64,000 bases of DNA, taken from contig NC_015177.1 in the NCBI RefSeq assembly GCF_000190735.1, positions 4,464,001 to 4,528,000 on the forward strand, given 5' to 3'. The position numbers were made by a program, and so were the translations under genes. The notes beneath the pieces are model-generated. The model was not told the origin of the DNA. It saw only the letters and a list, made by a program, of their open reading frames with translations, and ran no database searches. The stretch comes from Pseudopedobacter saltans DSM 12145 (GTDB taxonomy: Bacteria; Bacteroidota; Bacteroidia; Sphingobacteriales; Sphingobacteriaceae). Positions 1 through 64,000 of the stretch are shown one piece after another (the first letter of the stretch is position 1; every line of letters starts with the position of its first letter).

Positions 1-2
1 GT

Positions 3-1376
3 AATTTAACGTTTGTAACAGAATTACCAGTAATTACAAAAAGTTATGAGTTAACCAACTTAAATGGAAATACACAATATTTTTGGAGAGTCGATGCGGT
101 AAACGACGAAGGTACTAAAACAGGCCAGGTTTGGGAATTTAAAACTGCAGCTTTTCCACAGGGAATAGTAGCCGATTGGCATTTGGATGCAACCAATGGT
201 ATAGATATAATTGACAACAGCATTTATCAGAATAACGGAACCATCAGCAATGTAAATTCATATGCCTGGGAAAGTGGAAAACTAAATAATAGTTTAAATC
301 TGCAAGATGTTGCAGCAAACTCTGCGATAGTAGTTCCGCATAATGAAAGTCTTAAGTTTGATAAGAATTCCTTTAGTGTCTCTTTGTGGGTGAAAGCATC
401 AACTCCTGCATCAACTTCGTCTTATATTTTACATAAAGGAACATTTGCTAAAAATGCAGCTATCGGCACAACTGGTAAATGGTACGGTGTAGAATTAAAA
501 GGTGATCAGATTTATTTTTCGGTAGACGATGATATTAATAAAAGCACTGCTACTGCTTCGAGTACTTCGATATTGAATGATACCTGGGTAAATTTAGTTT
601 TTGTAAGGAATGTTGCAGACAAAACCCTGAAGATTTATAAGGATGGTGTTCAGATTGCTTTGGCTCCCGAAAATAGTAGCAGTATAGCCAATGGTATTGG
701 CGGTATCGAATCACTTTATATAGCCAACTGTTACGACTTAAACGCACCATTTAAAGGTGCATTAGATGAGGTTAAGTTTTTCAATTACGCGTTGAGTCAA
801 ACAGAAATAACAAACTTATCTCAGGGAACTTTACCGGTAAAACTAGTTGATTTTACAGCTAAAATTGAAAATAGCTTGGTTAAACTCCGGTGGAGTACTG
901 TTTCAGAAGAGAATAATGATAAATTTATAGTAGAAAAATCAAGTAATGGATATGACTTTTCTTTCCTGAAAGAATTGAAGGGAAAAGGTGTTTCGAACCA
1001 AACTACTTCCTATACCGCTTTTGATAACGCGCCATCTAGCGGAACAAATTACTATAAACTAGTTCAGTATGATAAAGATGGTCAATCACAAATTGTTGGA
1101 TTAAGTTCTGTTAGTTACAATTTAATCACTTCGGAAACTATAAGAATTTATCCAAATCCGGTTAAACAGGAAATTAACGTAGCTATTTCGAAAAATGTTA
1201 GTCAGGCAGTAATAAGTCTGATTTCACTGGACGGAAAAACCGTATATGAAAGATTACTTACTCCCGAGGATGGTATTTTTAAAGTTAATCTTTTACAAAA
1301 GCCAAAGTCAGGGGTTTATGTTTTGAAAGTAGCTTGTAGGTACGATACCTATTCTTCAAAATTAGTTGTTGATTAA
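3..1376 (+). CDS. T9SS-exported LamG-domain protein (5' end missing)
   Basis: The frame is open to the left edge, so this is the last 457 codons of a longer protein; a TTG at 183 is only an internal codon. The first ~55 residues look like the end of a fibronectin III-type domain (FWRVDA, GQVWEF). Next is a LamG/concanavalin A-like sandwich (about residues 57-270, from ADWHLDATNG to LDEVKFFNYAL), then a FN3-like spacer (LPVKLVDF to VGLSSVSYN). The last ~75 residues form a type A T9SS sorting domain (IYPNP, GVYVLKV). The protein should be exported by the Por/T9SS pathway and anchored at or released from the cell surface. LamG domains usually bind glycans, so a pectin-related adhesin or enzyme is plausible, but the catalytic part, if any, is outside the window. 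The same spacer plus sorting domain recurs in the protein at 49,605. Confidence 0.85.
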   Translation, partial: NLTFVTELPVITKSYELTNLNGNTQYFWRVDAVNDEGTKTGQVWEFKTAAFPQGIVADWHLDATNGIDIIDNSIYQNNGTISNVNSYAWESGKLNNSLNLQDVAANSAIVVPHNESLKFDKNSFSVSLWVKASTPASTSSYILHKGTFAKNAAIGTTGKWYGVELKGDQIYFSVDDDINKSTATASSTSILNDTWVNLVFVRNVADKTLKIYKDGVQIALAPENSSSIANGIGGIESLYIANCYDLNAPFKGALDEVKFFNYALSQTEITNLSQGTLPVKLVDFTAKIENSLVKLRWSTVSEENNDKFIVEKSSNGYDFSFLKELKGKGVSNQTTSYTAFDNAPSSGTNYYKLVQYDKDGQSQIVGLSSVSYNLITSETIRIYPNPVKQEINVAISKNVSQAVISLISLDGKTVYERLLTPEDGIFKVNLLQKPKSGVYVLKVACRYDTYSSKLVVD

Positions 1377-1517
1377 TCTGAAAAGGGTTGTAGTTTAAGG
1401 GCAATGCCCTGAAAATTGGTCCTTTTAATTAAATTTAGATATTTCGAAGAGGGTAAATAGACGTTAAAATTGAAAAGTAATAGTTTACAATATTTAAAGA
1501 CATACAACAAAGAGATT

Positions 1518-4500
1518 ATGAAGATACTTAAGATAAAAAACAGAGAAATACCACTTTTATGTTTATTAACAATCTTGTTCAATTTGACAGTAGCAACCGC
1601 ACAGACGAAATCAAGAAATTATGATTTAGAGCGACCTTTAAGATACTTTCCGGAAAATGATGCTTTCGTAATAAAGAACGGAACAAGAAAGTTTAATAGG
1701 GCACTTTATGGTACCAACACGGGCTATCGTACCGAAGCGGGAGATTTGCCAGAGTTTGCACTTTATATGCCAGGTATGGGAGGGAACTTGCGTTTTGCTT
1801 TGATTAAGGGAACAAATAGTGTCTGGATTACCGAATTGAAAAATATCAAAGCGATTTACCGACCGGGATCAATGCTTTATGAAATTACCGATGAATCTTA
1901 TTTAGGTACTGGAAAATTGAATATTACCATTTTGTCTAGTGCAGAAAAAGACGGTTTTATTGTAAAAACAGAATTCGATAAGGTTACCGATAAATCACTG
2001 GAATTAGCCTGGGTGTTTGGTGGAGCTTCCGGTAAAAAGTTCTCACGAGACGGAGATATAGGAGCAGATCCAGAATCAGTTTTTTATTTACATCAGGAGA
2101 ATTGTCTGGATAATGAATATACAATAAACAAGGACGGATTCATGCTGAAATACGGATCGGGAAAAGTAGCACCTACTCCGGATAAGAAAAAAACGCTGAT
2201 TGGCATTTTTCCAAAAGCAGCATTCAAAATTATCGAAGCTGATTTGGCAGCTTCTCCTTTAAATATTCTTAAATCAGAAAAGAAATCAGCTCCTGCATTC
2301 TCCGGTCGGTTGAAAATAAACAGCAATCAACCTTATTATTTTAGTATTTATCAACCGGATGCCAACCAGCAGAACAATACATATGTTAATCTGGGAAAGG
2401 CGTTTGATGATGCGGAAGCTGCGAGAGTAAAACTGGTTAATCGTGTGAAGATCAATACACCGGATCCTTTTATAAATACTTTAGGAGGGACATTGGCAGC
2501 TGCAGCAGATGGAATTTGGGAATCGCCAACTTATTTACACGGAGCGGTAGCCTGGAGAATGCGATTGAATGCTTGGAGAGGAGCTTATATCGCTGACGTT
2601 CTGGGTTGGCATGACAGAGCAAAACTACATTTTTCCAGTTATGCAAATTCTCAGGTTTTAACTCCGGAAACAGGTCCCGTTGTCTCAGATACAGCCTTGA
2701 ATTTAGCCAGACAAAAGGAAGTTATGGGAACATCTATGTTTAGTTCGGGATATATCAGCAGGAATCCCAATGCCAACGATCGTCCACATCATTACAATAT
2801 GAATTTGGTATTCTTCGATCAAATTTATACCCACTTTAAATGGACAAGGGATATTGATTTCCTGAAGTCTTTATGGCCTACTTTAGAGCGGAACATGAAA
2901 TGGGAAAAAAGAAATTACGATGCGGACGGAGATGGTTTGTATGATGCCTATGCCTCTATCTGGGCCAGTGATGCTTTACAGTATAGCGGTGGCGGAGTAA
3001 CTCACACAACGGCTTATAATTACCGAGCAAATGTAGAAATGGCCCGATTGGCTAAAATCATAGGAAAAGACCCTAAACCCTACGAAAAGGAAGCAGAACA
3101 TATATTAAATGCAGTTCGAAATACTTTATGGTTAAAGGATAAAGGCTGGTATGCCGAATATATAGACAAGTTGGGCAATAAAATGCTTCATGAACAACCA
3201 GGGCTTTGGAGTATCTATCACGCAATAGATGCTAAGGTTCCGGATAATTTTGAAGCTTATCAGTCCCTCAGATATATAGATACGCAAATTCCCCATATTC
3301 CAATCAAAGCAAAGGGATTGGAGGGTAAAGAATATTATACGATTTCAACTACAAACTGGCATCCCTATACCTGGTCTGTAAATAATGTGGCATTAGCAGA
3401 ATTGATGCATACTTCTTTGGCTTATTGGCAGGGGGGCAGGAACGAAGAAGCTTTTAAGCTTTGGGAAAGCGCATTAATAGAAAGTATGTATCTGGGAGCA
3501 AGTCCGGGAAATTTCCAACAGTTATCATTTTATGATGCCATGCGAGGAGAATTATATCGGGATTTTGCTGATCCTATTGGTATGGCCGGCAGAGCATTGG
3601 TAGAGGGATTGTTTGGGATTCAACCAGATGCTTTTAATAATACTTTACTCATCCAACCAGGTTTACCAGAATCCTGGGATCATGCGTCTTTAGATATTCC
3701 GGATGCTGCAGTTTCTTTTCAGAGAAATGGTAACGCGGATACCTATAAAATAGTTTCTAAGTTTCCGTTTTCAATGAATGTGAAACTTCAATTAAAAGCA
3801 TATAGATCTGGCATAAAAAGCATATCGGTAAATGGAAAGAAAAGCTCCTGGACTTTGGTTGATAACTCCGTAGGCGTTCCTCAAATTATGATAGATTGTG
3901 GAAACGAAGCAGAAAATAGTATAACAATAGAATGGGAAGGTAAAGCAATATCCAGGTACGAAGAATATGCTCTGTCAACATCAGATGAATTGAAGTTAAA
4001 TGCTACAGAGGGCGACTTTTTGGAGATTCTAGATCCACAGGAAATTCTGGGCAATATCAAATTGAGTGCAAATAAGATTCAGGCCAATTTTAAAAATAAT
4101 GCAGGTAGCAAAACAATTTTTGTGAAAACAAAAGCAGGAGAACTGATCTGGTATAAGCCTTATCATATAACCCTTAGTCCACGCATATATTTGTCTTACA
4201 ATAAAAATCAATCTGCAGATCAAATCAGTTTTGATATTGTAAGCAGTACGAATATTCCAGGTGCAGAATTGATGGTGAATCCCGGATTTCAGAACGGAAT
4301 AAAAAAGACGAATTTAGTCTATGGTAAAAATGCCTTTTCGTTTGGTCAGGAAAGTCTAATTCCTGGAAGTAACCAGATTATCGTTAAATCAAATAATAAG
4401 ATTCTTTTAGATACAACGGTAATTAATTGGAATATAAAGCCGTCGAAAATTAAAGGAACCAAAGCTGTAGATCTGTCCGGTTTTTATAATGATCAAATAA

Positions 4501-5180
4501 TCAGGGTGTTCGAAAATAAATATCTGAGTCCAAGACCAGCTGTAACGACTTTACAATTGCCTACTCAGGGTATTGGAAACTGGTGTTATCCTTTAATTAA
4601 ACCTGTATTGGAAGATGATGGCTTGAGAAATAAGCTGGCTGGAAATAATGGACAACTCAATTTTGATGAAAAGCTATCATTCAGGATTCCATTTCAGCCG
4701 TCTGATAAGAACGTTGTTTTTACTTCGCAATGGGATAATTTCCCTACAAAAATAAGTATACCGCTAACTGGTTCCGCTTCTCATGTTTACCTTTTAATGG
4801 GGGGAACTACTAATCCTATGCAAAGCCGGATAGTAAATGGAACGGTAAGCATAGAATATACCGATGGAACCAAAAGAGTAATGGAGTTGAAAAATCCAGA
4901 AAATTGGTGGCCAATAGAGCAGGACTATTATATTGACAATTATGCTTTTGCTATAGATTCACCGAGACCACCACGCTTATATTTGAAGAGCGGCGAGTTT
5001 AAACTGAACAATAACTCTTTTTCTACGATACAGGGATTTAGCAGCTACGGAGTAAAAGGTGGAGCAGTCACCTTATTGGATATGCCAGCAGATCCAAATA
5101 AAAAGTTGAAAAATATCAGTATTGAAACAAAGGCAAACGACGTTGTTATTGGCTTAATGGGGATTACTTTGGTATATTAG
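1518..5180 (+). CDS. DUF4450-family exported protein, putative (alpha/alpha)6 glycosidase
   Basis: I choose the ATG at 1518 (1220 aa) over a TTG at 1470 because it starts a normal signal peptide (MKILKIKNREIP, hydrophobic stretch, cleavage near TAQ). The N-terminal ~300 residues resemble the DUF4450 family found in Bacteroidetes glycan loci. The central part (about 315-720) has the Trp/Tyr-rich helical look of an (alpha/alpha)6 barrel, for example WESPTYLHGAVAWRMR near residue 335, WASDALQYSGGGVTHT near 490 and YTISTTNWHPYTWSVNN near 612. The remaining ~480 residues are beta-rich and may bind substrate. It lies 31 bases before a GH28 gene and within an RG-I cluster, so a role in cleaving a pectic side chain or end group is likely; the reaction is unknown. 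A short hairpin (AGGGC/GCCCT, 1398-1410) lies between it and the preceding gene. Confidence 0.8.
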   Translation: MKILKIKNREIPLLCLLTILFNLTVATAQTKSRNYDLERPLRYFPENDAFVIKNGTRKFNRALYGTNTGYRTEAGDLPEFALYMPGMGGNLRFALIKGTNSVWITELKNIKAIYRPGSMLYEITDESYLGTGKLNITILSSAEKDGFIVKTEFDKVTDKSLELAWVFGGASGKKFSRDGDIGADPESVFYLHQENCLDNEYTINKDGFMLKYGSGKVAPTPDKKKTLIGIFPKAAFKIIEADLAASPLNILKSEKKSAPAFSGRLKINSNQPYYFSIYQPDANQQNNTYVNLGKAFDDAEAARVKLVNRVKINTPDPFINTLGGTLAAAADGIWESPTYLHGAVAWRMRLNAWRGAYIADVLGWHDRAKLHFSSYANSQVLTPETGPVVSDTALNLARQKEVMGTSMFSSGYISRNPNANDRPHHYNMNLVFFDQIYTHFKWTRDIDFLKSLWPTLERNMKWEKRNYDADGDGLYDAYASIWASDALQYSGGGVTHTTAYNYRANVEMARLAKIIGKDPKPYEKEAEHILNAVRNTLWLKDKGWYAEYIDKLGNKMLHEQPGLWSIYHAIDAKVPDNFEAYQSLRYIDTQIPHIPIKAKGLEGKEYYTISTTNWHPYTWSVNNVALAELMHTSLAYWQGGRNEEAFKLWESALIESMYLGASPGNFQQLSFYDAMRGELYRDFADPIGMAGRALVEGLFGIQPDAFNNTLLIQPGLPESWDHASLDIPDAAVSFQRNGNADTYKIVSKFPFSMNVKLQLKAYRSGIKSISVNGKKSSWTLVDNSVGVPQIMIDCGNEAENSITIEWEGKAISRYEEYALSTSDELKLNATEGDFLEILDPQEILGNIKLSANKIQANFKNNAGSKTIFVKTKAGELIWYKPYHITLSPRIYLSYNKNQSADQISFDIVSSTNIPGAELMVNPGFQNGIKKTNLVYGKNAFSFGQESLIPGSNQIIVKSNNKILLDTTVINWNIKPSKIKGTKAVDLSGFYNDQIIRVFENKYLSPRPAVTTLQLPTQGIGNWCYPLIKPVLEDDGLRNKLAGNNGQLNFDEKLSFRIPFQPSDKNVVFTSQWDNFPTKISIPLTGSASHVYLLMGGTTNPMQSRIVNGTVSIEYTDGTKRVMELKNPENWWPIEQDYYIDNYAFAIDSPRPPRLYLKSGEFKLNNNSFSTIQGFSSYGVKGGAVTLLDMPADPNKKLKNISIETKANDVVIGLMGITLVY

Positions 5181-5211
5181 TAACCTAAAGAAAACAAACA
5201 CGCAAAACGTA

Positions 5212-6660
5212 ATGAAGAAATTTTTAGAAAAAGCCATAGCTGCATTATTGTTGGGGGCATTGATAGTCTCCTGTTCCACGAAAGGCAAGATTTCATCTGC
5301 AGATGCAAATGCATGGAAAACAGCAGATAGTATCAGGAAATTAATTGTTGCTCCTACATTTAAAAAAGTAGATTACAAGATTACTGATTACGGAGCGAGC
5401 TTAGATAGTACAGTTAAAAGCACAGAAGCTATAAGGAAAGCAATTGAAGCCTGCCATACTAATGGAGGCGGTAGGGTGATTGTTCCCAAAGGAACCTTCC
5501 TGAGTGGGCCAATTCACCTGAAAAGCAATGTTAATCTTCATTTAGAAGACGGAGCGAAAATTTTATTCAGTCGAGATGTAAACGACTATAAACCACTTGT
5601 TTTTTCTCGTTGGGAGGGAATGGAATGTATGAACTATTCTCCGTTGATCTATGCTTATGAACAGGAAAATATTGCAATTACCGGTAATGGAATATTGGAT
5701 GGAAATGCAAATAACGAATACTGGTGGCCATGGAAAGCAAAAAAAGAATACGGATGGAAAGAAGGAATACCAAATCAATTAGCTGCTGTTAAGATATTAA
5801 CCCAACAGGTGAAAGATTTAGTTCCGGCAAGAGAAAGAATCCACGGAGACGGGAGTTATTTAAGACCTCCGTTTATTCAACCCTATTTGTCCAAAAATGT
5901 GCTTATCGCAGATGTAAAGATCATAAATGCACCATTTTGGAATATCAACCCAGTTTTATGTGAAAATGTAACCGTTAGAAATGTTAAAGTGGTTACACAT
6001 GGTCCAAATAACGACGGTTGCGATCCGGAATCATGTAAAAATGTTTTGATTACAGGATGTTATTTTGATACAGGAGACGATTGTATTGCCATTAAATCAG
6101 GCAGAAATGAAGATGGAAGAAACATCGCCAGACCAGCTGAAAACCACATTATTGAAAATTGTGAGATGAAAGATGGACACGGTGGTGTTGTAATCGGAAG
6201 TGAAATTTCTGGTGGTGCAAGGAATATCTTCGCGCAAAATCTGATTATGGACAGCCCGAATCTGGATAGAATATTGAGATTAAAAACCAGTTCCCTTAGA
6301 GGTGGTATTATTGAAAATGTTTATATGAGGAATGTTGAAGTAGGTACTTACAAAGAAGCTGCAATTCTTTGTGATATGTTTTACGAAAAGCCGGGCGATT
6401 TCCTGCCTACCATAAGAAATATCAGTGTCGAGAACCTGAATATCAAACAGGGAGGGAAATTTGGCGTTTTAATTAATGCATATAAAGAATCTCCGGTTGA
6501 GAATTTAAGAATTAGTAACTCAACAATTAACGGAGTGAAAATTCCTGTTCAGTCGAATTATACCAAAGGTATGGTATTCGATAATGTAATCATCAACGGT
6601 GAAAAAGTTGATCTGGAAAAACTGGATAAAAGCGTTAAAGGTGAATTTGAGAAATTTTAA
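5212..6660 (+). CDS. GH28 polygalacturonase, lipoprotein
   Basis: This encodes a 482-aa right-handed beta-helix glycosidase. A lipobox ends at Cys21 (LIVSC), so it is probably membrane-anchored in the periplasm or at the surface. GH28 catalytic motifs are visible: NNDG with D268, GDDC with D289/D290 (the 21-residue spacing seen in fungal polygalacturonases), GHGG with H323, and R356/K358 in LRLK replacing the usual RIK. The length and the DRILRLKT context fit bacterial exo-acting GH28 enzymes that release galacturonic acid from homogalacturonan or RG-I oligosaccharides by inversion. It follows the DUF4450 gene closely and is followed by a terminator-like hairpin, so the two form an operon. 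The exact linkage specificity cannot be read from the sequence. Confidence 0.93.
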   Translation: MKKFLEKAIAALLLGALIVSCSTKGKISSADANAWKTADSIRKLIVAPTFKKVDYKITDYGASLDSTVKSTEAIRKAIEACHTNGGGRVIVPKGTFLSGPIHLKSNVNLHLEDGAKILFSRDVNDYKPLVFSRWEGMECMNYSPLIYAYEQENIAITGNGILDGNANNEYWWPWKAKKEYGWKEGIPNQLAAVKILTQQVKDLVPARERIHGDGSYLRPPFIQPYLSKNVLIADVKIINAPFWNINPVLCENVTVRNVKVVTHGPNNDGCDPESCKNVLITGCYFDTGDDCIAIKSGRNEDGRNIARPAENHIIENCEMKDGHGGVVIGSEISGGARNIFAQNLIMDSPNLDRILRLKTSSLRGGIIENVYMRNVEVGTYKEAAILCDMFYEKPGDFLPTIRNISVENLNIKQGGKFGVLINAYKESPVENLRISNSTINGVKIPVQSNYTKGMVFDNVIINGEKVDLEKLDKSVKGEFEKF

Positions 6661-6686
6661 ATAAAGCACTTTTAATAAATAAGATA

Positions 6687-6720
6687 AAAGCCGGACTTCA
6701 AAAGTTCGGCTTTATTTTTT
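6687..6720 (+). terminator. Rho-independent-type terminator after GH28
   Basis: A 12-bp stem (AAAGCCGGACTT paired with AAGTTCGGCTTT, one G-T mismatch) with a 3-base loop is followed by a T-rich run. It sits 27 bases after the GH28 stop and separates the DUF4450-GH28 pair from the PL11 operon. Confidence 0.75.
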
Positions 6721-6753
6721 CTGAATTTCTCACATCATAATAGTACATGACAG

Positions 6754-6780
6754 TTGATCTGTAGAAAGTTTTTACCTTGG
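6754..6780 (+). promoter_or_regulatory. Candidate promoter for the PL11 operon
   Basis: TACCTTGG (6773-6780) matches the Bacteroidetes -7 element TAnnTTTG at all but one fixed position and lies 27 bases before the PL11 ATG. A TTGA at 6754 is a possible -33 element, but its spacing is short. The call is supported mainly by position, just after a terminator and before a new operon. Confidence 0.3.
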
Positions 6781-6807
6781 ATTTCCGATATAACCGAACC
6801 CAATTAA

Positions 6808-8706
6808 ATGAAAAGATCAAAACCAATCGTATCCATGAGCATAAAAGGAAATCTTTACTTTATAGGCTGCCTGTTACTATTTGTATTTAGTGGTAGTCAA
6901 GCCCTTGCACAAAGGCGCATGGAGTATCTAACTAGGGGGATAATAGCCATGCCTACAGCGGCAGACAGTGTTTTTATAAGCTGGAGACTATTGGCTACAG
7001 ATGCTCTCCAAACGGCTTTCAATATTTATAGAAAATATGAAAGCGGAAAAGATGAAAAATTAAATAAAGAACCGTTAACAAAAGGAACCAATTTTATGGA
7101 CGCCGGAGTAGATTTAAATAAAAATGTCATCTATTCTGTTAAACCTGTCAACAAAGGACACGAGGCGGAAGCACAATCATATACATTAAAAGCCAACACA
7201 CCAATTCAACAATACCTGGAAATTTCATTGAGAACGCCACCAGGTTATACACCTGGAGATATTTCCGTTGGCGACCTAGATGGCGATGGCGAATATGAAT
7301 TGATCATACACCAAACCGGGCGCGGAGCAGACAATTCACAAAATGGGATCACATCGGAGCCCATATTTCAGGCATATAAATTAGACGGTACTTTTTTATG
7401 GGAAATTAATTTAGGTAAAAACATTAGAGAAGGGGCACATTATACCCAGTTTATGGTTTATGATCTGGATGGTGATGGCAGAGCAGAATTTGTATGTAAA
7501 ACGGCAGATGGAACAACGGATGCCCAAGGAAAAGTGATAGGTGACGGAGCGAAAGATTGGCGCGAATTAGATCCTAAATCGGGAAATTTGGGACGTATAT
7601 TAAAAGGACCGGAATATTTGACTGTGTTTAATGGATTAACAGGGGAGGCGATAACTACAGTAGACTACTTACCTGGGAGGGGGAACGTTGTAGATTGGGG
7701 ACATCTGGCAAGTGGCGGAAGGACCGATTATAATGGAAACCGGGCAGATCGCTTTTTGGCCTGTATAGCCTATTTAGACGGTAAGCACCCAAGTTTGGTA
7801 ATGACCAGGGGATATTATGCCAGAAGTGTTCTGGTAGCCTGGGACTTTAAAAATGGAAAGCTAACCAAAAGATGGGAGTTTGATACCAAAGACAGTAGAA
7901 ATCCATTCTCGGGGCAGGGATATCATAATTTAAGCGTAGCGGATGTGGATGGCGACGGCAAAGACGAAATCATATTTGGCTCGATGGTAGTTGACGATAA
8001 TGGCAAAGGTTTATTTACGACAGGTTTGGGACATGGAGATGCACTGCATGTTGGAGATTTAGATCCGGAAAGGCCAGGGTTGGAAGTTTTTGGAATACAC
8101 GAATTGAAAGGCGGAGCGAAAGGTATCGGAGCCGCGCTATATGACGCCAAAAACGGTGAAATACTTTTTAAAGGAGCAATAGATCAGGATGTTGGTCGTG
8201 GCGTAGCAGAGAATATAGACCCGGCGCATAAAGGAGCATATATGTGGTGGTCCGGATCTCGTGAAGCCTACGATATGAAAGGAAATATTGTAGGTCCCGC
8301 ACCGCGGTCTGTTAACTTTCTGATCTGGTGGGATGGCGATTTAAGTAGGGAGTTATTGAACTCAAACTATATTGAAAAATACAATAAAGGGAGAATTTTT
8401 ACAGCAGAAGGAGCAAGTTCTATTAACGGTAGTAAAAGTACACCTAATTTAAGTGCAGATATCTTTGGGGATTGGCGTGAAGAGTTAATACTAAGAACAA
8501 ACGACAATCAAAAATTGAGGATATATACAACAACAATACCAACGGAACACAGAAACTATACCTTAATGCATGATCCGCAATATCGCCTTAGCATAGCGTG
8601 GCAAAATGTTGCCTATAACCAACCGCCCCATACGGGGTATTATCTGGGAACAGGGATGGGCGCAATCAAACAACCAAATATCGAGCTGATAAAATGGAAA
8701 AAGTAA
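6808..8706 (+). CDS. PL11 rhamnogalacturonan lyase
   Basis: This is a 632-aa exported lyase expected to cut the rhamnose-galacturonate backbone of RG-I by beta-elimination, leaving an unsaturated galacturonate. A long signal peptide ends near residue 35 (SQALAQ); a second in-frame ATG at 6835 would give a shorter one. The N-terminal FN3-like part (RRMEYLTRGIIAMP...SWRLL) and the eight-bladed propeller with calcium-type DxDGDG loops (VGDLDGDGEYE, DLDGDGRAEF, VDGDGKDEI) are typical of PL11 enzymes such as Bacillus YesW and B. thetaiotaomicron homologues. Length equals that of the family. The downstream gene starts inside this one (13-base overlap), so the two are probably translated together. 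Confidence 0.95.
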   Translation: MKRSKPIVSMSIKGNLYFIGCLLLFVFSGSQALAQRRMEYLTRGIIAMPTAADSVFISWRLLATDALQTAFNIYRKYESGKDEKLNKEPLTKGTNFMDAGVDLNKNVIYSVKPVNKGHEAEAQSYTLKANTPIQQYLEISLRTPPGYTPGDISVGDLDGDGEYELIIHQTGRGADNSQNGITSEPIFQAYKLDGTFLWEINLGKNIREGAHYTQFMVYDLDGDGRAEFVCKTADGTTDAQGKVIGDGAKDWRELDPKSGNLGRILKGPEYLTVFNGLTGEAITTVDYLPGRGNVVDWGHLASGGRTDYNGNRADRFLACIAYLDGKHPSLVMTRGYYARSVLVAWDFKNGKLTKRWEFDTKDSRNPFSGQGYHNLSVADVDGDGKDEIIFGSMVVDDNGKGLFTTGLGHGDALHVGDLDPERPGLEVFGIHELKGGAKGIGAALYDAKNGEILFKGAIDQDVGRGVAENIDPAHKGAYMWWSGSREAYDMKGNIVGPAPRSVNFLIWWDGDLSRELLNSNYIEKYNKGRIFTAEGASSINGSKSTPNLSADIFGDWREELILRTNDNQKLRIYTTTIPTEHRNYTLMHDPQYRLSIAWQNVAYNQPPHTGYYLGTGMGAIKQPNIELIKWKK

Positions 8707-9716
8707 AGATAATATATCGTGTTACCATTGCCTTTTTACTCCAATTTGTATGTTTTATTCAGGCAGGTCATGCTCAAAATAAAGGGAAATTGGCGGATAA
8801 ACCTTTATTTGTCGACCCTGTTTATAACGGAGCTGCAGACCCTGTAGTGATATGGAATAAGAAAGAAAAACAGTGGTTTATGTTTTATACGAACAGACGA
8901 GCTACCGAAACCCAATTAGAAGGAGTTTCCTGGGTACATGGTACACGTATTGGGATTGCTCAGTCCAAAGATGGAGCGAAATGGACTTACAGGGATACGG
9001 CAAATATTAATTACCGTTTAGCAGATTATACGCATTGGGCACCGGAAGTAATAGAACATAGAGGAATATATCATATGTATTTAACTTATGTGCCCGGAGT
9101 CTTTACAGATTGGAAGCATCCAAGAAACATTCTTCATTTTACCAGTAAAGACCTGTTAAACTGGGATTACCAGAGTACATTAAATTTAGTGAACAATAAA
9201 GTTATTGATGCCTGTGTATATCCATTACCTGATGGTGGATGGCGTATGTGGTACAATAATGAGATGGACGGAAAATCTATTTATTATGCCGATAGTAATG
9301 ATTTGTATCACTGGACTGATAAAGGCAAAGCCATTGCAACCAGAGGAGAAGGACCAAAAGTTTTCGAATGGAAGGGGAAATATTGGATGGTGGTAGACAT
9401 GTGGAAGGGATTGGGCGTGTTTTATTCGGACGATTTACTGAACTGGAAAAAGCAGGAAAAAGAAATACTATTTGAACCCGGAAAAGGAAAAGATGATGGC
9501 GTAATGGGAGGACATCCGGATGTAGTAATCAATGATGGAAAGGCCTATATTTTTTACTTTACGCATCCGGGCAAAACACCGGAAAATAAAGGGAAAGATG
9601 GTCATGAGCAAAGGAGAAGCGTCATTCAGCTTGCCGAGTTAAAGTATGAAGACGGAAAATTATCTTGTGATAGAGATCAACCAGTTTATATACAATTGAA
9701 ACCGAATAAAAAATGA
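8694..9716 (+). CDS. GH43-like five-bladed propeller glycosidase
   Basis: The 340-aa product has a signal peptide ending near residue 27 (GHAQ) and a five-bladed beta-propeller layout. Three acidic residues sit where clan GH-F enzymes carry the catalytic set: D49 (GAADPVV), D172 (VIDACVY) and E219 (GEGPKVFE). Repeated blade motifs such as KQWFMFYT, GIYHMYLTY, GWRMWYNN and GKYWMVVD support the fold. The substrate is probably an arabinofuranosyl, galactosyl or other decoration on RG-I, but this sub-branch is not one I can assign to a characterised subfamily. It overlaps PL11 by 13 bases and the next esterase gene by 4 (ATGA), so it belongs to a translationally coupled operon. Confidence 0.82.
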   Translation: MEKVKIIYRVTIAFLLQFVCFIQAGHAQNKGKLADKPLFVDPVYNGAADPVVIWNKKEKQWFMFYTNRRATETQLEGVSWVHGTRIGIAQSKDGAKWTYRDTANINYRLADYTHWAPEVIEHRGIYHMYLTYVPGVFTDWKHPRNILHFTSKDLLNWDYQSTLNLVNNKVIDACVYPLPDGGWRMWYNNEMDGKSIYYADSNDLYHWTDKGKAIATRGEGPKVFEWKGKYWMVVDMWKGLGVFYSDDLLNWKKQEKEILFEPGKGKDDGVMGGHPDVVINDGKAYIFYFTHPGKTPENKGKDGHEQRRSVIQLAELKYEDGKLSCDRDQPVYIQLKPNKK

Positions 9717-10477
9717 AAAAAATACTGAGTTGTTTGTTTGTTTTGGGGATTATTATAGCGTTTAAACCTAAGGATAAACCAACCCTATATATTATAGGTG
9801 ATTCAACCGTACGTAATACCAACAAAGAATATTGGGGATGGGGATCTTTAATTGGAGAATATTTAGATACTACTAAAATAAATATCGCTAACCATGCCAT
9901 GGCAGGTAGAAGTACACGAACCTTTGTCAAAGAAAAGCGTTGGGCAAAAGTAGATTCATTATTAAAACCCGGAGATTACCTGATGATTCAGTTTGGGCAT
10001 AATGAAGGAAGTAAACCCGACACAACCAAAGCAGGTTACCGTGGGGTGTTAAGAGGCATTGGACAAGACAGTGTTAATCTGGTTTGGCCAGATGGAAAGC
10101 CTGAAACAGTATTTACCTATGGTGCTTATTTAAGAAAGTTCATCAGAGGTGCAAAAGCTAAAGGAGCAACACCGATTGTCCTGTCTATGATTCCAAGAAA
10201 CCAATGGGATGATAAAGGTAATGTTAAAAGAGCGGATAAGGACTTTGGCCTGTGGGCAAAGCAAATTGCGGAGGAAGAGGGTGTAGCTTTTATAGATCTA
10301 AATTCAATTTCGGCAGATAAATACCAAAAGCTAGGGCCGGAGAAAGTGAAAGAATCTTTCTTCCCGGGAGATCATACCCACACCAATAAAGCAGGCGCAT
10401 TAGTCAATGCAGAATCTGTTGCAGAAGGGCTTAGAAGATTAAATAAACATCCATTAGCACAATTTTTAAGGAAATAA
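9713..10477 (+). CDS. CE12 rhamnogalacturonan acetylesterase (first copy)
   Basis: This is a 254-aa SGNH hydrolase. The blocks are clear: GDST with catalytic S31, NHAMAGRSTRTF (oxyanion Gly), FGHNEGS with N97, and DHTH with D220 and H223. This is the pattern of CE12 enzymes that remove acetyl groups from galacturonic acid in RG-I, which opens the backbone to PL11. A short hydrophobic N-terminus (KKILSCLFVLGIIIAF) should direct export, though it lacks a clear cleavage site. The start overlaps the previous stop (ATGA), and a paralogue follows after only 6 bases. The two copies may differ in regiospecificity (O-2 versus O-3); this is inference. Confidence 0.92.
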   Translation: MKKILSCLFVLGIIIAFKPKDKPTLYIIGDSTVRNTNKEYWGWGSLIGEYLDTTKINIANHAMAGRSTRTFVKEKRWAKVDSLLKPGDYLMIQFGHNEGSKPDTTKAGYRGVLRGIGQDSVNLVWPDGKPETVFTYGAYLRKFIRGAKAKGATPIVLSMIPRNQWDDKGNVKRADKDFGLWAKQIAEEEGVAFIDLNSISADKYQKLGPEKVKESFFPGDHTHTNKAGALVNAESVAEGLRRLNKHPLAQFLRK

Positions 10478-10483
10478 TTAGCT

Positions 10484-11278
10484 ATGAGAATCAATAAAAC
10501 CATTTTATACATCATTTTGATAGCGTCAATAACGTTATTAAGCTCTTTCATTTATCAAAAAGTAAATAATAAGCCAACCTTGTTTTTAATTGGTGATTCC
10601 ACCGTCAAGAATGGTAAAGGTAAAGGGGATGGTGGTTTATGGGGCTGGGGAAATTTTTTGCAAGATTATTTTAATCAGGATAAAATTAATGTAGAAAACA
10701 GGGCCTTAGGAGGAACTAGCTCCAGAACATTTTATAATAATCCGCAATTATGGCAAAAAGTATTGGATGATATTAAACCTGGGGATTTTGTAATCATGCA
10801 ATTTGGACATAATGATAGCAGCCCGCTTGCTGATACTTTAAGAGCAAGAGGAACTATAAAAGGAAACGGAGATGAGTTTGAGGAAATCTATAATCCCTTT
10901 CTAAAGCAAAAAGAAGTGGTTTATAGCTATGGATTTTATTTGAGAAGATTTATCAAAAATATCCAGGATAAAGGAGCAACAGCTGTAGTTTGTTCATTAA
11001 TTCCCAGAAATTCATGGAAAGATGGTAAAGTAAACCGCTCGGAATATGCTGTTTGGGCACAGGAAGCAGCGAAGCAGGGCAACGCATACTTTATCCCATT
11101 AAACAAAATTATCGCTGATGAATACGACACCATTGGTGAGGCAAAAGTGAATGAATTGTATTTCGGATCTAAAGATGCAACACATACGCTAGAGGGAGGC
11201 GCGAAATTTAATGCACAGGCCGTAGTGAAAGGAATTCGGGAAAATAAGAATATCCGGTTGAATAAATACTTAAAATAA
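10484..11278 (+). CDS. CE12-like rhamnogalacturonan acetylesterase (second copy)
   Basis: This 264-aa SGNH hydrolase is paralogous to the preceding gene. Blocks are GDST with S39, ENRALGGTSSRTF, FGHNDSS and DATH with D231 and H234. It carries an insertion after GHN (ADTLRARGTIKGNGDE) similar to one in the first copy. The N-terminus is a single hydrophobic helix (LYIILIASITLLSSFIY), a signal peptide or membrane anchor. Being 6 bases downstream of the first CE12 gene, it closes the PL11-GH43-CE12-CE12 run. Divergence between the copies is substantial, so recent duplication is unlikely and distinct acetyl positions are plausible. Confidence 0.9.
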   Translation: MRINKTILYIILIASITLLSSFIYQKVNNKPTLFLIGDSTVKNGKGKGDGGLWGWGNFLQDYFNQDKINVENRALGGTSSRTFYNNPQLWQKVLDDIKPGDFVIMQFGHNDSSPLADTLRARGTIKGNGDEFEEIYNPFLKQKEVVYSYGFYLRRFIKNIQDKGATAVVCSLIPRNSWKDGKVNRSEYAVWAQEAAKQGNAYFIPLNKIIADEYDTIGEAKVNELYFGSKDATHTLEGGAKFNAQAVVKGIRENKNIRLNKYLK

Positions 11279-11390
11279 TGCTTTACGAAAAGTTGAAAAA
11301 GATATCAGTATAAATAGTAAATTTAAAAATGTTTATCTGATTGAAACGGATGATTTGAGTCGTAGAGCTGATGATAAAAATAAATTTTTT

Positions 11391-11464
11391 AGAGATTGCT
11401 TCGTCGTAACCTCCTCGCAATGATAAAAATAGGAACATCATTCCGAGGAATTGAAGCAATCTCA
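11391..11464. repeat. Intergenic palindromic repeat
   Basis: A perfect 11-bp inverted repeat (GAGATTGCTTC at 11,392-11,402, GAAGCAATCTC at 11,453-11,463) encloses a partly self-complementary core (CCTCCTCGCAATGA against TCATTCCGAGG). The whole 283-base gap between the CE12 and sulfatase genes is otherwise featureless. Sequences of this kind recur between genes in Sphingobacteriaceae genomes in my recollection. It may act as a transcript-stabilising or terminating hairpin. Confidence 0.6.
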
Positions 11465-11561
11465 TTATTAGAGATTTAAGAGAATACGTCAATAGTAGGT
11501 CCTCGAAGTCTTCTGCGAATAACCTTTCAAGAACCTCAAGGTGATAATGAAATAAACCAAT

Positions 11562-13169
11562 ATGATGAAAAAGATTTTTTATACGTTAGTAGTGGTGGTA
11601 AGTGCTTTTCAGCTCTCAGTTGCCCAAAAAAAGAAACCCAACATCATCATTATTCTGGCAGACGATATGGGCTATTCGGATATTGGATGTTTTGGATCAG
11701 ATGTACAAACACCCAATCTGGATGAAATGGCGTCAAAAGGATTAAAAATGGCGAATTTTTATAATGCATCCAGATGTTGCCCATCCAGAGCGTCTTTATT
11801 AACCGGCTTATACGCCCATCAGGCAGGTGTTGGAGATATGGTGAACGCCCGCCCGTATCCCGCCTATCAGGGTTATTTGAATAAAACAAGTGTCACTATT
11901 GCCGAGGTATTACAAAAAAATGGATATAATACCATTATGGGAGGAAAATGGCATGTAGGGCAAAATAAAGAAAATTGGCCTTTACAAAGGGGGTTCGATA
12001 AATACTTTGGTTTAATAGATGGAGCAAACAGTTATTTTGAAAACAGACCTTATCGTCCCAATCAAAAATTAACAATAGCATTAGGCAATGAAGAATTCAC
12101 TCCGGGAGCCAATTACTATTCTACCGATGCCTATACAGATTATGCGCTTCGGTTTATCGAAGAAACGAAGAACAATAACAAGCCTTTCTTTCTTTATTTA
12201 GCCTATCAGGCACCGCATTGGCCTTTACATGCATTACCAGAAGATATCAAAAAATACAAAGGGAAATTTGCTAGGGGATGGGAAGTACTTCGCGAGCAAC
12301 GCTATAAAAAGCAAGTTCAATTAGGGGTAATAGATCCAAAAATAAAGCTCTCACCTATGGATAAAGATTTACGCAAATGGGACAGCCTAACGAGCAAAGA
12401 AAAAGAAGCGTGGGACGAAAAAATGGCCGTTTATTATGCGATGATAGATAGAATGGATCAGAATATTGGTAAAGTAAGGAAAAAGGTAAAAGAGCTCGGA
12501 GAAGAAGATAATACCATTTTTATGTTTCTATCAGACAACGGGGGTAGTAATGAAACCATAACAAATACCGGTTATACAGAAGAAATCAGAGCGGCAAATT
12601 TTAAACCAGCAAGCGATCCGACCTCTTTTACAGCTTATGGCGTTGAAGGTGCAAACGTAAGCAATACACCTTTCAGATATTTTAAACATTGGGAATATGA
12701 AGGCGGAACGGCAACTCCTTTTATTGCTTATGGACCGGGATTGGTTAAATCCGGACAACTATCCAAACAACCTGCCCATATTATAGATTTGATGGCTACT
12801 TGTTTAGACCTGGCCGGAGCAGTTTATCCCAAAACATATAAAGGGAATACCATTACGCCAACAGAGGGAATAAGCTTAGTGCCTCTTTTTCAACAAAAAA
12901 AATGGAAAGGACACGAAGCCCTGTATTTTGAGCATGAAGGTAACCGGGCGGTTAGACAAGGAGAATGGAAATTGGTATCGGAATATCCGCAAAACAAATG
13001 GGAATTGTATAATTTAAACGAAGACCGTACAGAACTCCATAATTTAGCAGAAAAGAATCCGAATAAGGTAAACGAACTGGAAAAGCTTTATTTAAAATGG
13101 GCAGACAGAGCAGGCGTGATACCTTTCGAAAAGCTTGACAAGAAAAGAGCACAGGATAAGTTTAATTGA
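11562..13169 (+). CDS. Type I sulfatase (arylsulfatase family S1)
   Basis: This is a 535-aa exported sulfatase with signal peptide ending near residue 22 (LSVAQ). The metal-binding start (NIIIILADDMGYSDIGCFG) and the sulfatase signature CCPSRASLLTG with C72 as the residue matured to formylglycine are intact. Other active-site segments are present: GGKWHVG, PFFLYLAYQAPHWP and FLSDNGGSN. C-terminal features (WELYNLNEDRTELHNLAEKNP) are those of the S1_4-like arylsulfatase A group. A sulfatase-maturing enzyme is not in the window. Its presence between RG-I enzymes is unusual because land-plant pectin is not sulfated. It may act on a marine or animal glycan, or desulfate another compound. ATG 11,565 is an equally possible start. 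Confidence 0.9.
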   Translation: MMKKIFYTLVVVVSAFQLSVAQKKKPNIIIILADDMGYSDIGCFGSDVQTPNLDEMASKGLKMANFYNASRCCPSRASLLTGLYAHQAGVGDMVNARPYPAYQGYLNKTSVTIAEVLQKNGYNTIMGGKWHVGQNKENWPLQRGFDKYFGLIDGANSYFENRPYRPNQKLTIALGNEEFTPGANYYSTDAYTDYALRFIEETKNNNKPFFLYLAYQAPHWPLHALPEDIKKYKGKFARGWEVLREQRYKKQVQLGVIDPKIKLSPMDKDLRKWDSLTSKEKEAWDEKMAVYYAMIDRMDQNIGKVRKKVKELGEEDNTIFMFLSDNGGSNETITNTGYTEEIRAANFKPASDPTSFTAYGVEGANVSNTPFRYFKHWEYEGGTATPFIAYGPGLVKSGQLSKQPAHIIDLMATCLDLAGAVYPKTYKGNTITPTEGISLVPLFQQKKWKGHEALYFEHEGNRAVRQGEWKLVSEYPQNKWELYNLNEDRTELHNLAEKNPNKVNELEKLYLKWADRAGVIPFEKLDKKRAQDKFN

Positions 13170-13487
13170 TTTTGTTATAATTACTACATTTTGTTCATTC
13201 TGACCGGAGGGAGGAATCTCGTTATAGAGTGTTCAGATCAATATTACTAGAACTCTTCCATCAAGGGTCATATTGAACTCGTTTCAACATCTCATCAGAT
13301 GTTTTTCTATAGATCCTGAGACAAGTTTAGTATGATTTTACTTGTCGCGTATTTATGGCTAATTTGGCATATATTCACTATAGACTCGTAATTGCGGATA
13401 AAAGACGGATTAAACTCGGATAAAATAGAGGGGAATTTTCTCTTTAATCCGGGTTTAATCTCTGCCTATTCGGTCTTTTAATAGAAT
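13170..13487. repeat. Hairpin-rich intergenic stretch left of the IS
   Basis: This 318-base gap has no gene. It holds an imperfect 24-bp inverted repeat (13,269-13,292 with 13,311-13,334) that encloses a smaller hairpin ACATCT/AGATGT (13,287-13,302). It also holds a 14-bp inverted repeat with one mismatch (GATTAAACTCGGAT at 13,408-13,421 and ATCCGGGTTTAATC at 13,447-13,460). The first looks like a dispersed intergenic palindrome; the second may terminate transcription from the sulfatase side. Confidence 0.5.
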
Positions 13488-13602
13488 TGTCCTATACTAG
13501 ATTTACTTGACAAATTTGGACGGTAATTACTAATTTTGGTTTACAATTTATATTATTTTCCCGATATTACTTTACACTAAATTTTATTTTCCTGATTTCA
13601 CT

Positions 13603-14454
13603 TTACCATGCATTACTTGATGCATGTTTTGCTTGTGGTGTTTGAAGCTGGCAAGAGAAGTGGGGTCTGATCTGGTTATAACTGATAATTGCGTTTTCTA
13701 CTGCATCTTTAGCTTGTTGGTATGAGTCAAAAGATTGGTATAGATTAAATTCTTGTTTTAAAATACCATTCACCCGCTCTGCGATAGCATTATCATAAGG
13801 GCTTCCATTTTGCGTCATGCTAATTTGTACATTTTGGCTGATCAATAATTGGACATAATCGTCACAGCAGTATTGAATTCCCCTGTCAGAGTGATGAATA
13901 AGAGGTCTTTTTGGGTATAATCTTGATTTTAACGCCATCTGAAATGCTTTTATGCATCCTTCTGCTTTTAAGTTTCGACTTAAGTTATAACCTACAATTT
14001 TTCTTGAATAAGCATCTGTAATCAAACTAAGATAGATAAAACCTTTTTTTGTTTTTAAATAGGTAATATCGCTCACCCATATTTCTTCTGCCATTATAGC
14101 TTTACGTCTTTGCACCAGATCCGGCCATTTCTTAAAATGATGAAAGGAATTGGTCGTTCTGGCATATAATCTCCGGGGCTTAACCAGCAAATTATTTTCC
14201 TTTAATAAGCAGAAAAAAGCATCTCTTCCCATCGAAATCTGATGAGCAGATAGGAATTTTTGCAGCATGGAGTGCATCTTAAGGCCGCCGATGTGGGGCA
14301 ATTCACTTTTTATTTGTCGAACCTGTTCTATCACTAAAGTTCTTTGTAGTTGTTTCTGTCCCTTATTTTCAGCTAGCTGATACCAACCTTGACGACTTCT
14401 ACCAAACAAAGCACAAATTGTTGTTAGGGAAATTTCATGATATATTTCTTTCAT
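13603..14454 (-). CDS. IS3-family transposase OrfB (DDE integrase domain)
   Basis: The 283-aa product has an N-terminal HTH_21-like region (ALFGRSRQGWYQLAE) and an rve integrase core with the three acidic residues visible: D in WVSDITYLKT, D in HHSDRGIQY and E in NAIAERVNGILK with the K/R seven residues on. Its frame extends upstream of the ATG into the end of OrfA (AWYQTVGQMKEIY). Translation is therefore expected mostly as an OrfAB fusion produced by -1 frameshifting, with the ATG a possible independent start. The coding sequence looks intact, so the element may still be active. Confidence 0.93.
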   Translation of the reverse strand: MKEIYHEISLTTICALFGRSRQGWYQLAENKGQKQLQRTLVIEQVRQIKSELPHIGGLKMHSMLQKFLSAHQISMGRDAFFCLLKENNLLVKPRRLYARTTNSFHHFKKWPDLVQRRKAIMAEEIWVSDITYLKTKKGFIYLSLITDAYSRKIVGYNLSRNLKAEGCIKAFQMALKSRLYPKRPLIHHSDRGIQYCCDDYVQLLISQNVQISMTQNGSPYDNAIAERVNGILKQEFNLYQSFDSYQQAKDAVENAIISYNQIRPHFSCQLQTPQAKHASSNAW

Positions 14455-14459
14455 TTGTC

Positions 14460-14882
14460 CTACTGTTTGGTACCAGGCTTTTTTACAATATCTACCCCCA
14501 TTTCCCGTTCGGCATTACGAATGAGCATTTCTAATGCGGTGATCTTAAGTTTTGCCAACGCTAATTCCTCTTCAAGCTTAGCGGTGTTTGAGGGCGTTAA
14601 TTCCGCAGGAGAACTTGTCTCTGGGGCTGGGTCAGGATGATGCTTATTGTACCACTTTACAAAGTAAAATACATTGTCTGAATTTAAATTGTATTTCTTG
14701 CCAACCTGACTGGCGCTATAGTCACCCAAAATATATTCTCGGGCAACTGCAATTTTAAAACTGTCTTCGAATAAAGGAGTACGACCTTTGCTCTTTCCTT
14801 TTCTTGGTTTTTCCATTGTTCTTTTAAAGTTAGGATTTTGTCCAAACTTGTAAAGTGGATTTAGGAACGGACACAGGGACAC
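14460..14882 (-). CDS. IS3-family transposase OrfA (HTH, leucine zipper)
   Basis: The first of the two IS frames (140 aa as drawn) contains a transposase_8/HTH segment (FEDSFKIAVAREYILGDYSASQVGKKYNLNS split over about residues 40-75). A C-terminal heptad-rich helix (LEEELALAKLKITALEMLIRNAE, read in parts) is typical of OrfA multimerisation. The start is uncertain. The ATG nearest the conserved region, MEKPRKGKSKGR at residue 22 (about 14,819), gives 119 aa and is more usual for the family than the upstream start. The frame ends 5 bases before the OrfB ATG. Confidence 0.9.
   Translation of the reverse strand: MSLCPFLNPLYKFGQNPNFKRTMEKPRKGKSKGRTPLFEDSFKIAVAREYILGDYSASQVGKKYNLNSDNVFYFVKWYNKHHPDPAPETSSPAELTPSNTAKLEEELALAKLKITALEMLIRNAEREMGVDIVKKPGTKQ
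14478..14484 (-). promoter_or_regulatory. Programmed -1 frameshift heptamer A AAA AAG
   Basis: On the minus strand OrfA reads gtA AAA AAG cct near its end, exactly in the frame needed for tandem slippage. After a -1 shift the next codons (GCC TGG TAC) join the OrfB frame without a stop. This is the classic IS3-family signal for making the OrfAB transposase. Confidence 0.8.
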
Positions 14883-15012
14883 AGTTGATAGTCTTTGTTC
14901 CTACCTGGTACAGGACACTACGGGTTGCCCACTTAACTAAATAGTCCTATTATAGCAAAACAGAACCATATAGCAATGTTTGCTAATGTTTAAAACCGAA
15001 CGACCAATTATA

Positions 15013-17910
15013 ATGAAGAAGCTTTATAAAGTTTATTTCCTGATACTGTTATTGTTGATCTGTGCAAACTCTTTTGCTAGTGATAAAATTTCACTCTCGG
15101 GTGAATGGAAATTTCAAATAGATGCGCAGGATGTTGGAGTTACAGAGAAATGGTTTGAAAAAAATCTGCCAGATAAAATCAGGTTACCTGGTTCTATGGC
15201 AGAAAATAACAAGGGCGATGCGATTACCCTGAAAACGCAATGGACGGGTAGTATTTATGACAGTTCTTTTTATTTCCATCCCAGGTTAGAAAAATATCGT
15301 AAAGAAGGAAATATCAAGATTCCTTTTTGGTTAACGCCTCAAAAGCATTATGTAGGTGCTGCCTGGTATCAGAAAGAAGTCGTTATTCCTAAAAACTGGA
15401 GTGATAAACGGATAGTCTTGTTTCTGGAGCAGCCGCATACCGAAACGATTCTTTGGGTAAATGGCAAGAGAGTGGGTTTGCAAAACAGCATGGTGCAAGC
15501 CCACGCTTATGACATTTCTAAATTCTTACAAGCGGGAAAAAATGTGTTAACTATCCGGATTGATAACCGGATTAAAGAAATAAATGTTGGCCAGGATTCT
15601 CATAGTTTAACAGACCATACTCAGGGAAACTGGAACGGAATTAACGGAAGAATGGAATTGCAGGCTGGCCCACATCTGTATTTTGATGATCTACAGGTTT
15701 ACCCATCATTAGAAAATGGGAATGCTAGGGTTAATATTAAACTTGGAAATGAAGCAGCGATAAAAGGAAAACTTATTGTAGAGCTTTCTGCAAAAAGTTT
15801 CAATTCCGGTACTCCACATGAGGTGAAAGCACAGCGCTTTTCTATGATATCCAGCGGTAAATCTGATTCTGTTAGCTTTATTTTACCCATGGATAAATTC
15901 CAGACCTGGGATGAGTTTAACCCGGTGCTTTACGAAATGGAAGCTAAAATTATTTTAAATCATAAAGTAATTGATGTTAAAAAGGTTCAGTTTGGAATGC
16001 GTGAGTTTAGGGCAAGCGGACGCGATTTTTTAGTGAATGGCAGAAAGACTTTTCTAAGAGGAACGGTAGATAATGCAGTTTTTCCTTTGACAGGCTATCC
16101 GGATACAGATGTAGAATCGTGGAAGAAGATTCTTGAAAAATGTAAGGCTTATGGATTAAATCATGTTCGTTTCCATTCGTGGTGCCCGCCGGAGGCAGCG
16201 TTTATCGCAGCGGATTTGGTAGGAATGTATCTGCAACCGGAAGGACCAAGCTGGGCAAATCATGGATCATCTTTGGGCGATGGAAAGCCTATCGATCAAT
16301 TTATTTATGATGAAACGAATAGAATGGCCAAACAATTTGGCAATTATGCATCGTTTTGTATGTTGGCCTATGGTAATGAGCCAAGAGGCAGACAAGTGCC
16401 TTATTTAACCAAATTTGTAGACTACTGGAAAGCTAAGGATAGCCGAAGGCTATATACTGGCGCATCTGTAGGCGGAAGCTGGCCGGTTATTCCAAATAGC
16501 GAATTTATGGTACGCGCCGGTGCCAGAGGATTGGATTGGCAACGCCTTCCGGAAAGTATCAGCGACTTTAGGGATAAAATAAAGCAGTTTGATGTGCCCT
16601 TTGTTGCGCATGAAATGGGGCAATATTGTGTCTTCCCTAATTTTAAAGAAATTGATAAATATACCGGGGTATACAGGGCAAAAAACTTCGAATTATTTCA
16701 GGAAGACTTAGCGGATCATAATATGGCGGGTCAGGCTGAAGATTTTTTGTATGCATCTGGAAAATTACAGGCTTTATGCTATAAATACGAAATTGAAAGG
16801 GCTCTAAGGACACCGGGATACTCGGGATTTCAGTTGCTGTCTTTAAATGATTATCCGGGACAGGGAACTGCACTGGTTGGCGTCTTGGATGCATTTTGGG
16901 CCGAAAAGGGATATATTGATGCGAAGGAATTTACGAGGTTTTGTAATGCTACAGTCCCTTTAACCAGGATTCCAAAATTTGTATTTACAAATGACGAAAA
17001 GTTAACGGCGCAGGTTGAAGTTGCACATTTTGGTCCTAAGGATCTAAAGGGTGTTGAAATAAGATGGGTGTTGAAAAACCCTGAAGGTTTAGTCTATCAG
17101 TCCGGGAAATTTGAGAGGAAAGATGTTCTTATTGGTAACCAGAATCTTATAGGGAATATAGCGATTGATCTTTCTGCTATTCATAAAGCTCACCAATTGA
17201 ATTTGGAAGTGGCTATAGCAGGAACCAGCTTTAAGAATGATTGGGATGTTTGGGTATATCCAACGGTTTATCCGGCTTTAAGTAACGAGATTTATTATAC
17301 TACGGAGTTGGATGAAAAGGCGAAAAATATATTGGAAAATGGTGGGAAGGTTTTCTTCAATGCTTCGGGCAAGATTGTAAAGGGGAAAGAAGTGGTTCAG
17401 CATTTTTTACCTGTTTTCTGGAATACTTCGTGGTTTAAAATGAGGCCTCCACACACATTGGGCATTGTATTAAATGAGAAACATAAGGCTTTTGAGTATT
17501 TTCCGACAAAAGGATATGGTCAGTTGCAGTGGTGGGAGATTTTGAATAAGGCACAAGTGATGAACCTGGAAGATTTTCCCGCCGGATTTAGACCGTTGGT
17601 TCAGCCAATTGATACCTGGTTTATGAACAGAAGATTAGCGCAGATTTTTGAAGCTAAAGTGGGAAAAGGGAAAATCATCGTGTCAAGTACTGAATTATCC
17701 TCTGATGTAAAAAATAAACCTGTTGCAAGACAATTGTATTATAGCTTGTATAATTATATGTGTTCGGAAGAATTTAAACCGATCTATCAGGTAGACTGGT
17801 TAATGATAAAGGATCTATTGGAAACGCCATCGAAACAACAGTTTGATACGTTTACGAAAGGAACGCCTGATGAACTCAAACCAAATTTTCAGAAAACTAT
17901 AGCCAATTAA
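15013..17910 (+). CDS. GH2 glycosidase (beta-galactosidase/glucuronidase type)
   Basis: I start at ATG 15,013 (965 aa) because a signal peptide begins there (MKKLYKVYFLILLLLICANSFAS); an upstream ATG at 14,980 would add 11 residues. The GH2 order is visible: sugar-binding jelly roll (SLSGEWKFQI to TIRIDN), Ig-like domain, then TIM barrel with acid/base E456 (YGNEPRG) and nucleophile E534 (VAHEMGQ). An extra ~280-residue C-terminal part with WDVWVYPTVYP and a glutamine amidotransferase-like look follows. It is the first gene after the IS and is followed 11 bases later by GH105, so the pair acts together on RG-I oligosaccharides. Specificity (galactose, glucuronate or arabinopyranose) cannot be fixed. 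Confidence 0.9.
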   Translation: MKKLYKVYFLILLLLICANSFASDKISLSGEWKFQIDAQDVGVTEKWFEKNLPDKIRLPGSMAENNKGDAITLKTQWTGSIYDSSFYFHPRLEKYRKEGNIKIPFWLTPQKHYVGAAWYQKEVVIPKNWSDKRIVLFLEQPHTETILWVNGKRVGLQNSMVQAHAYDISKFLQAGKNVLTIRIDNRIKEINVGQDSHSLTDHTQGNWNGINGRMELQAGPHLYFDDLQVYPSLENGNARVNIKLGNEAAIKGKLIVELSAKSFNSGTPHEVKAQRFSMISSGKSDSVSFILPMDKFQTWDEFNPVLYEMEAKIILNHKVIDVKKVQFGMREFRASGRDFLVNGRKTFLRGTVDNAVFPLTGYPDTDVESWKKILEKCKAYGLNHVRFHSWCPPEAAFIAADLVGMYLQPEGPSWANHGSSLGDGKPIDQFIYDETNRMAKQFGNYASFCMLAYGNEPRGRQVPYLTKFVDYWKAKDSRRLYTGASVGGSWPVIPNSEFMVRAGARGLDWQRLPESISDFRDKIKQFDVPFVAHEMGQYCVFPNFKEIDKYTGVYRAKNFELFQEDLADHNMAGQAEDFLYASGKLQALCYKYEIERALRTPGYSGFQLLSLNDYPGQGTALVGVLDAFWAEKGYIDAKEFTRFCNATVPLTRIPKFVFTNDEKLTAQVEVAHFGPKDLKGVEIRWVLKNPEGLVYQSGKFERKDVLIGNQNLIGNIAIDLSAIHKAHQLNLEVAIAGTSFKNDWDVWVYPTVYPALSNEIYYTTELDEKAKNILENGGKVFFNASGKIVKGKEVVQHFLPVFWNTSWFKMRPPHTLGIVLNEKHKAFEYFPTKGYGQLQWWEILNKAQVMNLEDFPAGFRPLVQPIDTWFMNRRLAQIFEAKVGKGKIIVSSTELSSDVKNKPVARQLYYSLYNYMCSEEFKPIYQVDWLMIKDLLETPSKQQFDTFTKGTPDELKPNFQKTIAN

Positions 17911-17921
17911 AAATAATAAAA

Positions 17922-19067
17922 ATGAAATTGTACCGATTCAATCAAGTTCTCATAGGCTTCCTTTTAGTAGGAGGATTGTCAGGCTGTGCCGTTCAAAAAC
18001 AGAATTCTGCGACGAAAAACAAACAGGAGATTTTAGAGGTGATGCGTAGAACGAATAAATACTTTATGGATAAATGGCCTGATGCGGGAAAGCCCATCTA
18101 TACCAATAGATGGCGCCCCAGCAACATCTGGACAAGAGGTGTCTATTATGAAGGTTTGATGGCATTGTATAAAATTGATAAAAACCAGGTTTATTATGAT
18201 TATGCAGTAGAATGGGGAGATAAGCATAAATGGGGATTAAGAAATGGTATAGAAACCAGAAATGCCGATGATCATGACTGTGGCCAAACATATCTGGATT
18301 TATATGAGATTGATCCAAAGCCGGAGCGTATTAAAGATATTAAAGCATCTATAGATTTAATAATAGCTTCGGGAAAATATGACGATTGGACATGGATTGA
18401 TGCGATACAAATGGCGATGCCAATTTTTGCCAAGCTTGGGGTTATGACTAAGGACGCGAAATATCATGAATATATGTACAAAATGTACAATCATTCTAAA
18501 AGAGCAGAGGGAGGTGGTTTGTATAATCAGAAAGATAAATTGTGGTGGAGAGATAAGGACTTTGTTCCGCCTTATAAAGAGCCGAACGGCGAAGATTGTT
18601 ATTGGTCAAGAGGGAATGGTTGGGTAGTTGCCGCTTTGGCGAGAGTGCTGGATATTATCCCTCAGAATGAAAAGCATAGAGCGGAATATTTACAGGACTT
18701 TAAAGAATTGATGGAAGGTGTTGCTGCGGTGCAACGTCCCGATGGTTTTTGGAATGTTAGCTTGCATGACCCGAACCATTTTGGCGGAAAAGAAACTACG
18801 GGTACATCACTTTTTGTATATGGAATGGCCTGGGGCATCAATAAGGGTATTCTGGATGCGAAAACTTACAGACCAATGATTGATAAAGCATGGAATGCGA
18901 TGGTGAAGGAAGCGGTGCATCCGAGCGGTTTTTTAGGCTATGTACAGGGGACGGGGAAGGAACCTAAAGATGGGCAACCGGTAACTTTTTCCAGTATGCC
19001 GGATTTTGAAGATTATGGATTAGGATGTTTCCTACTGGCCGGATCTGAGGTTTATAAATTGAAGTAA
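17922..19067 (+). CDS. GH105 unsaturated rhamnogalacturonyl hydrolase, lipoprotein
   Basis: This 381-aa protein has a lipobox at Cys22 (GLSGC). The (alpha/alpha)6 barrel shows family motifs: NIWTRGVYYEGLMAL, a DDHDCGQTYLDLY helix, WIDAIQMAMPIF with D160 (equivalent of the catalytic Asp of Bacillus YteR) and YWSRGNGWVVAAL. It removes the 4,5-unsaturated galacturonate that PL11 leaves at the non-reducing end, exposing rhamnose for GH106. It lies 11 bases after the GH2 gene. The lipid anchor suggests a periplasmic or surface location, consistent with lyase products being processed after uptake. Confidence 0.94.
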   Translation: MKLYRFNQVLIGFLLVGGLSGCAVQKQNSATKNKQEILEVMRRTNKYFMDKWPDAGKPIYTNRWRPSNIWTRGVYYEGLMALYKIDKNQVYYDYAVEWGDKHKWGLRNGIETRNADDHDCGQTYLDLYEIDPKPERIKDIKASIDLIIASGKYDDWTWIDAIQMAMPIFAKLGVMTKDAKYHEYMYKMYNHSKRAEGGGLYNQKDKLWWRDKDFVPPYKEPNGEDCYWSRGNGWVVAALARVLDIIPQNEKHRAEYLQDFKELMEGVAAVQRPDGFWNVSLHDPNHFGGKETTGTSLFVYGMAWGINKGILDAKTYRPMIDKAWNAMVKEAVHPSGFLGYVQGTGKEPKDGQPVTFSSMPDFEDYGLGCFLLAGSEVYKLK

Positions 19068-19178
19068 CAGGAATGCGCTCAATGGGCTCGAAATAAAATG
19101 CTTTTTACTCTGAAACACCTTCTAAGGATTGAAAATTAATTAATACATAACCTGCGTAATTAGAAAATTCCATAGAAA

Positions 19179-21671
19179 ATGAACGCTATAAAGAAATTGA
19201 AACTAGCTGTTGCAATAATCATCTTATGCGTGAAAACGGGTTTTTCGCAACGTTTGTCGGTGTCCGAACTACCGTCTAAGCATTCGTTTCCGCTGGTGTT
19301 TTCAAAAGAAAGTGCTGCCTTATACATCGACAATGGTGAAGAAAAAGTGGTGCATATTGCGGCATCGGCTTTAATAAGCGATATCAAGACGATAACAAAT
19401 GTTAAGATTCCTTTAGTTAATCAGCAGCCGTTCAAACAGCAAAACGTCATTATAGCTGGAACGATAGGTCATTCGGAATGGATAGATCGGCTTATTGCTT
19501 CAGGAAAAATCAATGTTAATGATATTAAAGGGAAATGGGAAGCTTTTAAAATTGTACAGATTGCATATCCTGATAAAGGAATTGAAAATGCTTTGTTAGT
19601 AGTCGGAAGTGATAGAAGGGCAACGGCATTTGGACTTTTTGAGATATCAAGAAAAATCGGGGTCTCACCTTTTTATTGGTGGGCAGATATTACTCCCGCT
19701 AAAAAGAAAGCTCTTTATCTGCAAGTGACAAAGGAAATCGTTGAACAGCCCTCTGTTAAATACCGCGGAATTTTCTTAAACGATGAAGATTGGGGTTTAC
19801 AACCCTGGGCAGCAAAACATATGGACACGGATATAAAAGATATCGGACCTAATACCTATACTAAAATATTCGAGTTGCTTTTAAGATTAAAGGCCAATTA
19901 TATCTGGCCTGCTATGCATCCCAGCACAAAGGCTTTTTACTACTATAAGGAAAATCCTAAAATAGCCAACGATTATGCTATTGTGGTTGGCTCGAGCCAT
20001 TGCGAACCCATGCTAAGGAATAATGTTTTTGAATGGGCGGTGAATTATGAAAATGAATACGGAGCGAAGCCCGGTGAGTGGCGATATGATTTAAATAAAC
20101 AGCAGATAGATCAGTACTGGTTTGATCGGGTGGTAGAAAGCCATCCCTACGAATCGGTATATACTATTGGAATGCGGGGCATTCATGATGGCGGCATGCC
20201 AGGGCCGAAAGACCGGGGAGAGAAGGTGAAATTGTTGAATGATGTTATACGCATCCAACGGCGGATGCTGGAAGATAATTCTACTAAATCCATTAAAGAA
20301 ATACCACAGATTTTTTGCCCTTACAAGGAGGTGCTGACCCTTTACCGATCGGGATTGGAGTTGCCGGAAGATGTTACTATTGTTTGGGCCGATGATAATC
20401 ACGGCTATATCCGACAGTTGTCTAATCCAAAGGAACAAGAACGGAGCGGTGGAAGTGGTGTTTATTATCATTTATCATATTGGGGAGCTCCGCAGGATTA
20501 TTTATGGCTAAGTAGTACTTCTCCGGCTTTGGTCTCTTATGAATTGTATAAAGCTTATCAATACGGTGCAAAAGACCTATGGGTAATTAATGTTGGAGAT
20601 ATTAAACCTGCAGAGTTGGAAACGCAATTTGCCATGGATCTGGCATGGGATATAGATAAATGGAAACCTCAGCAGGCCTTGCAGTATGTGAAGCATTGGG
20701 CTACCGAGACTTTTGGGGTGCAATATGCCAACGAAATCACCGCTATAAAAAATAAATATTATGAATTGGCGGCTTCGGGTAAACCGGAACATATTCCTTT
20801 TATCCAATTTACAGAAGTAGAAAAAAACAGCCGTTTAGCAGAGTACCAAAAATTAACCGACAAGGCAAAGCAGTTGCAGGCTAAAATACCTGTAGATTTA
20901 CAGGATGCTTATTATCAGTTAATTTACTATCCCGTTGTTGGTTCGAAGCTGATGAATGAAAAACACTTTTATGCCCAGCAAAGCTTGCTATTTGCAGAGC
21001 AGGGTAATCCGGAGGCATTAAAATATGCAACGAAGGCGAAAGAAGCTTTTGAACAGATAAAATCTGAAACGGAAAAATATAACACAAAAATAGCACATGG
21101 AAAATGGGATGGGATAATGGAATGGAAACCGCGAAATCGAGAGGTTTTCTTAATGCCAAAAGTTGCTGAGGAAAAGGATATCCTGCAAGGTAACAAGAGG
21201 GAAGAAGTTGAAAAAACTCATGTTGTGAAAACCATAAAAGCAGACCAATTCACCATACAAAACAAAGGAGAAATTAGTATTGAAGGTGTTGATGGATTGG
21301 GAATCAATGGACTTTCTATGGCACTATTTCCGCTGAATACAGATGCTTTAAACGCTAATGATCTGCAAAGCGTTCCTTATTTACGATATGAGTGGAACGA
21401 TCTGACCGGGGAAAAGGAATTTTTACTAAAGACCTTACCTACACAAGGTGTTTATGAAGGAAGAAATGTGCGTATGGCAATTTCTGTAAATAACCAGCCT
21501 GTTCAGGTAATGCAGTTTAATCCGAAATCGGAAGATGCCACCTGGGCTAAAAATGTATTGCGTGGATATGCTGTTGCCAGTGTTAAGCTCCCGGTGAAAA
21601 GCGGAAAAAATGAAATTAAGATATACCTGTTAGACCCAGGTGCAGCATTTAATCAATTAGAGATTTTTTAG
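19179..21671 (+). CDS. GH115 alpha-glucuronidase-family protein
   Basis: This is an 830-aa exported enzyme (signal peptide to about residue 24, GFSQ). GH115 hallmarks are present: the N-terminal GH20b-like beta/alpha domain (NVIIAGTIGHSEWIDRL), WWADITPAKKKAL, RGIFLNDEDWGLQPWA opening the TIM barrel, IWPAMHPSTKAFYYY, WADDNHGY and the helical domain with its conserved W/Y. The C-terminal beta region is shorter than in full-length ~950-aa members, but the end looks natural (AFNQLEIF). Characterised GH115 enzymes remove alpha-1,2-linked (4-O-methyl)glucuronate from glucuronoxylan. Here it probably removes glucuronate from RG-I side chains or gum-type arabinogalactan. A 111-base gap separates it from GH105; the GH31 gene follows after 8 bases. 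Confidence 0.9.
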   Translation: MNAIKKLKLAVAIIILCVKTGFSQRLSVSELPSKHSFPLVFSKESAALYIDNGEEKVVHIAASALISDIKTITNVKIPLVNQQPFKQQNVIIAGTIGHSEWIDRLIASGKINVNDIKGKWEAFKIVQIAYPDKGIENALLVVGSDRRATAFGLFEISRKIGVSPFYWWADITPAKKKALYLQVTKEIVEQPSVKYRGIFLNDEDWGLQPWAAKHMDTDIKDIGPNTYTKIFELLLRLKANYIWPAMHPSTKAFYYYKENPKIANDYAIVVGSSHCEPMLRNNVFEWAVNYENEYGAKPGEWRYDLNKQQIDQYWFDRVVESHPYESVYTIGMRGIHDGGMPGPKDRGEKVKLLNDVIRIQRRMLEDNSTKSIKEIPQIFCPYKEVLTLYRSGLELPEDVTIVWADDNHGYIRQLSNPKEQERSGGSGVYYHLSYWGAPQDYLWLSSTSPALVSYELYKAYQYGAKDLWVINVGDIKPAELETQFAMDLAWDIDKWKPQQALQYVKHWATETFGVQYANEITAIKNKYYELAASGKPEHIPFIQFTEVEKNSRLAEYQKLTDKAKQLQAKIPVDLQDAYYQLIYYPVVGSKLMNEKHFYAQQSLLFAEQGNPEALKYATKAKEAFEQIKSETEKYNTKIAHGKWDGIMEWKPRNREVFLMPKVAEEKDILQGNKREEVEKTHVVKTIKADQFTIQNKGEISIEGVDGLGINGLSMALFPLNTDALNANDLQSVPYLRYEWNDLTGEKEFLLKTLPTQGVYEGRNVRMAISVNNQPVQVMQFNPKSEDATWAKNVLRGYAVASVKLPVKSGKNEIKIYLLDPGAAFNQLEIF

Positions 21672-21679
21672 ACCCAGAT

Positions 21680-24136
21680 ATGAGACTTATTATTTTATCG
21701 AGCTTGTTTGTATTATCAACTGTTTTAGGAGGTAAGGCTGGTGACATTGGTGATTACAAATCAGGATTCAAAAAGAACGGAAACGAGCTTTACTTTTCAA
21801 ATACTAACGGAGACGTTAAACTGGAGTTTTGTACTCCCGGTGTATTTCGAGTTAGGTATAGTTGGGATAGAAACTTCATCGACCATGAAATGTATATGCT
21901 GGCCGGTAAAAAATGGGATAATGTGGATGTTGTAGTAACTGAAAAAGCCAATGCTTTTGATGTGAGTACCGCATTTCTGAATATAAAAATCAATAAATCT
22001 CCATTTAGAATAGAGGTTTCGGACAAAAGCGGGAAAGTATTAAATACCGATGCCAAATCTCCGGAAAGAAACGGTACATCAGTAATCAATCAAAAGCAAC
22101 TTTTTCCTGATGAACATTTCTTCGGTTTTGGAGAGCGTATGGATTTTTTGGATAGAAGAGGTAAAAAGTTGAGTCTGGATGTTGGACGTGGAAAAGGATT
22201 GCCACACCAGATTGGTGCTTACGATATATTACAGGCTAATTATTCGCCGGTTACTTTTTTTATGAGTACAAGAGGGTATGGGATATTTTTTCATAACTCT
22301 TTTCGTACAAATTGGGATATGGGTTACGCGGATAGCGAAAAATACAGCTATGAAGCTGTAGACGGAGACCTGGACTATTTCTTTATGTACGGCCCTGGAT
22401 TTTTGAATTTATTGGATAGTTATACCGACATAACCGGAAAAGCTCCGTTAATGCCAAAATTTGCATTGGGTTTACATGTGGGAACTTACAGCGGTGGTAC
22501 CTGGGGACATGAAGAGATGACCAGTGATCAGTATGTGATTGAACTAGGAAAGCGTTTACGAAAAGAGGGAATTCCAACAGATATTATCTGGTTAGATTCT
22601 ACTTGGAGACTATTTGGTGATGTGGGTGGCAAAGGAGCGACTTCTTTTGAGTGGAGAGAAACATTTAAGAATCCGAAGGGAATGTTCGATGCGCTTTACG
22701 GAATGCATTATAAAATGGTTGGGGTACACTTAAGGCCGCGTTTTGATAATGCAAGGAAACTGAATCTGTTAGATCAGGCTCAGGCAAAAGGATATACTTA
22801 TCCGGAAAATGGGAAGCCGGGCGAATTTGTAAATTTCTTCGATCAGAAAGCGGTAGACTGGTGGTTTGAACATGGTGTTAAACATGCGGCGGAAGTTGGT
22901 GCTAAGTTCCTGAAAACGGATGAAGGAAGTGCCTTTGGTGCTTTGGCAAACGAAAGTGATAAAGTTGGGCCTACCGGGAAAGAGGCTGAACGTTTACATA
23001 ATCTTTTCCCCCTGGCGTATGCAAAGGGCGCTTATGAGAGTTTTCAGAAATTTAATAATATGCGCGGATTAAATCACACGCGGGAAGGTTATTCTGGCAT
23101 ACAGAAATATCCTTTCATTTTTGCTGGAGATTGGCCGAGCGAGTGGCAATATTTTGCACCGGTTATCAAAGCAGGATTAAATATCGGTTTATCGGGTGTA
23201 AGCAATTGGGCGCATTGCATGGGCGGATTTGAGCATGTGGCCGATCCTGAATTATACATCAGATGGGTACAGTTTGGAATGCTTAGTCCGGTAGCTACGG
23301 TTTTCGGAATGGATCATCCCGGTTATAAAGAGCCCTGGAATTACGGACCGGATGCATTTAGAAATTTTAAGTCTTATGATGCTTTAAGATACCGTTTACA
23401 ACCTTATTTATATGCTGTAATGTATCAGAACCATATTTCGGGTATTCCTATGATGAGGGCTTTGGTTTTGGAGAATCAGGATGATATCAATACTTATACG
23501 GTAGATGATCAATATGTCCTGGGAGAAAATTTAATGGTATGCCCGGTTGTAACAAAAGGGGCGGTAACACGTAGCGTTTATTTACCAAAAGGTACCTGGT
23601 TTGACTATTGGACGGGAAAAAAATATGAAGGTAGACAATATATTCATGTTGTTGCACCTTTGGATACCATCCCTATGTTTGTTAAAGCGGGCGGTGTATT
23701 ACCTATGCAACCCGATATGGAATATACTGATGCGAAAAAGCTGGATAAGATAACCCTGGATGTTTTCCCTTCGGTTGATGGACAAAACCGATCTTTTACC
23801 CTATTTGATGATGACGGTATTTCTTTGGAATACCAAAAAGGGAAATATGCAAAAACACTAATCGATGTCGGTAACACGCCGTCAACAAAGGTTTCCATTA
23901 ATATTAGCAAAACTACGGGTGATTTTAAACCAACGTCCAGAACTTATCTAGCTAAGGTAAGATGGCAGGATGTTAATAAACCAACGGAAGTTACTGAAAA
24001 TGGTAAATCGGTTAATAAAGTAACCAGCCATGCAACGCTTGGAAATGGTGGTTGGTTTTATGATGAGGGAAATAAAGTATTATGGATTCAGACCATCAAT
24101 AATAACGCTAAGAATATTGTTTTAACCGTCAAATAG
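21680..24136 (+). CDS. GH31 alpha-glycosidase
   Basis: The 818-aa product has a signal peptide of about 20 residues. The GH31 N-terminal sandwich (VFRVRYSWD, FFGFGERMD) is followed by the barrel. D414 in FLKTDEGSAFG is at the nucleophile position and D484 in FAGDWPSEWQ at the acid/base position. The classical WxDMNE motif is replaced by LKTDEG, which places it away from starch alpha-glucosidases and nearer to the alpha-xylosidase/alpha-galactosidase-like subgroups. It follows GH115 after 8 bases and precedes GH2 after 6, so all three are in one transcript. The likely target is an alpha-linked terminal sugar on an RG-I side chain; the sugar is not predictable from sequence alone. Confidence 0.92.
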   Translation: MRLIILSSLFVLSTVLGGKAGDIGDYKSGFKKNGNELYFSNTNGDVKLEFCTPGVFRVRYSWDRNFIDHEMYMLAGKKWDNVDVVVTEKANAFDVSTAFLNIKINKSPFRIEVSDKSGKVLNTDAKSPERNGTSVINQKQLFPDEHFFGFGERMDFLDRRGKKLSLDVGRGKGLPHQIGAYDILQANYSPVTFFMSTRGYGIFFHNSFRTNWDMGYADSEKYSYEAVDGDLDYFFMYGPGFLNLLDSYTDITGKAPLMPKFALGLHVGTYSGGTWGHEEMTSDQYVIELGKRLRKEGIPTDIIWLDSTWRLFGDVGGKGATSFEWRETFKNPKGMFDALYGMHYKMVGVHLRPRFDNARKLNLLDQAQAKGYTYPENGKPGEFVNFFDQKAVDWWFEHGVKHAAEVGAKFLKTDEGSAFGALANESDKVGPTGKEAERLHNLFPLAYAKGAYESFQKFNNMRGLNHTREGYSGIQKYPFIFAGDWPSEWQYFAPVIKAGLNIGLSGVSNWAHCMGGFEHVADPELYIRWVQFGMLSPVATVFGMDHPGYKEPWNYGPDAFRNFKSYDALRYRLQPYLYAVMYQNHISGIPMMRALVLENQDDINTYTVDDQYVLGENLMVCPVVTKGAVTRSVYLPKGTWFDYWTGKKYEGRQYIHVVAPLDTIPMFVKAGGVLPMQPDMEYTDAKKLDKITLDVFPSVDGQNRSFTLFDDDGISLEYQKGKYAKTLIDVGNTPSTKVSINISKTTGDFKPTSRTYLAKVRWQDVNKPTEVTENGKSVNKVTSHATLGNGGWFYDEGNKVLWIQTINNNAKNIVLTVK

Positions 24137-24142
24137 TAAGAT

Positions 24143-27100
24143 ATGAAAAAGATAGTTTTTATTGTTTATTTATTGTTGTTTCAGATGGTAGTCTTTGCTG
24201 GTGAAAGGATTAAATACAATTTTAATCCATCATGGAAATTGTATATGGGAGATGTAGCCGGAGCGGAATCCGTTAGTTTTGACGATTCCAGTTGGAAGAA
24301 AATAGCTTTACCACACGCCTGGAATGAAGATGATGCTTTTTTGAAAGCCATTCACGAGCACTCGACAGGTATTGTGTGGTACAGAAAGAAGTTTAAAATA
24401 CCGGCAGAAAATAAAGATCAAAAGGTATTTCTCGAGTTTGAAGGGATCCGTTTTGGAGGTGAATTTTATTTGAACGGAAAACCTATTGGAAGACATGAAA
24501 ACGGAGTGATGGCCTTTGGTTTTGATATTTCAGATGATCTGAACTTTGGTGAAAAGGAAAACGTAATAGCGGTAAGAATAGACAATGCCTGGAATTACAG
24601 AGAAAAAGAAACTAACTCCACTTATCAGTGGAATGATAAAAATTTCAATGCGAATTATGGGGGAATACCAAAAAATGTATGGTTACATATCTTACCTAAA
24701 ATCTACCAAACGCTGCCTTTGTATTCTAATTTAAAAACAGTGGGCACTTATATTTATGCCAACCAGTTTGATATAGATAAAAGGCTTGCAACCTTAAATG
24801 TCGATGCTCCTGTAAAAAATGAAACTTCAGGTGCGCGGGTACTACAGCTACAGGTTGAAGTAAAGGATTTATCCGGAAAGACAGTTAAAGAGTTTGTATC
24901 TGATAAGGTGAATATAAAATCAGGAGAAACGGTTCATATAAAAGCATCAGAAAGACTGGAGAATTTAAATTTCTGGAGTTGGGGATATGCTTATTTATAT
25001 ACGGTGAATACTAAAATATTACAGGGACAAAAAGTAATAGATAATCTGGAAACCAAAATTGGTATCAGGAAAACCGAATTTAAAAATGGAATGGTTTACC
25101 TGAATGATAAGGTTTTAATGATGAAGGGTTATGCGCAAAGGACCAGTAACGAATGGCCTGCAATAGGTATGTCTACTTCGCCATGGTTAAGCGATTTTAG
25201 TAATAAACTGATGGTGCAAAGTAATGCTAATCTGGTACGCTGGATGCATGTTACTCCGTGGAAACAAGATGTTGAATCTTGCGATAGGGTGGGTTTGATA
25301 CAGGCTATGCAGGCCGGTGATGCGGAGAAAGATGTTGAGGGCAGAAGATGGGAACAGCGTGTGGAATTGATGCGCGATGCGATTATCTATAACAGAAATA
25401 GTCCAAGTATTTTCTTTTACGAGTGTGGAAACGAGTCTATCAGCGAAGCACATATGATAGAAATGAAGAAAGTAAGGGATACTTATGATCCTTATGGTGC
25501 TAGGGCAATAGGCTCCAGAGAAATGTTGGATAGTAAAAATTCGGAATATGGAGGAGAGATGCTCTATATCAATAAAAGTGCCGGGCAGCCCATGTGGTCT
25601 ATGGAATATTCCCGTGATGAAGGCTTGAGAAAATACTGGGATGAATTTACTCCGCCATTTCATAAAAACGGTGCCGGACCTCTGTATAAAGGACAGGATG
25701 CGAGTGATTATAACAGAAATCAGGATACACATGCCATAGAAGACGTTATCCGCTGGGCGGAATATTGGGATCAGCGCCCCGGGACGGGGAAAAGAGTAAG
25801 TTCGGGAGGTGTGAACATTATTTTTTCAGATTCAAATACACACTTCCGTGGCGAGGAAAATTATCGCAGGAGTGGAGAAGTTGACGCCATGCGAATTCCA
25901 AAAGATGGATTTTATGCTCATCAGGTGATGTGGGATGGTTGGGTAGATCCTAAAAATACAGGGCTGCATATCATAGGGCATTGGAACTATGCAAAGGGAA
26001 CGGTAAAGGATGAATACGTGGTTTCTACAGGAGATAAAGTGGAATTGTTTCTGAATGGTAAAAGCCTTGGTTTTGGAGAGCAGAGCTATCATTTCTTGTT
26101 TACCTTCAAAAATGTTCGTTTTGAAGCCGGGGAGCTAAAAGCTGTTTCTTATAATGGCAAAGGGGAAAAATTAGCAGAAAAGATTTTAAGAACCGCAGGT
26201 GAGCCTGCATCAATAAAATTAACCAAAATGGGAAATCCAAATGGTCTGAAAGCGAATGGAAATGATATGGTTTTAATCCAATTTGAGGTTGTTGACGCTA
26301 AAGGTAACCGTTGCCCAACAGCCTTAAATATGGTGGATTTTAATGTGGAGGGAGATATAGATTGGCGAGGTGGAATAGCCCAGGGACCTAATAATTATAT
26401 CCTGGCTAAAAGTCTGCCCGTAGAATGTGGCTTAAACAGGGTTTTAATGAGAACATTTGAAGGCAAGACCGGAACAGTTAAAATTACTGCAACAAGCAAA
26501 GGATTAAAGTCTGCAAGTGTGACCTTAACTGTTGATCCGGTGATAATTAAAAACGGGCTTACCCTGTATAGCGAATCTGCTAAGCTTCCGGTAAATTTAG
26601 ACAGAGGGCCAACTCCGAAAGAGAATACAGTTAAAGTAGTCAGGGAAGCGCTCGATATTGTTTCTGTAAAAGCTGGTGCAAATCAGGAAACTGCAAAAAA
26701 CAGTTATGATGACAACGAATTATCTGATTGGGTAAATGACGGGAAATTGGCTACGGCATGGATCAGTTACGTTTTAAAAGAAGAGGCACCAGTTTCGGAA
26801 GTGGTTATGAAGTTGAATAATTTCAGGAGTAAGATATATCCATTAAAAATCTATGTTGATAATAGATTGGTATTCAATGGGAATTCTAAGAAAAGTCTGG
26901 GCTATTTTACAGCAACGTTTCCACCAACTAAAGGCAAAACAGTGAAAATTGAATTAGGAGGAAGTGCAAAAACAGAAGGGAAAGATTATGGGGCAGAAGT
27001 TGGAGGCAAGAAACTGGACGACGGTGTGACCAGAGATGATGTCAATACTAAAGGAAGTTTGAGTTTAATAGAAGTTGAAATTTATAAAAAGGCAATATAA
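24143..27100 (+). CDS. GH2 beta-galactosidase-like enzyme with C-terminal F5/8-like domain
   Basis: The 985-aa enzyme has a signal peptide ending near VFAG (about residue 19). Domains in order: GH2 sugar-binding jelly roll (LPHAWNEDD, VWYRKKFKIP), Ig-like domain, TIM barrel with acid/base E431 (YECGNES) and nucleophile E488 (WSMEYSR), a DUF4982-like Ig segment (AKGTVKDEYVVS, VELFLNGKSLG), another beta domain, and a C-terminal discoidin/F5-8-like module (about 850-985: SYDDNELSDWVNDGK, VVMKLNNFRSKIYPL). The GH2 genes of this cluster share little sequence and should not be redundant. Likely substrates are beta-galactosyl or beta-glucuronosyl side chains of RG-I. It is coupled to GH31 (6 bases) and followed by rhaM after 30 bases. 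Confidence 0.9.
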   Translation: MKKIVFIVYLLLFQMVVFAGERIKYNFNPSWKLYMGDVAGAESVSFDDSSWKKIALPHAWNEDDAFLKAIHEHSTGIVWYRKKFKIPAENKDQKVFLEFEGIRFGGEFYLNGKPIGRHENGVMAFGFDISDDLNFGEKENVIAVRIDNAWNYREKETNSTYQWNDKNFNANYGGIPKNVWLHILPKIYQTLPLYSNLKTVGTYIYANQFDIDKRLATLNVDAPVKNETSGARVLQLQVEVKDLSGKTVKEFVSDKVNIKSGETVHIKASERLENLNFWSWGYAYLYTVNTKILQGQKVIDNLETKIGIRKTEFKNGMVYLNDKVLMMKGYAQRTSNEWPAIGMSTSPWLSDFSNKLMVQSNANLVRWMHVTPWKQDVESCDRVGLIQAMQAGDAEKDVEGRRWEQRVELMRDAIIYNRNSPSIFFYECGNESISEAHMIEMKKVRDTYDPYGARAIGSREMLDSKNSEYGGEMLYINKSAGQPMWSMEYSRDEGLRKYWDEFTPPFHKNGAGPLYKGQDASDYNRNQDTHAIEDVIRWAEYWDQRPGTGKRVSSGGVNIIFSDSNTHFRGEENYRRSGEVDAMRIPKDGFYAHQVMWDGWVDPKNTGLHIIGHWNYAKGTVKDEYVVSTGDKVELFLNGKSLGFGEQSYHFLFTFKNVRFEAGELKAVSYNGKGEKLAEKILRTAGEPASIKLTKMGNPNGLKANGNDMVLIQFEVVDAKGNRCPTALNMVDFNVEGDIDWRGGIAQGPNNYILAKSLPVECGLNRVLMRTFEGKTGTVKITATSKGLKSASVTLTVDPVIIKNGLTLYSESAKLPVNLDRGPTPKENTVKVVREALDIVSVKAGANQETAKNSYDDNELSDWVNDGKLATAWISYVLKEEAPVSEVVMKLNNFRSKIYPLKIYVDNRLVFNGNSKKSLGYFTATFPPTKGKTVKIELGGSAKTEGKDYGAEVGGKKLDDGVTRDDVNTKGSLSLIEVEIYKKAI

Positions 27101-27130
27101 TCTGCATCTAATAACCAAAAAAACCAACAG

Positions 27131-27439
27131 ATGAAAATAGCATTTAAAATGAAGCTGAAAGAAGGCTTTAAAGAAGAGTACATTAAACGGCATAATCTTA
27201 TTTGGCCTGAGTTAAAAGAACTTTTGAAAAAATCGGGGATAGCTGATTATTCCATTTTTTTAGATGAGGAAACCAATATCTTGTTTGCTGTGCAACAGCA
27301 AAATGGACAATCCTCTCAGGATTTGGGAGAGACAGAGATTGTAAAAAAATGGTGGGCTTACATGGCAGATATTATGGATGCGAATCCAGATAATTCTCCG
27401 GTGTCTGTTCCATTGCAGGAAGTATTTCATTTAGATTAG
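27131..27439 (+). CDS. rhaM: L-rhamnose mutarotase RhaM
   Basis: The 102-aa cytoplasmic protein matches the usual RhaM length and pattern: FKMKLKEGFKEEYIKRHNLIWPEL near the N-terminus with the active-site His at 21, YSIFLDEETN, and KKWWAYMADIMD near the end. It interconverts the alpha and beta anomers of L-rhamnose ahead of isomerisation. Its place between a GH2 gene and the GH106 rhamnosidase ties the cluster to rhamnose-rich pectin and suggests that rhamnose isomerase/kinase/aldolase genes lie elsewhere. There is no signal peptide, as expected. Confidence 0.96.
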   Translation: MKIAFKMKLKEGFKEEYIKRHNLIWPELKELLKKSGIADYSIFLDEETNILFAVQQQNGQSSQDLGETEIVKKWWAYMADIMDANPDNSPVSVPLQEVFHLD

Positions 27440-27452
27440 CAATTTTAAAGAA

Positions 27453-30206
27453 ATGAATTATAGAAGGAATTATTTGTTGGCTCTATTAATCGCATCTGCC
27501 TTGACAGGGAATGCGCAAACAAATGTGTGGCCTAATGTTACGAAGGAAATGAAGCCCTGGACCAGATGGTGGTGGATGGGAAGCGCAGTGGATGAAAAGA
27601 ATATTGCGGCATCATTAAAGCAGTATGAGCATGTTGGTTTTGGAGGTGTGGAAATTACGCCAATTTATGGAGCAAAAGGTTTTGAAAATAAGTACATACC
27701 TTTTTTATCTCCCCAATGGCTGCAGATGTTGAAATTTTCTGTAGACGAAGCAAAGGCAAAGGGTATGGGCGTAGATATGAACCTGGGAACAGGCTGGCCT
27801 TTTGGTGGCCCTCAGGTTACGGCCGATTATGCAGCTACGAAAATGATTGTGCAGCGTTACGCGCTAAAAAGGAAAGAGAAACTTGCCGAGAAAATAGTGG
27901 TTAAGGAAGCTAAACAAGCTGATGCAAGATTACAGGCATTGAGAGCGATAGCTCCTGATGGAAAACAAACGGATTTAATGCATTTTATTGCGGCTGATGG
28001 TACATTGAACTGGAGTCCGGAAACAGAAAATGCAGATATCATAGCTTTCTTTGCGGGTAAAACCCGGCAGGCTGTAAAAAGAGCGGCTCCAGGTGGAGAA
28101 GGCTATACGCTGGATCATTTGGATAAAAAATCTGTTGATGTTTATCTGGATCGTTTTAATCAGGCTTTTGCCGGTAAACAACCCGGTGTTAGAGCCTTTT
28201 TTAATGATAGTTATGAAGTTTATGGCGCAAACTGGACACCATTATTTTTTCAGGAATTTAAAAAGTTAAAAGGCTACAATCTGGAAGATCATTTGGTTGA
28301 GCTTACAGATAAGAGCGTACAAAATGAACGTGTTGCTCGTGTAAAGTCCGATTACAGAGAAGTGATGAGCCAATTGCTGCAGCATAATTTTTTGGATGAG
28401 TTTACCGGATTCGCACACAAATACAATGCTTTGTCAAAAAATCAGGCACATGGTTCGCCGGGTAACCTGATAGATTTATATGCTGCAACTGATATTGCAG
28501 AGTGTGAAACATTTGGATCTAGTTTCTTTCCTATCCCGGGCTTGAGACGAGATAAGGAAGATGTTAGAAATGTAGATCCGGATCCAATGATGTTTAAGTT
28601 TGCGACATCGGCAACCCATACCCATGGTAAAAAATACACCTCTTCGGAAACTTTTACCTGGTTAACCGAACATTTTAAGACTTCTTTATCTCAGGCAAAA
28701 CCCGAAGTTGAGCAACTGTTTTTATCAGGTGTGAATCATGTGTTTTATCATGGTACTACCTATTCTCCTGAGGAAGCAGGATATCCGGGGTGGTTATTCT
28801 ATGCATCGGTAAATTTTGTGCCCAGCAATTCGTTTTGGCCGCATTTAAAAGGTTTGAACGAATATATTACTCGGGTTCAGTCTGTATTGCAGTCGACCAA
28901 AGCGGATAATGAAATATTGATGTACTGGCCTATTTACGATGTTTGGAATAATCCTAAGGGCTTAGATATGGCGCTTAAGGTTCATGATGTAGATGAGTGG
29001 TTGCATCCGACGGCATTTTATAAGCAGTCATTAATGTTATCGAACAAAGGCTATTCTTTTGATTTTGTTACCGATAATATATTGAGTAATGCTAAGGTTG
29101 TTGACGGTAATATCAGTACCAATAGCAATGCTACAGCTTATAAAACATTGCTGATTCCCGAAAGTGATCTGATGTCGGAGACAACCCTGGAAAGTATTAT
29201 TAGTTTGGCAAAAAATGGTGCTAAGATTATATTCCAGTCTTTGCCTAAAGATGTTCCGGGGCTGGCAGATTTAGAAACGAGAAGAGCAAAATTTAAACAA
29301 TTGATAACCTCCCTTGACTTTAAATCGGAAGGTGGGCTGAAGAGATACCGTATAGGTAAAGGGGAAATTATTTTATCTCGGGATTTTGTTCCGGCGCTTT
29401 CTTCCATAGTAGTTAACCGAGAGGAATTGACAGATAAGGGACTGAAATTTACAAGACGAGTAGAAAATGGGAATGTATATTATTACATAGTGAATCATTC
29501 TAAAGACGATTTTAACGGATTTGTAAAGTTGAATGTACAGGGAAACCAGGTGGTTTTGATGGATCCTGAGCAAGGTGATGCAGGTGAGGCTGAAGTGAAT
29601 GGCGCACAGGTTCGTCTCCAGATAAAGTCGGGACAGGCATTTATTGTAAAAGTTGCCAAAGAGAAATCAGCTCTTAACAAATGGCGTTATTTAGGACAGG
29701 AACTAGCTGCAACTAAAATTGAAACGCCATGGAATCTCAGTTTTGCCAATGGCGGACCTGAATTGCCGGCAGCCAGAAAACTGACGACCTTAAAGTCATG
29801 GACGGAATTTGGTGACGAGAAAGCTAATAGGTTCTCAGGCTCTGGAATTTATGAGACTACTTTTAATTTCAGTCCAAAATCTCAGAATGAGTATGTTCTT
29901 GATTTAGGTAAGGTAGCTGAAAGTGCCCGGGTTTGGGTTAACGGAACCGAGGTTGGCATTGTTTGGGGAATACCGTTCGAGGTTAGAATAGGTAAGTATC
30001 TGAAAAAAGGTAAAAACACACTGAAAATAGAAGTTAATAATCTGATGGCAAATAGGATTAAGGATCTGGATGAAAAAGGGATTGAATGGAGAAACTATCA
30101 TGAAATCAATTTTGTCAATATTGACTATAAGGCTTTCAATGCGAAAGATTGGAAGTTAATGCCTTCTGGTTTGTTGGGTCCGGTTTCTATTAAAGCTTAT
30201 CAATGA
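27453..30206 (+). CDS. GH106 alpha-L-rhamnosidase
   Basis: The 917-aa exported enzyme has signal peptide MNYRRNYLLALLIASALTGNAQ. GH106 motifs are visible from the N-terminus: WTRWWWMGSAVDEKNI, FGGVEITPIYG, MGVDMNLGTGWPFGGP, FFNDSYEVYG, then SSETFTWLTEHF, NHVFYHGTTYSP, and a C-terminal beta-sandwich (ARVWVNGTEVGIVWGIPFEV cut here at 20 residues). The enzyme removes non-reducing rhamnose from RG-I oligosaccharides after GH105 has exposed it. It starts 13 bases after rhaM and is the last gene of the pectin cluster, followed by a terminator-like hairpin. Length and domain order are normal. Confidence 0.94.
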   Translation: MNYRRNYLLALLIASALTGNAQTNVWPNVTKEMKPWTRWWWMGSAVDEKNIAASLKQYEHVGFGGVEITPIYGAKGFENKYIPFLSPQWLQMLKFSVDEAKAKGMGVDMNLGTGWPFGGPQVTADYAATKMIVQRYALKRKEKLAEKIVVKEAKQADARLQALRAIAPDGKQTDLMHFIAADGTLNWSPETENADIIAFFAGKTRQAVKRAAPGGEGYTLDHLDKKSVDVYLDRFNQAFAGKQPGVRAFFNDSYEVYGANWTPLFFQEFKKLKGYNLEDHLVELTDKSVQNERVARVKSDYREVMSQLLQHNFLDEFTGFAHKYNALSKNQAHGSPGNLIDLYAATDIAECETFGSSFFPIPGLRRDKEDVRNVDPDPMMFKFATSATHTHGKKYTSSETFTWLTEHFKTSLSQAKPEVEQLFLSGVNHVFYHGTTYSPEEAGYPGWLFYASVNFVPSNSFWPHLKGLNEYITRVQSVLQSTKADNEILMYWPIYDVWNNPKGLDMALKVHDVDEWLHPTAFYKQSLMLSNKGYSFDFVTDNILSNAKVVDGNISTNSNATAYKTLLIPESDLMSETTLESIISLAKNGAKIIFQSLPKDVPGLADLETRRAKFKQLITSLDFKSEGGLKRYRIGKGEIILSRDFVPALSSIVVNREELTDKGLKFTRRVENGNVYYYIVNHSKDDFNGFVKLNVQGNQVVLMDPEQGDAGEAEVNGAQVRLQIKSGQAFIVKVAKEKSALNKWRYLGQELAATKIETPWNLSFANGGPELPAARKLTTLKSWTEFGDEKANRFSGSGIYETTFNFSPKSQNEYVLDLGKVAESARVWVNGTEVGIVWGIPFEVRIGKYLKKGKNTLKIEVNNLMANRIKDLDEKGIEWRNYHEINFVNIDYKAFNAKDWKLMPSGLLGPVSIKAYQ

Positions 30207-30257
30207 TTGTAAGTGTCTGAATCATTAAAAGTTAAGTGATTTTTGGAAACCTTAATG

Positions 30258-30297
30258 TCCTCGAAAAGTTAGAGACTTTTTGGGGATATTTTTATTT
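30258..30297 (+). terminator. Candidate terminator of the pectin operon
   Basis: TCCTCGAAAAGT (30,258-30,269) can pair with ACTTTTTGGGGA (30,275-30,286) with two weak pairs and a 5-base loop, followed by TATTTTTATTT. It lies 52 bases after the GH106 stop. Confidence 0.5.
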
Positions 30298-30791
30298 GGA
30301 GCTAAAATATATTCAATTCATATCAAGCTTTAAAAGTTTGTAGGTGTTGATGTGTTTTTAGAGTTGCCCAATTTTTAGCCTTTTTAGATAGGGACTTGTT
30401 AAATAAATTTACTTTCGGAATTTTCGTGGTCGAAAAAGCCTTAAACAAGAATTATCTTGCTGTCTTTTCCCCTGTTTCAGGATTTGTTCGGGAAACAGGG
30501 GAATTCACTGTTCGCATTGTTCACAGGCTGTCTACTACAGGTGGATTGGATTATAATCAGGGGTTTTTAAAAATGTTGCTAAGATTTTGATCAGTTAAGT
30601 GGTTTCCTAATAGGGTGATCTATACCCCTCATCCGCCCTTTGGGCACCTTCTCCCTCATGGAGAAGGGGTAATGCATTTTTAAAATTAACTTTAGACATT
30701 AAACTCATGTTCATTAGTCCAGGTATCTTGGACTTAAAGAATAAATTAGATTGTAGAAGGAAGAGGTAGGCACTTGCGCCAAAAGTAGATT
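30298..30791. repeat. Gene-free stretch with two palindromic repeats
   Basis: No credible gene is seen between the GH106 terminator and the convergent NACHT gene. Two structures stand out. TTCCCCTGTTTC (30,467-30,478) pairs perfectly with GAAACAGGGGAA (30,492-30,503) around a 13-base loop. A compound palindrome at 30,623-30,671 contains GCCC-TTT-GGGC and CCTTCTCC-CTCAT-GGAGAAGG, inside outer arms TACCCCT/AGGGGTA. The second resembles a dispersed intergenic repeat seen in many bacterial genomes. These could block read-through between the convergent genes. Confidence 0.6.
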
Positions 30792-33700
30792 TTAGTTGAC
30801 TAACTTACTGATTTGGTTAATATCCAGGTAATTGGAGTCGAAATCTCTGAATTTCTCTAACGCTAACAGTCTGTACCAGTGAATATCGCGATACCTCTTA
30901 TACTTAGAGCTTAAATGATTTGATTTTTCAATTAGGAAATCATTTACGAGGATTAAATCTTCCTCACTTTTTTCTGCCAGACTCAAGATCCAGTTTCGAA
31001 CGATACCTTGCCCTGATTCAGTCCAATGGATTACTTTTTGAGCATCATCCACAATGAAATAGCAGATTCCATCAATTTGGGCTAAAATTTGTCTTGTATC
31101 TAATTTTTTAAAGCTGATTTCTCCAAGGTTTCTATTTGAAATTCGTTTATGGATTTCTAAATAAGAAACTAAAAATGTTAGACCTTCTATTTCACCAATA
31201 TTAATTAATGTATGGGCAATTTCGAATTTTCTCTCCTCTTTCGTGTCATCTCTATATAAAGCTATTTTTAAAATAGGGGCAATTTCTGCGGAGAATGAAT
31301 CTCCAATTTTTTTAGCCATATAAATAAAACAATAGGCATTATAGTTTTTAATATACTTAATTAAAGGGATAAGATCTGATACAGTTCCACCTAATTCTAT
31401 ATATACTTCCAATATATCATTAATACTATATGAAGTTGAAGTATATTTATTCTCAAAAAATAGTTTGGTCAAAATGTCATAAATAATGTCTTTTGAATCA
31501 TAAATTTTTAAATGTCGACATAAACCAATATGATTCTCTAATACTCCCATATCAGAAATGCCTAATTTTATATTATCCAAGATACTTTGTTTAAGTAATT
31601 CTATATTCTTATTTGATATTTTCTCCAAAATAGTTTCAGATAACGAATAGGTGTTGTTTAGTGAATGATGTTCAAAATTCTTAATACCGCCATTGTCAGC
31701 ACAGATCATTTTAATTAAAATTTCTTCAGGTGTATCAAATTCAAACTTCGAGAATATTTTTGCTATTTTAACCTCAAGAGTTTTGTGCCAATGTTCTATT
31801 TCTCCATTTTCGCTGATCTCTATAGAATATGTGCTTTCAAATATGCATATGGGTAGTTTTTTATAATAATATTCTTTAACAATTTCATAAAGTGGGATAT
31901 TAGATTGGATAAAGTCAGTGCTATACTTTCCGAGTATTTTTAAAACTTGAAACCATTCAAAGTCCATCTTTTCAAGCTGTTGTAGGGCTAATTTTTTTTC
32001 TATACTATCCCAAGGTTGTCTATCTTTTAGAAAATGATAAATAATTAACGAGTTAGCCTTTATTTTAGTTGGAGAAGCGTTATAATCAATATATAATTCA
32101 TTTTTGGAAATTATATCACTGCCAAATGCTTTAAAATATTTAATAATCCCCTTTTTAAATGATCCTTTATTAAGGATATATGATAAATCATTTTGATCTA
32201 TCAATCTCGAATATTTCTCATATTCATCGTGGATAGGATTCCATTTTGGTAGGAAGTGGCTTTCAGTGGTAGCTTTACATGCAGAGAAGAATTTATTAGC
32301 AATATCTTTATTCCCGTAATGATCAGTCGCAACATAAATTGACCAAAGTTTATCTAGCGAAATATTTCCTTCTTCATATTCATTAAATATAAAATCGAAA
32401 CAATCTTCAGTCAATAAATATGCAAAATTCCAAAAATCTAATCTTTTGATATCTGGGAATAAAATTTTTAAGGCTAAAGAGTTTGAATTTGTCTCGTTGA
32501 AGAAATTCGATAATTCTTCATAATCACTTTTAGTGAATTCTCTCCCAATTTTTTTGATTAGGTTTAAAAGTGGATAAATAATAGTAATATCCGATTTGTA
32601 AATCTTTACTAGATTTTCATTAAGTGTTGTAAGAAATAATCCCTTATTTATGGATCTTTCAAAAAACTCGAAATGTCCTGTTTGATTTAGTGAAATTAGT
32701 AATTTCTTTGCGTTAACAGTATTTTTGACTGATGCCAAAAGCATTTCTAAAAAATAATAAGAACCATTATGATCGATTTCTTGATTATGTCTAATTAAAA
32801 CAGGAATGCCTTCCAAAGCGTAGTCATAAAACTCATCGATAAGTTTTAGCTTTAATATATTCTGATAAACCCCGTCTCTAAACTCGTGTTTTGAATTGAG
32901 TGAGCTTTGAGTTAGTTTATAAACAAAATCTTTAGTAGCAAGATTAAATTCTGCTGATAACTCAAGGAGTTGATTTGCATAAAAATCATCTAATGTATTA
33001 AACACTTCCGAAAAAATCATCTTTTTTAAATTTTCCTTCTGTGTTTCTGATAATTCTACATTTCTTAAAACTCTGGTAAAAACAGTCTTGATTGGTGTGG
33101 GGAGTTCTTGTTTGATCAGCTCTATACAGTGGTCTTTGGCTTTGGGTTGAGAATTGATAAAAGAGGCAATAACTCTGTCATTTATTAGTTGTAACCGATT
33201 ATTGTAGATGTTTAGTTTTTCAACAAGTAGATCTAAAAAAGTTATCATTTGGTCAGATGAGAACTTTGTTCCTTCCGTCTTAAATATAATTTCAATATTA
33301 TCCTGTTTGATGAATTCTATAAGTGGTTTGTACAATGAACCTTTTTCGTCTATCAATGAAAACAATGAAGTTATCGTCTGTAACCATTTCGTTTTTATTT
33401 TCTTGATTTGAGTACCATTGGTAGACAAATTAATAATATCTTTAAAAGGCAGATTAATTAGATATTGAGCAGCAAGATGCTCTTGGTATAAGGCGTTTGT
33501 GAAACTCCAATAGTTGTTTTTAAAGTTGACGATAGAACTATTCTGCAATAGTAATATCTCCTTGTCGTCAAATAGAAGTTGTATTGTTTCATCTATGAAT
33601 GAATTAGTGCCTGCAAGCTGTAATGCGAAAGCTAATTTTTGTATTGAATTATTATATTTTACACTTTGTCTCTTAAGAAGCTTGCCGTCTATATTTCTTC

Positions 33701-34931
33701 TGGTATTTTGAAGTGTAGTGTCGATAAAGCTATCTAGTAAGGAGATTTTATTTTCGGGTATTTGATTAGAGTTTTCTTTATAGCTTTTAACTAATTGAAT
33801 AAGATAAAAAGGACTAAACAGAAAATCATAAATACCCGCATTGTAAATTTTTTTATAAAAATGGTCAATATCAGAACCCAATTGTTGAACTAAATACTTA
33901 TGGATAGAGTGTTCATTTAAAGGCCTTAACTCGAAAATCTCAAAATCTCGTAGTTCATTTTCAATTTCATAATGATCAAAAAACAGCCTTCGACAACAAA
34001 TAATTAAGCTTATGTTGGGGTTTTCCATTGCAAAAGCCTTGATATATTTGACCTGACTGAGAAATTTTTCTGTAGGTACTTCATCCAGGCCATCTAAACC
34101 AATTATGATATCTTTGGCTGGAATGGTTTTCCAATTAGGGTAATTAACTTGTAAGCATCGGTCAATCTCACTTACATTTAATTCTTTAAGATCAATTAAG
34201 ATTGGATAATATGAAAGGGGAGAGGCAGATAGATTATGCAGAACCTTTTGCATTTCTATGCTTTTCCCTGAATGAGCTTCGCCTAATATTGCCATCCTTT
34301 TGGCCGAAAATCTATTTTCAACAAAAAGTTTTTCAAGTTCTATTGCTGTGAAATCGTTATCCCATATAGAAAGTAAAGGTTGATTATATCTTTCAATTTG
34401 TCGGTCAATGTAATCTTTTGGTTCAGAAATGGGTCTGTAGGATATGTTCTTAGAGTGACAAAGTTCATCTGCATCTAATTTTCCAAAGTATTTCTCAACT
34501 ACAGTATAGTACTTTTGTAATTGAGTATCAAGATAGTTCTTATCCCAGAATTGCAAATCGATATTGAAATCGTTTTTTAACTTTTTAACAAGTTCTGATT
34601 GTCGTTTTTTACTTTTTGAATTTTGGAGATCCGCAGTAGTAATTAGAATAAAATCACTACACTCATCAACTAAACTATTGTATGTAAATTGGTTAACAAT
34701 GTTTGTGAGATCACCTGGAAATAGCTTCTTCTCACACTTACATTGAATAAAAGTATATTTGCCACCATTAGGCTTTAAACTGTGTAAGTCAATGCCCTTT
34801 TGATCATTACCTTGTTTTAAATAATTCTCAAACCTTAGTTCTGGTAATTCATATTGAGTAAAATGAATACAGAGGTCTTGGAATACATCCCAAGAAATTT
34901 TATTCCAGTCTAATCCTTTTTTATTAATCAT
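30792..34931 (-). CDS. NACHT-type STAND NTPase with N-terminal PD-(D/E)XK nuclease domain (putative antiphage defence)
   Basis: A 1379-aa cytoplasmic protein with no signal peptide. Residues ~5-150 look like an Mrr/restriction endonuclease-like domain: KGIDLHSL with D48, then FIQCKCEKK with Q63 and K65, and later DFILITTADLQ. A NACHT NTPase follows: Walker A GEAHSGKS (217-224) and Walker B IIIGLDGLDEV with D280, D283 and E284, the DGLDE form typical of NACHT. A CCRR sensor-like segment and an ELRPLNEHSIHKYL winged region come next. The remaining ~850 residues are helical and Lys/Ile/Asn rich, as expected of a repeat-type sensor. The layout matches Avs/bNACHT antiphage proteins, which oligomerise on sensing a phage protein and activate the N-terminal effector. 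It is more AT-rich than the flanking genes, in keeping with transfer. Trigger and nuclease activity are inferred. Confidence 0.85.
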   Translation of the reverse strand: MINKKGLDWNKISWDVFQDLCIHFTQYELPELRFENYLKQGNDQKGIDLHSLKPNGGKYTFIQCKCEKKLFPGDLTNIVNQFTYNSLVDECSDFILITTADLQNSKSKKRQSELVKKLKNDFNIDLQFWDKNYLDTQLQKYYTVVEKYFGKLDADELCHSKNISYRPISEPKDYIDRQIERYNQPLLSIWDNDFTAIELEKLFVENRFSAKRMAILGEAHSGKSIEMQKVLHNLSASPLSYYPILIDLKELNVSEIDRCLQVNYPNWKTIPAKDIIIGLDGLDEVPTEKFLSQVKYIKAFAMENPNISLIICCRRLFFDHYEIENELRDFEIFELRPLNEHSIHKYLVQQLGSDIDHFYKKIYNAGIYDFLFSPFYLIQLVKSYKENSNQIPENKISLLDSFIDTTLQNTRRNIDGKLLKRQSVKYNNSIQKLAFALQLAGTNSFIDETIQLLFDDKEILLLQNSSIVNFKNNYWSFTNALYQEHLAAQYLINLPFKDIINLSTNGTQIKKIKTKWLQTITSLFSLIDEKGSLYKPLIEFIKQDNIEIIFKTEGTKFSSDQMITFLDLLVEKLNIYNNRLQLINDRVIASFINSQPKAKDHCIELIKQELPTPIKTVFTRVLRNVELSETQKENLKKMIFSEVFNTLDDFYANQLLELSAEFNLATKDFVYKLTQSSLNSKHEFRDGVYQNILKLKLIDEFYDYALEGIPVLIRHNQEIDHNGSYYFLEMLLASVKNTVNAKKLLISLNQTGHFEFFERSINKGLFLTTLNENLVKIYKSDITIIYPLLNLIKKIGREFTKSDYEELSNFFNETNSNSLALKILFPDIKRLDFWNFAYLLTEDCFDFIFNEYEEGNISLDKLWSIYVATDHYGNKDIANKFFSACKATTESHFLPKWNPIHDEYEKYSRLIDQNDLSYILNKGSFKKGIIKYFKAFGSDIISKNELYIDYNASPTKIKANSLIIYHFLKDRQPWDSIEKKLALQQLEKMDFEWFQVLKILGKYSTDFIQSNIPLYEIVKEYYYKKLPICIFESTYSIEISENGEIEHWHKTLEVKIAKIFSKFEFDTPEEILIKMICADNGGIKNFEHHSLNNTYSLSETILEKISNKNIELLKQSILDNIKLGISDMGVLENHIGLCRHLKIYDSKDIIYDILTKLFFENKYTSTSYSINDILEVYIELGGTVSDLIPLIKYIKNYNAYCFIYMAKKIGDSFSAEIAPILKIALYRDDTKEERKFEIAHTLINIGEIEGLTFLVSYLEIHKRISNRNLGEISFKKLDTRQILAQIDGICYFIVDDAQKVIHWTESGQGIVRNWILSLAEKSEEDLILVNDFLIEKSNHLSSKYKRYRDIHWYRLLALEKFRDFDSNYLDINQISKLVN

Positions 34932-34944
34932 TACTTTTCTCTCT

Positions 34945-34952
34945 CAAATATA
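34945..34952 (-). promoter_or_regulatory. -7 promoter element of the NACHT gene
   Basis: On the minus strand TATATTTG is a perfect match to the Bacteroidetes TAnnTTTG element and ends 13 bases before the ATG. Transcription starting about 7 bases on would leave a leader of only a few bases. No clear -33 TTTG is seen. Confidence 0.45.
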
Positions 34953-35412
34953 CATTCGTATTCCTTACTTTCGTCTGCTCTAATTTCAATAATATCAGGC
35001 ATCCTTTTTGGATTAATTGAATGGAATTGCAGAAAATATAATTTTTGGAATGAAGAAATTTTCTGACTTCATGAATTTTTCTACAGCTTTAGAACATCCC
35101 TTTGTATTAAATAGTATTTTATGACATATACTAAAATATTAAGGTAATTAGAGAAGCACTCGGTTTATTCCAAAAAGATTTTCACCGTTATCAGATTTAT
35201 TTAGAGATCGCTAATCAAAAAAGAAGTAGAACGTATTGGTACAGAATCAAGCATACTAGTTGTTTTAAAGATAACCCGTTGTTGCTAAAAGATTAATCTA
35301 ATGCTAAGGAGTTATCTTAAACCAGAACAGAGACCATATCAAAAGCTTCGACCATTCGAAAGAGATAGCATATTACACCTTATCTTTTGATACAGTCCCA
35401 TGTTTTAAAATA
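34953..35412. other. Gene-poor gap between NACHT and Crp/Fnr genes
   Basis: This AT-rich stretch holds no intact gene. It contains a probable decayed HTH gene fragment (35,121-35,296, listed separately) and a distant 9-bp inverted repeat TATCAAAAG/CTTTTGATA (35,337-35,345 and 35,384-35,392). Confidence 0.5.
35121..35296 (+). pseudogene. Decayed XRE-type HTH regulator fragment
   Basis: An ATG at 35,121 opens MTYTKILR and then meets a stop; shifting frame at that point continues as VIREALGLFQKDFHRYQIYLE and on to a TAA at 35,294. The spliced reading (YTKILR, IREALGL.QKDF..Y) resembles the first helices of XRE-family regulators of the type that start with TKILRKIREALGLSQ. Both the frameshift and the early loss of similarity argue that it is a remnant. 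It sits just upstream of the NACHT gene, facing away from it. Confidence 0.3.
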
Positions 35413-35997
35413 CTATCCTGACCTCTTAAGCAATACCTCCTTCTTAATGCGTGATAAATGTATGGCGCTAATATTTAGTAAATCCGCGATATAATTCTGT
35501 CGAATACAAAGATCAATCTGCGGATATCTATCTTTAAGTAGTAAATACCGTTGTTTGGCAACTCCCTTTCCGGAAATGGCCAGTTGTTTTCTGTAGAAGT
35601 CATTTTCGGCAAGCAGAGCCTTAAAAATTACCTGGGCATAGTCATTACTGAAATGAAGTAAAGCGTTCCATTCATGAAATGATAAGCTTACAATTTCTGC
35701 GTCATAGATGCACTCGATTCCAAGTGCAGATGAATCTTGTGTTAAGTAGCTTTCTGCTATATATAGGTGTTTATGAGGACCGACGATATCAATCGTTTTA
35801 GAAGTATCTGCGGTGCTTTCAAAAATTCTGAAATATCCGCTCTTTACAAAAATGAGATGCCGGCATATCTCCCCGGGATTTAGCAGAACCTTACTTCTGG
35901 ATATGTTTTCCAATTGTATCCGATGTAACAATGATTCCTCTGCATCGGGAGGTAAATAGCCAAACTCTCTCAAATAGTTTACATAATGTTTATGCAT
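35413..35997 (-). CDS. Crp/Fnr-family transcriptional regulator
   Basis: The 194-aa protein has the cyclic-nucleotide-binding-like jelly roll (about residues 25-120: SRSKVLLNPGEICRHLIFVKSG, shown in part) and a C-terminal winged helix (YIADLLNISAIHLSRIKKE, about 168-186). The CNB pocket lacks the canonical RxS cAMP-binding loop, as in most Bacteroidetes members, so the ligand is unknown. Such proteins in Pedobacter often act as local stress or redox regulators. It is transcribed alone, divergently from the HTH gene at 36,216, with 218 bases between them. Confidence 0.9.
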   Translation of the reverse strand: MHKHYVNYLREFGYLPPDAEESLLHRIQLENISRSKVLLNPGEICRHLIFVKSGYFRIFESTADTSKTIDIVGPHKHLYIAESYLTQDSSALGIECIYDAEIVSLSFHEWNALLHFSNDYAQVIFKALLAENDFYRKQLAISGKGVAKQRYLLLKDRYPQIDLCIRQNYIADLLNISAIHLSRIKKEVLLKRSG

Positions 35998-36215
35998 GCT
36001 CGTGTATTTATTAATTTCTGTAATGAAAGAAAATGATTTAAGCTTTTATATCTTGCAGTTAACCGGTTTACTAAAACACAATATTAATTATTTGTTTTGA
36101 AGCTATGAAGTTTTTTAACTCTTTATTTTTTAAACAATACAGAAATTGATACGAATGAATTGTGTGTTTACCACAAATTTTAGTTGAATAGATTGTTAAC
36201 TGATAATTTAAATTT

Positions 36216-36515
36216 ATGACGACAACATTTGAAAACAGGAAGATGTACTATCTTTTCTTAGGCTCTTTAAGCAGAATAGAGGAGCTATTAAATACCTTAT
36301 TATGTATGTTGGTAGAAACAAAAGAAAATCTGAACCAAAAGACTAGATTGCAGGACTTTAAAGAAAAATGCTTGGATAAGCAAGAGGTGCTTCAGCTACT
36401 GAAAATTTCTGGGCGTACATTATACAATCTGCGTAAGAGCAACAAATTATCTGAAAAAGTGATTGGTGGTAAAATGTACTTTAACCTATCGGACGTAGAG
36501 AAATTAATGAAATAG
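36216..36515 (+). CDS. Excisionase-type helix-turn-helix protein
   Basis: The 99-aa protein has an amphipathic N-terminal helix (residues 10-35) and a C-terminal HTH_17/MerR-like winged helix (LDKQEVLQLLKISGRTLYNL, then SNKLSEKVIGGKMYFNLSDVEKLM). This architecture is common in Bacteroidetes mobile elements as DNA-binding accessory or excisionase-like proteins. There is no integrase nearby, so it may be an element remnant or a small regulator of the genes that follow. Confidence 0.8.
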   Translation: MTTTFENRKMYYLFLGSLSRIEELLNTLLCMLVETKENLNQKTRLQDFKEKCLDKQEVLQLLKISGRTLYNLRKSNKLSEKVIGGKMYFNLSDVEKLMK

Positions 36516-36833
36516 ATGTACTTTTTCAAAATTTCAATAGTTCTCCAAAAGTAGCTTTTAAGCAAGAAATGCCCTGTATGCTTTTACTCTGCTTCGGGTC
36601 TTCTTCGCGAAACAGGGGGTATTTCCCGAAGAAGTCTCGAAGCGGTCCCGAAGAAAAGTGCGAAAAAGTGGCAAACTGTAACAAAGCCAGGCAGGTAGTG
36701 GCAAAATGCAGCAAGGGCGGTTCCCAGGCTTTTTTTTGAGTTTTTTGCCTTCTACATTTGCCTTCAGACAAAAGACCGATAGCGCTATCACAGAAGCTTT
36801 TGCACATGGTTAAACCCTTTAAATTTTTAAGAT
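36516..36833. other. Structured non-coding stretch upstream of the DUF6266 gene
   Basis: No gene is credible here; minus-strand frames lack homology that I recognise. The stretch is visibly richer in G/C than its surroundings and repetitive. An imperfect 18-bp inverted repeat (36,592-36,609 with 36,625-36,642, 15 of 18 pairs) surrounds AAACAGGGGG. CCCGAAGAA occurs at 36,625 and 36,647. AGTGGCAAA occurs at 36,667 and 36,697 within longer similar arms. A run of eight T follows GGGCGGTTCCCAGGC at about 36,715. It may be a folded leader, small RNA or recombination region for the genes downstream. Confidence 0.45.
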
Positions 36834-37478
36834 ATGGGTAAATATTCACAGGGCATTCTGGGTGCCTTTTCGGGAAAGGTGGGAACAGTAGTAGGTGCGT
36901 CATGGCGCGGTATTAAATACATGCGAAGTCTGGCTGCTAAACGTGGCAATAGCAGGGCTAGTGAAAAGCAATTGGAACAACAGGCCCGTTTTGCGCTGAT
37001 TGCCGGTTTCCTAAGACCTGTCAAGCCATTGCTGGAGCTAGGCTTCAAGAACTATGCAATCGGGAGAACGGGTTACAACAGTGCTTCCAGCTATAACCTG
37101 AAAAATGCATTGACCGGACAAATTCCAAATCTGCAAATAGACTATAGTATGGTACTGTTAAGCCGGGGCGATCTGGTTGGCGCAAAATCACTATCGGTAA
37201 GCTCAGCAACTCCAGCGGAACTGAACATCGTCTGGCAGGACAATAGCGGACAAGCCAAGGCTAAACCGGAAGATCAATTGATTGTGGCGGTCTTTTTACC
37301 GGCTTTGGCAGAAGCTACCTATATGATTGGAGCAGCCGAAAGGCAGAACGAATCATTTGTATATAATCTTCCGGCAGAGTACAGCGGCGAAACTGCGGAA
37401 GTATACATCAGCTGGACTTCGGTAGATGAAAAGGAAGTAGCGACAAGTGTTCACGCGGGAAGTGTGATAATTGCGTAA
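36834..37478 (+). CDS. DUF6266-family protein
   Basis: The 214-aa protein begins MGKYSQGILGAFSGKVGTVV and continues SWRGIKYMRSL, the signature of DUF6266, a family that I know from Pedobacter and relatives, where several copies per genome occur. There is no signal peptide; the first ~90 residues look helical/basic and the rest beta-rich, with an Ig-like ending (AEVYISWTSVDEKEVATSVH). Function is unknown. A perfect 11-bp hairpin follows directly, so it is transcribed mostly alone although a possible lysis module follows. The structured non-coding stretch in front is noteworthy. Confidence 0.85.
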   Translation: MGKYSQGILGAFSGKVGTVVGASWRGIKYMRSLAAKRGNSRASEKQLEQQARFALIAGFLRPVKPLLELGFKNYAIGRTGYNSASSYNLKNALTGQIPNLQIDYSMVLLSRGDLVGAKSLSVSSATPAELNIVWQDNSGQAKAKPEDQLIVAVFLPALAEATYMIGAAERQNESFVYNLPAEYSGETAEVYISWTSVDEKEVATSVHAGSVIIA

Positions 37479-37488
37479 AGCCACAAAC

Positions 37489-37519
37489 ATTGGAGAGGGA
37501 GAAACCCTCTCCAATTTCT
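37489..37519 (+). terminator. Strong hairpin after the DUF6266 gene
   Basis: ATTGGAGAGGG (37,489-37,499) pairs perfectly with CCCTCTCCAAT (37,505-37,515) around AGAAA, followed by TTTCT. The T tract is weak, so this may terminate only partly. Confidence 0.65.
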
Positions 37520-37560
37520 AGTCAACTAATTAAATAAATTAAAATACTAAATAGAATATT

Positions 37561-37995
37561 ATGCAAGATAGCATTGTGAATTATACCAATTTAATGAAAT
37601 TATTCCTAAGGGAAGCAAAGAAGTTAATAGCAGTGCTTCCGAAAGGAAGTATCAGGGAAACCAATGCCGCTTTGAAGAGATTTTTGGAAACTGAAAGCTT
37701 AAGACGCTGGTACAACGCCTTGTATATGCATTTGCTTAAAATCACCGAATTCGAATCACTCTTGAACAAAATAAGCAGCCGTCTGCAATTTAAAGGGCTG
37801 AATAAAAAGGGCTTGAACAATGATGAGGTTAAAAACCTACGTTACGAGCTGTTATCATTATTCCTTGACTGTTGCGGGAAATACTCTGAGGCAGAACCAT
37901 ATGCCGATACCAGCGCAGATTATCGGATTCGTCTATACAAGTTGCGCCGTAGACCCGAAGCACCCGTAGGACAGTGGCAAAGCCTGGATGACTAG
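37561..37995 (+). CDS. Hypothetical helical cytoplasmic protein
   Basis: I do not recognise this 144-aa protein. It is highly charged and looks mostly helical, with Arg/Lys-rich segments (KLRRRPEAP near the end) and no signal peptide or membrane helix. The start at ATG 37,561 follows a long A-rich stretch. It lies between the DUF6266 gene and a run of small genes for a 3-TM protein, an amidase and a lipoprotein, with a 41-base gap to the next, so it is likely to be part of that module. In phage-type lysis modules such a gene might be a structural or regulatory protein, but nothing in the sequence proves that. Confidence 0.7.
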   Translation: MQDSIVNYTNLMKLFLREAKKLIAVLPKGSIRETNAALKRFLETESLRRWYNALYMHLLKITEFESLLNKISSRLQFKGLNKKGLNNDEVKNLRYELLSLFLDCCGKYSEAEPYADTSADYRIRLYKLRRRPEAPVGQWQSLDD

Positions 37996-38036
37996 TACCC
38001 ATTACCAATAAACTAACAACTAATGAACTAAATAAC

Positions 38037-38429
38037 ATGATTACAAAATTCATAAACAATAAAAGCATAGCGTATGCATTACCGAAACCATTCTATTTTT
38101 ACAGTCATCCTGTATTTAAGCAATTGCTAGGGCTGATAATATTAAGTCTGGTCTTACCTTATTGGATATATAGGTTTGACAGCACTTCAGCATTGCCCGA
38201 TCCGGGTATAATTTATCTGTTTCTATTGGCATTGCTGTTTTTTATCACCTTACTGATATTGATCTGGAAACTCTTCAACAGCAGTTGGGAACGACTGGGC
38301 TTACCGGATATCACTTATATGGTTAAACATTTTAAAGAATTGGATTTATGGCAGCAAATTATATTATACTGGCTTTCTTTTGCTTTATTACTCCTGGCAG
38401 CAATTGGCGGACTAACAGCAATTTGCTAA
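38037..38429 (+). CDS. Small 3-TM membrane protein, holin-like
   Basis: The 130-aa product has three hydrophobic segments: about 28-47 (LLGLIILSLVLPYWIY), 58-80 (YLFLLALLFFITLLILIWKLF) and 107-129 (ILYWLSFALLLLAAIGGLTA). The N-terminus and loops are short and polar. No family is recognised. Its 3' end overlaps the amidase gene by 82 bases in another frame. The combination of size, topology and neighbour matches class I holins, which let an endolysin reach the wall, but many small membrane proteins look like this. Confidence 0.7.
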   Translation: MITKFINNKSIAYALPKPFYFYSHPVFKQLLGLIILSLVLPYWIYRFDSTSALPDPGIIYLFLLALLFFITLLILIWKLFNSSWERLGLPDITYMVKHFKELDLWQQIILYWLSFALLLLAAIGGLTAIC

Positions 38430-38896
38430 AAATACAGGAGCAAGCCAACCGGGAAAAAATAGTAGCCATTGCCCGGGGCGAACTGGGTGTACGTGAGATT
38501 ACCGGCAACAACGACGGTGAAAGGGTAGAAGAATACCTCGCAATAACCGGCTTAAAGAAAGGACAGCCCTGGTGTGCTTCCTTTATGAGCTGGGTGTTCA
38601 AAAAAGCAGGATATCAGGAACCCTGTACGGCCTGGTCACCAGCTTTGTTTGTCAATAAGGTAATTACTAAAGCCATTAAACCGGGAAATGTATTAGGTGT
38701 CTGGTTTCCAGATAAAAAGAGGATAGCCCATGCGGGGCTGGTGGAACAGCAGCAGGGCGATTGGATTGTCAGTATAGAAGGCAATACAAATGTATTTGGT
38801 AGTCGTGAAGGAGACGGAGTGTACCGCAAGCGAAGACATATCAAAACAATTTATCGTTATGCGGATTGGTTGGCTAAAAAGGAGAGCTCGCCATGA
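38348..38896 (+). CDS. CHAP/TIGR02594-like cell-wall amidase (endolysin-like)
   Basis: The 182-aa frame contains a Cys-His hydrolase: IARGELGVREITG, then GQPWCASFMSWVFKKAGY with C76 as likely nucleophile, and IAHAGLVEQQ with H128, ending IKTIYRYADW. This is the CHAP/NlpC-like layout of Bacteroidetes endolysins and wall amidases. The N-terminus is uncertain: residues 1-25 overlap the holin-like gene and include a weak hydrophobic stretch (YIILAFFCFI) that might export the enzyme, while an alternative TTG start near 38,424 would give the bare domain. The next gene overlaps its stop by 4 bases (ATGA). Confidence 0.85.
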   Translation: MAANYIILAFFCFITPGSNWRTNSNLLKIQEQANREKIVAIARGELGVREITGNNDGERVEEYLAITGLKKGQPWCASFMSWVFKKAGYQEPCTAWSPALFVNKVITKAIKPGNVLGVWFPDKKRIAHAGLVEQQQGDWIVSIEGNTNVFGSREGDGVYRKRRHIKTIYRYADWLAKKESSP

Positions 38897-39378
38897 TTAT
38901 GAGATCCGGAATGGTAGTCTTGCTGATAATTTTGACTTCATGTAATGCTTTTAAACATAGAATTCATTCCTTGAGTAAAGAGAATATTCGTTTTGAAGAG
39001 CAAAGTAACGTATTAAGGGAACATCTACGAATAGCAAAGGAGCGAGAGGATAAGGAATTGGAGCAACAACTAGTTACACAATTGGAAATTATAGCCGACA
39101 GTCTTTGGTATTGGCATCCGGATAGCGGCTTATTGCCCAGACCAGGAATGTTGAAAGTGCGATACAAGTTGAAGGGATTAAATAGGCAGCGCCAGAAAAA
39201 CAGCAAAACCGGAATAGAAGCAATACTTTTAAAAGATTTGATTGTAAAGAAGAACCAGATTAATAGTGAACACAAAGTGAATACTAGAGTTAAGGAAACA
39301 AAGATTGATTATTGGGTTTTGGTGATATTAGTTGTTGCTTTGTTCCTACTATATAGGAAAGGATATTCTAAAAAATGA
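38893..39378 (+). CDS. Lipoprotein with coiled coil and C-terminal TM helix (unimolecular spanin-like)
   Basis: The 161-aa protein begins with a lipoprotein signal (MVVLLIILTSC, lipobox Cys17), continues with a long charged helix (about 25-75, ENIRFEEQSNVLREHLRIAK) and a basic middle, and ends with a single membrane helix (139-156, YWVLVILVVALFLLY) plus a short basic tail. A protein tethered to the outer membrane by lipid and to the inner membrane by a C-terminal helix has the topology of the u-spanin of phage T1, which fuses the membranes in the last step of lysis. It follows the amidase gene with a 4-base overlap. No sequence family is recognised, so the assignment is by architecture and context. 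Confidence 0.75.
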   Translation: MIMRSGMVVLLIILTSCNAFKHRIHSLSKENIRFEEQSNVLREHLRIAKEREDKELEQQLVTQLEIIADSLWYWHPDSGLLPRPGMLKVRYKLKGLNRQRQKNSKTGIEAILLKDLIVKKNQINSEHKVNTRVKETKIDYWVLVILVVALFLLYRKGYSKK

Positions 39379-39394
39379 ATCTTTAAAATATTTA

Positions 39395-39420
39395 TTAAAT
39401 CGGTTTAGTTTTTATATATT
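39395..39420 (+). promoter_or_regulatory. Operator-promoter upstream of GH97
   Basis: TTAAATCGGTTTAG (39,395-39,408) is an imperfect palindrome with the A/T-flanked central CG of LacI-family operators. GTTTTTAT follows, then TATATTAG (39,413-39,420), one base from the TAnnTTTG -7 element. The same arrangement, with the same spacing, occurs at 41,596 and 51,109. Confidence 0.6.
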
Positions 39421-39469
39421 AGCATTTGTTATAGACTTAAATATTATAAGAATTCATAATTTAAATTAA

Positions 39470-41464
39470 ATGATGAAAAGAATAAACCTGCTGGGCTGTT
39501 TTTTGTATGCTATATTTTCTTTAAACCTACATGCACAGACAATTGTAGAATCTACACGTTCAAGTTTAGTGTCTCCTAATGGAAAATACAAATTTGAAGT
39601 ATATCAGAAAGAAATTTCCGGCAAATCCAGACAATTATATTATACCCTTACTTATAACGGAAAAGCAGTTATTGAAGAGTCTGAACTGGGGGTGCTCATT
39701 AAAAACCAATTGTTTGAATCGGCATTGGGAATACCCAATGATACTGCTAAAATATGGGGAGCAAACCTAAGCTTTACAGGTAAAAAAACGCATACTTTCA
39801 ATGAAACCTGGAAACCTATATATGGCGAGCGAAGTATCATACGTAACCATTATAATGAGTTAACGCTGAATTTCTTGAAGGGCGAGGAGAAAACCGGAGG
39901 TATCGATGAAGGTTACGATAAACGGCGCTTTTATATGATGGATTTCATCGTGAGAGCCTATGACGAGGGGGTCGCTTTCCGTTATTTCTTCCCCGAGGCA
40001 ACCAATGGTCTATTCCTGCACATCACCGGAGAGCAAACACAGTTTACCTTCCCCGAAAAAACAATGGCTTATTATGAACGCTGGGCACAGGGACCTTACG
40101 AATTGCAGTCTTTAAAAAATTGGAAAGATGAAAGTGAAAGACCATTGACATTAAAGTTGAAAAATGGGTTAACAGTAGCTTTAGCCGAAGCAGAAATGAT
40201 AGACTATTCCCGTATGAAGTTTCGTCTGGATGAAACGAAGCAAAATACCTTGCAGGCTTCTTTATATAGCTCTGTAGATGTGATAACTCCTTACACTACG
40301 CCGTGGCGGGTGATTATGGTAGCAGAAAAAGCCACAGAGCTGATAGAGAATAACGATATTATCCTGAATCTGAATCCTGCGAATAAAATAAAAAATACCT
40401 CATGGATAAAGCCTGGTAAGGTTATTCGTGTGGCGAAGTTAACACAGGAAGATGCTATTAAATGTATTGATTTTGCAGCTGAACGGGGTTTGCAGTATAT
40501 TCATATTGATGCAGGTTGGTATGGTCCGGAAATGAAAATGGAATCAGATGCTACTTCTGTCGCAGAGAACAGAAACTTTGATATTCCGGCGCTGACTGCT
40601 TATGCAGCAAAGAAAGGAATAGGCTTATTAGTATATGTTAATCAACGGGCACTGGTACAACAGTTGGATGAATTATTGCCACTTTATAAAAAATGGGGAA
40701 TTAAAGGGATAAAATTTGGTTTTGTACAAATAGGAAACCAGCATTGGTCAACCTGGTTACACGATGCCATTAAAAAATGTGCACAATATGAAATGTTAGT
40801 GGACATACATGATGAATATAGGCCTACAGGATTCAGCCGTACATATCCGAATCTGATGACACAGGAAGGAGTACGGGGAAATGAAGAAATGCCTGACGCA
40901 ATACATAATACCATTCTGCCATTTACACGTTTTCTAGCGGGAGCAGCAGATTATACAATATGCTATTATAATAATAGGATAAAAACTACCCATGCTCACC
41001 AGCTAGCCATGGCTGCAGTATATTACAGTCCTTTACAGTTTTTATATTGGTATGACCATCCTTCGGCCTATCAAGGCGAACCGGAAATAGAATTCTTTGA
41101 TAAAGTAAAAACGGTTTGGGACGATACTAAAGCAGTAGCGGGGGATGTAGGCGAATATGTTACCATAGCTCGCCGAAGTGGAAACGACTGGTTTTTAGGT
41201 TCATTGAATAATAATGATGCCCGGAATGTGACTACACCCTTGACCTTTTTAGAGGCTGGTAAAAAATATGTAGCCCATATCTATACAGATGATGAAAATA
41301 TAAATACCCGCACAAAAGTTAAAGTAACGCGGTTAATAGTAGATAAAACTGTCCAGCTACAATTTACCTTAAAAGCAAGCGGAGGTAGCGCGATTCATCT
41401 TGTTCCGGCTACAAAAAAAGATCAGAAAAGCTATAGGTCATATAAGAGAAATACAGTTTTATAG
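39470..41464 (+). CDS. GH97-family alpha-glycosidase
   Basis: The 664-aa exported protein (signal peptide to about residue 23, NLHAQ) has the GH97 N-terminal sandwich (VSPNGKYKFEVY, GVAFRYFFPE) and barrel (YIHIDAGWYG, GIGLLVYVNQRA, VDIHDEYRPTGFSRTYPNLMTQEGVRG in parts). E466 in TQEGVRGNE is at the acid/base region. The stretch GIKGIKFGFVQ has G417 where retaining GH97 alpha-galactosidases have the nucleophile Asp (VDF), so the mechanism may differ, or be inverting. An operator-promoter lies directly upstream. It is the first gene of the second glycan locus and probably attacks alpha-galactosyl or alpha-glucosyl units of that substrate. Confidence 0.92.
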   Translation: MMKRINLLGCFLYAIFSLNLHAQTIVESTRSSLVSPNGKYKFEVYQKEISGKSRQLYYTLTYNGKAVIEESELGVLIKNQLFESALGIPNDTAKIWGANLSFTGKKTHTFNETWKPIYGERSIIRNHYNELTLNFLKGEEKTGGIDEGYDKRRFYMMDFIVRAYDEGVAFRYFFPEATNGLFLHITGEQTQFTFPEKTMAYYERWAQGPYELQSLKNWKDESERPLTLKLKNGLTVALAEAEMIDYSRMKFRLDETKQNTLQASLYSSVDVITPYTTPWRVIMVAEKATELIENNDIILNLNPANKIKNTSWIKPGKVIRVAKLTQEDAIKCIDFAAERGLQYIHIDAGWYGPEMKMESDATSVAENRNFDIPALTAYAAKKGIGLLVYVNQRALVQQLDELLPLYKKWGIKGIKFGFVQIGNQHWSTWLHDAIKKCAQYEMLVDIHDEYRPTGFSRTYPNLMTQEGVRGNEEMPDAIHNTILPFTRFLAGAADYTICYYNNRIKTTHAHQLAMAAVYYSPLQFLYWYDHPSAYQGEPEIEFFDKVKTVWDDTKAVAGDVGEYVTIARRSGNDWFLGSLNNNDARNVTTPLTFLEAGKKYVAHIYTDDENINTRTKVKVTRLIVDKTVQLQFTLKASGGSAIHLVPATKKDQKSYRSYKRNTVL

Positions 41465-41595
41465 TACTTATAGCTTTAATTAAAAATTGCAATAATTGTG
41501 ATTTTGACATTAATTTAATAAAGATGTGTGATTGTTAGCAAAATGGTAATTTTTCTTTGATTCTATTGAATTAATAGAAAAAGTGCAAAAAATCA

Positions 41596-41625
41596 ACTAA
41601 ATCGGTTTAGTTTTTATTAAGTTTG
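41596..41625 (+). promoter_or_regulatory. Operator-promoter upstream of susC-like gene
   Basis: ACTAAATCGGTTTAGT (41,596-41,611) is a 16-bp palindrome with one mismatched pair. It is followed by TTTTAT and TAAGTTTG (41,618-41,625), a perfect -7 element. It lies 63 bases before the SusC start in a 224-base gap that holds nothing else obvious. Confidence 0.65.
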
Positions 41626-41688
41626 ATTAAGAAAATAAATAGTTGAAGAATTAATATTCTAAGAACCAATAAATCTAAGTAATAAATT

Positions 41689-44600
41689 ATGAGAATCATT
41701 TTACGAAAAGGTGTCAGCTTGGCTTCGCTTATGCTGTTGGTATTCGGGTGTGTTTTGCCAGCATCCTATGCCCAACAGGTTGTAAGAGGTAAAATAGTTG
41801 ATGCCCAGGACAAACAGCCTATTATTGGCGCGGCGGTAAAGATTAAAGACTCTGCAGCCGGAACGCAAACAGATGCTGATGGCAATTTTCAATTAAATGC
41901 AGCAACAGGTGCTGTGTTAGAGATAAGTTACATCGGTTATCTTAAAAAAGAAATTACCGCAAATTTCTTTGATATCATGCAAATAGCATTAGAGCTGGAT
42001 AATAAACAGTTGGAAGAGATTGTAGTTGTGGGATATGGAACTCAAAAGAAAGAAACTTTGACAGGTTCTGTGACAAAAGTCGATGCAAAAGCTTTTCAAG
42101 ACAAAGGCCCTTTAGCGAGTCCTATACAAGCAATGCAAGGACAAGTGCCTGGAGTTATTATAACACGTTCATCAGGAGCACCGGGGGATGAATCTTGGTC
42201 AATGAGTTTAAGAGGGGCTATATCTAAGGCAACCGCAGAACCTCTGGTTATTATTGATGGTGTTGTGTATGATAGTTTTAGAGAGTTGAGATTGTTAAAT
42301 CCGTCTGATATTGATAATATATCTTTTCTTAAAGATGCGTCGGCAGCGATTTATGGTTCACGGGCAGCAGGAGGGGTAGTATTGGTAACAACTAAGAAGG
42401 CAAATGCAGGTAAGGCAGTAGTAGAATTTAATACTTTATATACGAGGAAGGAAACCGGTTTGCAACCACGTTTAATGAGTATGGATGAATGGGCTGCCGG
42501 AGTGGTAGAAGCGAGAACAAATGATGGTTATGGAGCTGATGATGTTTGGATACGCTATGCAAATTTAGCTCTGGCAAATAAAGGTGGATATATAGATGCA
42601 AGAAATTTAGCTAATGCACCTATTCCGGGAGCTTTTTTAGACGTGAAAGATTTTGTTTTCTTAGATAATAACTGGACAGATATTTTATGGGGCGGAGCCA
42701 ATTCGACACAAAACGATTTGAGCATTTCTGGAAGAGGTGAAAAAGGCGGTTATAGACTTTCTTTTGGTTATTTATATGATGGCGGGACTTTACGTTATGG
42801 TAATAACAATAATAATAGATATAATATTCGGTTGAATAGCGACTTTAAGGTAAGCGAACGCTTTAGTATAGAATCTGTTATTTCTTACAATGTGCAAGAT
42901 CAGGTAATGCCTACGATGATTGGTAATGTTCTTGGTCAGGGATATCCCCAGCCAGGTTTTCCAGTGTCAACTTTAACGGGTAAGCCATATGCTTGGGGTG
43001 GGCAATATACACCAAATTGGTTTGCTGAGGCAGGAGGAGATAACCGTCTTAAAGTTGGGTCTACTAACATAAGTGAAACTTTCCGTTTTAAACTAATAGA
43101 AGGTCTGCAGTTAGTGAGTAATCTTGGATATAATACCAGTACGGCAATTAGAGATATGAAGCAAAATCCTATAGAGTGGTATAACTACAAAGGAGATTTG
43201 CTTGTTCAAAATAATCCTACACAACAGAATAGCTATTATCAAAAAAGTACGGCTAAGACTGACTTTTATTCAGGATCAATTTTTCTTCAGTTCAACAGGC
43301 ATTTCAATCAAACTCATAATATCGGAGCTACGTTGGGTGGACAATACGAATTTAAGAATTATGATTACTATTTAACAAAAGTAACAGATATCAATAGTTC
43401 CCTATCTGCTATTAATGGAACAGGAACGATCACAATGGATAAGGCCAGAGAGCAATATGCTTTGGGGGCGTATTTCGGACGATTAACTTATGACTATAAA
43501 GCTAAATACCTGTTTGAAGCAAATGGTCGTTATGACGCTTCATCAAGATTTGATAGGATAAATCGTTGGAATTTATTCTACGGTTTTTCAGGAGGTTGGA
43601 GAATATCTGAAGAAGACTTGGTAAAAGATTTTGGTGTATTTGATGAGTTAAAGTTAAGGGCTTCATACGGGGTAGTTGGAAATCAGGCTGGAGTCGCACT
43701 TTATGATGGTCAGCAATTATATAATCAAGCGACTGGGACTGGGGCTTATTTAGGATCAGCAAAAGTAAGCTACGTGACAACTAATGGAAGATTAGTCTCA
43801 TATGATCGTACTTGGGAAAGAATTCAGAACTATAATTTAGCGCTGGATTTTGCCCTGTTCAAGAACAAGTTGTCGGGTACTTTTGAACGTTTTATTAAAA
43901 GGAATAATAATATGTTCCTTCAGGGGCAATATCCTGCAATGTTGGGAGCAAATGCTCCTGAAATAAATATGGGAAAATTTAAGTCTAATGGATGGGATGC
44001 TATTTTAAATTGGTCAGATAAAATAGGTGAATTTAACTATAACTTAGGTGGTGTATTTACTTTTGCAGAGAACAAAATTGTTGATTACGGAGGACAAAAC
44101 TTTGCAACATCAGGGGGACTAATTCGAGAGATACAAAGCTATGCTTTGAACTCTATTTTCGGTTTAAAATATGCTGGTCGTATTCAGACGGAAGAACAAA
44201 GACAGGAATATCTTGATAAATATAATGTAGGCAATGGCATCGGTTTAAGTAGTGCCATTAGAGTGGGTGATAATATGTATGAAGATATAAGTGGAGATGG
44301 AATCTTAAATTATGATGATCTGGTTTACTTAGGAACTGATGATCCAAAGATATCTTATTCGTTTAACGCCGGTGTGGGGTATAAAGGATTTGATTTCTCT
44401 GTAATATTTCAAGGAGCAGGTCAACGAGTGACTTTTAGGGATGATGTGAACTGGAGACAACCATTTCGTTCTGTATATCTGAATACAACGAATCAATCCG
44501 TGGGAAATCATTGGACGCCAGACAACCCCAATGCACATTTTCCTAAGTACTCTACGAATGGAACTATAAATACTTATAACTATCAGGCATCATCATGGTC

Positions 44601-44841
44601 AGTTGAAAATGGTAATTATTTGAGATTAAAAAATATTGTCCTTGGTTATACATTGCCTCAAACGGTAATCGGTAAATTGAAAGGCTTTTCAAAATTAAGA
44701 GTGTACCTTGCTGGCCAGGATTTGTGGGAAGTAACCCATATTAATGACGGGTGGGACCCAGAAGCGACAAGAACTGTGGACGCGGCGAGACGTTACCCAT
44801 TTAATAGGTCGTTCACAGCAGGTATTAATGCAACTTTTTAA
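41689..44841 (+). CDS. SusC-like TonB-dependent outer-membrane receptor
   Basis: The 1050-aa protein has a signal peptide (to about residue 29, SYAQ), a carboxypeptidase-like regulatory domain (VVRGKIVDAQDKQPIIGAAV...), a TonB-box-like EEIVVVGYGTQKK, the plug (to about 235, GGVVLVTTKK) and a long barrel ending in an aromatic residue (INATF), as outer-membrane barrels do. It imports oligosaccharides in an energy-dependent way together with the SusD-like protein that follows after 10 bases. No N-terminal FecR-type signalling extension is present, so no paired anti-sigma control is indicated; the LacI-like operator upstream suggests simple repression. Confidence 0.97.
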   Translation: MRIILRKGVSLASLMLLVFGCVLPASYAQQVVRGKIVDAQDKQPIIGAAVKIKDSAAGTQTDADGNFQLNAATGAVLEISYIGYLKKEITANFFDIMQIALELDNKQLEEIVVVGYGTQKKETLTGSVTKVDAKAFQDKGPLASPIQAMQGQVPGVIITRSSGAPGDESWSMSLRGAISKATAEPLVIIDGVVYDSFRELRLLNPSDIDNISFLKDASAAIYGSRAAGGVVLVTTKKANAGKAVVEFNTLYTRKETGLQPRLMSMDEWAAGVVEARTNDGYGADDVWIRYANLALANKGGYIDARNLANAPIPGAFLDVKDFVFLDNNWTDILWGGANSTQNDLSISGRGEKGGYRLSFGYLYDGGTLRYGNNNNNRYNIRLNSDFKVSERFSIESVISYNVQDQVMPTMIGNVLGQGYPQPGFPVSTLTGKPYAWGGQYTPNWFAEAGGDNRLKVGSTNISETFRFKLIEGLQLVSNLGYNTSTAIRDMKQNPIEWYNYKGDLLVQNNPTQQNSYYQKSTAKTDFYSGSIFLQFNRHFNQTHNIGATLGGQYEFKNYDYYLTKVTDINSSLSAINGTGTITMDKAREQYALGAYFGRLTYDYKAKYLFEANGRYDASSRFDRINRWNLFYGFSGGWRISEEDLVKDFGVFDELKLRASYGVVGNQAGVALYDGQQLYNQATGTGAYLGSAKVSYVTTNGRLVSYDRTWERIQNYNLALDFALFKNKLSGTFERFIKRNNNMFLQGQYPAMLGANAPEINMGKFKSNGWDAILNWSDKIGEFNYNLGGVFTFAENKIVDYGGQNFATSGGLIREIQSYALNSIFGLKYAGRIQTEEQRQEYLDKYNVGNGIGLSSAIRVGDNMYEDISGDGILNYDDLVYLGTDDPKISYSFNAGVGYKGFDFSVIFQGAGQRVTFRDDVNWRQPFRSVYLNTTNQSVGNHWTPDNPNAHFPKYSTNGTINTYNYQASSWSVENGNYLRLKNIVLGYTLPQTVIGKLKGFSKLRVYLAGQDLWEVTHINDGWDPEATRTVDAARRYPFNRSFTAGINATF

Positions 44842-44851
44842 GATTAAGGTT

Positions 44852-46603
44852 ATGAAAAGAAATTATCAAAAATACTTTACAGCTTTATTTTTCGTGACGG
44901 CATCTATGTTGCAGGTCAGCTGTAATAACATTCTGGATTTGGATCCAAAAGCACAAATTGCGGATGGGAACTATTGGAAAAAAGCAAACGATTTCAAACT
45001 GTTTGCAAATAAATTTTATGGTTGGAGACGTGATTTTGGTAGTTCTGTTTATGATTCTCCACATAGTGATAGACGGTCCGATTTAATGACGTCTACAAGT
45101 GCCAATGTATGGAGTAATGGAACAAATTCTATTCCTGCTTCAGATGGTAATTTTTCTGGAGCATTTAGTAAGGTTAGAGACGTAAATACATTAATTTTGA
45201 AGGCTGAAGCTTATAATAAGCCAGAGGAAATAGCTCAATATGTTGCAGAAGCCAGATTTTTTAGAGCATATACTTACTTTGATTTGCTTCAATTATTTGG
45301 AGATGCTCCGATTATAAAAAATATCACAGATGTAACTGATCCTATACTAAGTTCGGGAAGAAACTCTCGAGCAGAAGTCGCTGATTTCATTATCGAAGAT
45401 TTACAGGCTGCTATACCTAACCTGCCATTACAAAGTGCTATACCTGCATCTGATGCGGGAAGAGTAAGCAGAGGGGCGGCACAAGCCTTTCTTTCTAGGG
45501 TGGCTTTGTTTGAAGGTACTTGGCAAAAATTTAGAGGTAATACATCTAGAGCAATTATTTTATTGGATATTGCTGCGAACTCAGCAAAAGAGGTTATAAA
45601 TAGCAATGAATACACATTGTTTAAGCCCGCTGTATTAGGTGATTCTGCGCAAAAATATCTGTTCATATTAGAAGATGCAAAATCTAATCCGGCGGGTATC
45701 AAAAAATCAGAAAACAAAGAGTATATTTTTGTTAATCGCCATGATGAGGTATTGAATCCTATTGGACAAAATATTACTCAGGAAACATTTGCAAACGTAC
45801 AATTTGTCAGTAAAAAGTTTGCAAATATGTATCTAACACAAAATGGCTTACCTATAAATCATCCTGGAAATACGCAATTTCAGGGATATGCTACTATTGT
45901 TTCTGAGTATACTAATCGTGACAATCGAATGAAATATACCCTTATGCCACCAAAGCGAGCATATTGGAGAAATAATAGCCCAAGAGTAACTTGGTTGGGA
46001 GATGCAGCAGATCGTGCTTCTGCCGCATTTACTTCTTATATTCCAGGAGCAGGAGGCAGTGGTTATAATAACCAAAAATGGGCAGCAGAAAGGGCAGTTC
46101 CAGACCGTTCAGAAGGCTATGATTATCCAATTATTCGTTATGCGGAAGTTCTATTGAATTATGCTGAGGCTGTTTACGAAAGAGACGATGCAATTTCGGA
46201 TGCGGATTTGGATATATCATTGAATCTGGTAAGAAATAGGGTAAATATGGCAATGCCTAAACTAAGTAACGCTTTTGTAAATACAAATAGTTTAGAAATG
46301 CGTACTGAAATAAGAAGAGAACGTACAGTGGAGTTATTTAATGAAGGTTTTAGAATTGATGATTTAAAACGATGGAAGACTGCCGAAACTGAAATGCCTC
46401 TGAATATATTAGGCATTCGATGGACAGGTACAGAATATCAGACAACATCAGGTTGGAGTACAATTTCGCGTCCAAGAAATTCGGAGGGAGATATCGTGAT
46501 TGAATCTGGACGGGTTTGGGAGCAAAAGCATTATTTGTATCCTATACCAGCAGATCAGTTAAAACTGAATCCCAATTTAAAGCAAAATCCAGAATGGGAA
46601 TAA
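44852..46603 (+). CDS. SusD-like surface glycan-binding lipoprotein (RagB/SusD)
   Basis: I start at ATG 44,852 (583 aa) because it opens a lipoprotein signal with Cys24 (LQVSC); the frame is open further upstream into susC but that is an artefact. The N-terminal part NNILDLDPKAQI and the TPR-like EARFFRAYTYFDLLQLFGDAP helices are hallmark SusD segments. The C-terminal IRYAEVLLNYAEAVY and IRRERTVELFNEGFRIDDLK confirm the family. It sits on the SusC barrel as a lid and binds the glycan. The specific ligand cannot be read from this family. Confidence 0.97.
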   Translation: MKRNYQKYFTALFFVTASMLQVSCNNILDLDPKAQIADGNYWKKANDFKLFANKFYGWRRDFGSSVYDSPHSDRRSDLMTSTSANVWSNGTNSIPASDGNFSGAFSKVRDVNTLILKAEAYNKPEEIAQYVAEARFFRAYTYFDLLQLFGDAPIIKNITDVTDPILSSGRNSRAEVADFIIEDLQAAIPNLPLQSAIPASDAGRVSRGAAQAFLSRVALFEGTWQKFRGNTSRAIILLDIAANSAKEVINSNEYTLFKPAVLGDSAQKYLFILEDAKSNPAGIKKSENKEYIFVNRHDEVLNPIGQNITQETFANVQFVSKKFANMYLTQNGLPINHPGNTQFQGYATIVSEYTNRDNRMKYTLMPPKRAYWRNNSPRVTWLGDAADRASAAFTSYIPGAGGSGYNNQKWAAERAVPDRSEGYDYPIIRYAEVLLNYAEAVYERDDAISDADLDISLNLVRNRVNMAMPKLSNAFVNTNSLEMRTEIRRERTVELFNEGFRIDDLKRWKTAETEMPLNILGIRWTGTEYQTTSGWSTISRPRNSEGDIVIESGRVWEQKHYLYPIPADQLKLNPNLKQNPEWE

Positions 46604-46658
46604 TTTATCTGTCCTCAAGTAAGGCAGCTTTAATCAAAATTTAAATCGAACTTTTAAG

Positions 46659-48065
46659 ATGAGAAATTTTATAAAAAATATACAAGAAAAAGGAATGCTA
46701 TTTGGGATTGTTATGACGTCTTTGGTAATCTTTTCTTGTAGTGATTCTTTAGTAGACCAAATCGCGGTAGAAAGAACTGTTATAACAAATATTCAAATAA
46801 AAACAACTACAGAATTGCCTTTGTTAATTGGGAAAGATAGTTTGTTGACCGTTGTTTATGCGCCAGAAAGCCCTTCTAATTCGAAATTGGAATGGAGTAG
46901 CAGTGACGAGAGCATAGCTAAGGTTTCGCAAGAGGGAAGAGTAAGTGCAATGGCATTAGGTGCAGCTAAAATTACAGTGAAATCTACAGACGGTAGTGCC
47001 AGAGCATCAAGTATTGACGTGAGAGTGATTAATAGTATAGATTATATAACAGGCATTACATTGACATCTGCAAGTGCTCAGTTGTTTGAGAATGAAACTT
47101 TATTACTTAACGCAGCTATTGCGCCATTAAACGCTACTTATAAAACATTGAAATGGACGAGCAGTGATAACTCTGTAGCTGTGGTTTCGGAAACGGGTGA
47201 CGTGACAGGTGTAAAAGAAGGAACGGTAACTATTACTGCGTCTGCGACAGATGGCAGCGGAAAGAAAGGAACCATATTATTAACCGTGAAAAAAGTTATT
47301 CCTTTAACTGGAATTGCCATTAGTACAGTAATTAATGAAACTTTAGCCATTGATCAGTTATTGCCTATAGAGGTAACACTTGCTCCATCTAATGCGACAG
47401 CACAATCTTTAGTGTGGTCTTCTGATAATCCAGCGATAGCTTCGGTATCTAATACAGGTATTGTTAAAGGGATGGGAGACGGAAGGGCTACTATAACAGT
47501 ATCTGCAAAAAACGATTCTAATATTAAGGCTACTATTACGGTAGTCGTTGAAGCTGGTAAGATAAATGACACATTTTTAGTTTCAAATTCAGTGTGGAAA
47601 GTGGCTACTGCAAATTCGTCAAGTGTAATATCAGATGGGTTGTTCAAGGCTACTATGGCGGTCCAGTCTGTAGGTCCTCCGATTAAATACAGAGCAGATT
47701 TTCAGAGAAATGGAGGGGCGATTCTTCATGCAGGGAATTATCCAATTATAGCATTTAAATTTAACAGACCAATAGGAGCAGGAAATATAGTTTTTGATAC
47801 CAATAATGGTTCGTATTTGAATGGAAATAATAAATTGACAACCTTAACCGCAAAAGATGGAATACAAGTGCACTATGCAGATCTAAGTACAGGTACTTTC
47901 GGACCAAGTGCTGTTAAATTATCAACACTAACAGCTACAACATTAACGGTTTTTCAATTGAAAATAGCTGATTTTGTATTGGCAGATGGAGATAATCATT
48001 ACGAAGTGTATTGGGTGAAATCATTTAAAACGGTTGCTGATTTACAAGCTTACATCAATCAATAA
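46659..48065 (+). CDS. BIg2-repeat surface lipoprotein, putative glycan-binding
   Basis: The 468-aa protein is a lipoprotein (Cys27, VIFSC) with three BIg2-type Ig repeats (about 42-122, 128-208 and 213-296; each with the WSSSDxSIAxV and GxxxGxxxGxAxIT signatures). A C-terminal ~165-residue beta domain (YPIIAFKFNRP, FQLKIADFVLADGDNHYEVYWVKSF) follows and resembles DUF4979. That domain recurs in the protein at 49,605. It is the third gene of the susCD operon, a position usually held by a surface glycan-binding protein in Bacteroidetes, with the Ig repeats acting as a stalk and the last domain binding the ligand. The spacing to the next gene is 73 bases. Confidence 0.88.
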   Translation: MRNFIKNIQEKGMLFGIVMTSLVIFSCSDSLVDQIAVERTVITNIQIKTTTELPLLIGKDSLLTVVYAPESPSNSKLEWSSSDESIAKVSQEGRVSAMALGAAKITVKSTDGSARASSIDVRVINSIDYITGITLTSASAQLFENETLLLNAAIAPLNATYKTLKWTSSDNSVAVVSETGDVTGVKEGTVTITASATDGSGKKGTILLTVKKVIPLTGIAISTVINETLAIDQLLPIEVTLAPSNATAQSLVWSSDNPAIASVSNTGIVKGMGDGRATITVSAKNDSNIKATITVVVEAGKINDTFLVSNSVWKVATANSSSVISDGLFKATMAVQSVGPPIKYRADFQRNGGAILHAGNYPIIAFKFNRPIGAGNIVFDTNNGSYLNGNNKLTTLTAKDGIQVHYADLSTGTFGPSAVKLSTLTATTLTVFQLKIADFVLADGDNHYEVYWVKSFKTVADLQAYINQ

Positions 48066-48138
48066 AAATATTTATAAGGTGCTTTCTGAGGAAAAATAAT
48101 TGTATGCTATCTTCAGAGGCATCTTCAAAAATAGCGTT

Positions 48139-49419
48139 ATGAGAAGCGGAATTTCAAAGATAAGTTTTAGCCTGTTGCTGGCAGGCGCTTTAACAATAGG
48201 ATGTAAAAAGTCTGGAGGAGACCAAACACCGAATCCAGATCCAAATCCTCCAGTATCTGCTATTAAAATAGTACATCCTGGAATGCTGCACACTGCAGAT
48301 GATCTTGCTTTTGTGAAAATAAAAGTGGATGCTGGTCTGTCACCATGGAAAGAAGGATATGACAAATTTAACACCAGTACACATTTGAATCTAAGCTATA
48401 CAGCTAATCCTACAATAAAATTAATCAGAGGGGGCAATTCTACAGAAGAGCCGTCCCCAGATAATTATGCAAATGCTTTTAGAGATTCGCATGCCGCATA
48501 TCAAATGGGGATTAAATGGAAGTTAACAGGAGATGACCGTTGGGCAGCAAAAGGTGTGGAGATCTTAAATGCCTGGGCTGGTACTTGTAAGTCTATTAAT
48601 GGCGATAGTAATAAATTTTTAGCTTCTGGTATTTATGGTTTTACTTTTGCCAATGCAGCAGAACTATTAAGAAATTACAGTGGCTGGAAAATTGAAGATT
48701 TTACAGCCTATAAAAAATGGATGTTGGATGTCTTTTACCCATTGGCTTTGGACTTTTTAGAGAGACATAATGGAGCATGCAATTCCCATTACTGGACTAA
48801 TTGGGATGCCGCAAATATGTGTTCCGTTTTGTCTATAGGAATACTAACAGATGATGTGAGTAAGGTTAATTATGCCATTAATTATTTTAAGAAAGGTATT
48901 GGTAATGGTAATATAGATAATGCAGTGACAGCCATACACAAAGTAAACGGCGAAGTTTTGGGACAAGGACAGGAATCAGGAAGAGATCAGGGACATGCAA
49001 CACTGGTGATTTCCCTGTTGGGCTCTTTTTGTCAAATGGCCTATAATGTTGGTGAGGACCTTTTTGCCTATAAAGATAACAAATTCTTAGCTTTGTGTGA
49101 GTATACAGCTAAGTACAATTATTCCGATGCATCGGGTATATTTCTTTATAATGTCCCTTTTACGGAATATATAAGGAAATATAATGTCAATTGTTCGGCT
49201 TCCGAGACCTTAACAACCGTATCAGCCGTAGGAAGAGGTGAGTTGAGGCCGTGTTGGGAACTGGTATATAATCATTATGCGAAAGTAAAAGGTATAGAAG
49301 CTAAATATTCCAAAATGTTTGCTGAAAAAGTCCGTCCTGAAGGAGGGGGGAGTCATTATGGTCCTAACAGTGGAGGATATGATCAATTAGGATTCGGTAC
49401 TTTATTGTTTTCTAAGTAA
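48139..49419 (+). CDS. Alginate-lyase-superfamily polysaccharide lyase (PL38-like), lipoprotein
   Basis: I start at ATG 48,139 (426 aa) because a lipobox follows (ALTIGC, Cys22); a TTG at 48,100 adds 13 residues. The (alpha/alpha) barrel carries NSHYWTNWDAANMCSVLSIG and LGQGQESGRDQGHATL, the Asn/Tyr/Arg/His-bearing segments of the alginate_lyase Pfam family. Layout and context are nearest to PL38, for which activity on glucuronan and alginate has been reported. It cleaves a uronate-containing chain at the surface or in the periplasm, and its products would be finished by the GH88 encoded downstream. Assignment to PL38 over PL5-like families is moderate. Confidence 0.82.
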   Translation: MRSGISKISFSLLLAGALTIGCKKSGGDQTPNPDPNPPVSAIKIVHPGMLHTADDLAFVKIKVDAGLSPWKEGYDKFNTSTHLNLSYTANPTIKLIRGGNSTEEPSPDNYANAFRDSHAAYQMGIKWKLTGDDRWAAKGVEILNAWAGTCKSINGDSNKFLASGIYGFTFANAAELLRNYSGWKIEDFTAYKKWMLDVFYPLALDFLERHNGACNSHYWTNWDAANMCSVLSIGILTDDVSKVNYAINYFKKGIGNGNIDNAVTAIHKVNGEVLGQGQESGRDQGHATLVISLLGSFCQMAYNVGEDLFAYKDNKFLALCEYTAKYNYSDASGIFLYNVPFTEYIRKYNVNCSASETLTTVSAVGRGELRPCWELVYNHYAKVKGIEAKYSKMFAEKVRPEGGGSHYGPNSGGYDQLGFGTLLFSK

Positions 49420-49428
49420 TAAAGGAAT

Positions 49429-49460
49429 AAGGGCATGAAATAGATCATGCCCTTTATTTT
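49429..49460 (+). terminator. Rho-independent terminator after the PL38-like gene
   Basis: AAGGGCATGA (49,429-49,438) pairs perfectly with TCATGCCCTT (49,445-49,454) around AATAGA, followed by TATTTT. It ends the susC-susD-BIg2-lyase transcript. Confidence 0.78.
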
Positions 49461-49604
49461 AAGATCATATTATTCTCTATTAATCCCATACATATTCTTA
49501 TAAATACTAATTGATAGAGGAATTCCCTATGTATCAAAAATATAATTGTCTTCACTCATTTTTAGTTGGTTAAGAGCAGGTGATCATTATAAATTAAATC
49601 AATT

Positions 49605-50885
49605 ATGCACATTTTTACTAAATTAAATTTAACAGTTGCATTGGTGGTGGGTTTAGCTTTTGGGGTAGATGCACAAACAGAAAAAGCGTTAAATCACGAT
49701 TTCAGAACTGGAAATCTTTATAGCTGGCAAGTAGATCCGGGACAGAGTTATTCATCATTGGCTATTAATAGCAGTTTGAATCCTGTCAGAATGATAATTA
49801 AGCAGGGACAGGCAAATAACGCCGAAAATACCAATTACAGATCCGATATACGCGTTACACCATTAGCAGGTAATGCGCTGAACCCGGAAATAACAATTTA
49901 TAAACAGTATCCTGTGGTTGCTATTAAATGGAAAAGACCTGTTTCTCGTAGTGTAACCTTTGACGATACATCATTAGGTACGGTAACCAGCAACCCGGGA
50001 ATTACTTTTGATACCGATAAAGGAGATTACAAAAGAGGAAGTAATAATGATACCCGATTAACAGTAGATGATTATACCGTTTCTTATTGGAATATGGCTA
50101 CAGGTTTATTAAGGGCCAATGGAAGTAATAATGTCTACGCTTTAACAGGTCATGCAGCAACATTGCCTACGGGTACAGATCAATTTATAACAGATTCTAT
50201 TCAGTTAGGTAGAATTACCATAAAAGTAGCGGATATTAAGATGTCAGCAACAGAAAAGGCAAATGGTATGAACTTAATAGATGTACTTTGGATAAAAACT
50301 TTTCCATCTGTGGAGGCGTTACAGGCATATATTGAGGGAGGTGAAACACTACCGGTTTCTTTGTCAAACTATAAAGTACAATTACAAAATAATGGTAATG
50401 TCGCGGTAAATTGGACTGTAGAATCAGAATATAATAATGATTATTTTACCGTAGAACGCAAACAGGCAAACGGAGAATTTATGCGGATAGCAAAAATACC
50501 TTCTAAAGGTACGGGATCATTAAGTTACAGCATCATAGATAATAATGCAGCTGCAGGAGTTAATTATTATCGATTGGCTCAAGTAGACAAAGACGGTACG
50601 AGGATAGAGCTTGGAATTCAGTCTGTAAATGTAGCTTTAAGTAATGAAAGTAATCTTAAAGTGTTCCCTCAGCCGATTATAGGTAGTGAGCTTATTTTTA
50701 CTTACAATTCAAAACTACCGACTTTGGAGGTGCAGTTATTGGATGTAACAGGTAAAAAGGTGCTTAGGGATAATATTACAGCACTAGAGGGCAATAATTA
50801 TACTGTAAAACTGAAAAATAATCTTGCTGCGGGTGTTTATGTTTTATTAGTAAATAATCAGCAACATAAAGTGGTAATTAAATAA
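49605..50885 (+). CDS. T9SS-exported DUF4979-like glycan-binding protein
   Basis: The 426-aa protein has a signal peptide to about residue 24 (GVDAQ). Residues ~25-245 form a beta domain matching the C-terminal domain of the BIg2 lipoprotein upstream (YPVVAIKWKRPV, ITIKVADIKMS, DVLWIKTFPSVEALQAYIEG in parts). A FN3-like spacer follows (LPVSLSNYKVQ to QSVNVA). The last ~75 residues are a type A T9SS sorting domain (LKVFPQP, GVYVLLVNN). It would be secreted by T9SS and attached at the surface, where it probably binds the same glycan. It stands alone between two terminator hairpins, so it may be expressed separately. Confidence 0.88.
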   Translation: MHIFTKLNLTVALVVGLAFGVDAQTEKALNHDFRTGNLYSWQVDPGQSYSSLAINSSLNPVRMIIKQGQANNAENTNYRSDIRVTPLAGNALNPEITIYKQYPVVAIKWKRPVSRSVTFDDTSLGTVTSNPGITFDTDKGDYKRGSNNDTRLTVDDYTVSYWNMATGLLRANGSNNVYALTGHAATLPTGTDQFITDSIQLGRITIKVADIKMSATEKANGMNLIDVLWIKTFPSVEALQAYIEGGETLPVSLSNYKVQLQNNGNVAVNWTVESEYNNDYFTVERKQANGEFMRIAKIPSKGTGSLSYSIIDNNAAAGVNYYRLAQVDKDGTRIELGIQSVNVALSNESNLKVFPQPIIGSELIFTYNSKLPTLEVQLLDVTGKKVLRDNITALEGNNYTVKLKNNLAAGVYVLLVNNQQHKVVIK

Positions 50886-50902
50886 AAAGCTGATTCAAGG
50901 AG

Positions 50903-50946
50903 AAGGTAAACATGTATGGTATTAGCCGGACAGTTTACCTTTTTTT
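50903..50946 (+). terminator. Terminator after the T9SS protein gene
   Basis: AAGGTAAAC (50,903-50,911) pairs perfectly with GTTTACCTT (50,933-50,941); the 21-base loop is long, but a run of seven T follows directly. Confidence 0.65.
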
Positions 50947-51108
50947 GTTTGGAGTGAGCGTTTAGCTGTTTTTAGAATTTATATCATTTTTATTCTTTTA
51001 GTCGGTAAGTTTAGTTTTTGTTATTTTTCTAATTTATATTCTAAAACTTTGTAAAGTTGTAATAAACTGGATAAAAATATTTAAAAATGATAAAAGTTGA
51101 CACAATTC

Positions 51109-51138
51109 ACTAAACCGATTTAGTTTTTATTATATTTG
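51109..51138 (+). promoter_or_regulatory. Operator-promoter upstream of GH88
   Basis: ACTAAACCGATTTAGT (51,109-51,124) is the reverse complement of the palindrome upstream of susC. TTTTTAT and the perfect -7 element TATATTTG (51,131-51,138) follow at the same distance as in the other two sites. The element overlaps the -33 region, where a bound repressor would block RNA polymerase. Confidence 0.65.
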
Positions 51139-51156
51139 AAATATACAATTATATAC

Positions 51157-52458
51157 ATGTTAAATAATCGGTTGGTTTATTATAATAAGGCTGGTCTTCT
51201 GTATTATAGGCAGAAGCCAGTTAATTTGTTGGTAAGACGGGTAAATACCTTGTTTGTTTTAAGTTGTTCGGTTTGTTTAGTGCTATTGCTGTTTGCTTGC
51301 TCATCTGATAAACAGTTTAGTACAGATGAAAATATAGTGTACTGTGAAAAGCAGGTTTTCAAGACATTGGCTTCTATTCCACTAGATACGCCAAATATTC
51401 CAAGAAATATCAAAGATGACGAAGGTAATTGGCGTTATGTAAATTATAAAGATTGGACCAGTGGTTTTTGGCCGGGTACTTTATGGTATTTGTATGAAGC
51501 CACTAAAAATGATTCTTTAAAGCAAGAGGCCGAAAGGTTTACTTCCGAACTTTATAATCTTTCTATAGAGCCGGCATTTGATCACGATTTGGGATTTCAG
51601 ATTTTTAATTCTTATGGTCATGCTTATAAGTTGACCGGTGATGAAGAATATAAAGAAGTGGTGTTGCGTACCGCAGATACGTTAGCCACTTTATATAATC
51701 CGAAAGTAGGAACAATACTGTCGTGGCCACGTTCGGTACCAAATATGGAATGGCCGCAACACAATACCATTATAGATAATATGATTAATCTGGAGCTGTT
51801 ATTCTGGGCGTCAAAAAATGGAGGAACAAAAAATCTGTACGATATAGCAGTTCGACATGCGGAGACCACAATGAAGAATCATTTTAGGAATGACTACACC
51901 TCTTATCATGTAGTGGTTTACGATAAGGATTCAGGGGAAAGAATTAAACAGGTTACCCATCAGGGATATGCAGATGAGACCATGTGGGCGAGGGGGCAAT
52001 CCTGGGCTATTTATGGTTATACCATGGTTTATCGGGAAACTAAAGACCAGAGATTTTTAGATTTTGCACAGAAAGTCACTGATGTTTATCTGGAGAAATT
52101 ACCGAAGGATTTGATTCCTTACTGGGATTTTAATGCTCCCGATATTCCAAACGCTCCTAAAGATGCTTCAGCAGCCGGGGTGGTAGCTTCTGGTTTATTG
52201 GAACTCTCTACTTTTGTAAAAGATCAGAATAAAGCGAGACATTATCGGGAGGTTGCAGAAAAGATGATTACCAGTTTATCTTCTGCTGAATATCAAAGCA
52301 GGGATAAAAATTCGGCTTTCATTACCCATGTAACAGGTCATAAACCAAACGGAACGGAAGTAGATACTTCTATCAATTATGGCGATTATTACTATATAGA
52401 AGCGCTAGTAAGGCTGAAAAAATTACAGCAGGGAATTGGCTTAGGTAAAAATCTATAA
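51157..52458 (+). CDS. GH88 unsaturated glucuronyl hydrolase, lipoprotein
   Basis: The ATG at 51,157 gives 433 aa, but its signal would have an unusually long 30-residue n-region (lipobox Cys48, LLLFAC) and the start lies only ~18 bases after the -7 box. A TTG at 51,226 or 51,229 would give a normal lipoprotein signal and a longer leader. The (alpha/alpha)6 barrel carries both GH88 catalytic Asp residues: D144 in FDHDLGFQIF and D207 in IIDNMINLELL, 63 apart as in Bacillus UGL (D88/D149). The enzyme hydrolyses the unsaturated uronate that lyases leave. Its operator indicates joint induction with susC and GH97. The next gene begins after 23 bases. Confidence 0.92.
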   Translation: MLNNRLVYYNKAGLLYYRQKPVNLLVRRVNTLFVLSCSVCLVLLLFACSSDKQFSTDENIVYCEKQVFKTLASIPLDTPNIPRNIKDDEGNWRYVNYKDWTSGFWPGTLWYLYEATKNDSLKQEAERFTSELYNLSIEPAFDHDLGFQIFNSYGHAYKLTGDEEYKEVVLRTADTLATLYNPKVGTILSWPRSVPNMEWPQHNTIIDNMINLELLFWASKNGGTKNLYDIAVRHAETTMKNHFRNDYTSYHVVVYDKDSGERIKQVTHQGYADETMWARGQSWAIYGYTMVYRETKDQRFLDFAQKVTDVYLEKLPKDLIPYWDFNAPDIPNAPKDASAAGVVASGLLELSTFVKDQNKARHYREVAEKMITSLSSAEYQSRDKNSAFITHVTGHKPNGTEVDTSINYGDYYYIEALVRLKKLQQGIGLGKNL

Positions 52459-52481
52459 TTAGCAGATACGATTATAATATA

Positions 52482-53366
52482 ATGGATAACAAGAATATTG
52501 TTGTAGGGGTTGATGTTGGCGGGTCGCATATCACCGCGGCATTAGTTGATATTAACAGCAGAAGTTTGATTGAGGGAACTACAGTTAGAAAAGCGGTAGA
52601 TAGTAAAGGGAGTGCAGCTGAAATTTTATCGGTATGGAAAGCCGTAATTAAAGATACCTCTATGATTGGAGGATGTAGTATAAAGCGAATAGCTTTTGCG
52701 ATGCCGGGGCCTTTTAATTACGAGAATGGAATAAGTTTGATCAAAGGGGTAGATAAATATGAAAGTTTGTATGGAATGAATATCAAAAAGGAACTTGCCG
52801 ACTGTTTTAATATTCAGGACGACCAGATTTTATTTCGTAATGATGCTGAAGCATTTTTACATGGAGAAGTAGCTGTTGGAGATTTTGATATCACAGATAA
52901 GATTTTAGGCTTTACTTTAGGAACCGGATTTGGATCTGCTTATAGTTACCAGGGAGATACCAGAGATTTGGGTATTGGTCTCTTGCCTTTCAAAGAGACT
53001 ATTGCCGATGATTATTTGACCACAAGGTGGTTTCGTAATATGTATGGAACAAAAACGGGGCAATTTAACAATGTGCAGCAAATCAGCCAGCTGGCTCAGG
53101 AAGGTGATGACACAGCCTTACAGCTATTTAATGAATTTGCTGATAATTTAGCGGAGGTGCTTGGCAAACAGATAAAAGAAATTGACGCTGTTCATATTAT
53201 TCTTGGGGGGAATATTTCTAAGGCACAGGAATTCTTTTTGCCGCGTACCCAGTATCAACTGAATCAAGAAGGTATATTTCCTCAGTTTTATTTAGCCAAA
53301 CTAGGCGAACAATCAGCTATTGTGGGTAGTGCCTATTTGTTTGCCCCACTATTTGATGTGATATAG
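52482..53366 (+). CDS. ROK-family sugar kinase
   Basis: The 294-aa cytoplasmic protein opens with the phosphate-1 loop VGVDVGGSHITAAL. It also has the AMPGPFNYENGI segment, RNDAEAFLHGE, a second phosphate motif LGTGFGSAYS, and the adenosine segment ILGGNIS. There is no DNA-binding HTH, so it is an enzyme rather than an NagC-like repressor. The zinc-binding CxCGxxGC of many ROK kinases is missing (IGLLPFKETIADDYLT instead), as in some Bacteroidetes members. It is the likely hexokinase for a monosaccharide released by this locus, in an operon with GH88 and a MFS transporter. Confidence 0.92.
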   Translation: MDNKNIVVGVDVGGSHITAALVDINSRSLIEGTTVRKAVDSKGSAAEILSVWKAVIKDTSMIGGCSIKRIAFAMPGPFNYENGISLIKGVDKYESLYGMNIKKELADCFNIQDDQILFRNDAEAFLHGEVAVGDFDITDKILGFTLGTGFGSAYSYQGDTRDLGIGLLPFKETIADDYLTTRWFRNMYGTKTGQFNNVQQISQLAQEGDDTALQLFNEFADNLAEVLGKQIKEIDAVHIILGGNISKAQEFFLPRTQYQLNQEGIFPQFYLAKLGEQSAIVGSAYLFAPLFDVI

Positions 53367-53381
53367 AATATATTTTACAAT

Positions 53382-54815
53382 ATGAAAAATACTGTAGCTG
53401 CTTTTTTTGTTGTCTTTTTTTACTGTTTATCTACTGGTTATGCGGCTGATAAGCTAACAGTTTACAATTCACCTGCAGGAGCTTTGCTGAATACAGATTT
53501 TTTGGTAAAAGTAAGACAGGAAGGCAGGGAGTGGAAAGCTATTCCCAATCATCTGATTAAAGTAGACGAAGTAAAGGATACCAAACATCAGGTTAAAGAT
53601 GCTTCCATGGCCTACTTTGATTTTTCAGGAAGTGTAGAAGTTTCGGTAATCTTTAATAAAGGAGATATTAGTACAGCCAGGATAAGGCCACTTTCTTATG
53701 GAATAGAGCCGGAAATCAACGGCAATACCTTAACGTTTAAACTGAACCAGCCCCGTAATCTTTCAGTAGAGGTAAACGGAGACATTTTTCATAATCTCCA
53801 TTTATTTGCCAATCCTATTTTGGAAAGCGTACCCAAAAAAACAGACCCCAACGTCATTTACTTTGGGACCGGTATTCATGAGTTTAAAGACAAAGTGTTT
53901 AATGTCCCTTCGGGGAAGACAGTTTATATAGCAGGCGATGCTATTTTAAGAGGACAACTTTTGGTACATGATGCAAAAGATGTGAAGATTATTGGCAGGG
54001 GAATGGTAGAGCATACGGTGAAGATGGGTGTTCATATAGCTAACTCTAAAAATGTTCTGGTAGAGGGGATTTTTACTACACAATGTGCAACCGGAGGATC
54101 AGACAATGTAACCATCCGCAATGTAAAAAGCATCAGCTATTATGGCTGGGGAGATGGGATGAATGTATTTGCTAGTAAGAACGTTTTTTATGATGGAGTA
54201 TTTTGCAGAAATTCGGATGACTGTACCACCGTATATGCAACCCGAAAAGGATTTACCGGCGGAGCTAAAAACATAAGCATGCAAAATTCCACACTCTGGG
54301 CAGATGTTGCTCATCCTATTTTTATAGGGATTCATGGTAACGCGGATAATCCTGATATTATAGAAAACCTAACCTATAAAAATATAGATATTCTGGACCA
54401 TCAAGAAGTGCAGATAGATTATCAGGGCTGTTTAAGTATCAATGCAGGCGATAATAATCTAATACGCAACGTTCGGTTTGAGGACATCAGGATAGAAGAT
54501 TTCAGACAAGGGCAACTGGTAAATCTGCGTGTCTTTTATAATGAAAAATATTGTGCAGCCCCGGGCAAAGGCATAGAAGATATTTATTTTAAGAATATCA
54601 GCTATAATGGAAAAAATGCCGAGTTATCTATGATATCGGGATATGATGAGCACAGAAAAGTCAAAAACGTGACTTTCGAAAATTTGAAAATAAACGGCAA
54701 ATTAATTTATGACGATATGCCCGATAAACCTAAATGGTATAAAACGGGTGATATGGGAAGAATTTTTATAGATCATCACGTAGAAGATGTTAAATTTATC
54801 AAAACTCAACAATAA
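53382..54815 (+). CDS. GH28-related right-handed beta-helix glycosidase
   Basis: The 477-aa exported protein (signal peptide ends near GYAA, residue 22) has an N-terminal beta domain of ~140 residues followed by a parallel beta-helix rich in NxxxxN turns (VTIRNVKSIS, IENLTYKNIDIL). A candidate GH28 acid set is visible: D258 in GWGDGMN, and D279/D280 in NSDDC, with the 21-residue spacing of GH28 catalytic Asp residues; H311 and H318 lie nearby in HPIFIGIHG. The usual NTD and RIK motifs are altered, so it is a distant member, possibly acting on a different alpha-linked uronate or hexose. It sits 15 bases after the ROK gene and 14 before the transporter. Confidence 0.8.
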   Translation: MKNTVAAFFVVFFYCLSTGYAADKLTVYNSPAGALLNTDFLVKVRQEGREWKAIPNHLIKVDEVKDTKHQVKDASMAYFDFSGSVEVSVIFNKGDISTARIRPLSYGIEPEINGNTLTFKLNQPRNLSVEVNGDIFHNLHLFANPILESVPKKTDPNVIYFGTGIHEFKDKVFNVPSGKTVYIAGDAILRGQLLVHDAKDVKIIGRGMVEHTVKMGVHIANSKNVLVEGIFTTQCATGGSDNVTIRNVKSISYYGWGDGMNVFASKNVFYDGVFCRNSDDCTTVYATRKGFTGGAKNISMQNSTLWADVAHPIFIGIHGNADNPDIIENLTYKNIDILDHQEVQIDYQGCLSINAGDNNLIRNVRFEDIRIEDFRQGQLVNLRVFYNEKYCAAPGKGIEDIYFKNISYNGKNAELSMISGYDEHRKVKNVTFENLKINGKLIYDDMPDKPKWYKTGDMGRIFIDHHVEDVKFIKTQQ

Positions 54816-54829
54816 ACCACTATAAGCGC

Positions 54830-56065
54830 ATGTCACAAAAGGCCAATTTTACAGAAAAGAAATTTTTAGTAACGTTTGTATTCGTTACCTCTTTATTTAT
54901 GCTTTGGGGAGTTGCCCACTCTATGAGCGATGTTTTGAATAAGCATTTTCAAAACGTACTGCATGTTAGTAAATCTCAGTCGGGCTTAATACAACTATCA
55001 GTATTTGGCGCATATTTCGTTATGAGTATTCCAGCAGGACTGTTTATGAAGCGCTTCGGTTATAAATTAGGAGTATTGCTGGGCCTTTCTCTGTTTGCAG
55101 GAGGCACATTTTTATTTGTACCTGCAGCCAATGCAGAATCTTTTGGCTTTTTCAGGATCGCTTTGTTTATTCTGGGATGCGGGATGGCAACATTGGAAAC
55201 CGTGGCGCATCCGTTTGTAGCATCTTTGGGAGACCAGCGAACCAGCGACCAGCGGATGAATTTTGCGCAGTCCTTTAACGCGGTAGGAACCATTATAGGT
55301 CCTGTGCTGGGGTCGTACTTTTTGCTAAGGGCGTCTTCGCATGAAGTTACAAATAGTTTAGATTCGGTGAAGAACCTGTATATGTATATTGGCGTTTTTA
55401 TACTGTTGATTGCAATCTCATTTGCTTTTGTCAAAATTCCTGCATTGATAGACCCACATACAGCTACCGATGCAGATGAACCGGAAGCGGTTAATGTTGA
55501 TTTAGCCCCGGGAAAGAAGTTATTTCAGCATAAACATTTCGTCTGGGCAGTAGTTTCACAGTTTTTTAATGTAGCTGCACAAGCCGGAACCTGGGCTTAT
55601 TTCATCAATTATGGTGTAGAAGTAATGGGGTTTACAGATTCAAAAGCAGCCAATTACATGGTACTGTTTATGGTTTTTATGATGATTGGCCGTTTTGTGG
55701 GCACTTTCTTAATGAAGTATATAGAACCAAATAAGCTGTTAGCAGCTTTCGCTTTGGGAAGTATTGTTTCCTGCATATTAGTGGCACAAGGTTGGGGTTG
55801 GGCATCTTACATCGCTTTGTTGATGATTAACTTCTTCTTTAGTATCATGTTCCCAACTATTTTTAGCCTCGGTTTAAAAAACTTAGGAAAACATACGCAA
55901 CAGGCTTCATCCTTTATTTCGATGGGAGTTGTAGGCGGAGCATTTTTTCCGCTGATTATGGGAACCATAGCAAACCATGATGTTGCACATGCTTACTATT
56001 TGCCAATAGTTTGTTACCTGATCATCTTCCTGTTTGGAGCGAGGTTTTATAAGGTTCAACGATAA
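54830..56065 (+). CDS. FucP/GluP-type sugar:H+ MFS transporter
   Basis: The 411-aa inner-membrane protein has about 12 hydrophobic segments. MLWGVAHSMSDVLNKHFQ in the first helix and the QSGLIQLSVFGAYFVMSIPAGL segment (first 20 shown elsewhere) match the FucP/GluP sugar-transporter family, as do ETVAHPFVASLG and FNAVGTIIGPVLGSYF. It would import the monosaccharide released in the periplasm by GH97, GH28-like and other enzymes, for the ROK kinase to phosphorylate. A 7-bp perfect hairpin GAAGTTA-GTT-TAACTTC (56,076-56,092) lies 10 bases after the stop, without a T tract. Confidence 0.94.
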   Translation: MSQKANFTEKKFLVTFVFVTSLFMLWGVAHSMSDVLNKHFQNVLHVSKSQSGLIQLSVFGAYFVMSIPAGLFMKRFGYKLGVLLGLSLFAGGTFLFVPAANAESFGFFRIALFILGCGMATLETVAHPFVASLGDQRTSDQRMNFAQSFNAVGTIIGPVLGSYFLLRASSHEVTNSLDSVKNLYMYIGVFILLIAISFAFVKIPALIDPHTATDADEPEAVNVDLAPGKKLFQHKHFVWAVVSQFFNVAAQAGTWAYFINYGVEVMGFTDSKAANYMVLFMVFMMIGRFVGTFLMKYIEPNKLLAAFALGSIVSCILVAQGWGWASYIALLMINFFFSIMFPTIFSLGLKNLGKHTQQASSFISMGVVGGAFFPLIMGTIANHDVAHAYYLPIVCYLIIFLFGARFYKVQR

Positions 56066-56173
56066 TATTCTCTTTGAAGTTAGTTTAACTTCTACGGATA
56101 GAAGGCAAAATCGGAGCGGAAAAAGACAAAAAACAGGAAGCAAACTAGAATTGATGTAAGACTTTAAAAATAA

Positions 56174-58066
56174 ATGAGTTTAATAAGATTACATATTATT
56201 CTTTTAGCGTCGTTGTTGATGAATGAGAGTATCGTAAAGGCTCAGAAAAACAACTGTGATTTTACTCTGCTTGACAGAAAAGTACAGGCTTGGGTAGATT
56301 CTGGTTATTACGAAGGTACGTCGCTGATAATTGCACAGGACAATAATATTATCTACGAAAAGTATTTTGGTAACTATCAGCCGGAAACGGAAGCTTATGT
56401 AGCTTCTGCCGGAAAATGGCTTGCTGCCGCAACCATTGCTGCGGTGGTAGACGAAGGAAAACTTTCCTGGGATGATAAAGTAAAAAAATGGTTACCCCAA
56501 TTTACCGATAGCAAAGGAAAAGCTACCTTAAGGCAACTTTTCTCGCATACGGCAGGTTACCCGGATTACCAGCCAAAAGGAGAGCGGCCCGATAACTATC
56601 AGACGCTGGAAGAATCCGTAAGACATATTGTTGCCTTGCCTGCCGATACCTTACCGGGGACAAAATTTCAATATGGCGGTCTGTCTATGCAGGTGGCCGG
56701 TCGTATGGCAGAACTGGCAACAGGGAAAAATTGGGAGCAGCTGTTTCGTGAGAAAATAGCAAAGCCATTGAATATGAAGCACACTGCTTTTACACCTGTA
56801 GATGAGACTCCCGGTCATAATCCCATGTTGGGCGGTGGGGCGAGAACAAGTCTAAGAGACTATTTTAACTTTCTGAAAATGTTCGCCAATAATGGCATTT
56901 TTGAGGGGGAAAGAATACTTTCTCAAAAAGCCATAGACGAAATTGCTGCTGATCAGGTACTGGACGCGAAAGTAAAGCCGCATGAATTCCCCGAAGAAGT
57001 AAGAGTTGCTTACCATCATGGAATATATGGTTTGGGTATGTGGCGCGAAGAGGTAAATGAAACAGGTAGTGCCATATTGTTAAGCAGTCCAAGCTGGGCG
57101 GGCGCTTATCCGTGGATAGATAAAACAACAAATACCTATGGATTTCTATTAGCCAGGGTTAAAGAAAATAAAAATGGTTTCAATGCCTTTTATGCAAGTC
57201 CGGTTTTGACTTATCTGGTAAGGGATATTTTGCATAAGCACAGCCAAAAGAAAGTAAAGACAGGTTATGTGAAAGTTGAACAGAATACGAAACTGTATTA
57301 TGAAATCAGCGGAAGAGGAGACCCATTAATATTACTGCATGGGCATTCTTTCGATCATCAGATGTGGGATCCCCAAATAGCTGTTTTAGCTTTAAAATAT
57401 CAGGTAATCCGTTATGATCTGCGTGGTTATGGACGTTCGGATATGCCACAGGAAGGAAAGGAATTTCTGCATGCAGAAGATCTGTTGAAATTAATGGATG
57501 CTCTAAAAATTGAAAAAGCGCATATCGCAGGTCTGTCTTTAGGAGGTTTTGTGACTACTGATTTTTTAGCGCTACATCAGAATAGAATGCTGTCTGCAAC
57601 GATGGCAAGCGGAGATATCTTTAATGTGCCGGGACCGGATGAACCCTGGACAGCGACAGCGCTTTCCAAAAGGAAATCTGAGATTAAACAATATCAAAAA
57701 GAAGGTATACACCAGAACAAGAAAAAATGGTTTAATGCGCTAACAACAAGGGATGGCAAACCTTTGTATGCCATAAAAAAGCCGGTTTGGGAAGCCATTT
57801 ATAAATGGGACGCCTGGCAGCTATCACACGCAGAACCAAGATTAGTACTAGGCAAATCTGTAAAGGAGAAACTGAGGACTATGAAAGTAAATATTCCGGT
57901 AATGGTATTGACTGGAGATGCCGATTTACATCGTCAAAATGAATTGTTGCCATTAATTCCCGGAGCAAAACAAGTTGCTATAAAAGGTGCCGGGCATATG
58001 AGTAATCTGGAAAATCCAGAAGGTTTTACAAAAAGTTTAGTGAGTTTTTTAAATAATAAATTTTAG
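56174..58066 (+). CDS. Class C beta-lactamase-like serine hydrolase fused to alpha/beta-hydrolase
   Basis: The 630-aa exported protein (signal to about residue 23, VKAQ) contains two complete hydrolase modules. The first (about 30-370) is a beta-lactamase/serine hydrolase with S78-A-G-K81, a family-like YGGLSMQVAGRMAEL segment and LGGGARTSLRDYFNFL. The second (about 378-630) is an alpha/beta hydrolase: LLHGHSFDHQMWDPQ, GLSLGG nucleophile elbow with S455, LTGDADLH for the acid and GAGHMSN for the His. Both active sites look intact. Single-module esterases are usual in glycan loci; a tandem fusion of unrelated folds suggests removal of two ester types, such as acetyl and feruloyl or methyl, but that is inference. 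Nothing suggests a sequencing-induced fusion. Confidence 0.9.
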   Translation: MSLIRLHIILLASLLMNESIVKAQKNNCDFTLLDRKVQAWVDSGYYEGTSLIIAQDNNIIYEKYFGNYQPETEAYVASAGKWLAAATIAAVVDEGKLSWDDKVKKWLPQFTDSKGKATLRQLFSHTAGYPDYQPKGERPDNYQTLEESVRHIVALPADTLPGTKFQYGGLSMQVAGRMAELATGKNWEQLFREKIAKPLNMKHTAFTPVDETPGHNPMLGGGARTSLRDYFNFLKMFANNGIFEGERILSQKAIDEIAADQVLDAKVKPHEFPEEVRVAYHHGIYGLGMWREEVNETGSAILLSSPSWAGAYPWIDKTTNTYGFLLARVKENKNGFNAFYASPVLTYLVRDILHKHSQKKVKTGYVKVEQNTKLYYEISGRGDPLILLHGHSFDHQMWDPQIAVLALKYQVIRYDLRGYGRSDMPQEGKEFLHAEDLLKLMDALKIEKAHIAGLSLGGFVTTDFLALHQNRMLSATMASGDIFNVPGPDEPWTATALSKRKSEIKQYQKEGIHQNKKKWFNALTTRDGKPLYAIKKPVWEAIYKWDAWQLSHAEPRLVLGKSVKEKLRTMKVNIPVMVLTGDADLHRQNELLPLIPGAKQVAIKGAGHMSNLENPEGFTKSLVSFLNNKF

Positions 58067-58157
58067 AGTTTTAATAAGTCGGAAGAAGGATATGCGAAGC
58101 CTGATTGGCCATAAACAATAGTCCATAAATACAAACATATAAATTACTGCTTCCGCT

Positions 58158-58173
58158 TCCCGATGAATCGGGA
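58158..58173. repeat. Small palindrome upstream of GH127
   Basis: TCCCGA-TGAA-TCGGGA (6-bp stem) lies inside a longer region of weaker pairing (58,145-58,194), in the 166-base gap between the fusion gene and GH127. No T tract follows, so it is probably an intergenic repeat, not a terminator. Confidence 0.4.
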
Positions 58174-58232
58174 TTTAGTGTGAAGTAAGTACTGTTTGTG
58201 GTTATTAGGATAGATTAAAATTGAAAAGAAAA

Positions 58233-60179
58233 ATGAGAAAGATTTCTGCTACTGTACTGATTTTATCGCTGTTTCCAATAGCTATGTTTGCACAATCGGT
58301 CTATCCGGGGCAACACAGAAATAAAATCACAAAACACTTACGGGGAGACGTAAAAGTATATAGTTTCGATTTAAAAGATGTGCGTTTGCTTCCTTCGGCA
58401 TTCAGGGACAATATGGAAAGAGATTCCAAATGGTTGATGTCGCTGGATGTAAATAGATTATTGCATAGCTTTAGAAATACAGCAGGAGTATTCTCCAGTA
58501 AGGAAGGGGGCTATATGACCATAAAAAAGCTTGGTGGCTGGGAATCTTTGGACTGTGACCTTAGAGGCCATACTACGGGGCATATTATGTCGGCTTTGTC
58601 TTACTTGTACGCTTCTACCGGAGATGAGCGCTACAAGATTAAATCGGATAGTATTGTAAACGGCTTAGCCGAGGTACAATATGCATTAACCAAAGTGGGC
58701 CAAAATGGATTTATTAGTGCTTTCCCGGAAAATTTTATCAATAGAAATATTGCCGGGCAGAGCATTTGGGCACCATGGTATACCTTACATAAAATTTATG
58801 CAGGTTTAATAGATCAATACCTCTATTGTGGAAATGAGAAGGCGTTGGATATAATGACAAAAGCAGCTTCGTGGGCTTATCAAAAATTAATGCCTTTAAC
58901 CGAAGAGCAAAGGGCTACCATGCTGCGCAACGAATTTGGTGGTACTAACGAAGCTTTTTATAATTTGTATGCCATTACGGGTAATCCGGAGCATCTGAAA
59001 CTGGCCGAGTTTTTCTACCATAACGCGGTGCTTGATCCTTTGGCAGAACGTAAAAGCGATCTTTATTTTAAACATGCCAATACTTTTATCCCAAAATTGA
59101 TAGGCGAAGCCCGTAACTACGAACTGAATGCCGATAAGCGCTCTAAAGACGTTGCCACTTTTTTCTGGGACGAAGTAGTTAATCACCAAACTTACTGTAC
59201 CGGAGGAAACAGCCATAAAGAGAAATTCATCCATACAGATAAAGTATCAGAAAACTTAACGGGATATACACAGGAGACATGTAATTCCAATAATATGCTA
59301 AAACTGACACGTCATTTGTTTAGCTGGGATGCCAACCCAAAATATGCAGACTTTTACGAGCGGGCACTATACAACCATATTCTGGGGCAACAAGATCCGC
59401 AAACAGGAATGGTAGCCTATTTTCTACCTCTATTGCCTGGTTCGTATAAAGTATACAGCACTGCCGAGAACTCTTTTTGGTGCTGTGTAGGTACAGGTTT
59501 TGAAAACCATGCTAAATATGGCGAAGCTATTTATTACCATAATAACACGAACCTTTACGTGAACTTGTTTATCCCTTCTGAATTAACGTGGAATGAGAAA
59601 GGTGTAAAACTAAAGCAGGAGACAGTATTTCCCGAAAGCGATTTAGTAAAACTAACGGTGCAGACAGCAAAAAGCCAAAAATTTGCACTGAATTTACGTT
59701 ATCCTTACTGGGCTTCCGGAGTACAGGTAAAAATAAATGGAAAAGCCGTAAAGGTGAAGCAAGTGCCATCAAGTTATATCGTGATAGACAGAACTTGGAA
59801 AAACGGAGACCAAATAATAATAAAATATCCGATGAGCCTGCATTTGGCAGAAGCTAACGATAATGTAGACAAAGCTGCTGTAATGTATGGGCCATTGGTA
59901 CTGGCAGGTATGATGGGAACTGAAGGTATGCAGCAACCGGCACCGTTTTCTGACCCGACTGCATATAATGACTACTATACTTACGACTATAAAGTACCAT
60001 TAAATTTAAAAACAGCTATTCGCATAGATAAAAGCAATTTGAATAAATCAATTCAACCAGTGATTGGTAACCCCTTGGTGTTTAAAGCTGAAGAAGGTGT
60101 GGAATTAGCTCCTATTAGCCGCATACATCATCAACGTTATGTGGTTTATTGGGATTTAATTAAAAATGCTGAACGTTGA
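58233..60179 (+). CDS. GH127/GH146 beta-L-arabinofuranosidase
   Basis: I start at ATG 58,233 (648 aa); a TTG 12 bases upstream is less likely. A signal peptide ends near MFAQ. The (alpha/alpha)6 barrel has the family zinc/cysteine centre: E330 (SHKEKF), acid/base E348 and C350 (QETCNSNN), and nucleophile pair C417/C418 (FWCCVGTGFENHAKYG). These match E322, E338, C340 and C417/C418 of Bifidobacterium HypBA1. Known members cleave beta-L-arabinofuranosides of plant glycans (GH127, GH146); which of the two families applies cannot be settled by eye. It is transcribed with the heparinase-like gene 22 bases downstream. Confidence 0.93.
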   Translation: MRKISATVLILSLFPIAMFAQSVYPGQHRNKITKHLRGDVKVYSFDLKDVRLLPSAFRDNMERDSKWLMSLDVNRLLHSFRNTAGVFSSKEGGYMTIKKLGGWESLDCDLRGHTTGHIMSALSYLYASTGDERYKIKSDSIVNGLAEVQYALTKVGQNGFISAFPENFINRNIAGQSIWAPWYTLHKIYAGLIDQYLYCGNEKALDIMTKAASWAYQKLMPLTEEQRATMLRNEFGGTNEAFYNLYAITGNPEHLKLAEFFYHNAVLDPLAERKSDLYFKHANTFIPKLIGEARNYELNADKRSKDVATFFWDEVVNHQTYCTGGNSHKEKFIHTDKVSENLTGYTQETCNSNNMLKLTRHLFSWDANPKYADFYERALYNHILGQQDPQTGMVAYFLPLLPGSYKVYSTAENSFWCCVGTGFENHAKYGEAIYYHNNTNLYVNLFIPSELTWNEKGVKLKQETVFPESDLVKLTVQTAKSQKFALNLRYPYWASGVQVKINGKAVKVKQVPSSYIVIDRTWKNGDQIIIKYPMSLHLAEANDNVDKAAVMYGPLVLAGMMGTEGMQQPAPFSDPTAYNDYYTYDYKVPLNLKTAIRIDKSNLNKSIQPVIGNPLVFKAEEGVELAPISRIHHQRYVVYWDLIKNAER

Positions 60180-60201
60180 TCCTATACTGAAATAAAGATA
60201 C

Positions 60202-62946
60202 ATGGTTATGAGAAAAATAATTTTGCTGATAAGTTTGTTGTTTCCATTTATTGTCAATGCGCAGGAGGTTAATATTCCTTTGCCTAAAAACTTACCACAG
60301 ACACATCCAAGATTGTTAACTGGTCCGGACCAAAAACCTGTTCTTCAAAAATTGGTAGAAAATGAGTCCTGGGCTAAAGAAGTGCTGGACGGTATCTATA
60401 AACGCATAGACCCCTATGTGGCCAAAACTCAAAAGCAGCCGGATTGGTTACTATCCAGACTAATGATGTACTGGAAAAGCAAAGCTACCAATGTATATAT
60501 CAATGGAGGTGTATACACCCGGGCCGATGGTGAAGCACCGGTACCAACCGTACGTTTTGGAAGCACCAGAGGAGTAAGCTCGCCTATTAAAAGGCCTAAA
60601 CTGGAAGATATTATCCCTTATATGGATGATACGAAGGGCGTATATTTCCACAATACGGCTAAGGCAGGAAATCCATTGGAGTGGGTAGACCAATCCAATG
60701 TATCGGGAATGAATATTGAGAGTGTCAACAATGAAATTTTGCGATTGGGGCGTGATGGTGCTTTTATCTACTGGTTGACCGGAAATGAAAAATACGGAAA
60801 ATTCGCTTATGACGTGTTTAATACCTATATGACTGGGATGTATTATCGTAACAGGCCCTACGATTTAGGAAATGGACATGCTCATACCCTGGCCGGAATG
60901 TCGACATTCGAAGTGATACAGGAAGCTATATTGCCTGATTTAGCCGCATATTATGATTTCTTATATGAGTACATCAGGAAAAAAGATCTGGCTAAAATTG
61001 CTGTATTTGAAGAAACATTCAAAAAGTGGATAGATGTTACCATTCTGGATGGTGTGCCGCACAATAACTGGAATTTGCATCAGGCAAATATTATTTTACC
61101 CGTAGCGATGATTTTAGAAGATAGTAAATCTTATGCCGACCAAAAAGGTAGGGAGTACTATATCAACCATATATTAAATGTATCTGCTCCGCGTCAATGG
61201 GCTATACCCCGATTGATGAAATATGGATATGATTTTGAAACCGGGGTGTGGAACGAAAGCCCTGGCTATGCACACAGTGTGACCAAAGAGTTTATGCACT
61301 TTATTCAGAATTATGACAATACCTTTAACCAAAATTTGTTGCCATATACTCCTGTGATGCATAAGGCGGTGAAGGTATTGCCACAGTATTTGTTTCCTAA
61401 CGGAATGATTACTGCTTTTGGTGATAGTTATTATGGCGAATTGAATACGGATGCCATTAAGGATATGATTCGTATGGCGCAGAAATACAGTAATAAAGAA
61501 AATGAAGCTACGTATACTGCAATGTACAAGTTGTTAAATCGTAATGCGTCTGCCATTACCCAACAAGCTAAACCTGCAGTTCAGGTGTCTTCTTTCTTTA
61601 CACAAAAGCCACTGCAGGTAAAAAGCAATATTGAGAAAGCCAAACTTTCGGATTATGTAACGCCAACTTTTTATGCGCCCAATGTAAGCTGGCTGGTTCA
61701 GCGCAATAAGTATGATAGTAAAGAAAGCGGTTTGATGATTTCTCAGTATGCCTCTTACGGAAATCACGCACATTCCAATGGTGTTGCTATAGAGCTTTAT
61801 GGTAAGGGTTACATATTGGGGCCCGATTTGGGAATAGGTTCATCATACTTCGAGAAACCTTATTTGGAATTTTATTCGCAGTTTCCGGCACACAATACGG
61901 TAATGGTGGATGGGATTTCCAAATATCCTGAAATGCTGAGTAATCACCCCTTTGACTTACTGGCGCATTATCCCGTTTCGGGTAAAAAAGATGGTTATTA
62001 CCCGGATATTACTTATTCGAGCGTTTACTTTTTGGAACCCGAAAGCCGTAGTGATCAAAACCGTTTCTTAAGTATTGTGAGCACAGGCGAAACCACAGGG
62101 TATTATGTAGATATTTTCCGTTCAAAAAAACAGCGGCAGGGAGATAAGTTTCACGACTATTTTTACCACAATCTTGGTCAGCAGCTATGGGTAAAAGATG
62201 CCAATGGAAATAATCTGGACCTGAAACCCAGTGAAGAAATGGCTTTCGCAGGCGGACATTTATTTGCGCTGGATTATATGTGGGATAAGCGTTCGGCCAA
62301 AACAAATGGTAATTATACCGCTACTTGGAAAATGGCAATGCCAGACAGCAACCACGTATACATGAATTTATGGATGAAAGGATACGAAGGCCGTGAGGTA
62401 TTTACCATTAAGTCGCCGCCTGTAAAATCTTTCAGAAGCAATGCGGATTTTCCTTATGCGGTAGATAAGTCTCCTGCATTAACTATTTCTGCCCGTCAGC
62501 ATGGCGAAGCATGGAACCATCCGTTTGTATCGGTATATGAACCAAGTACAGAAAAAGAAGGGAAGTCTATCGAGTCTATCTCTTCATTTGAAGTACAGCA
62601 AGCCTCTCCCGATTTTGTAGGGCTGATAGTAAAAAGCAAATCGGGTCGTACTGATTATATTTTCTCATCTGTAAAAGATGGGGCGGTGCAATACCGGGGA
62701 ATGACAGTGGATGGAACTTACGGCGTTGTGAGTGAGGTTGGTAAAGATTTTACCCTGTTTTTGGGCAATGGGCAAAAGATAAGCGCTAAAGGTTTTACCA
62801 TAGAAAGCGCCGAGAAAGCCAACGTGGTATTGAGCTGTAATAATGGAGAATATTATTTTACAAGTGACCAGCCTGTACTAATTACCACGGCTAAAAAACG
62901 AAAAGTTAAAATGGAACCTGCAGACTATAAATTGATAAAGCTGTAG
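60202..62946 (+). CDS. Heparinase II/III-like polysaccharide lyase
   Basis: The 914-aa exported protein has a signal peptide ending near VNAQ (about residue 21). An N-terminal toroid of helices (about 30-450; HPRLLTGPDQK, VPHNNWNLHQANIILPVAM split, NESPGYAHSV) is followed by a beta-sandwich heparinase II/III-type domain (NHAHSNGVAIELYGKGYILG cut at 20, SQFPAHNTVMVDG). The His/Tyr/Asn residues in these segments are candidates for the beta-elimination site. Such lyases act on uronate-containing chains such as heparin, chondroitin, alginate and ulvan. With PL38-like and GH88 it supports a glucuronate- or mannuronate-containing substrate. The PL subfamily cannot be assigned by eye. Confidence 0.85.
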   Translation: MVMRKIILLISLLFPFIVNAQEVNIPLPKNLPQTHPRLLTGPDQKPVLQKLVENESWAKEVLDGIYKRIDPYVAKTQKQPDWLLSRLMMYWKSKATNVYINGGVYTRADGEAPVPTVRFGSTRGVSSPIKRPKLEDIIPYMDDTKGVYFHNTAKAGNPLEWVDQSNVSGMNIESVNNEILRLGRDGAFIYWLTGNEKYGKFAYDVFNTYMTGMYYRNRPYDLGNGHAHTLAGMSTFEVIQEAILPDLAAYYDFLYEYIRKKDLAKIAVFEETFKKWIDVTILDGVPHNNWNLHQANIILPVAMILEDSKSYADQKGREYYINHILNVSAPRQWAIPRLMKYGYDFETGVWNESPGYAHSVTKEFMHFIQNYDNTFNQNLLPYTPVMHKAVKVLPQYLFPNGMITAFGDSYYGELNTDAIKDMIRMAQKYSNKENEATYTAMYKLLNRNASAITQQAKPAVQVSSFFTQKPLQVKSNIEKAKLSDYVTPTFYAPNVSWLVQRNKYDSKESGLMISQYASYGNHAHSNGVAIELYGKGYILGPDLGIGSSYFEKPYLEFYSQFPAHNTVMVDGISKYPEMLSNHPFDLLAHYPVSGKKDGYYPDITYSSVYFLEPESRSDQNRFLSIVSTGETTGYYVDIFRSKKQRQGDKFHDYFYHNLGQQLWVKDANGNNLDLKPSEEMAFAGGHLFALDYMWDKRSAKTNGNYTATWKMAMPDSNHVYMNLWMKGYEGREVFTIKSPPVKSFRSNADFPYAVDKSPALTISARQHGEAWNHPFVSVYEPSTEKEGKSIESISSFEVQQASPDFVGLIVKSKSGRTDYIFSSVKDGAVQYRGMTVDGTYGVVSEVGKDFTLFLGNGQKISAKGFTIESAEKANVVLSCNNGEYYFTSDQPVLITTAKKRKVKMEPADYKLIKL

Positions 62947-62949
62947 TAC

Positions 62950-64000
62950 ATGAAAATCCTTGTTTTCCATCGGCTGGCTTGTTTTAAGATAGTAAAGGTG
63001 TTTTTGCTTTTGTCGCTCACATTCGTTAATTATCTATTTGGCCAGTCTGTTTGGCAATGGCGTGTGCCTATGCGTGATGAACAAGGCAAGATAAAGAGCG
63101 ATTATGCAAATGCTTTTTTATGGATTCCTGAAAAGTGTAAGAAGCTGAATGCGGTTATATTGGTACAGCATAATATGATTGAGGAGGGGATTCTGGAACA
63201 TCCAAAATTCCGAAAACAGATGATGCAACTCGGCATAGGAGAAATATGGCTTACCGATAATATTTCACAAAGTTTTGCTCAACAAGAACAAGATAATGCA
63301 GCCGTAAACAGAATACTGGATGAGTTAGCGGATAAATCAGGATATAAAGAATTGAAACACATTCCGATTATTCCAATGGGACATTCTGCAATGGCAACCT
63401 ATCCATGGAATTTTGCATTAGCTAATAAAGAAAGGACATTGGCTGTAATTTCCTTAAAAGGAGATGCCCCATCAACAAATTTAACTGGTTATGGGAGAGC
63501 TAATGTAAACTGGAAGGATAAAAATATAGATGGCATTCCCGGACTAATGGTAATGGGAGAGTATGAATGGTGGCAGGACAGAATAACTCCGGGTTTCAAA
63601 TATATAGAACAACATCCCAATTCACCCATTACCTGGTATGCAGACGCCGGTAGAGGGCATTTTGATTCCTCTGAACAATTAATAGGTTTGCTGAATTTGT
63701 TTATTAAAAAAGCAAAGGAACACCGATTCGTAGAAGGTTCTGATGCTTTAAAGCCTGTTGATGTCAAATCAGGTTGGTTAATGGAAAGTTGGAAAAAAGA
63801 CAATTTTGCCCCAGTTTATCCAGCAAAGTATGTTGAATTTAAAGGTAACCGTTCCACAGCATCCTGGTGTTTTGATGCTGAATTAGTAAAATACATCGAG
63901 CGTGTTTACAAAAGACAGGCAGGAAAGGAACAACAATATCTGGGCTATATACAAAATGGCCTTGTCGTAACTCCAAAGAAAACACATGCCAATTACCATT
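62950..64000 (+). CDS. Alpha/beta-hydrolase esterase (3' end missing)
   Basis: The frame starts at ATG 62,950, 3 bases after the previous stop, and is open to the right edge (350 codons), so the gene is cut by the window. An N-terminal hydrophobic stretch (VFLLLSLTFVNYLFGQ) is the signal peptide. The fold is visible: LNAVILVQHNM, the nucleophile elbow IPMGHSAMATYPW with S146, GLMVMGEYEWW, and AGRGHFDSSEQ with H237. This type of alpha/beta hydrolase occurs in Bacteroidetes glycan loci and probably removes acetyl or other esters. Coupling to the lyase gene indicates a joint role. The C-terminal part, and hence any additional domain, is unknown. Confidence 0.85.
   Translation, partial: MKILVFHRLACFKIVKVFLLLSLTFVNYLFGQSVWQWRVPMRDEQGKIKSDYANAFLWIPEKCKKLNAVILVQHNMIEEGILEHPKFRKQMMQLGIGEIWLTDNISQSFAQQEQDNAAVNRILDELADKSGYKELKHIPIIPMGHSAMATYPWNFALANKERTLAVISLKGDAPSTNLTGYGRANVNWKDKNIDGIPGLMVMGEYEWWQDRITPGFKYIEQHPNSPITWYADAGRGHFDSSEQLIGLLNLFIKKAKEHRFVEGSDALKPVDVKSGWLMESWKKDNFAPVYPAKYVEFKGNRSTASWCFDAELVKYIERVYKRQAGKEQQYLGYIQNGLVVTPKKTHANYH

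Follow-up and report, generated by a model that had tools for sequence, protein, structure and literature searches.

A predicted nuclease-NACHT protein of Pseudopedobacter saltans with a helical C-terminal arm, a probable single-gene antiphage immune protein

The animal NLR proteins NLRP3, NLRC4 and NOD2 carry leucine-rich repeats and PYD or CARD domains. In bacteria, Avs4 (AVAST type 4) has a structure bound to the PhiV-1 portal (PDB 8dgf), and NCBIfam holds two families of NACHT antiphage proteins, HyoA (NF058534) and EruA (NF058535), for which no description was found among the literature matches listed. In bNACHT25 and bNACHT32, which belong to clade 6, the effector is a PD-(D/E)XK domain and a D48A mutant loses defence (PMC12169576). 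In this paper we analyse a 1379-aa protein of P. saltans DSM 12145, encoded in a window of 64,000 nucleotides, which is the whole stretch of DNA that was analysed (NC_015177.1, positions 4,464,001 to 4,528,000). As far as the published description of bNACHT25 and bNACHT32 goes, our protein resembles them in being a single protein with an N-terminal PD-(D/E)XK domain and a central NACHT, and the aspartate essential there and the one conserved here both carry the number 48. The same description gives clade 6 an NCH1 C-terminal domain, whereas no Pfam match so named was found in the 1379-aa protein; Pfam may hold no NCH1 model. With animal NLRs it shares the NACHT and winged-helix fold, but it has a nuclease domain and a helical HEAT-like arm where they have their own terminal domains. 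The preliminary description had proposed an Avs/bNACHT-like architecture, which is supported by the predicted folds, the motifs and the Foldseek matches to Avs4 and NLRs. We consider it probable (about 0.8) that this is a single-gene NLR-like antiphage immune protein, in which a trigger sensed by the solenoid would act through the NACHT switch to cause DNA cutting.

Table 1. Positions in the window of the gene, its predicted parts and the features beside it
Feature	Residues	Position	Strand	Basis or remark
Whole gene (PD-(D/E)XK - NACHT - HEAT-like solenoid)	1-1379	30792..34931	minus	ORF with ATG start
Mrr-like PD-(D/E)XK nuclease domain (predicted)	1-155	34467..34931	minus	AlphaFold2 and weak Mrr_cat match
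Catalytic motif G-I-D48 ... Q63-C-K65	46-65	34737..34796	minus	invariant residues in alignment
NACHT NTPase with winged-helix part	199-560	33252..34337	minus	Foldseek and invariant residues
Walker A, GEAHSGKS	217-224	34260..34283	minus	sequence
Walker B, DGLDE	280-284	34080..34094	minus	sequence; D-G-x-D-E form
HEAT-like, almost all-helical solenoid (presumed sensor)	561-1379	30795..33251	minus	AlphaFold2, Foldseek, relatives
Least conserved 25-residue segment	1033-1057	31761..31835	minus	candidate ligand contact
53-codon open stretch without start		35135-35293		between the gene and the two HTH-type genes
194-aa cNMP-binding/Crp-like gene		35413		open frame of ordinary length; like-length relatives in genus
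99-aa HTH_17 gene		36216		Pfam E 1.2e-8; open frame of ordinary length
Strongest flanking repeat pair, 61 nt		30441 and 36558		72% identity

The gene of the preliminary description is real, although its strand had not been given there, and D48, Q63-x-K65, the Walker A motif and DGLDE lie where that description placed them when read from the translation. Relatives of matching length are known from the genome search. The 12 close ones, of 1362-1390 aa, align end to end and all keep D48, Q63 and K65; the listed frame of one of these relatives (L010) was too long at its start and was cut back to the matching start codon. As had been claimed, the gene is AT-rich (GC 29.7% against 37.7% for the window). 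Promoter-like sites were not informative (43, compared with 31.1, sd 5.9, in shuffles). It seems very improbable that the gene is an intact-looking relic which has lost its function. An AT-rich lone copy might suggest this, and decay does seem to occur in the family, because four of the fetched loci (L093-L096, searched with three query proteins) held only parts of family members. But the frame here is full-length and keeps its catalytic and switch residues, and dN/dS (NG86) against the nearest relative, at 68% identity, is low at about 0.08, a value that is qualitative only because dS reaches 2.6 overall, with saturation in three of the six parts.

The N-terminus had been read as a PD-(D/E)XK nuclease, with structure prediction as the proposed check. 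In the AlphaFold2 model, residues 14-98 follow the order helix-strand-strand-strand-helix-strand, with a further helix and strand up to residue 129, and pLDDT by block is 68-95 across residues 1-130. By this order the model has the alpha-beta-beta-beta-alpha-beta core with D...(D/E/Q)xK. G46, D48, Q63 and K65 are invariant in all 22 aligned rows, the 1379-aa protein counted and L010 omitted as a near-copy of L009. Pfam Mrr_cat is matched at E<=0.05 by 15/22 of these rows; in the 1379-aa protein itself the match (E 0.0018, 18.8 bits) stays below the cut-off of 21. A sequence search of the nuclease-domain profile against the PDB found no nuclease. The computations support a PD-(D/E)XK nuclease-type fold, and the domain may cleave DNA.

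The central region, the limits of which we chose from the structural model, is predicted to have a NACHT fold. Here the preliminary description was borne out both by the motifs and by Foldseek, in which the model of the N-terminal and NACHT regions matched NLRP3 (3.0e-12, TM-score 0.46 of the query), NOD2 (2.6e-11), NLRC4 and Avs4. The Avs4 alignments cover 629-637 columns (E 2.0e-11 and 8.7e-12) with a TM-score of only 0.25-0.26. G222, K223, D280, D283, R314, P374, F477 and E484 are invariant in 42/42 rows. The Pfam NACHT model finds nothing in the 1379-aa protein at E<=0.1, while 15/34 family members match it at E<=0.01.

The nearest named families to the 1379-aa protein are HyoA (E 7.9e-9) and EruA (E 3.3e-4), both over part of the NACHT region. 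They are matched at E<=0.001 by 19/34 and 23/34 members respectively, the 1379-aa protein counted. Equivalog membership was rejected, as the scores are 33.7 bits against a cut-off of 1200 and 18.9 against 1000; the HyoA cut-off was exceeded in 0/101 genomes, with a weaker match in 8/101. In the HyoA profile, positions 36-41 are where the matches start, already at the NACHT; residue 273 is aligned with EruA position 68. So little of either profile precedes these points that neither seems to include an N-terminal domain as large as the one here. DefenseFinder or PADLOC had been suggested as a further check; PADLOC was run and returned 0 families at E<=1 for the 1379-aa protein, so Avs (AVAST) types 1-5 were rejected by this library, which we take to include Avs models.

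For the C-terminus, AlphaFold2 modelled residues 550-1379 with a pLDDT of 88.0 as almost all-helical, in agreement with the earlier reading. Foldseek matched this model to HEAT/ARM proteins with E-values from 4e-4 to 7e-4 and TM-scores of 0.19-0.26. The matches listed, which are the best 50 of 1011, are generic solenoids with no specific structural relative and no Avs chain. The least conserved segment (mean identity 0.14 in 11 close-clade rows, several of them gapped there) holds two short strands inside the helical arm, at residues 1035-1039 and 1045-1049 (486-490 and 496-500 of the model), and could contact the ligand. The arm had been described as a sensor of no recognised family. It is true that no searched library names it, but by its profile matches it is not an orphan: it is common to proteins with other effectors. 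A profile from 13 close proteins found 18/29 other proteins, and a profile rebuilt from 31 rows found 8/11 of those remaining. Because the matches of the rebuilt profile include its own 31 source rows, only these two counts are independent. The proteins found include ones with N-termini of the caspase, DUF4062, Schlafen, SMEK or LmuA-like kind; L085, L087 and L088 were matched by neither profile. The sensor family is thus without a name in the searched libraries, in a protein of an already known NLR-like kind.

Across 39 rows, N-terminal domains of six kinds occur on one body of NACHT and C-terminus. The tree of these rows needs 5 changes for its six labels, and with L085, L087 and L088 added (42 rows) it needs 6 changes for seven labels. 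As this is the minimum possible in both trees, the effector labels follow clades and are not freely shuffled, though the tree comes from a quick search and six forks are open. We assigned the labels from N-terminal sequences, with partial support from Pfam and PADLOC: a caspase family is matched by 7/34 scanned members, the same number as are labelled, compared with 2/34 at E<=0.01 for DUF4062 (six labelled, from a common S-x-P-x-D-V motif and length) and one member for each LmuA model (two labelled). The versions with caspase or DUF4062 domains are reminiscent of immune outputs that occur in animals and in other defence systems. Because one switch-plus-solenoid body carries six N-terminal kinds, a single identified trigger could explain many proteins. 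A tentative and rather doubtful extension is that the C-terminus defines a family of Bacteroidota HEAT-solenoid NLR-like sensors for one class of infection signal, outside the sensing of Avs1-5 and studied bNACHT proteins. Such sensors would feed interchangeable executioners (nucleases, caspases, TIR-like NADases, Schlafen domains), and residues ~1033-1057 would touch the trigger.

The gene is accessory. The preliminary description had named a conserved single copy at one locus in all relatives, with a housekeeping phenotype, as an argument against its reading. No such conservation was seen: matches occur in 3/18 genomes of the genus, at differing sites, and, with partial ones and remnants counted, in 50/400 of the order. 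The gene points to an unnamed bacterial NLR-like family. One relative (in G005) adjoins groES-groEL, and in G001 the syntenic rhamnose-type cluster is present while the family gene is absent beside it. A lone gene between glycan clusters could have a housekeeping part, regulating stress or cell death of the host, and no immune one, but this is highly unlikely given the patchy presence, the differing sites within the genus, the different effectors on one body and the partial copies in some genomes.

The phage collection gave one record, matching residues 173-526, and viral contigs gave three loci with matches confined to the NACHT region. Plasmids gave four records, three of them from Rhodococcus with N-terminus matches only; one relative sits on a Bacteroides plasmid. 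A first scan of genome contigs found no relatives, and a second found three loci, all known already from the genome search. Two relatives (L070 and L081) adjoin a common cassette, which we take to be mobilisation genes. With the plasmid copy, this cassette makes competition between elements possible. The same switch and nuclease might target mobile DNA such as plasmids or conjugative elements and not lytic phage, as the architecture leaves the invader unspecified. Our results fit either target, but we regard this one as unlikely; Avs and bNACHT proteins are reported, in the published descriptions as far as these go, to respond to phage.

Genes near relatives include Gabija, DRT, AbiE and DarG. 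At 37 loci (L078, L085, L087 and L088 excluded) we took on either side the two closest frames that reach 120 aa and removed frames >1000 aa, leaving 135 neighbours. From these we dropped three large frames and a split piece of one family member. The other 131 matched 191 PADLOC models, against 6 for 131 control proteins (of 157, from 20 stretches at hand-picked coordinates), a difference that is inflated because the library covers the same GajA/GajB proteins with many models. PtuA has three matches near relatives (best 6.7e-19), which may be cross-matches of GajA/GajB-type ATPases, and the control set itself matched LmuA, mad3 and HerA models. Individually identified were GajA next to L009 and a DRT gene next to L065. 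The DRT gene, one of the dropped frames, was included in a later scan together with nine further ones of our choosing; two of these ten matched at E<=1e-30. A conserved partner gene was rejected, the best cluster occurring in only 4/39 loci (frames of at least 50 aa within 4 kb, BLASTP 1e-6), and the computations support a single-gene system.

We favour the immune reading because of the fold predicted for the N-terminus and its invariant catalytic residues, the likeness of the N-terminal and NACHT model to NLRP3, NLRC4 and portal-bound Avs4, the differing effectors on one body with 5 changes in the 39-row tree, the patchy presence at differing sites within the genus, and the defence genes near some relatives with no recurrent partner. 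The bNACHT25/32 precedent, as far as it is described (PMC12169576), adds to this. Against it count the absence of PADLOC and Pfam NACHT matches, the NCBIfam and Mrr_cat scores below cut-off (the former far below), the low Avs4 TM-score, the C-terminus without a specific structural relative, the nuclease profile without a PDB nuclease and the single weak PADLOC match among the two scanned neighbours of the window gene. In the mechanism we propose, the solenoid would keep the NACHT switch closed at rest. An infection-borne protein, or a host factor altered by infection, would bind the solenoid, whereupon the NACHT would exchange nucleotide and oligomerise. The oligomer would bring the Mrr-like nucleases together to cleave the DNA of phage and host alike, halting the infection through an abortive-infection response. 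Oligomerisation, such a trigger and phage as the target are what we would expect of this protein, and it may defend against phage by sensing a new trigger.

The surroundings of the gene are less clear than had been described. That it stands alone between two glycan loci agrees with our reading of the ORF translations by eye, but Pfam confirms one neighbour only, a rhamnose mutarotase. Flanking repeats do exist, but even the strongest, the 61-nt pair, is weak. Its left copy is hairpin-like, with 76% self-pairing over 37 nt, and at E below 2 the genome contains no further match to it. We therefore rejected a mobile element with this pair as its ends. No Rfam model matched at gathering score in 29800-41700. 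The decayed HTH gene of the preliminary description was not recovered, as both nearby HTH-type genes have frames of ordinary length. The start-less stretch, which matched nothing in the remaining 59 of the 60 genomes searched, may be a relic, and its sequence gives no sign of a former HTH identity. PADLOC gave a single weak match among the two window-gene neighbours scanned, mad1 (E 2.7e-4) in the 99-aa HTH_17 gene.

The C-terminus of the NACHT protein is common to its relatives, since profiles of this part recover most of them. The family alignment holds 42 proteins. A profile starting at residue 561 was built from the 13-protein close clade and searched against 1031 ORFs from the fetched loci; it recovered its own 12 rows and 18 of 29 other relatives (E 4e-45 to 1e-16). 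After the profile had been rebuilt with 31 rows, it recovered 8 of the 11 remaining ones, and only L085, L087 and L088 had no match. One relative whose C-terminus matches (E 1.4e-30) is carried by a Bacteroides ovatus plasmid.

The N-termini of the relatives sharing this C-terminus differ. By our own labels, which family models support in part, the 39 matching rows comprise 21 Mrr-like, 8 caspase, 6 DUF4062, 2 LmuA-like, 1 Schlafen AlbA and 1 SMEK N-termini. A preprint reports that DUF4062 is a TIR-like NADase that acts against phage (PMC13174449). When the tree is built from the body alone, leaving out the N-terminus, the six labels need 5 changes in these 39 rows, the minimum possible, and Mrr against all other labels needs 3. 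The effector has therefore been swapped several times, yet the labels mostly track clades. The window protein's own clade of 13 is entirely Mrr-like.

The gene itself is real, with an intact frame, and the motifs claimed for its 1379-residue product in the preliminary description are all in place: D48, Q63-x-K65 (reading Q63-C-K65), the Walker A at 217-224 (GEAHSGKS) and DGLDE at 280-284. It has a GC content of 29.7%, against 37.7% for the window, and a genome search found a single copy. In a predicted model of residues 1-600 (mean pLDDT 84.4, pTM 0.71, 34 sequences), the N-terminus consists of a helix (14-28), three strands (34-36, 49-51, 58-65), a helix (72-84) and a strand (91-98), which, as modelled, is the order of a PD-(D/E)XK core. 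All 22 aligned nuclease-type rows keep G46, D48, Q63 and K65. Scanned alone, the domain matched Pfam Mrr_cat at E 0.0018, under the curated cut-off, and 15 of the 22 rows match it at E<=0.05; a PDB sequence search with the nuclease-domain profile found no nuclease.

Among the best Foldseek matches of the same model are NLRP3 (3.0e-12, TM 0.46 of the query), NOD2, NLRC4 and portal-bound Avs4, the last at 8.7e-12 over 637 columns, yet with TM 0.25 and rmsd 22. The model of residues 550-1379 (pLDDT 88.0, pTM 0.68, 37 sequences) is helical almost throughout and weakly similar to HEAT/ARM proteins, CAND1 and Kap121 among them (E 4e-4 to 7e-4, TM 0.19-0.26). Its sequence profile matches designed alpha-repeat proteins with a whole-sequence best E of 3.5e-8, no individual stretch being significant. 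Across 11 close-clade rows, the nuclease has a mean identity of 0.36, the NACHT 0.35-0.42 and the C-terminus 0.29. Conservation is lowest in residues 1033-1057 (0.14, several rows gapped), where two predicted strands interrupt the helical arm, followed by segments at 883 (0.15), 185 in the linker (0.16), and 996 and 1152 (0.17). We infer that residues 1033-1057 are a candidate contact site.

By analogy, the protein should work like Avs4 and the clade 6 proteins bNACHT25/32. A trigger would bind the C-terminus, the bound protein would oligomerise via NACHT, and the oligomer would activate the N-terminal nuclease, so that phage and host DNA would be lost. This scheme follows functionally characterised NACHT and Avs proteins (PMC12169576 and PMC12931631). 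As for existing classes, PADLOC did not place the protein among the Avs proteins, and it was rejected as an equivalog of the NCBIfam antiphage families HyoA or EruA; it is a possible member of bNACHT clade 6. No title or abstract opening listed in a literature search that covered few subscription papers described the family. What is new is an unnamed sensor family; the kind of protein is already known.

Counting the own genome, partial matches and remnants, a search with the protein matched 7 of 200 related genomes. With a four-row profile, matches came from 50 of 400 genomes at the level of the order and from 13 of 395 at that of the phylum. Of 18 genomes in the genus, 3 carry a match: the own genome, G005, whose copy is 68% identical, and G006, with a distant relative. 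The copy in G005 adjoins groES-groEL. To the left of the window gene lies a rhamnose-type cluster that G001 shares in the same gene order. Nine window genes have counterparts there with 57-80% identity and a tenth with 31%; three others in this part of the window, at 8694, 21680 and 24143, have no match listed. Beyond the cluster G001 has different genes, read by eye, including lysyl-tRNA synthetase, and no match to the NACHT gene. The gene therefore does not keep one locus in all relatives; such conservation was what the preliminary description had set against its antiphage reading. The position of groES-groEL beside the nearest relative is probably chance; bNACHT25 is reported to require the chaperone DnaJ (PMC12169576).

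Coordinates of the NACHT gene and of features at its locus and those of relatives
Locus	Coordinates	Strand	Feature
Window	30792-34931	-	NACHT gene
Window	35135-35293		53-codon open stretch without start codon, between NACHT gene and Crp-like gene
Window	36216		HTH_17 gene
Window	36834-39378		five-gene cassette right of HTH_17 gene
L002	5618-6811		nearest relative of window gene, beside groES-groEL
L065	12549-15536		UG5-nitrilase reverse transcriptase gene
L069	2779-6924		1382-aa protein beside DUF4062-type relative
L070	3237-6748		small cassette common with L081
L081	5063-8221		small cassette common with L070
L094	9481-10115		family remnant

No neighbour gene occurs at more than 4 of the 39 loci; this supports the single-gene system first proposed. 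Of 135 nearest frames around 37 relatives, 131 were scanned with PADLOC (E<=1e-15); they matched 191 models, against 6 for 131 control proteins; many of the 191 are redundant GajA/GajB models, so that far fewer proteins are involved. GajA, GajB, AbiEi and DarG were each matched in 2 members. GajA adjoins the L009 relative (E 4.3e-242), with a homologue in L010, and the reverse transcriptase gene (PADLOC DRT, E 9.8e-239) adjoins a close relative. Ordinary neighbours such as GroEL and glycan enzymes occur too, and 8 of 10 singly scanned neighbour proteins had no PADLOC match at E<=1e-30. Two of the window gene's own neighbours, scanned with PADLOC, gave one weak match (mad1, E 2.7e-4); the others were assessed by Pfam or eye.

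Searched in 60 genomes, the open stretch beside the window gene matched nothing in the 59 others. The window cassette comprises DUF6266 (E 6.5e-57), two short genes without assignment, a CHAP-like peptidase (under cut-off) and one more short gene; in the other fetched loci, none of these five genes gave a tblastn match at 1e-5. The cassette common to L070 and L081, which we take to resemble mobilisation genes, adjoins two relatives whose effectors differ (by our labels, DUF4062 and LmuA-like), which suggests that different members of the family are carried by a single type of element. The HTH_17 gene of this cassette is similar to the one at window 36216. The large protein in L069 is akin to two adjacent L058 frames, and PADLOC gave no match for it at 1e-30. 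The family is also present as partial copies in L093, where the N-terminus alone was found, L095 and L096; in the L094 remnant, residues 1-82 almost directly abut residues 1248-1374, as if internally deleted.
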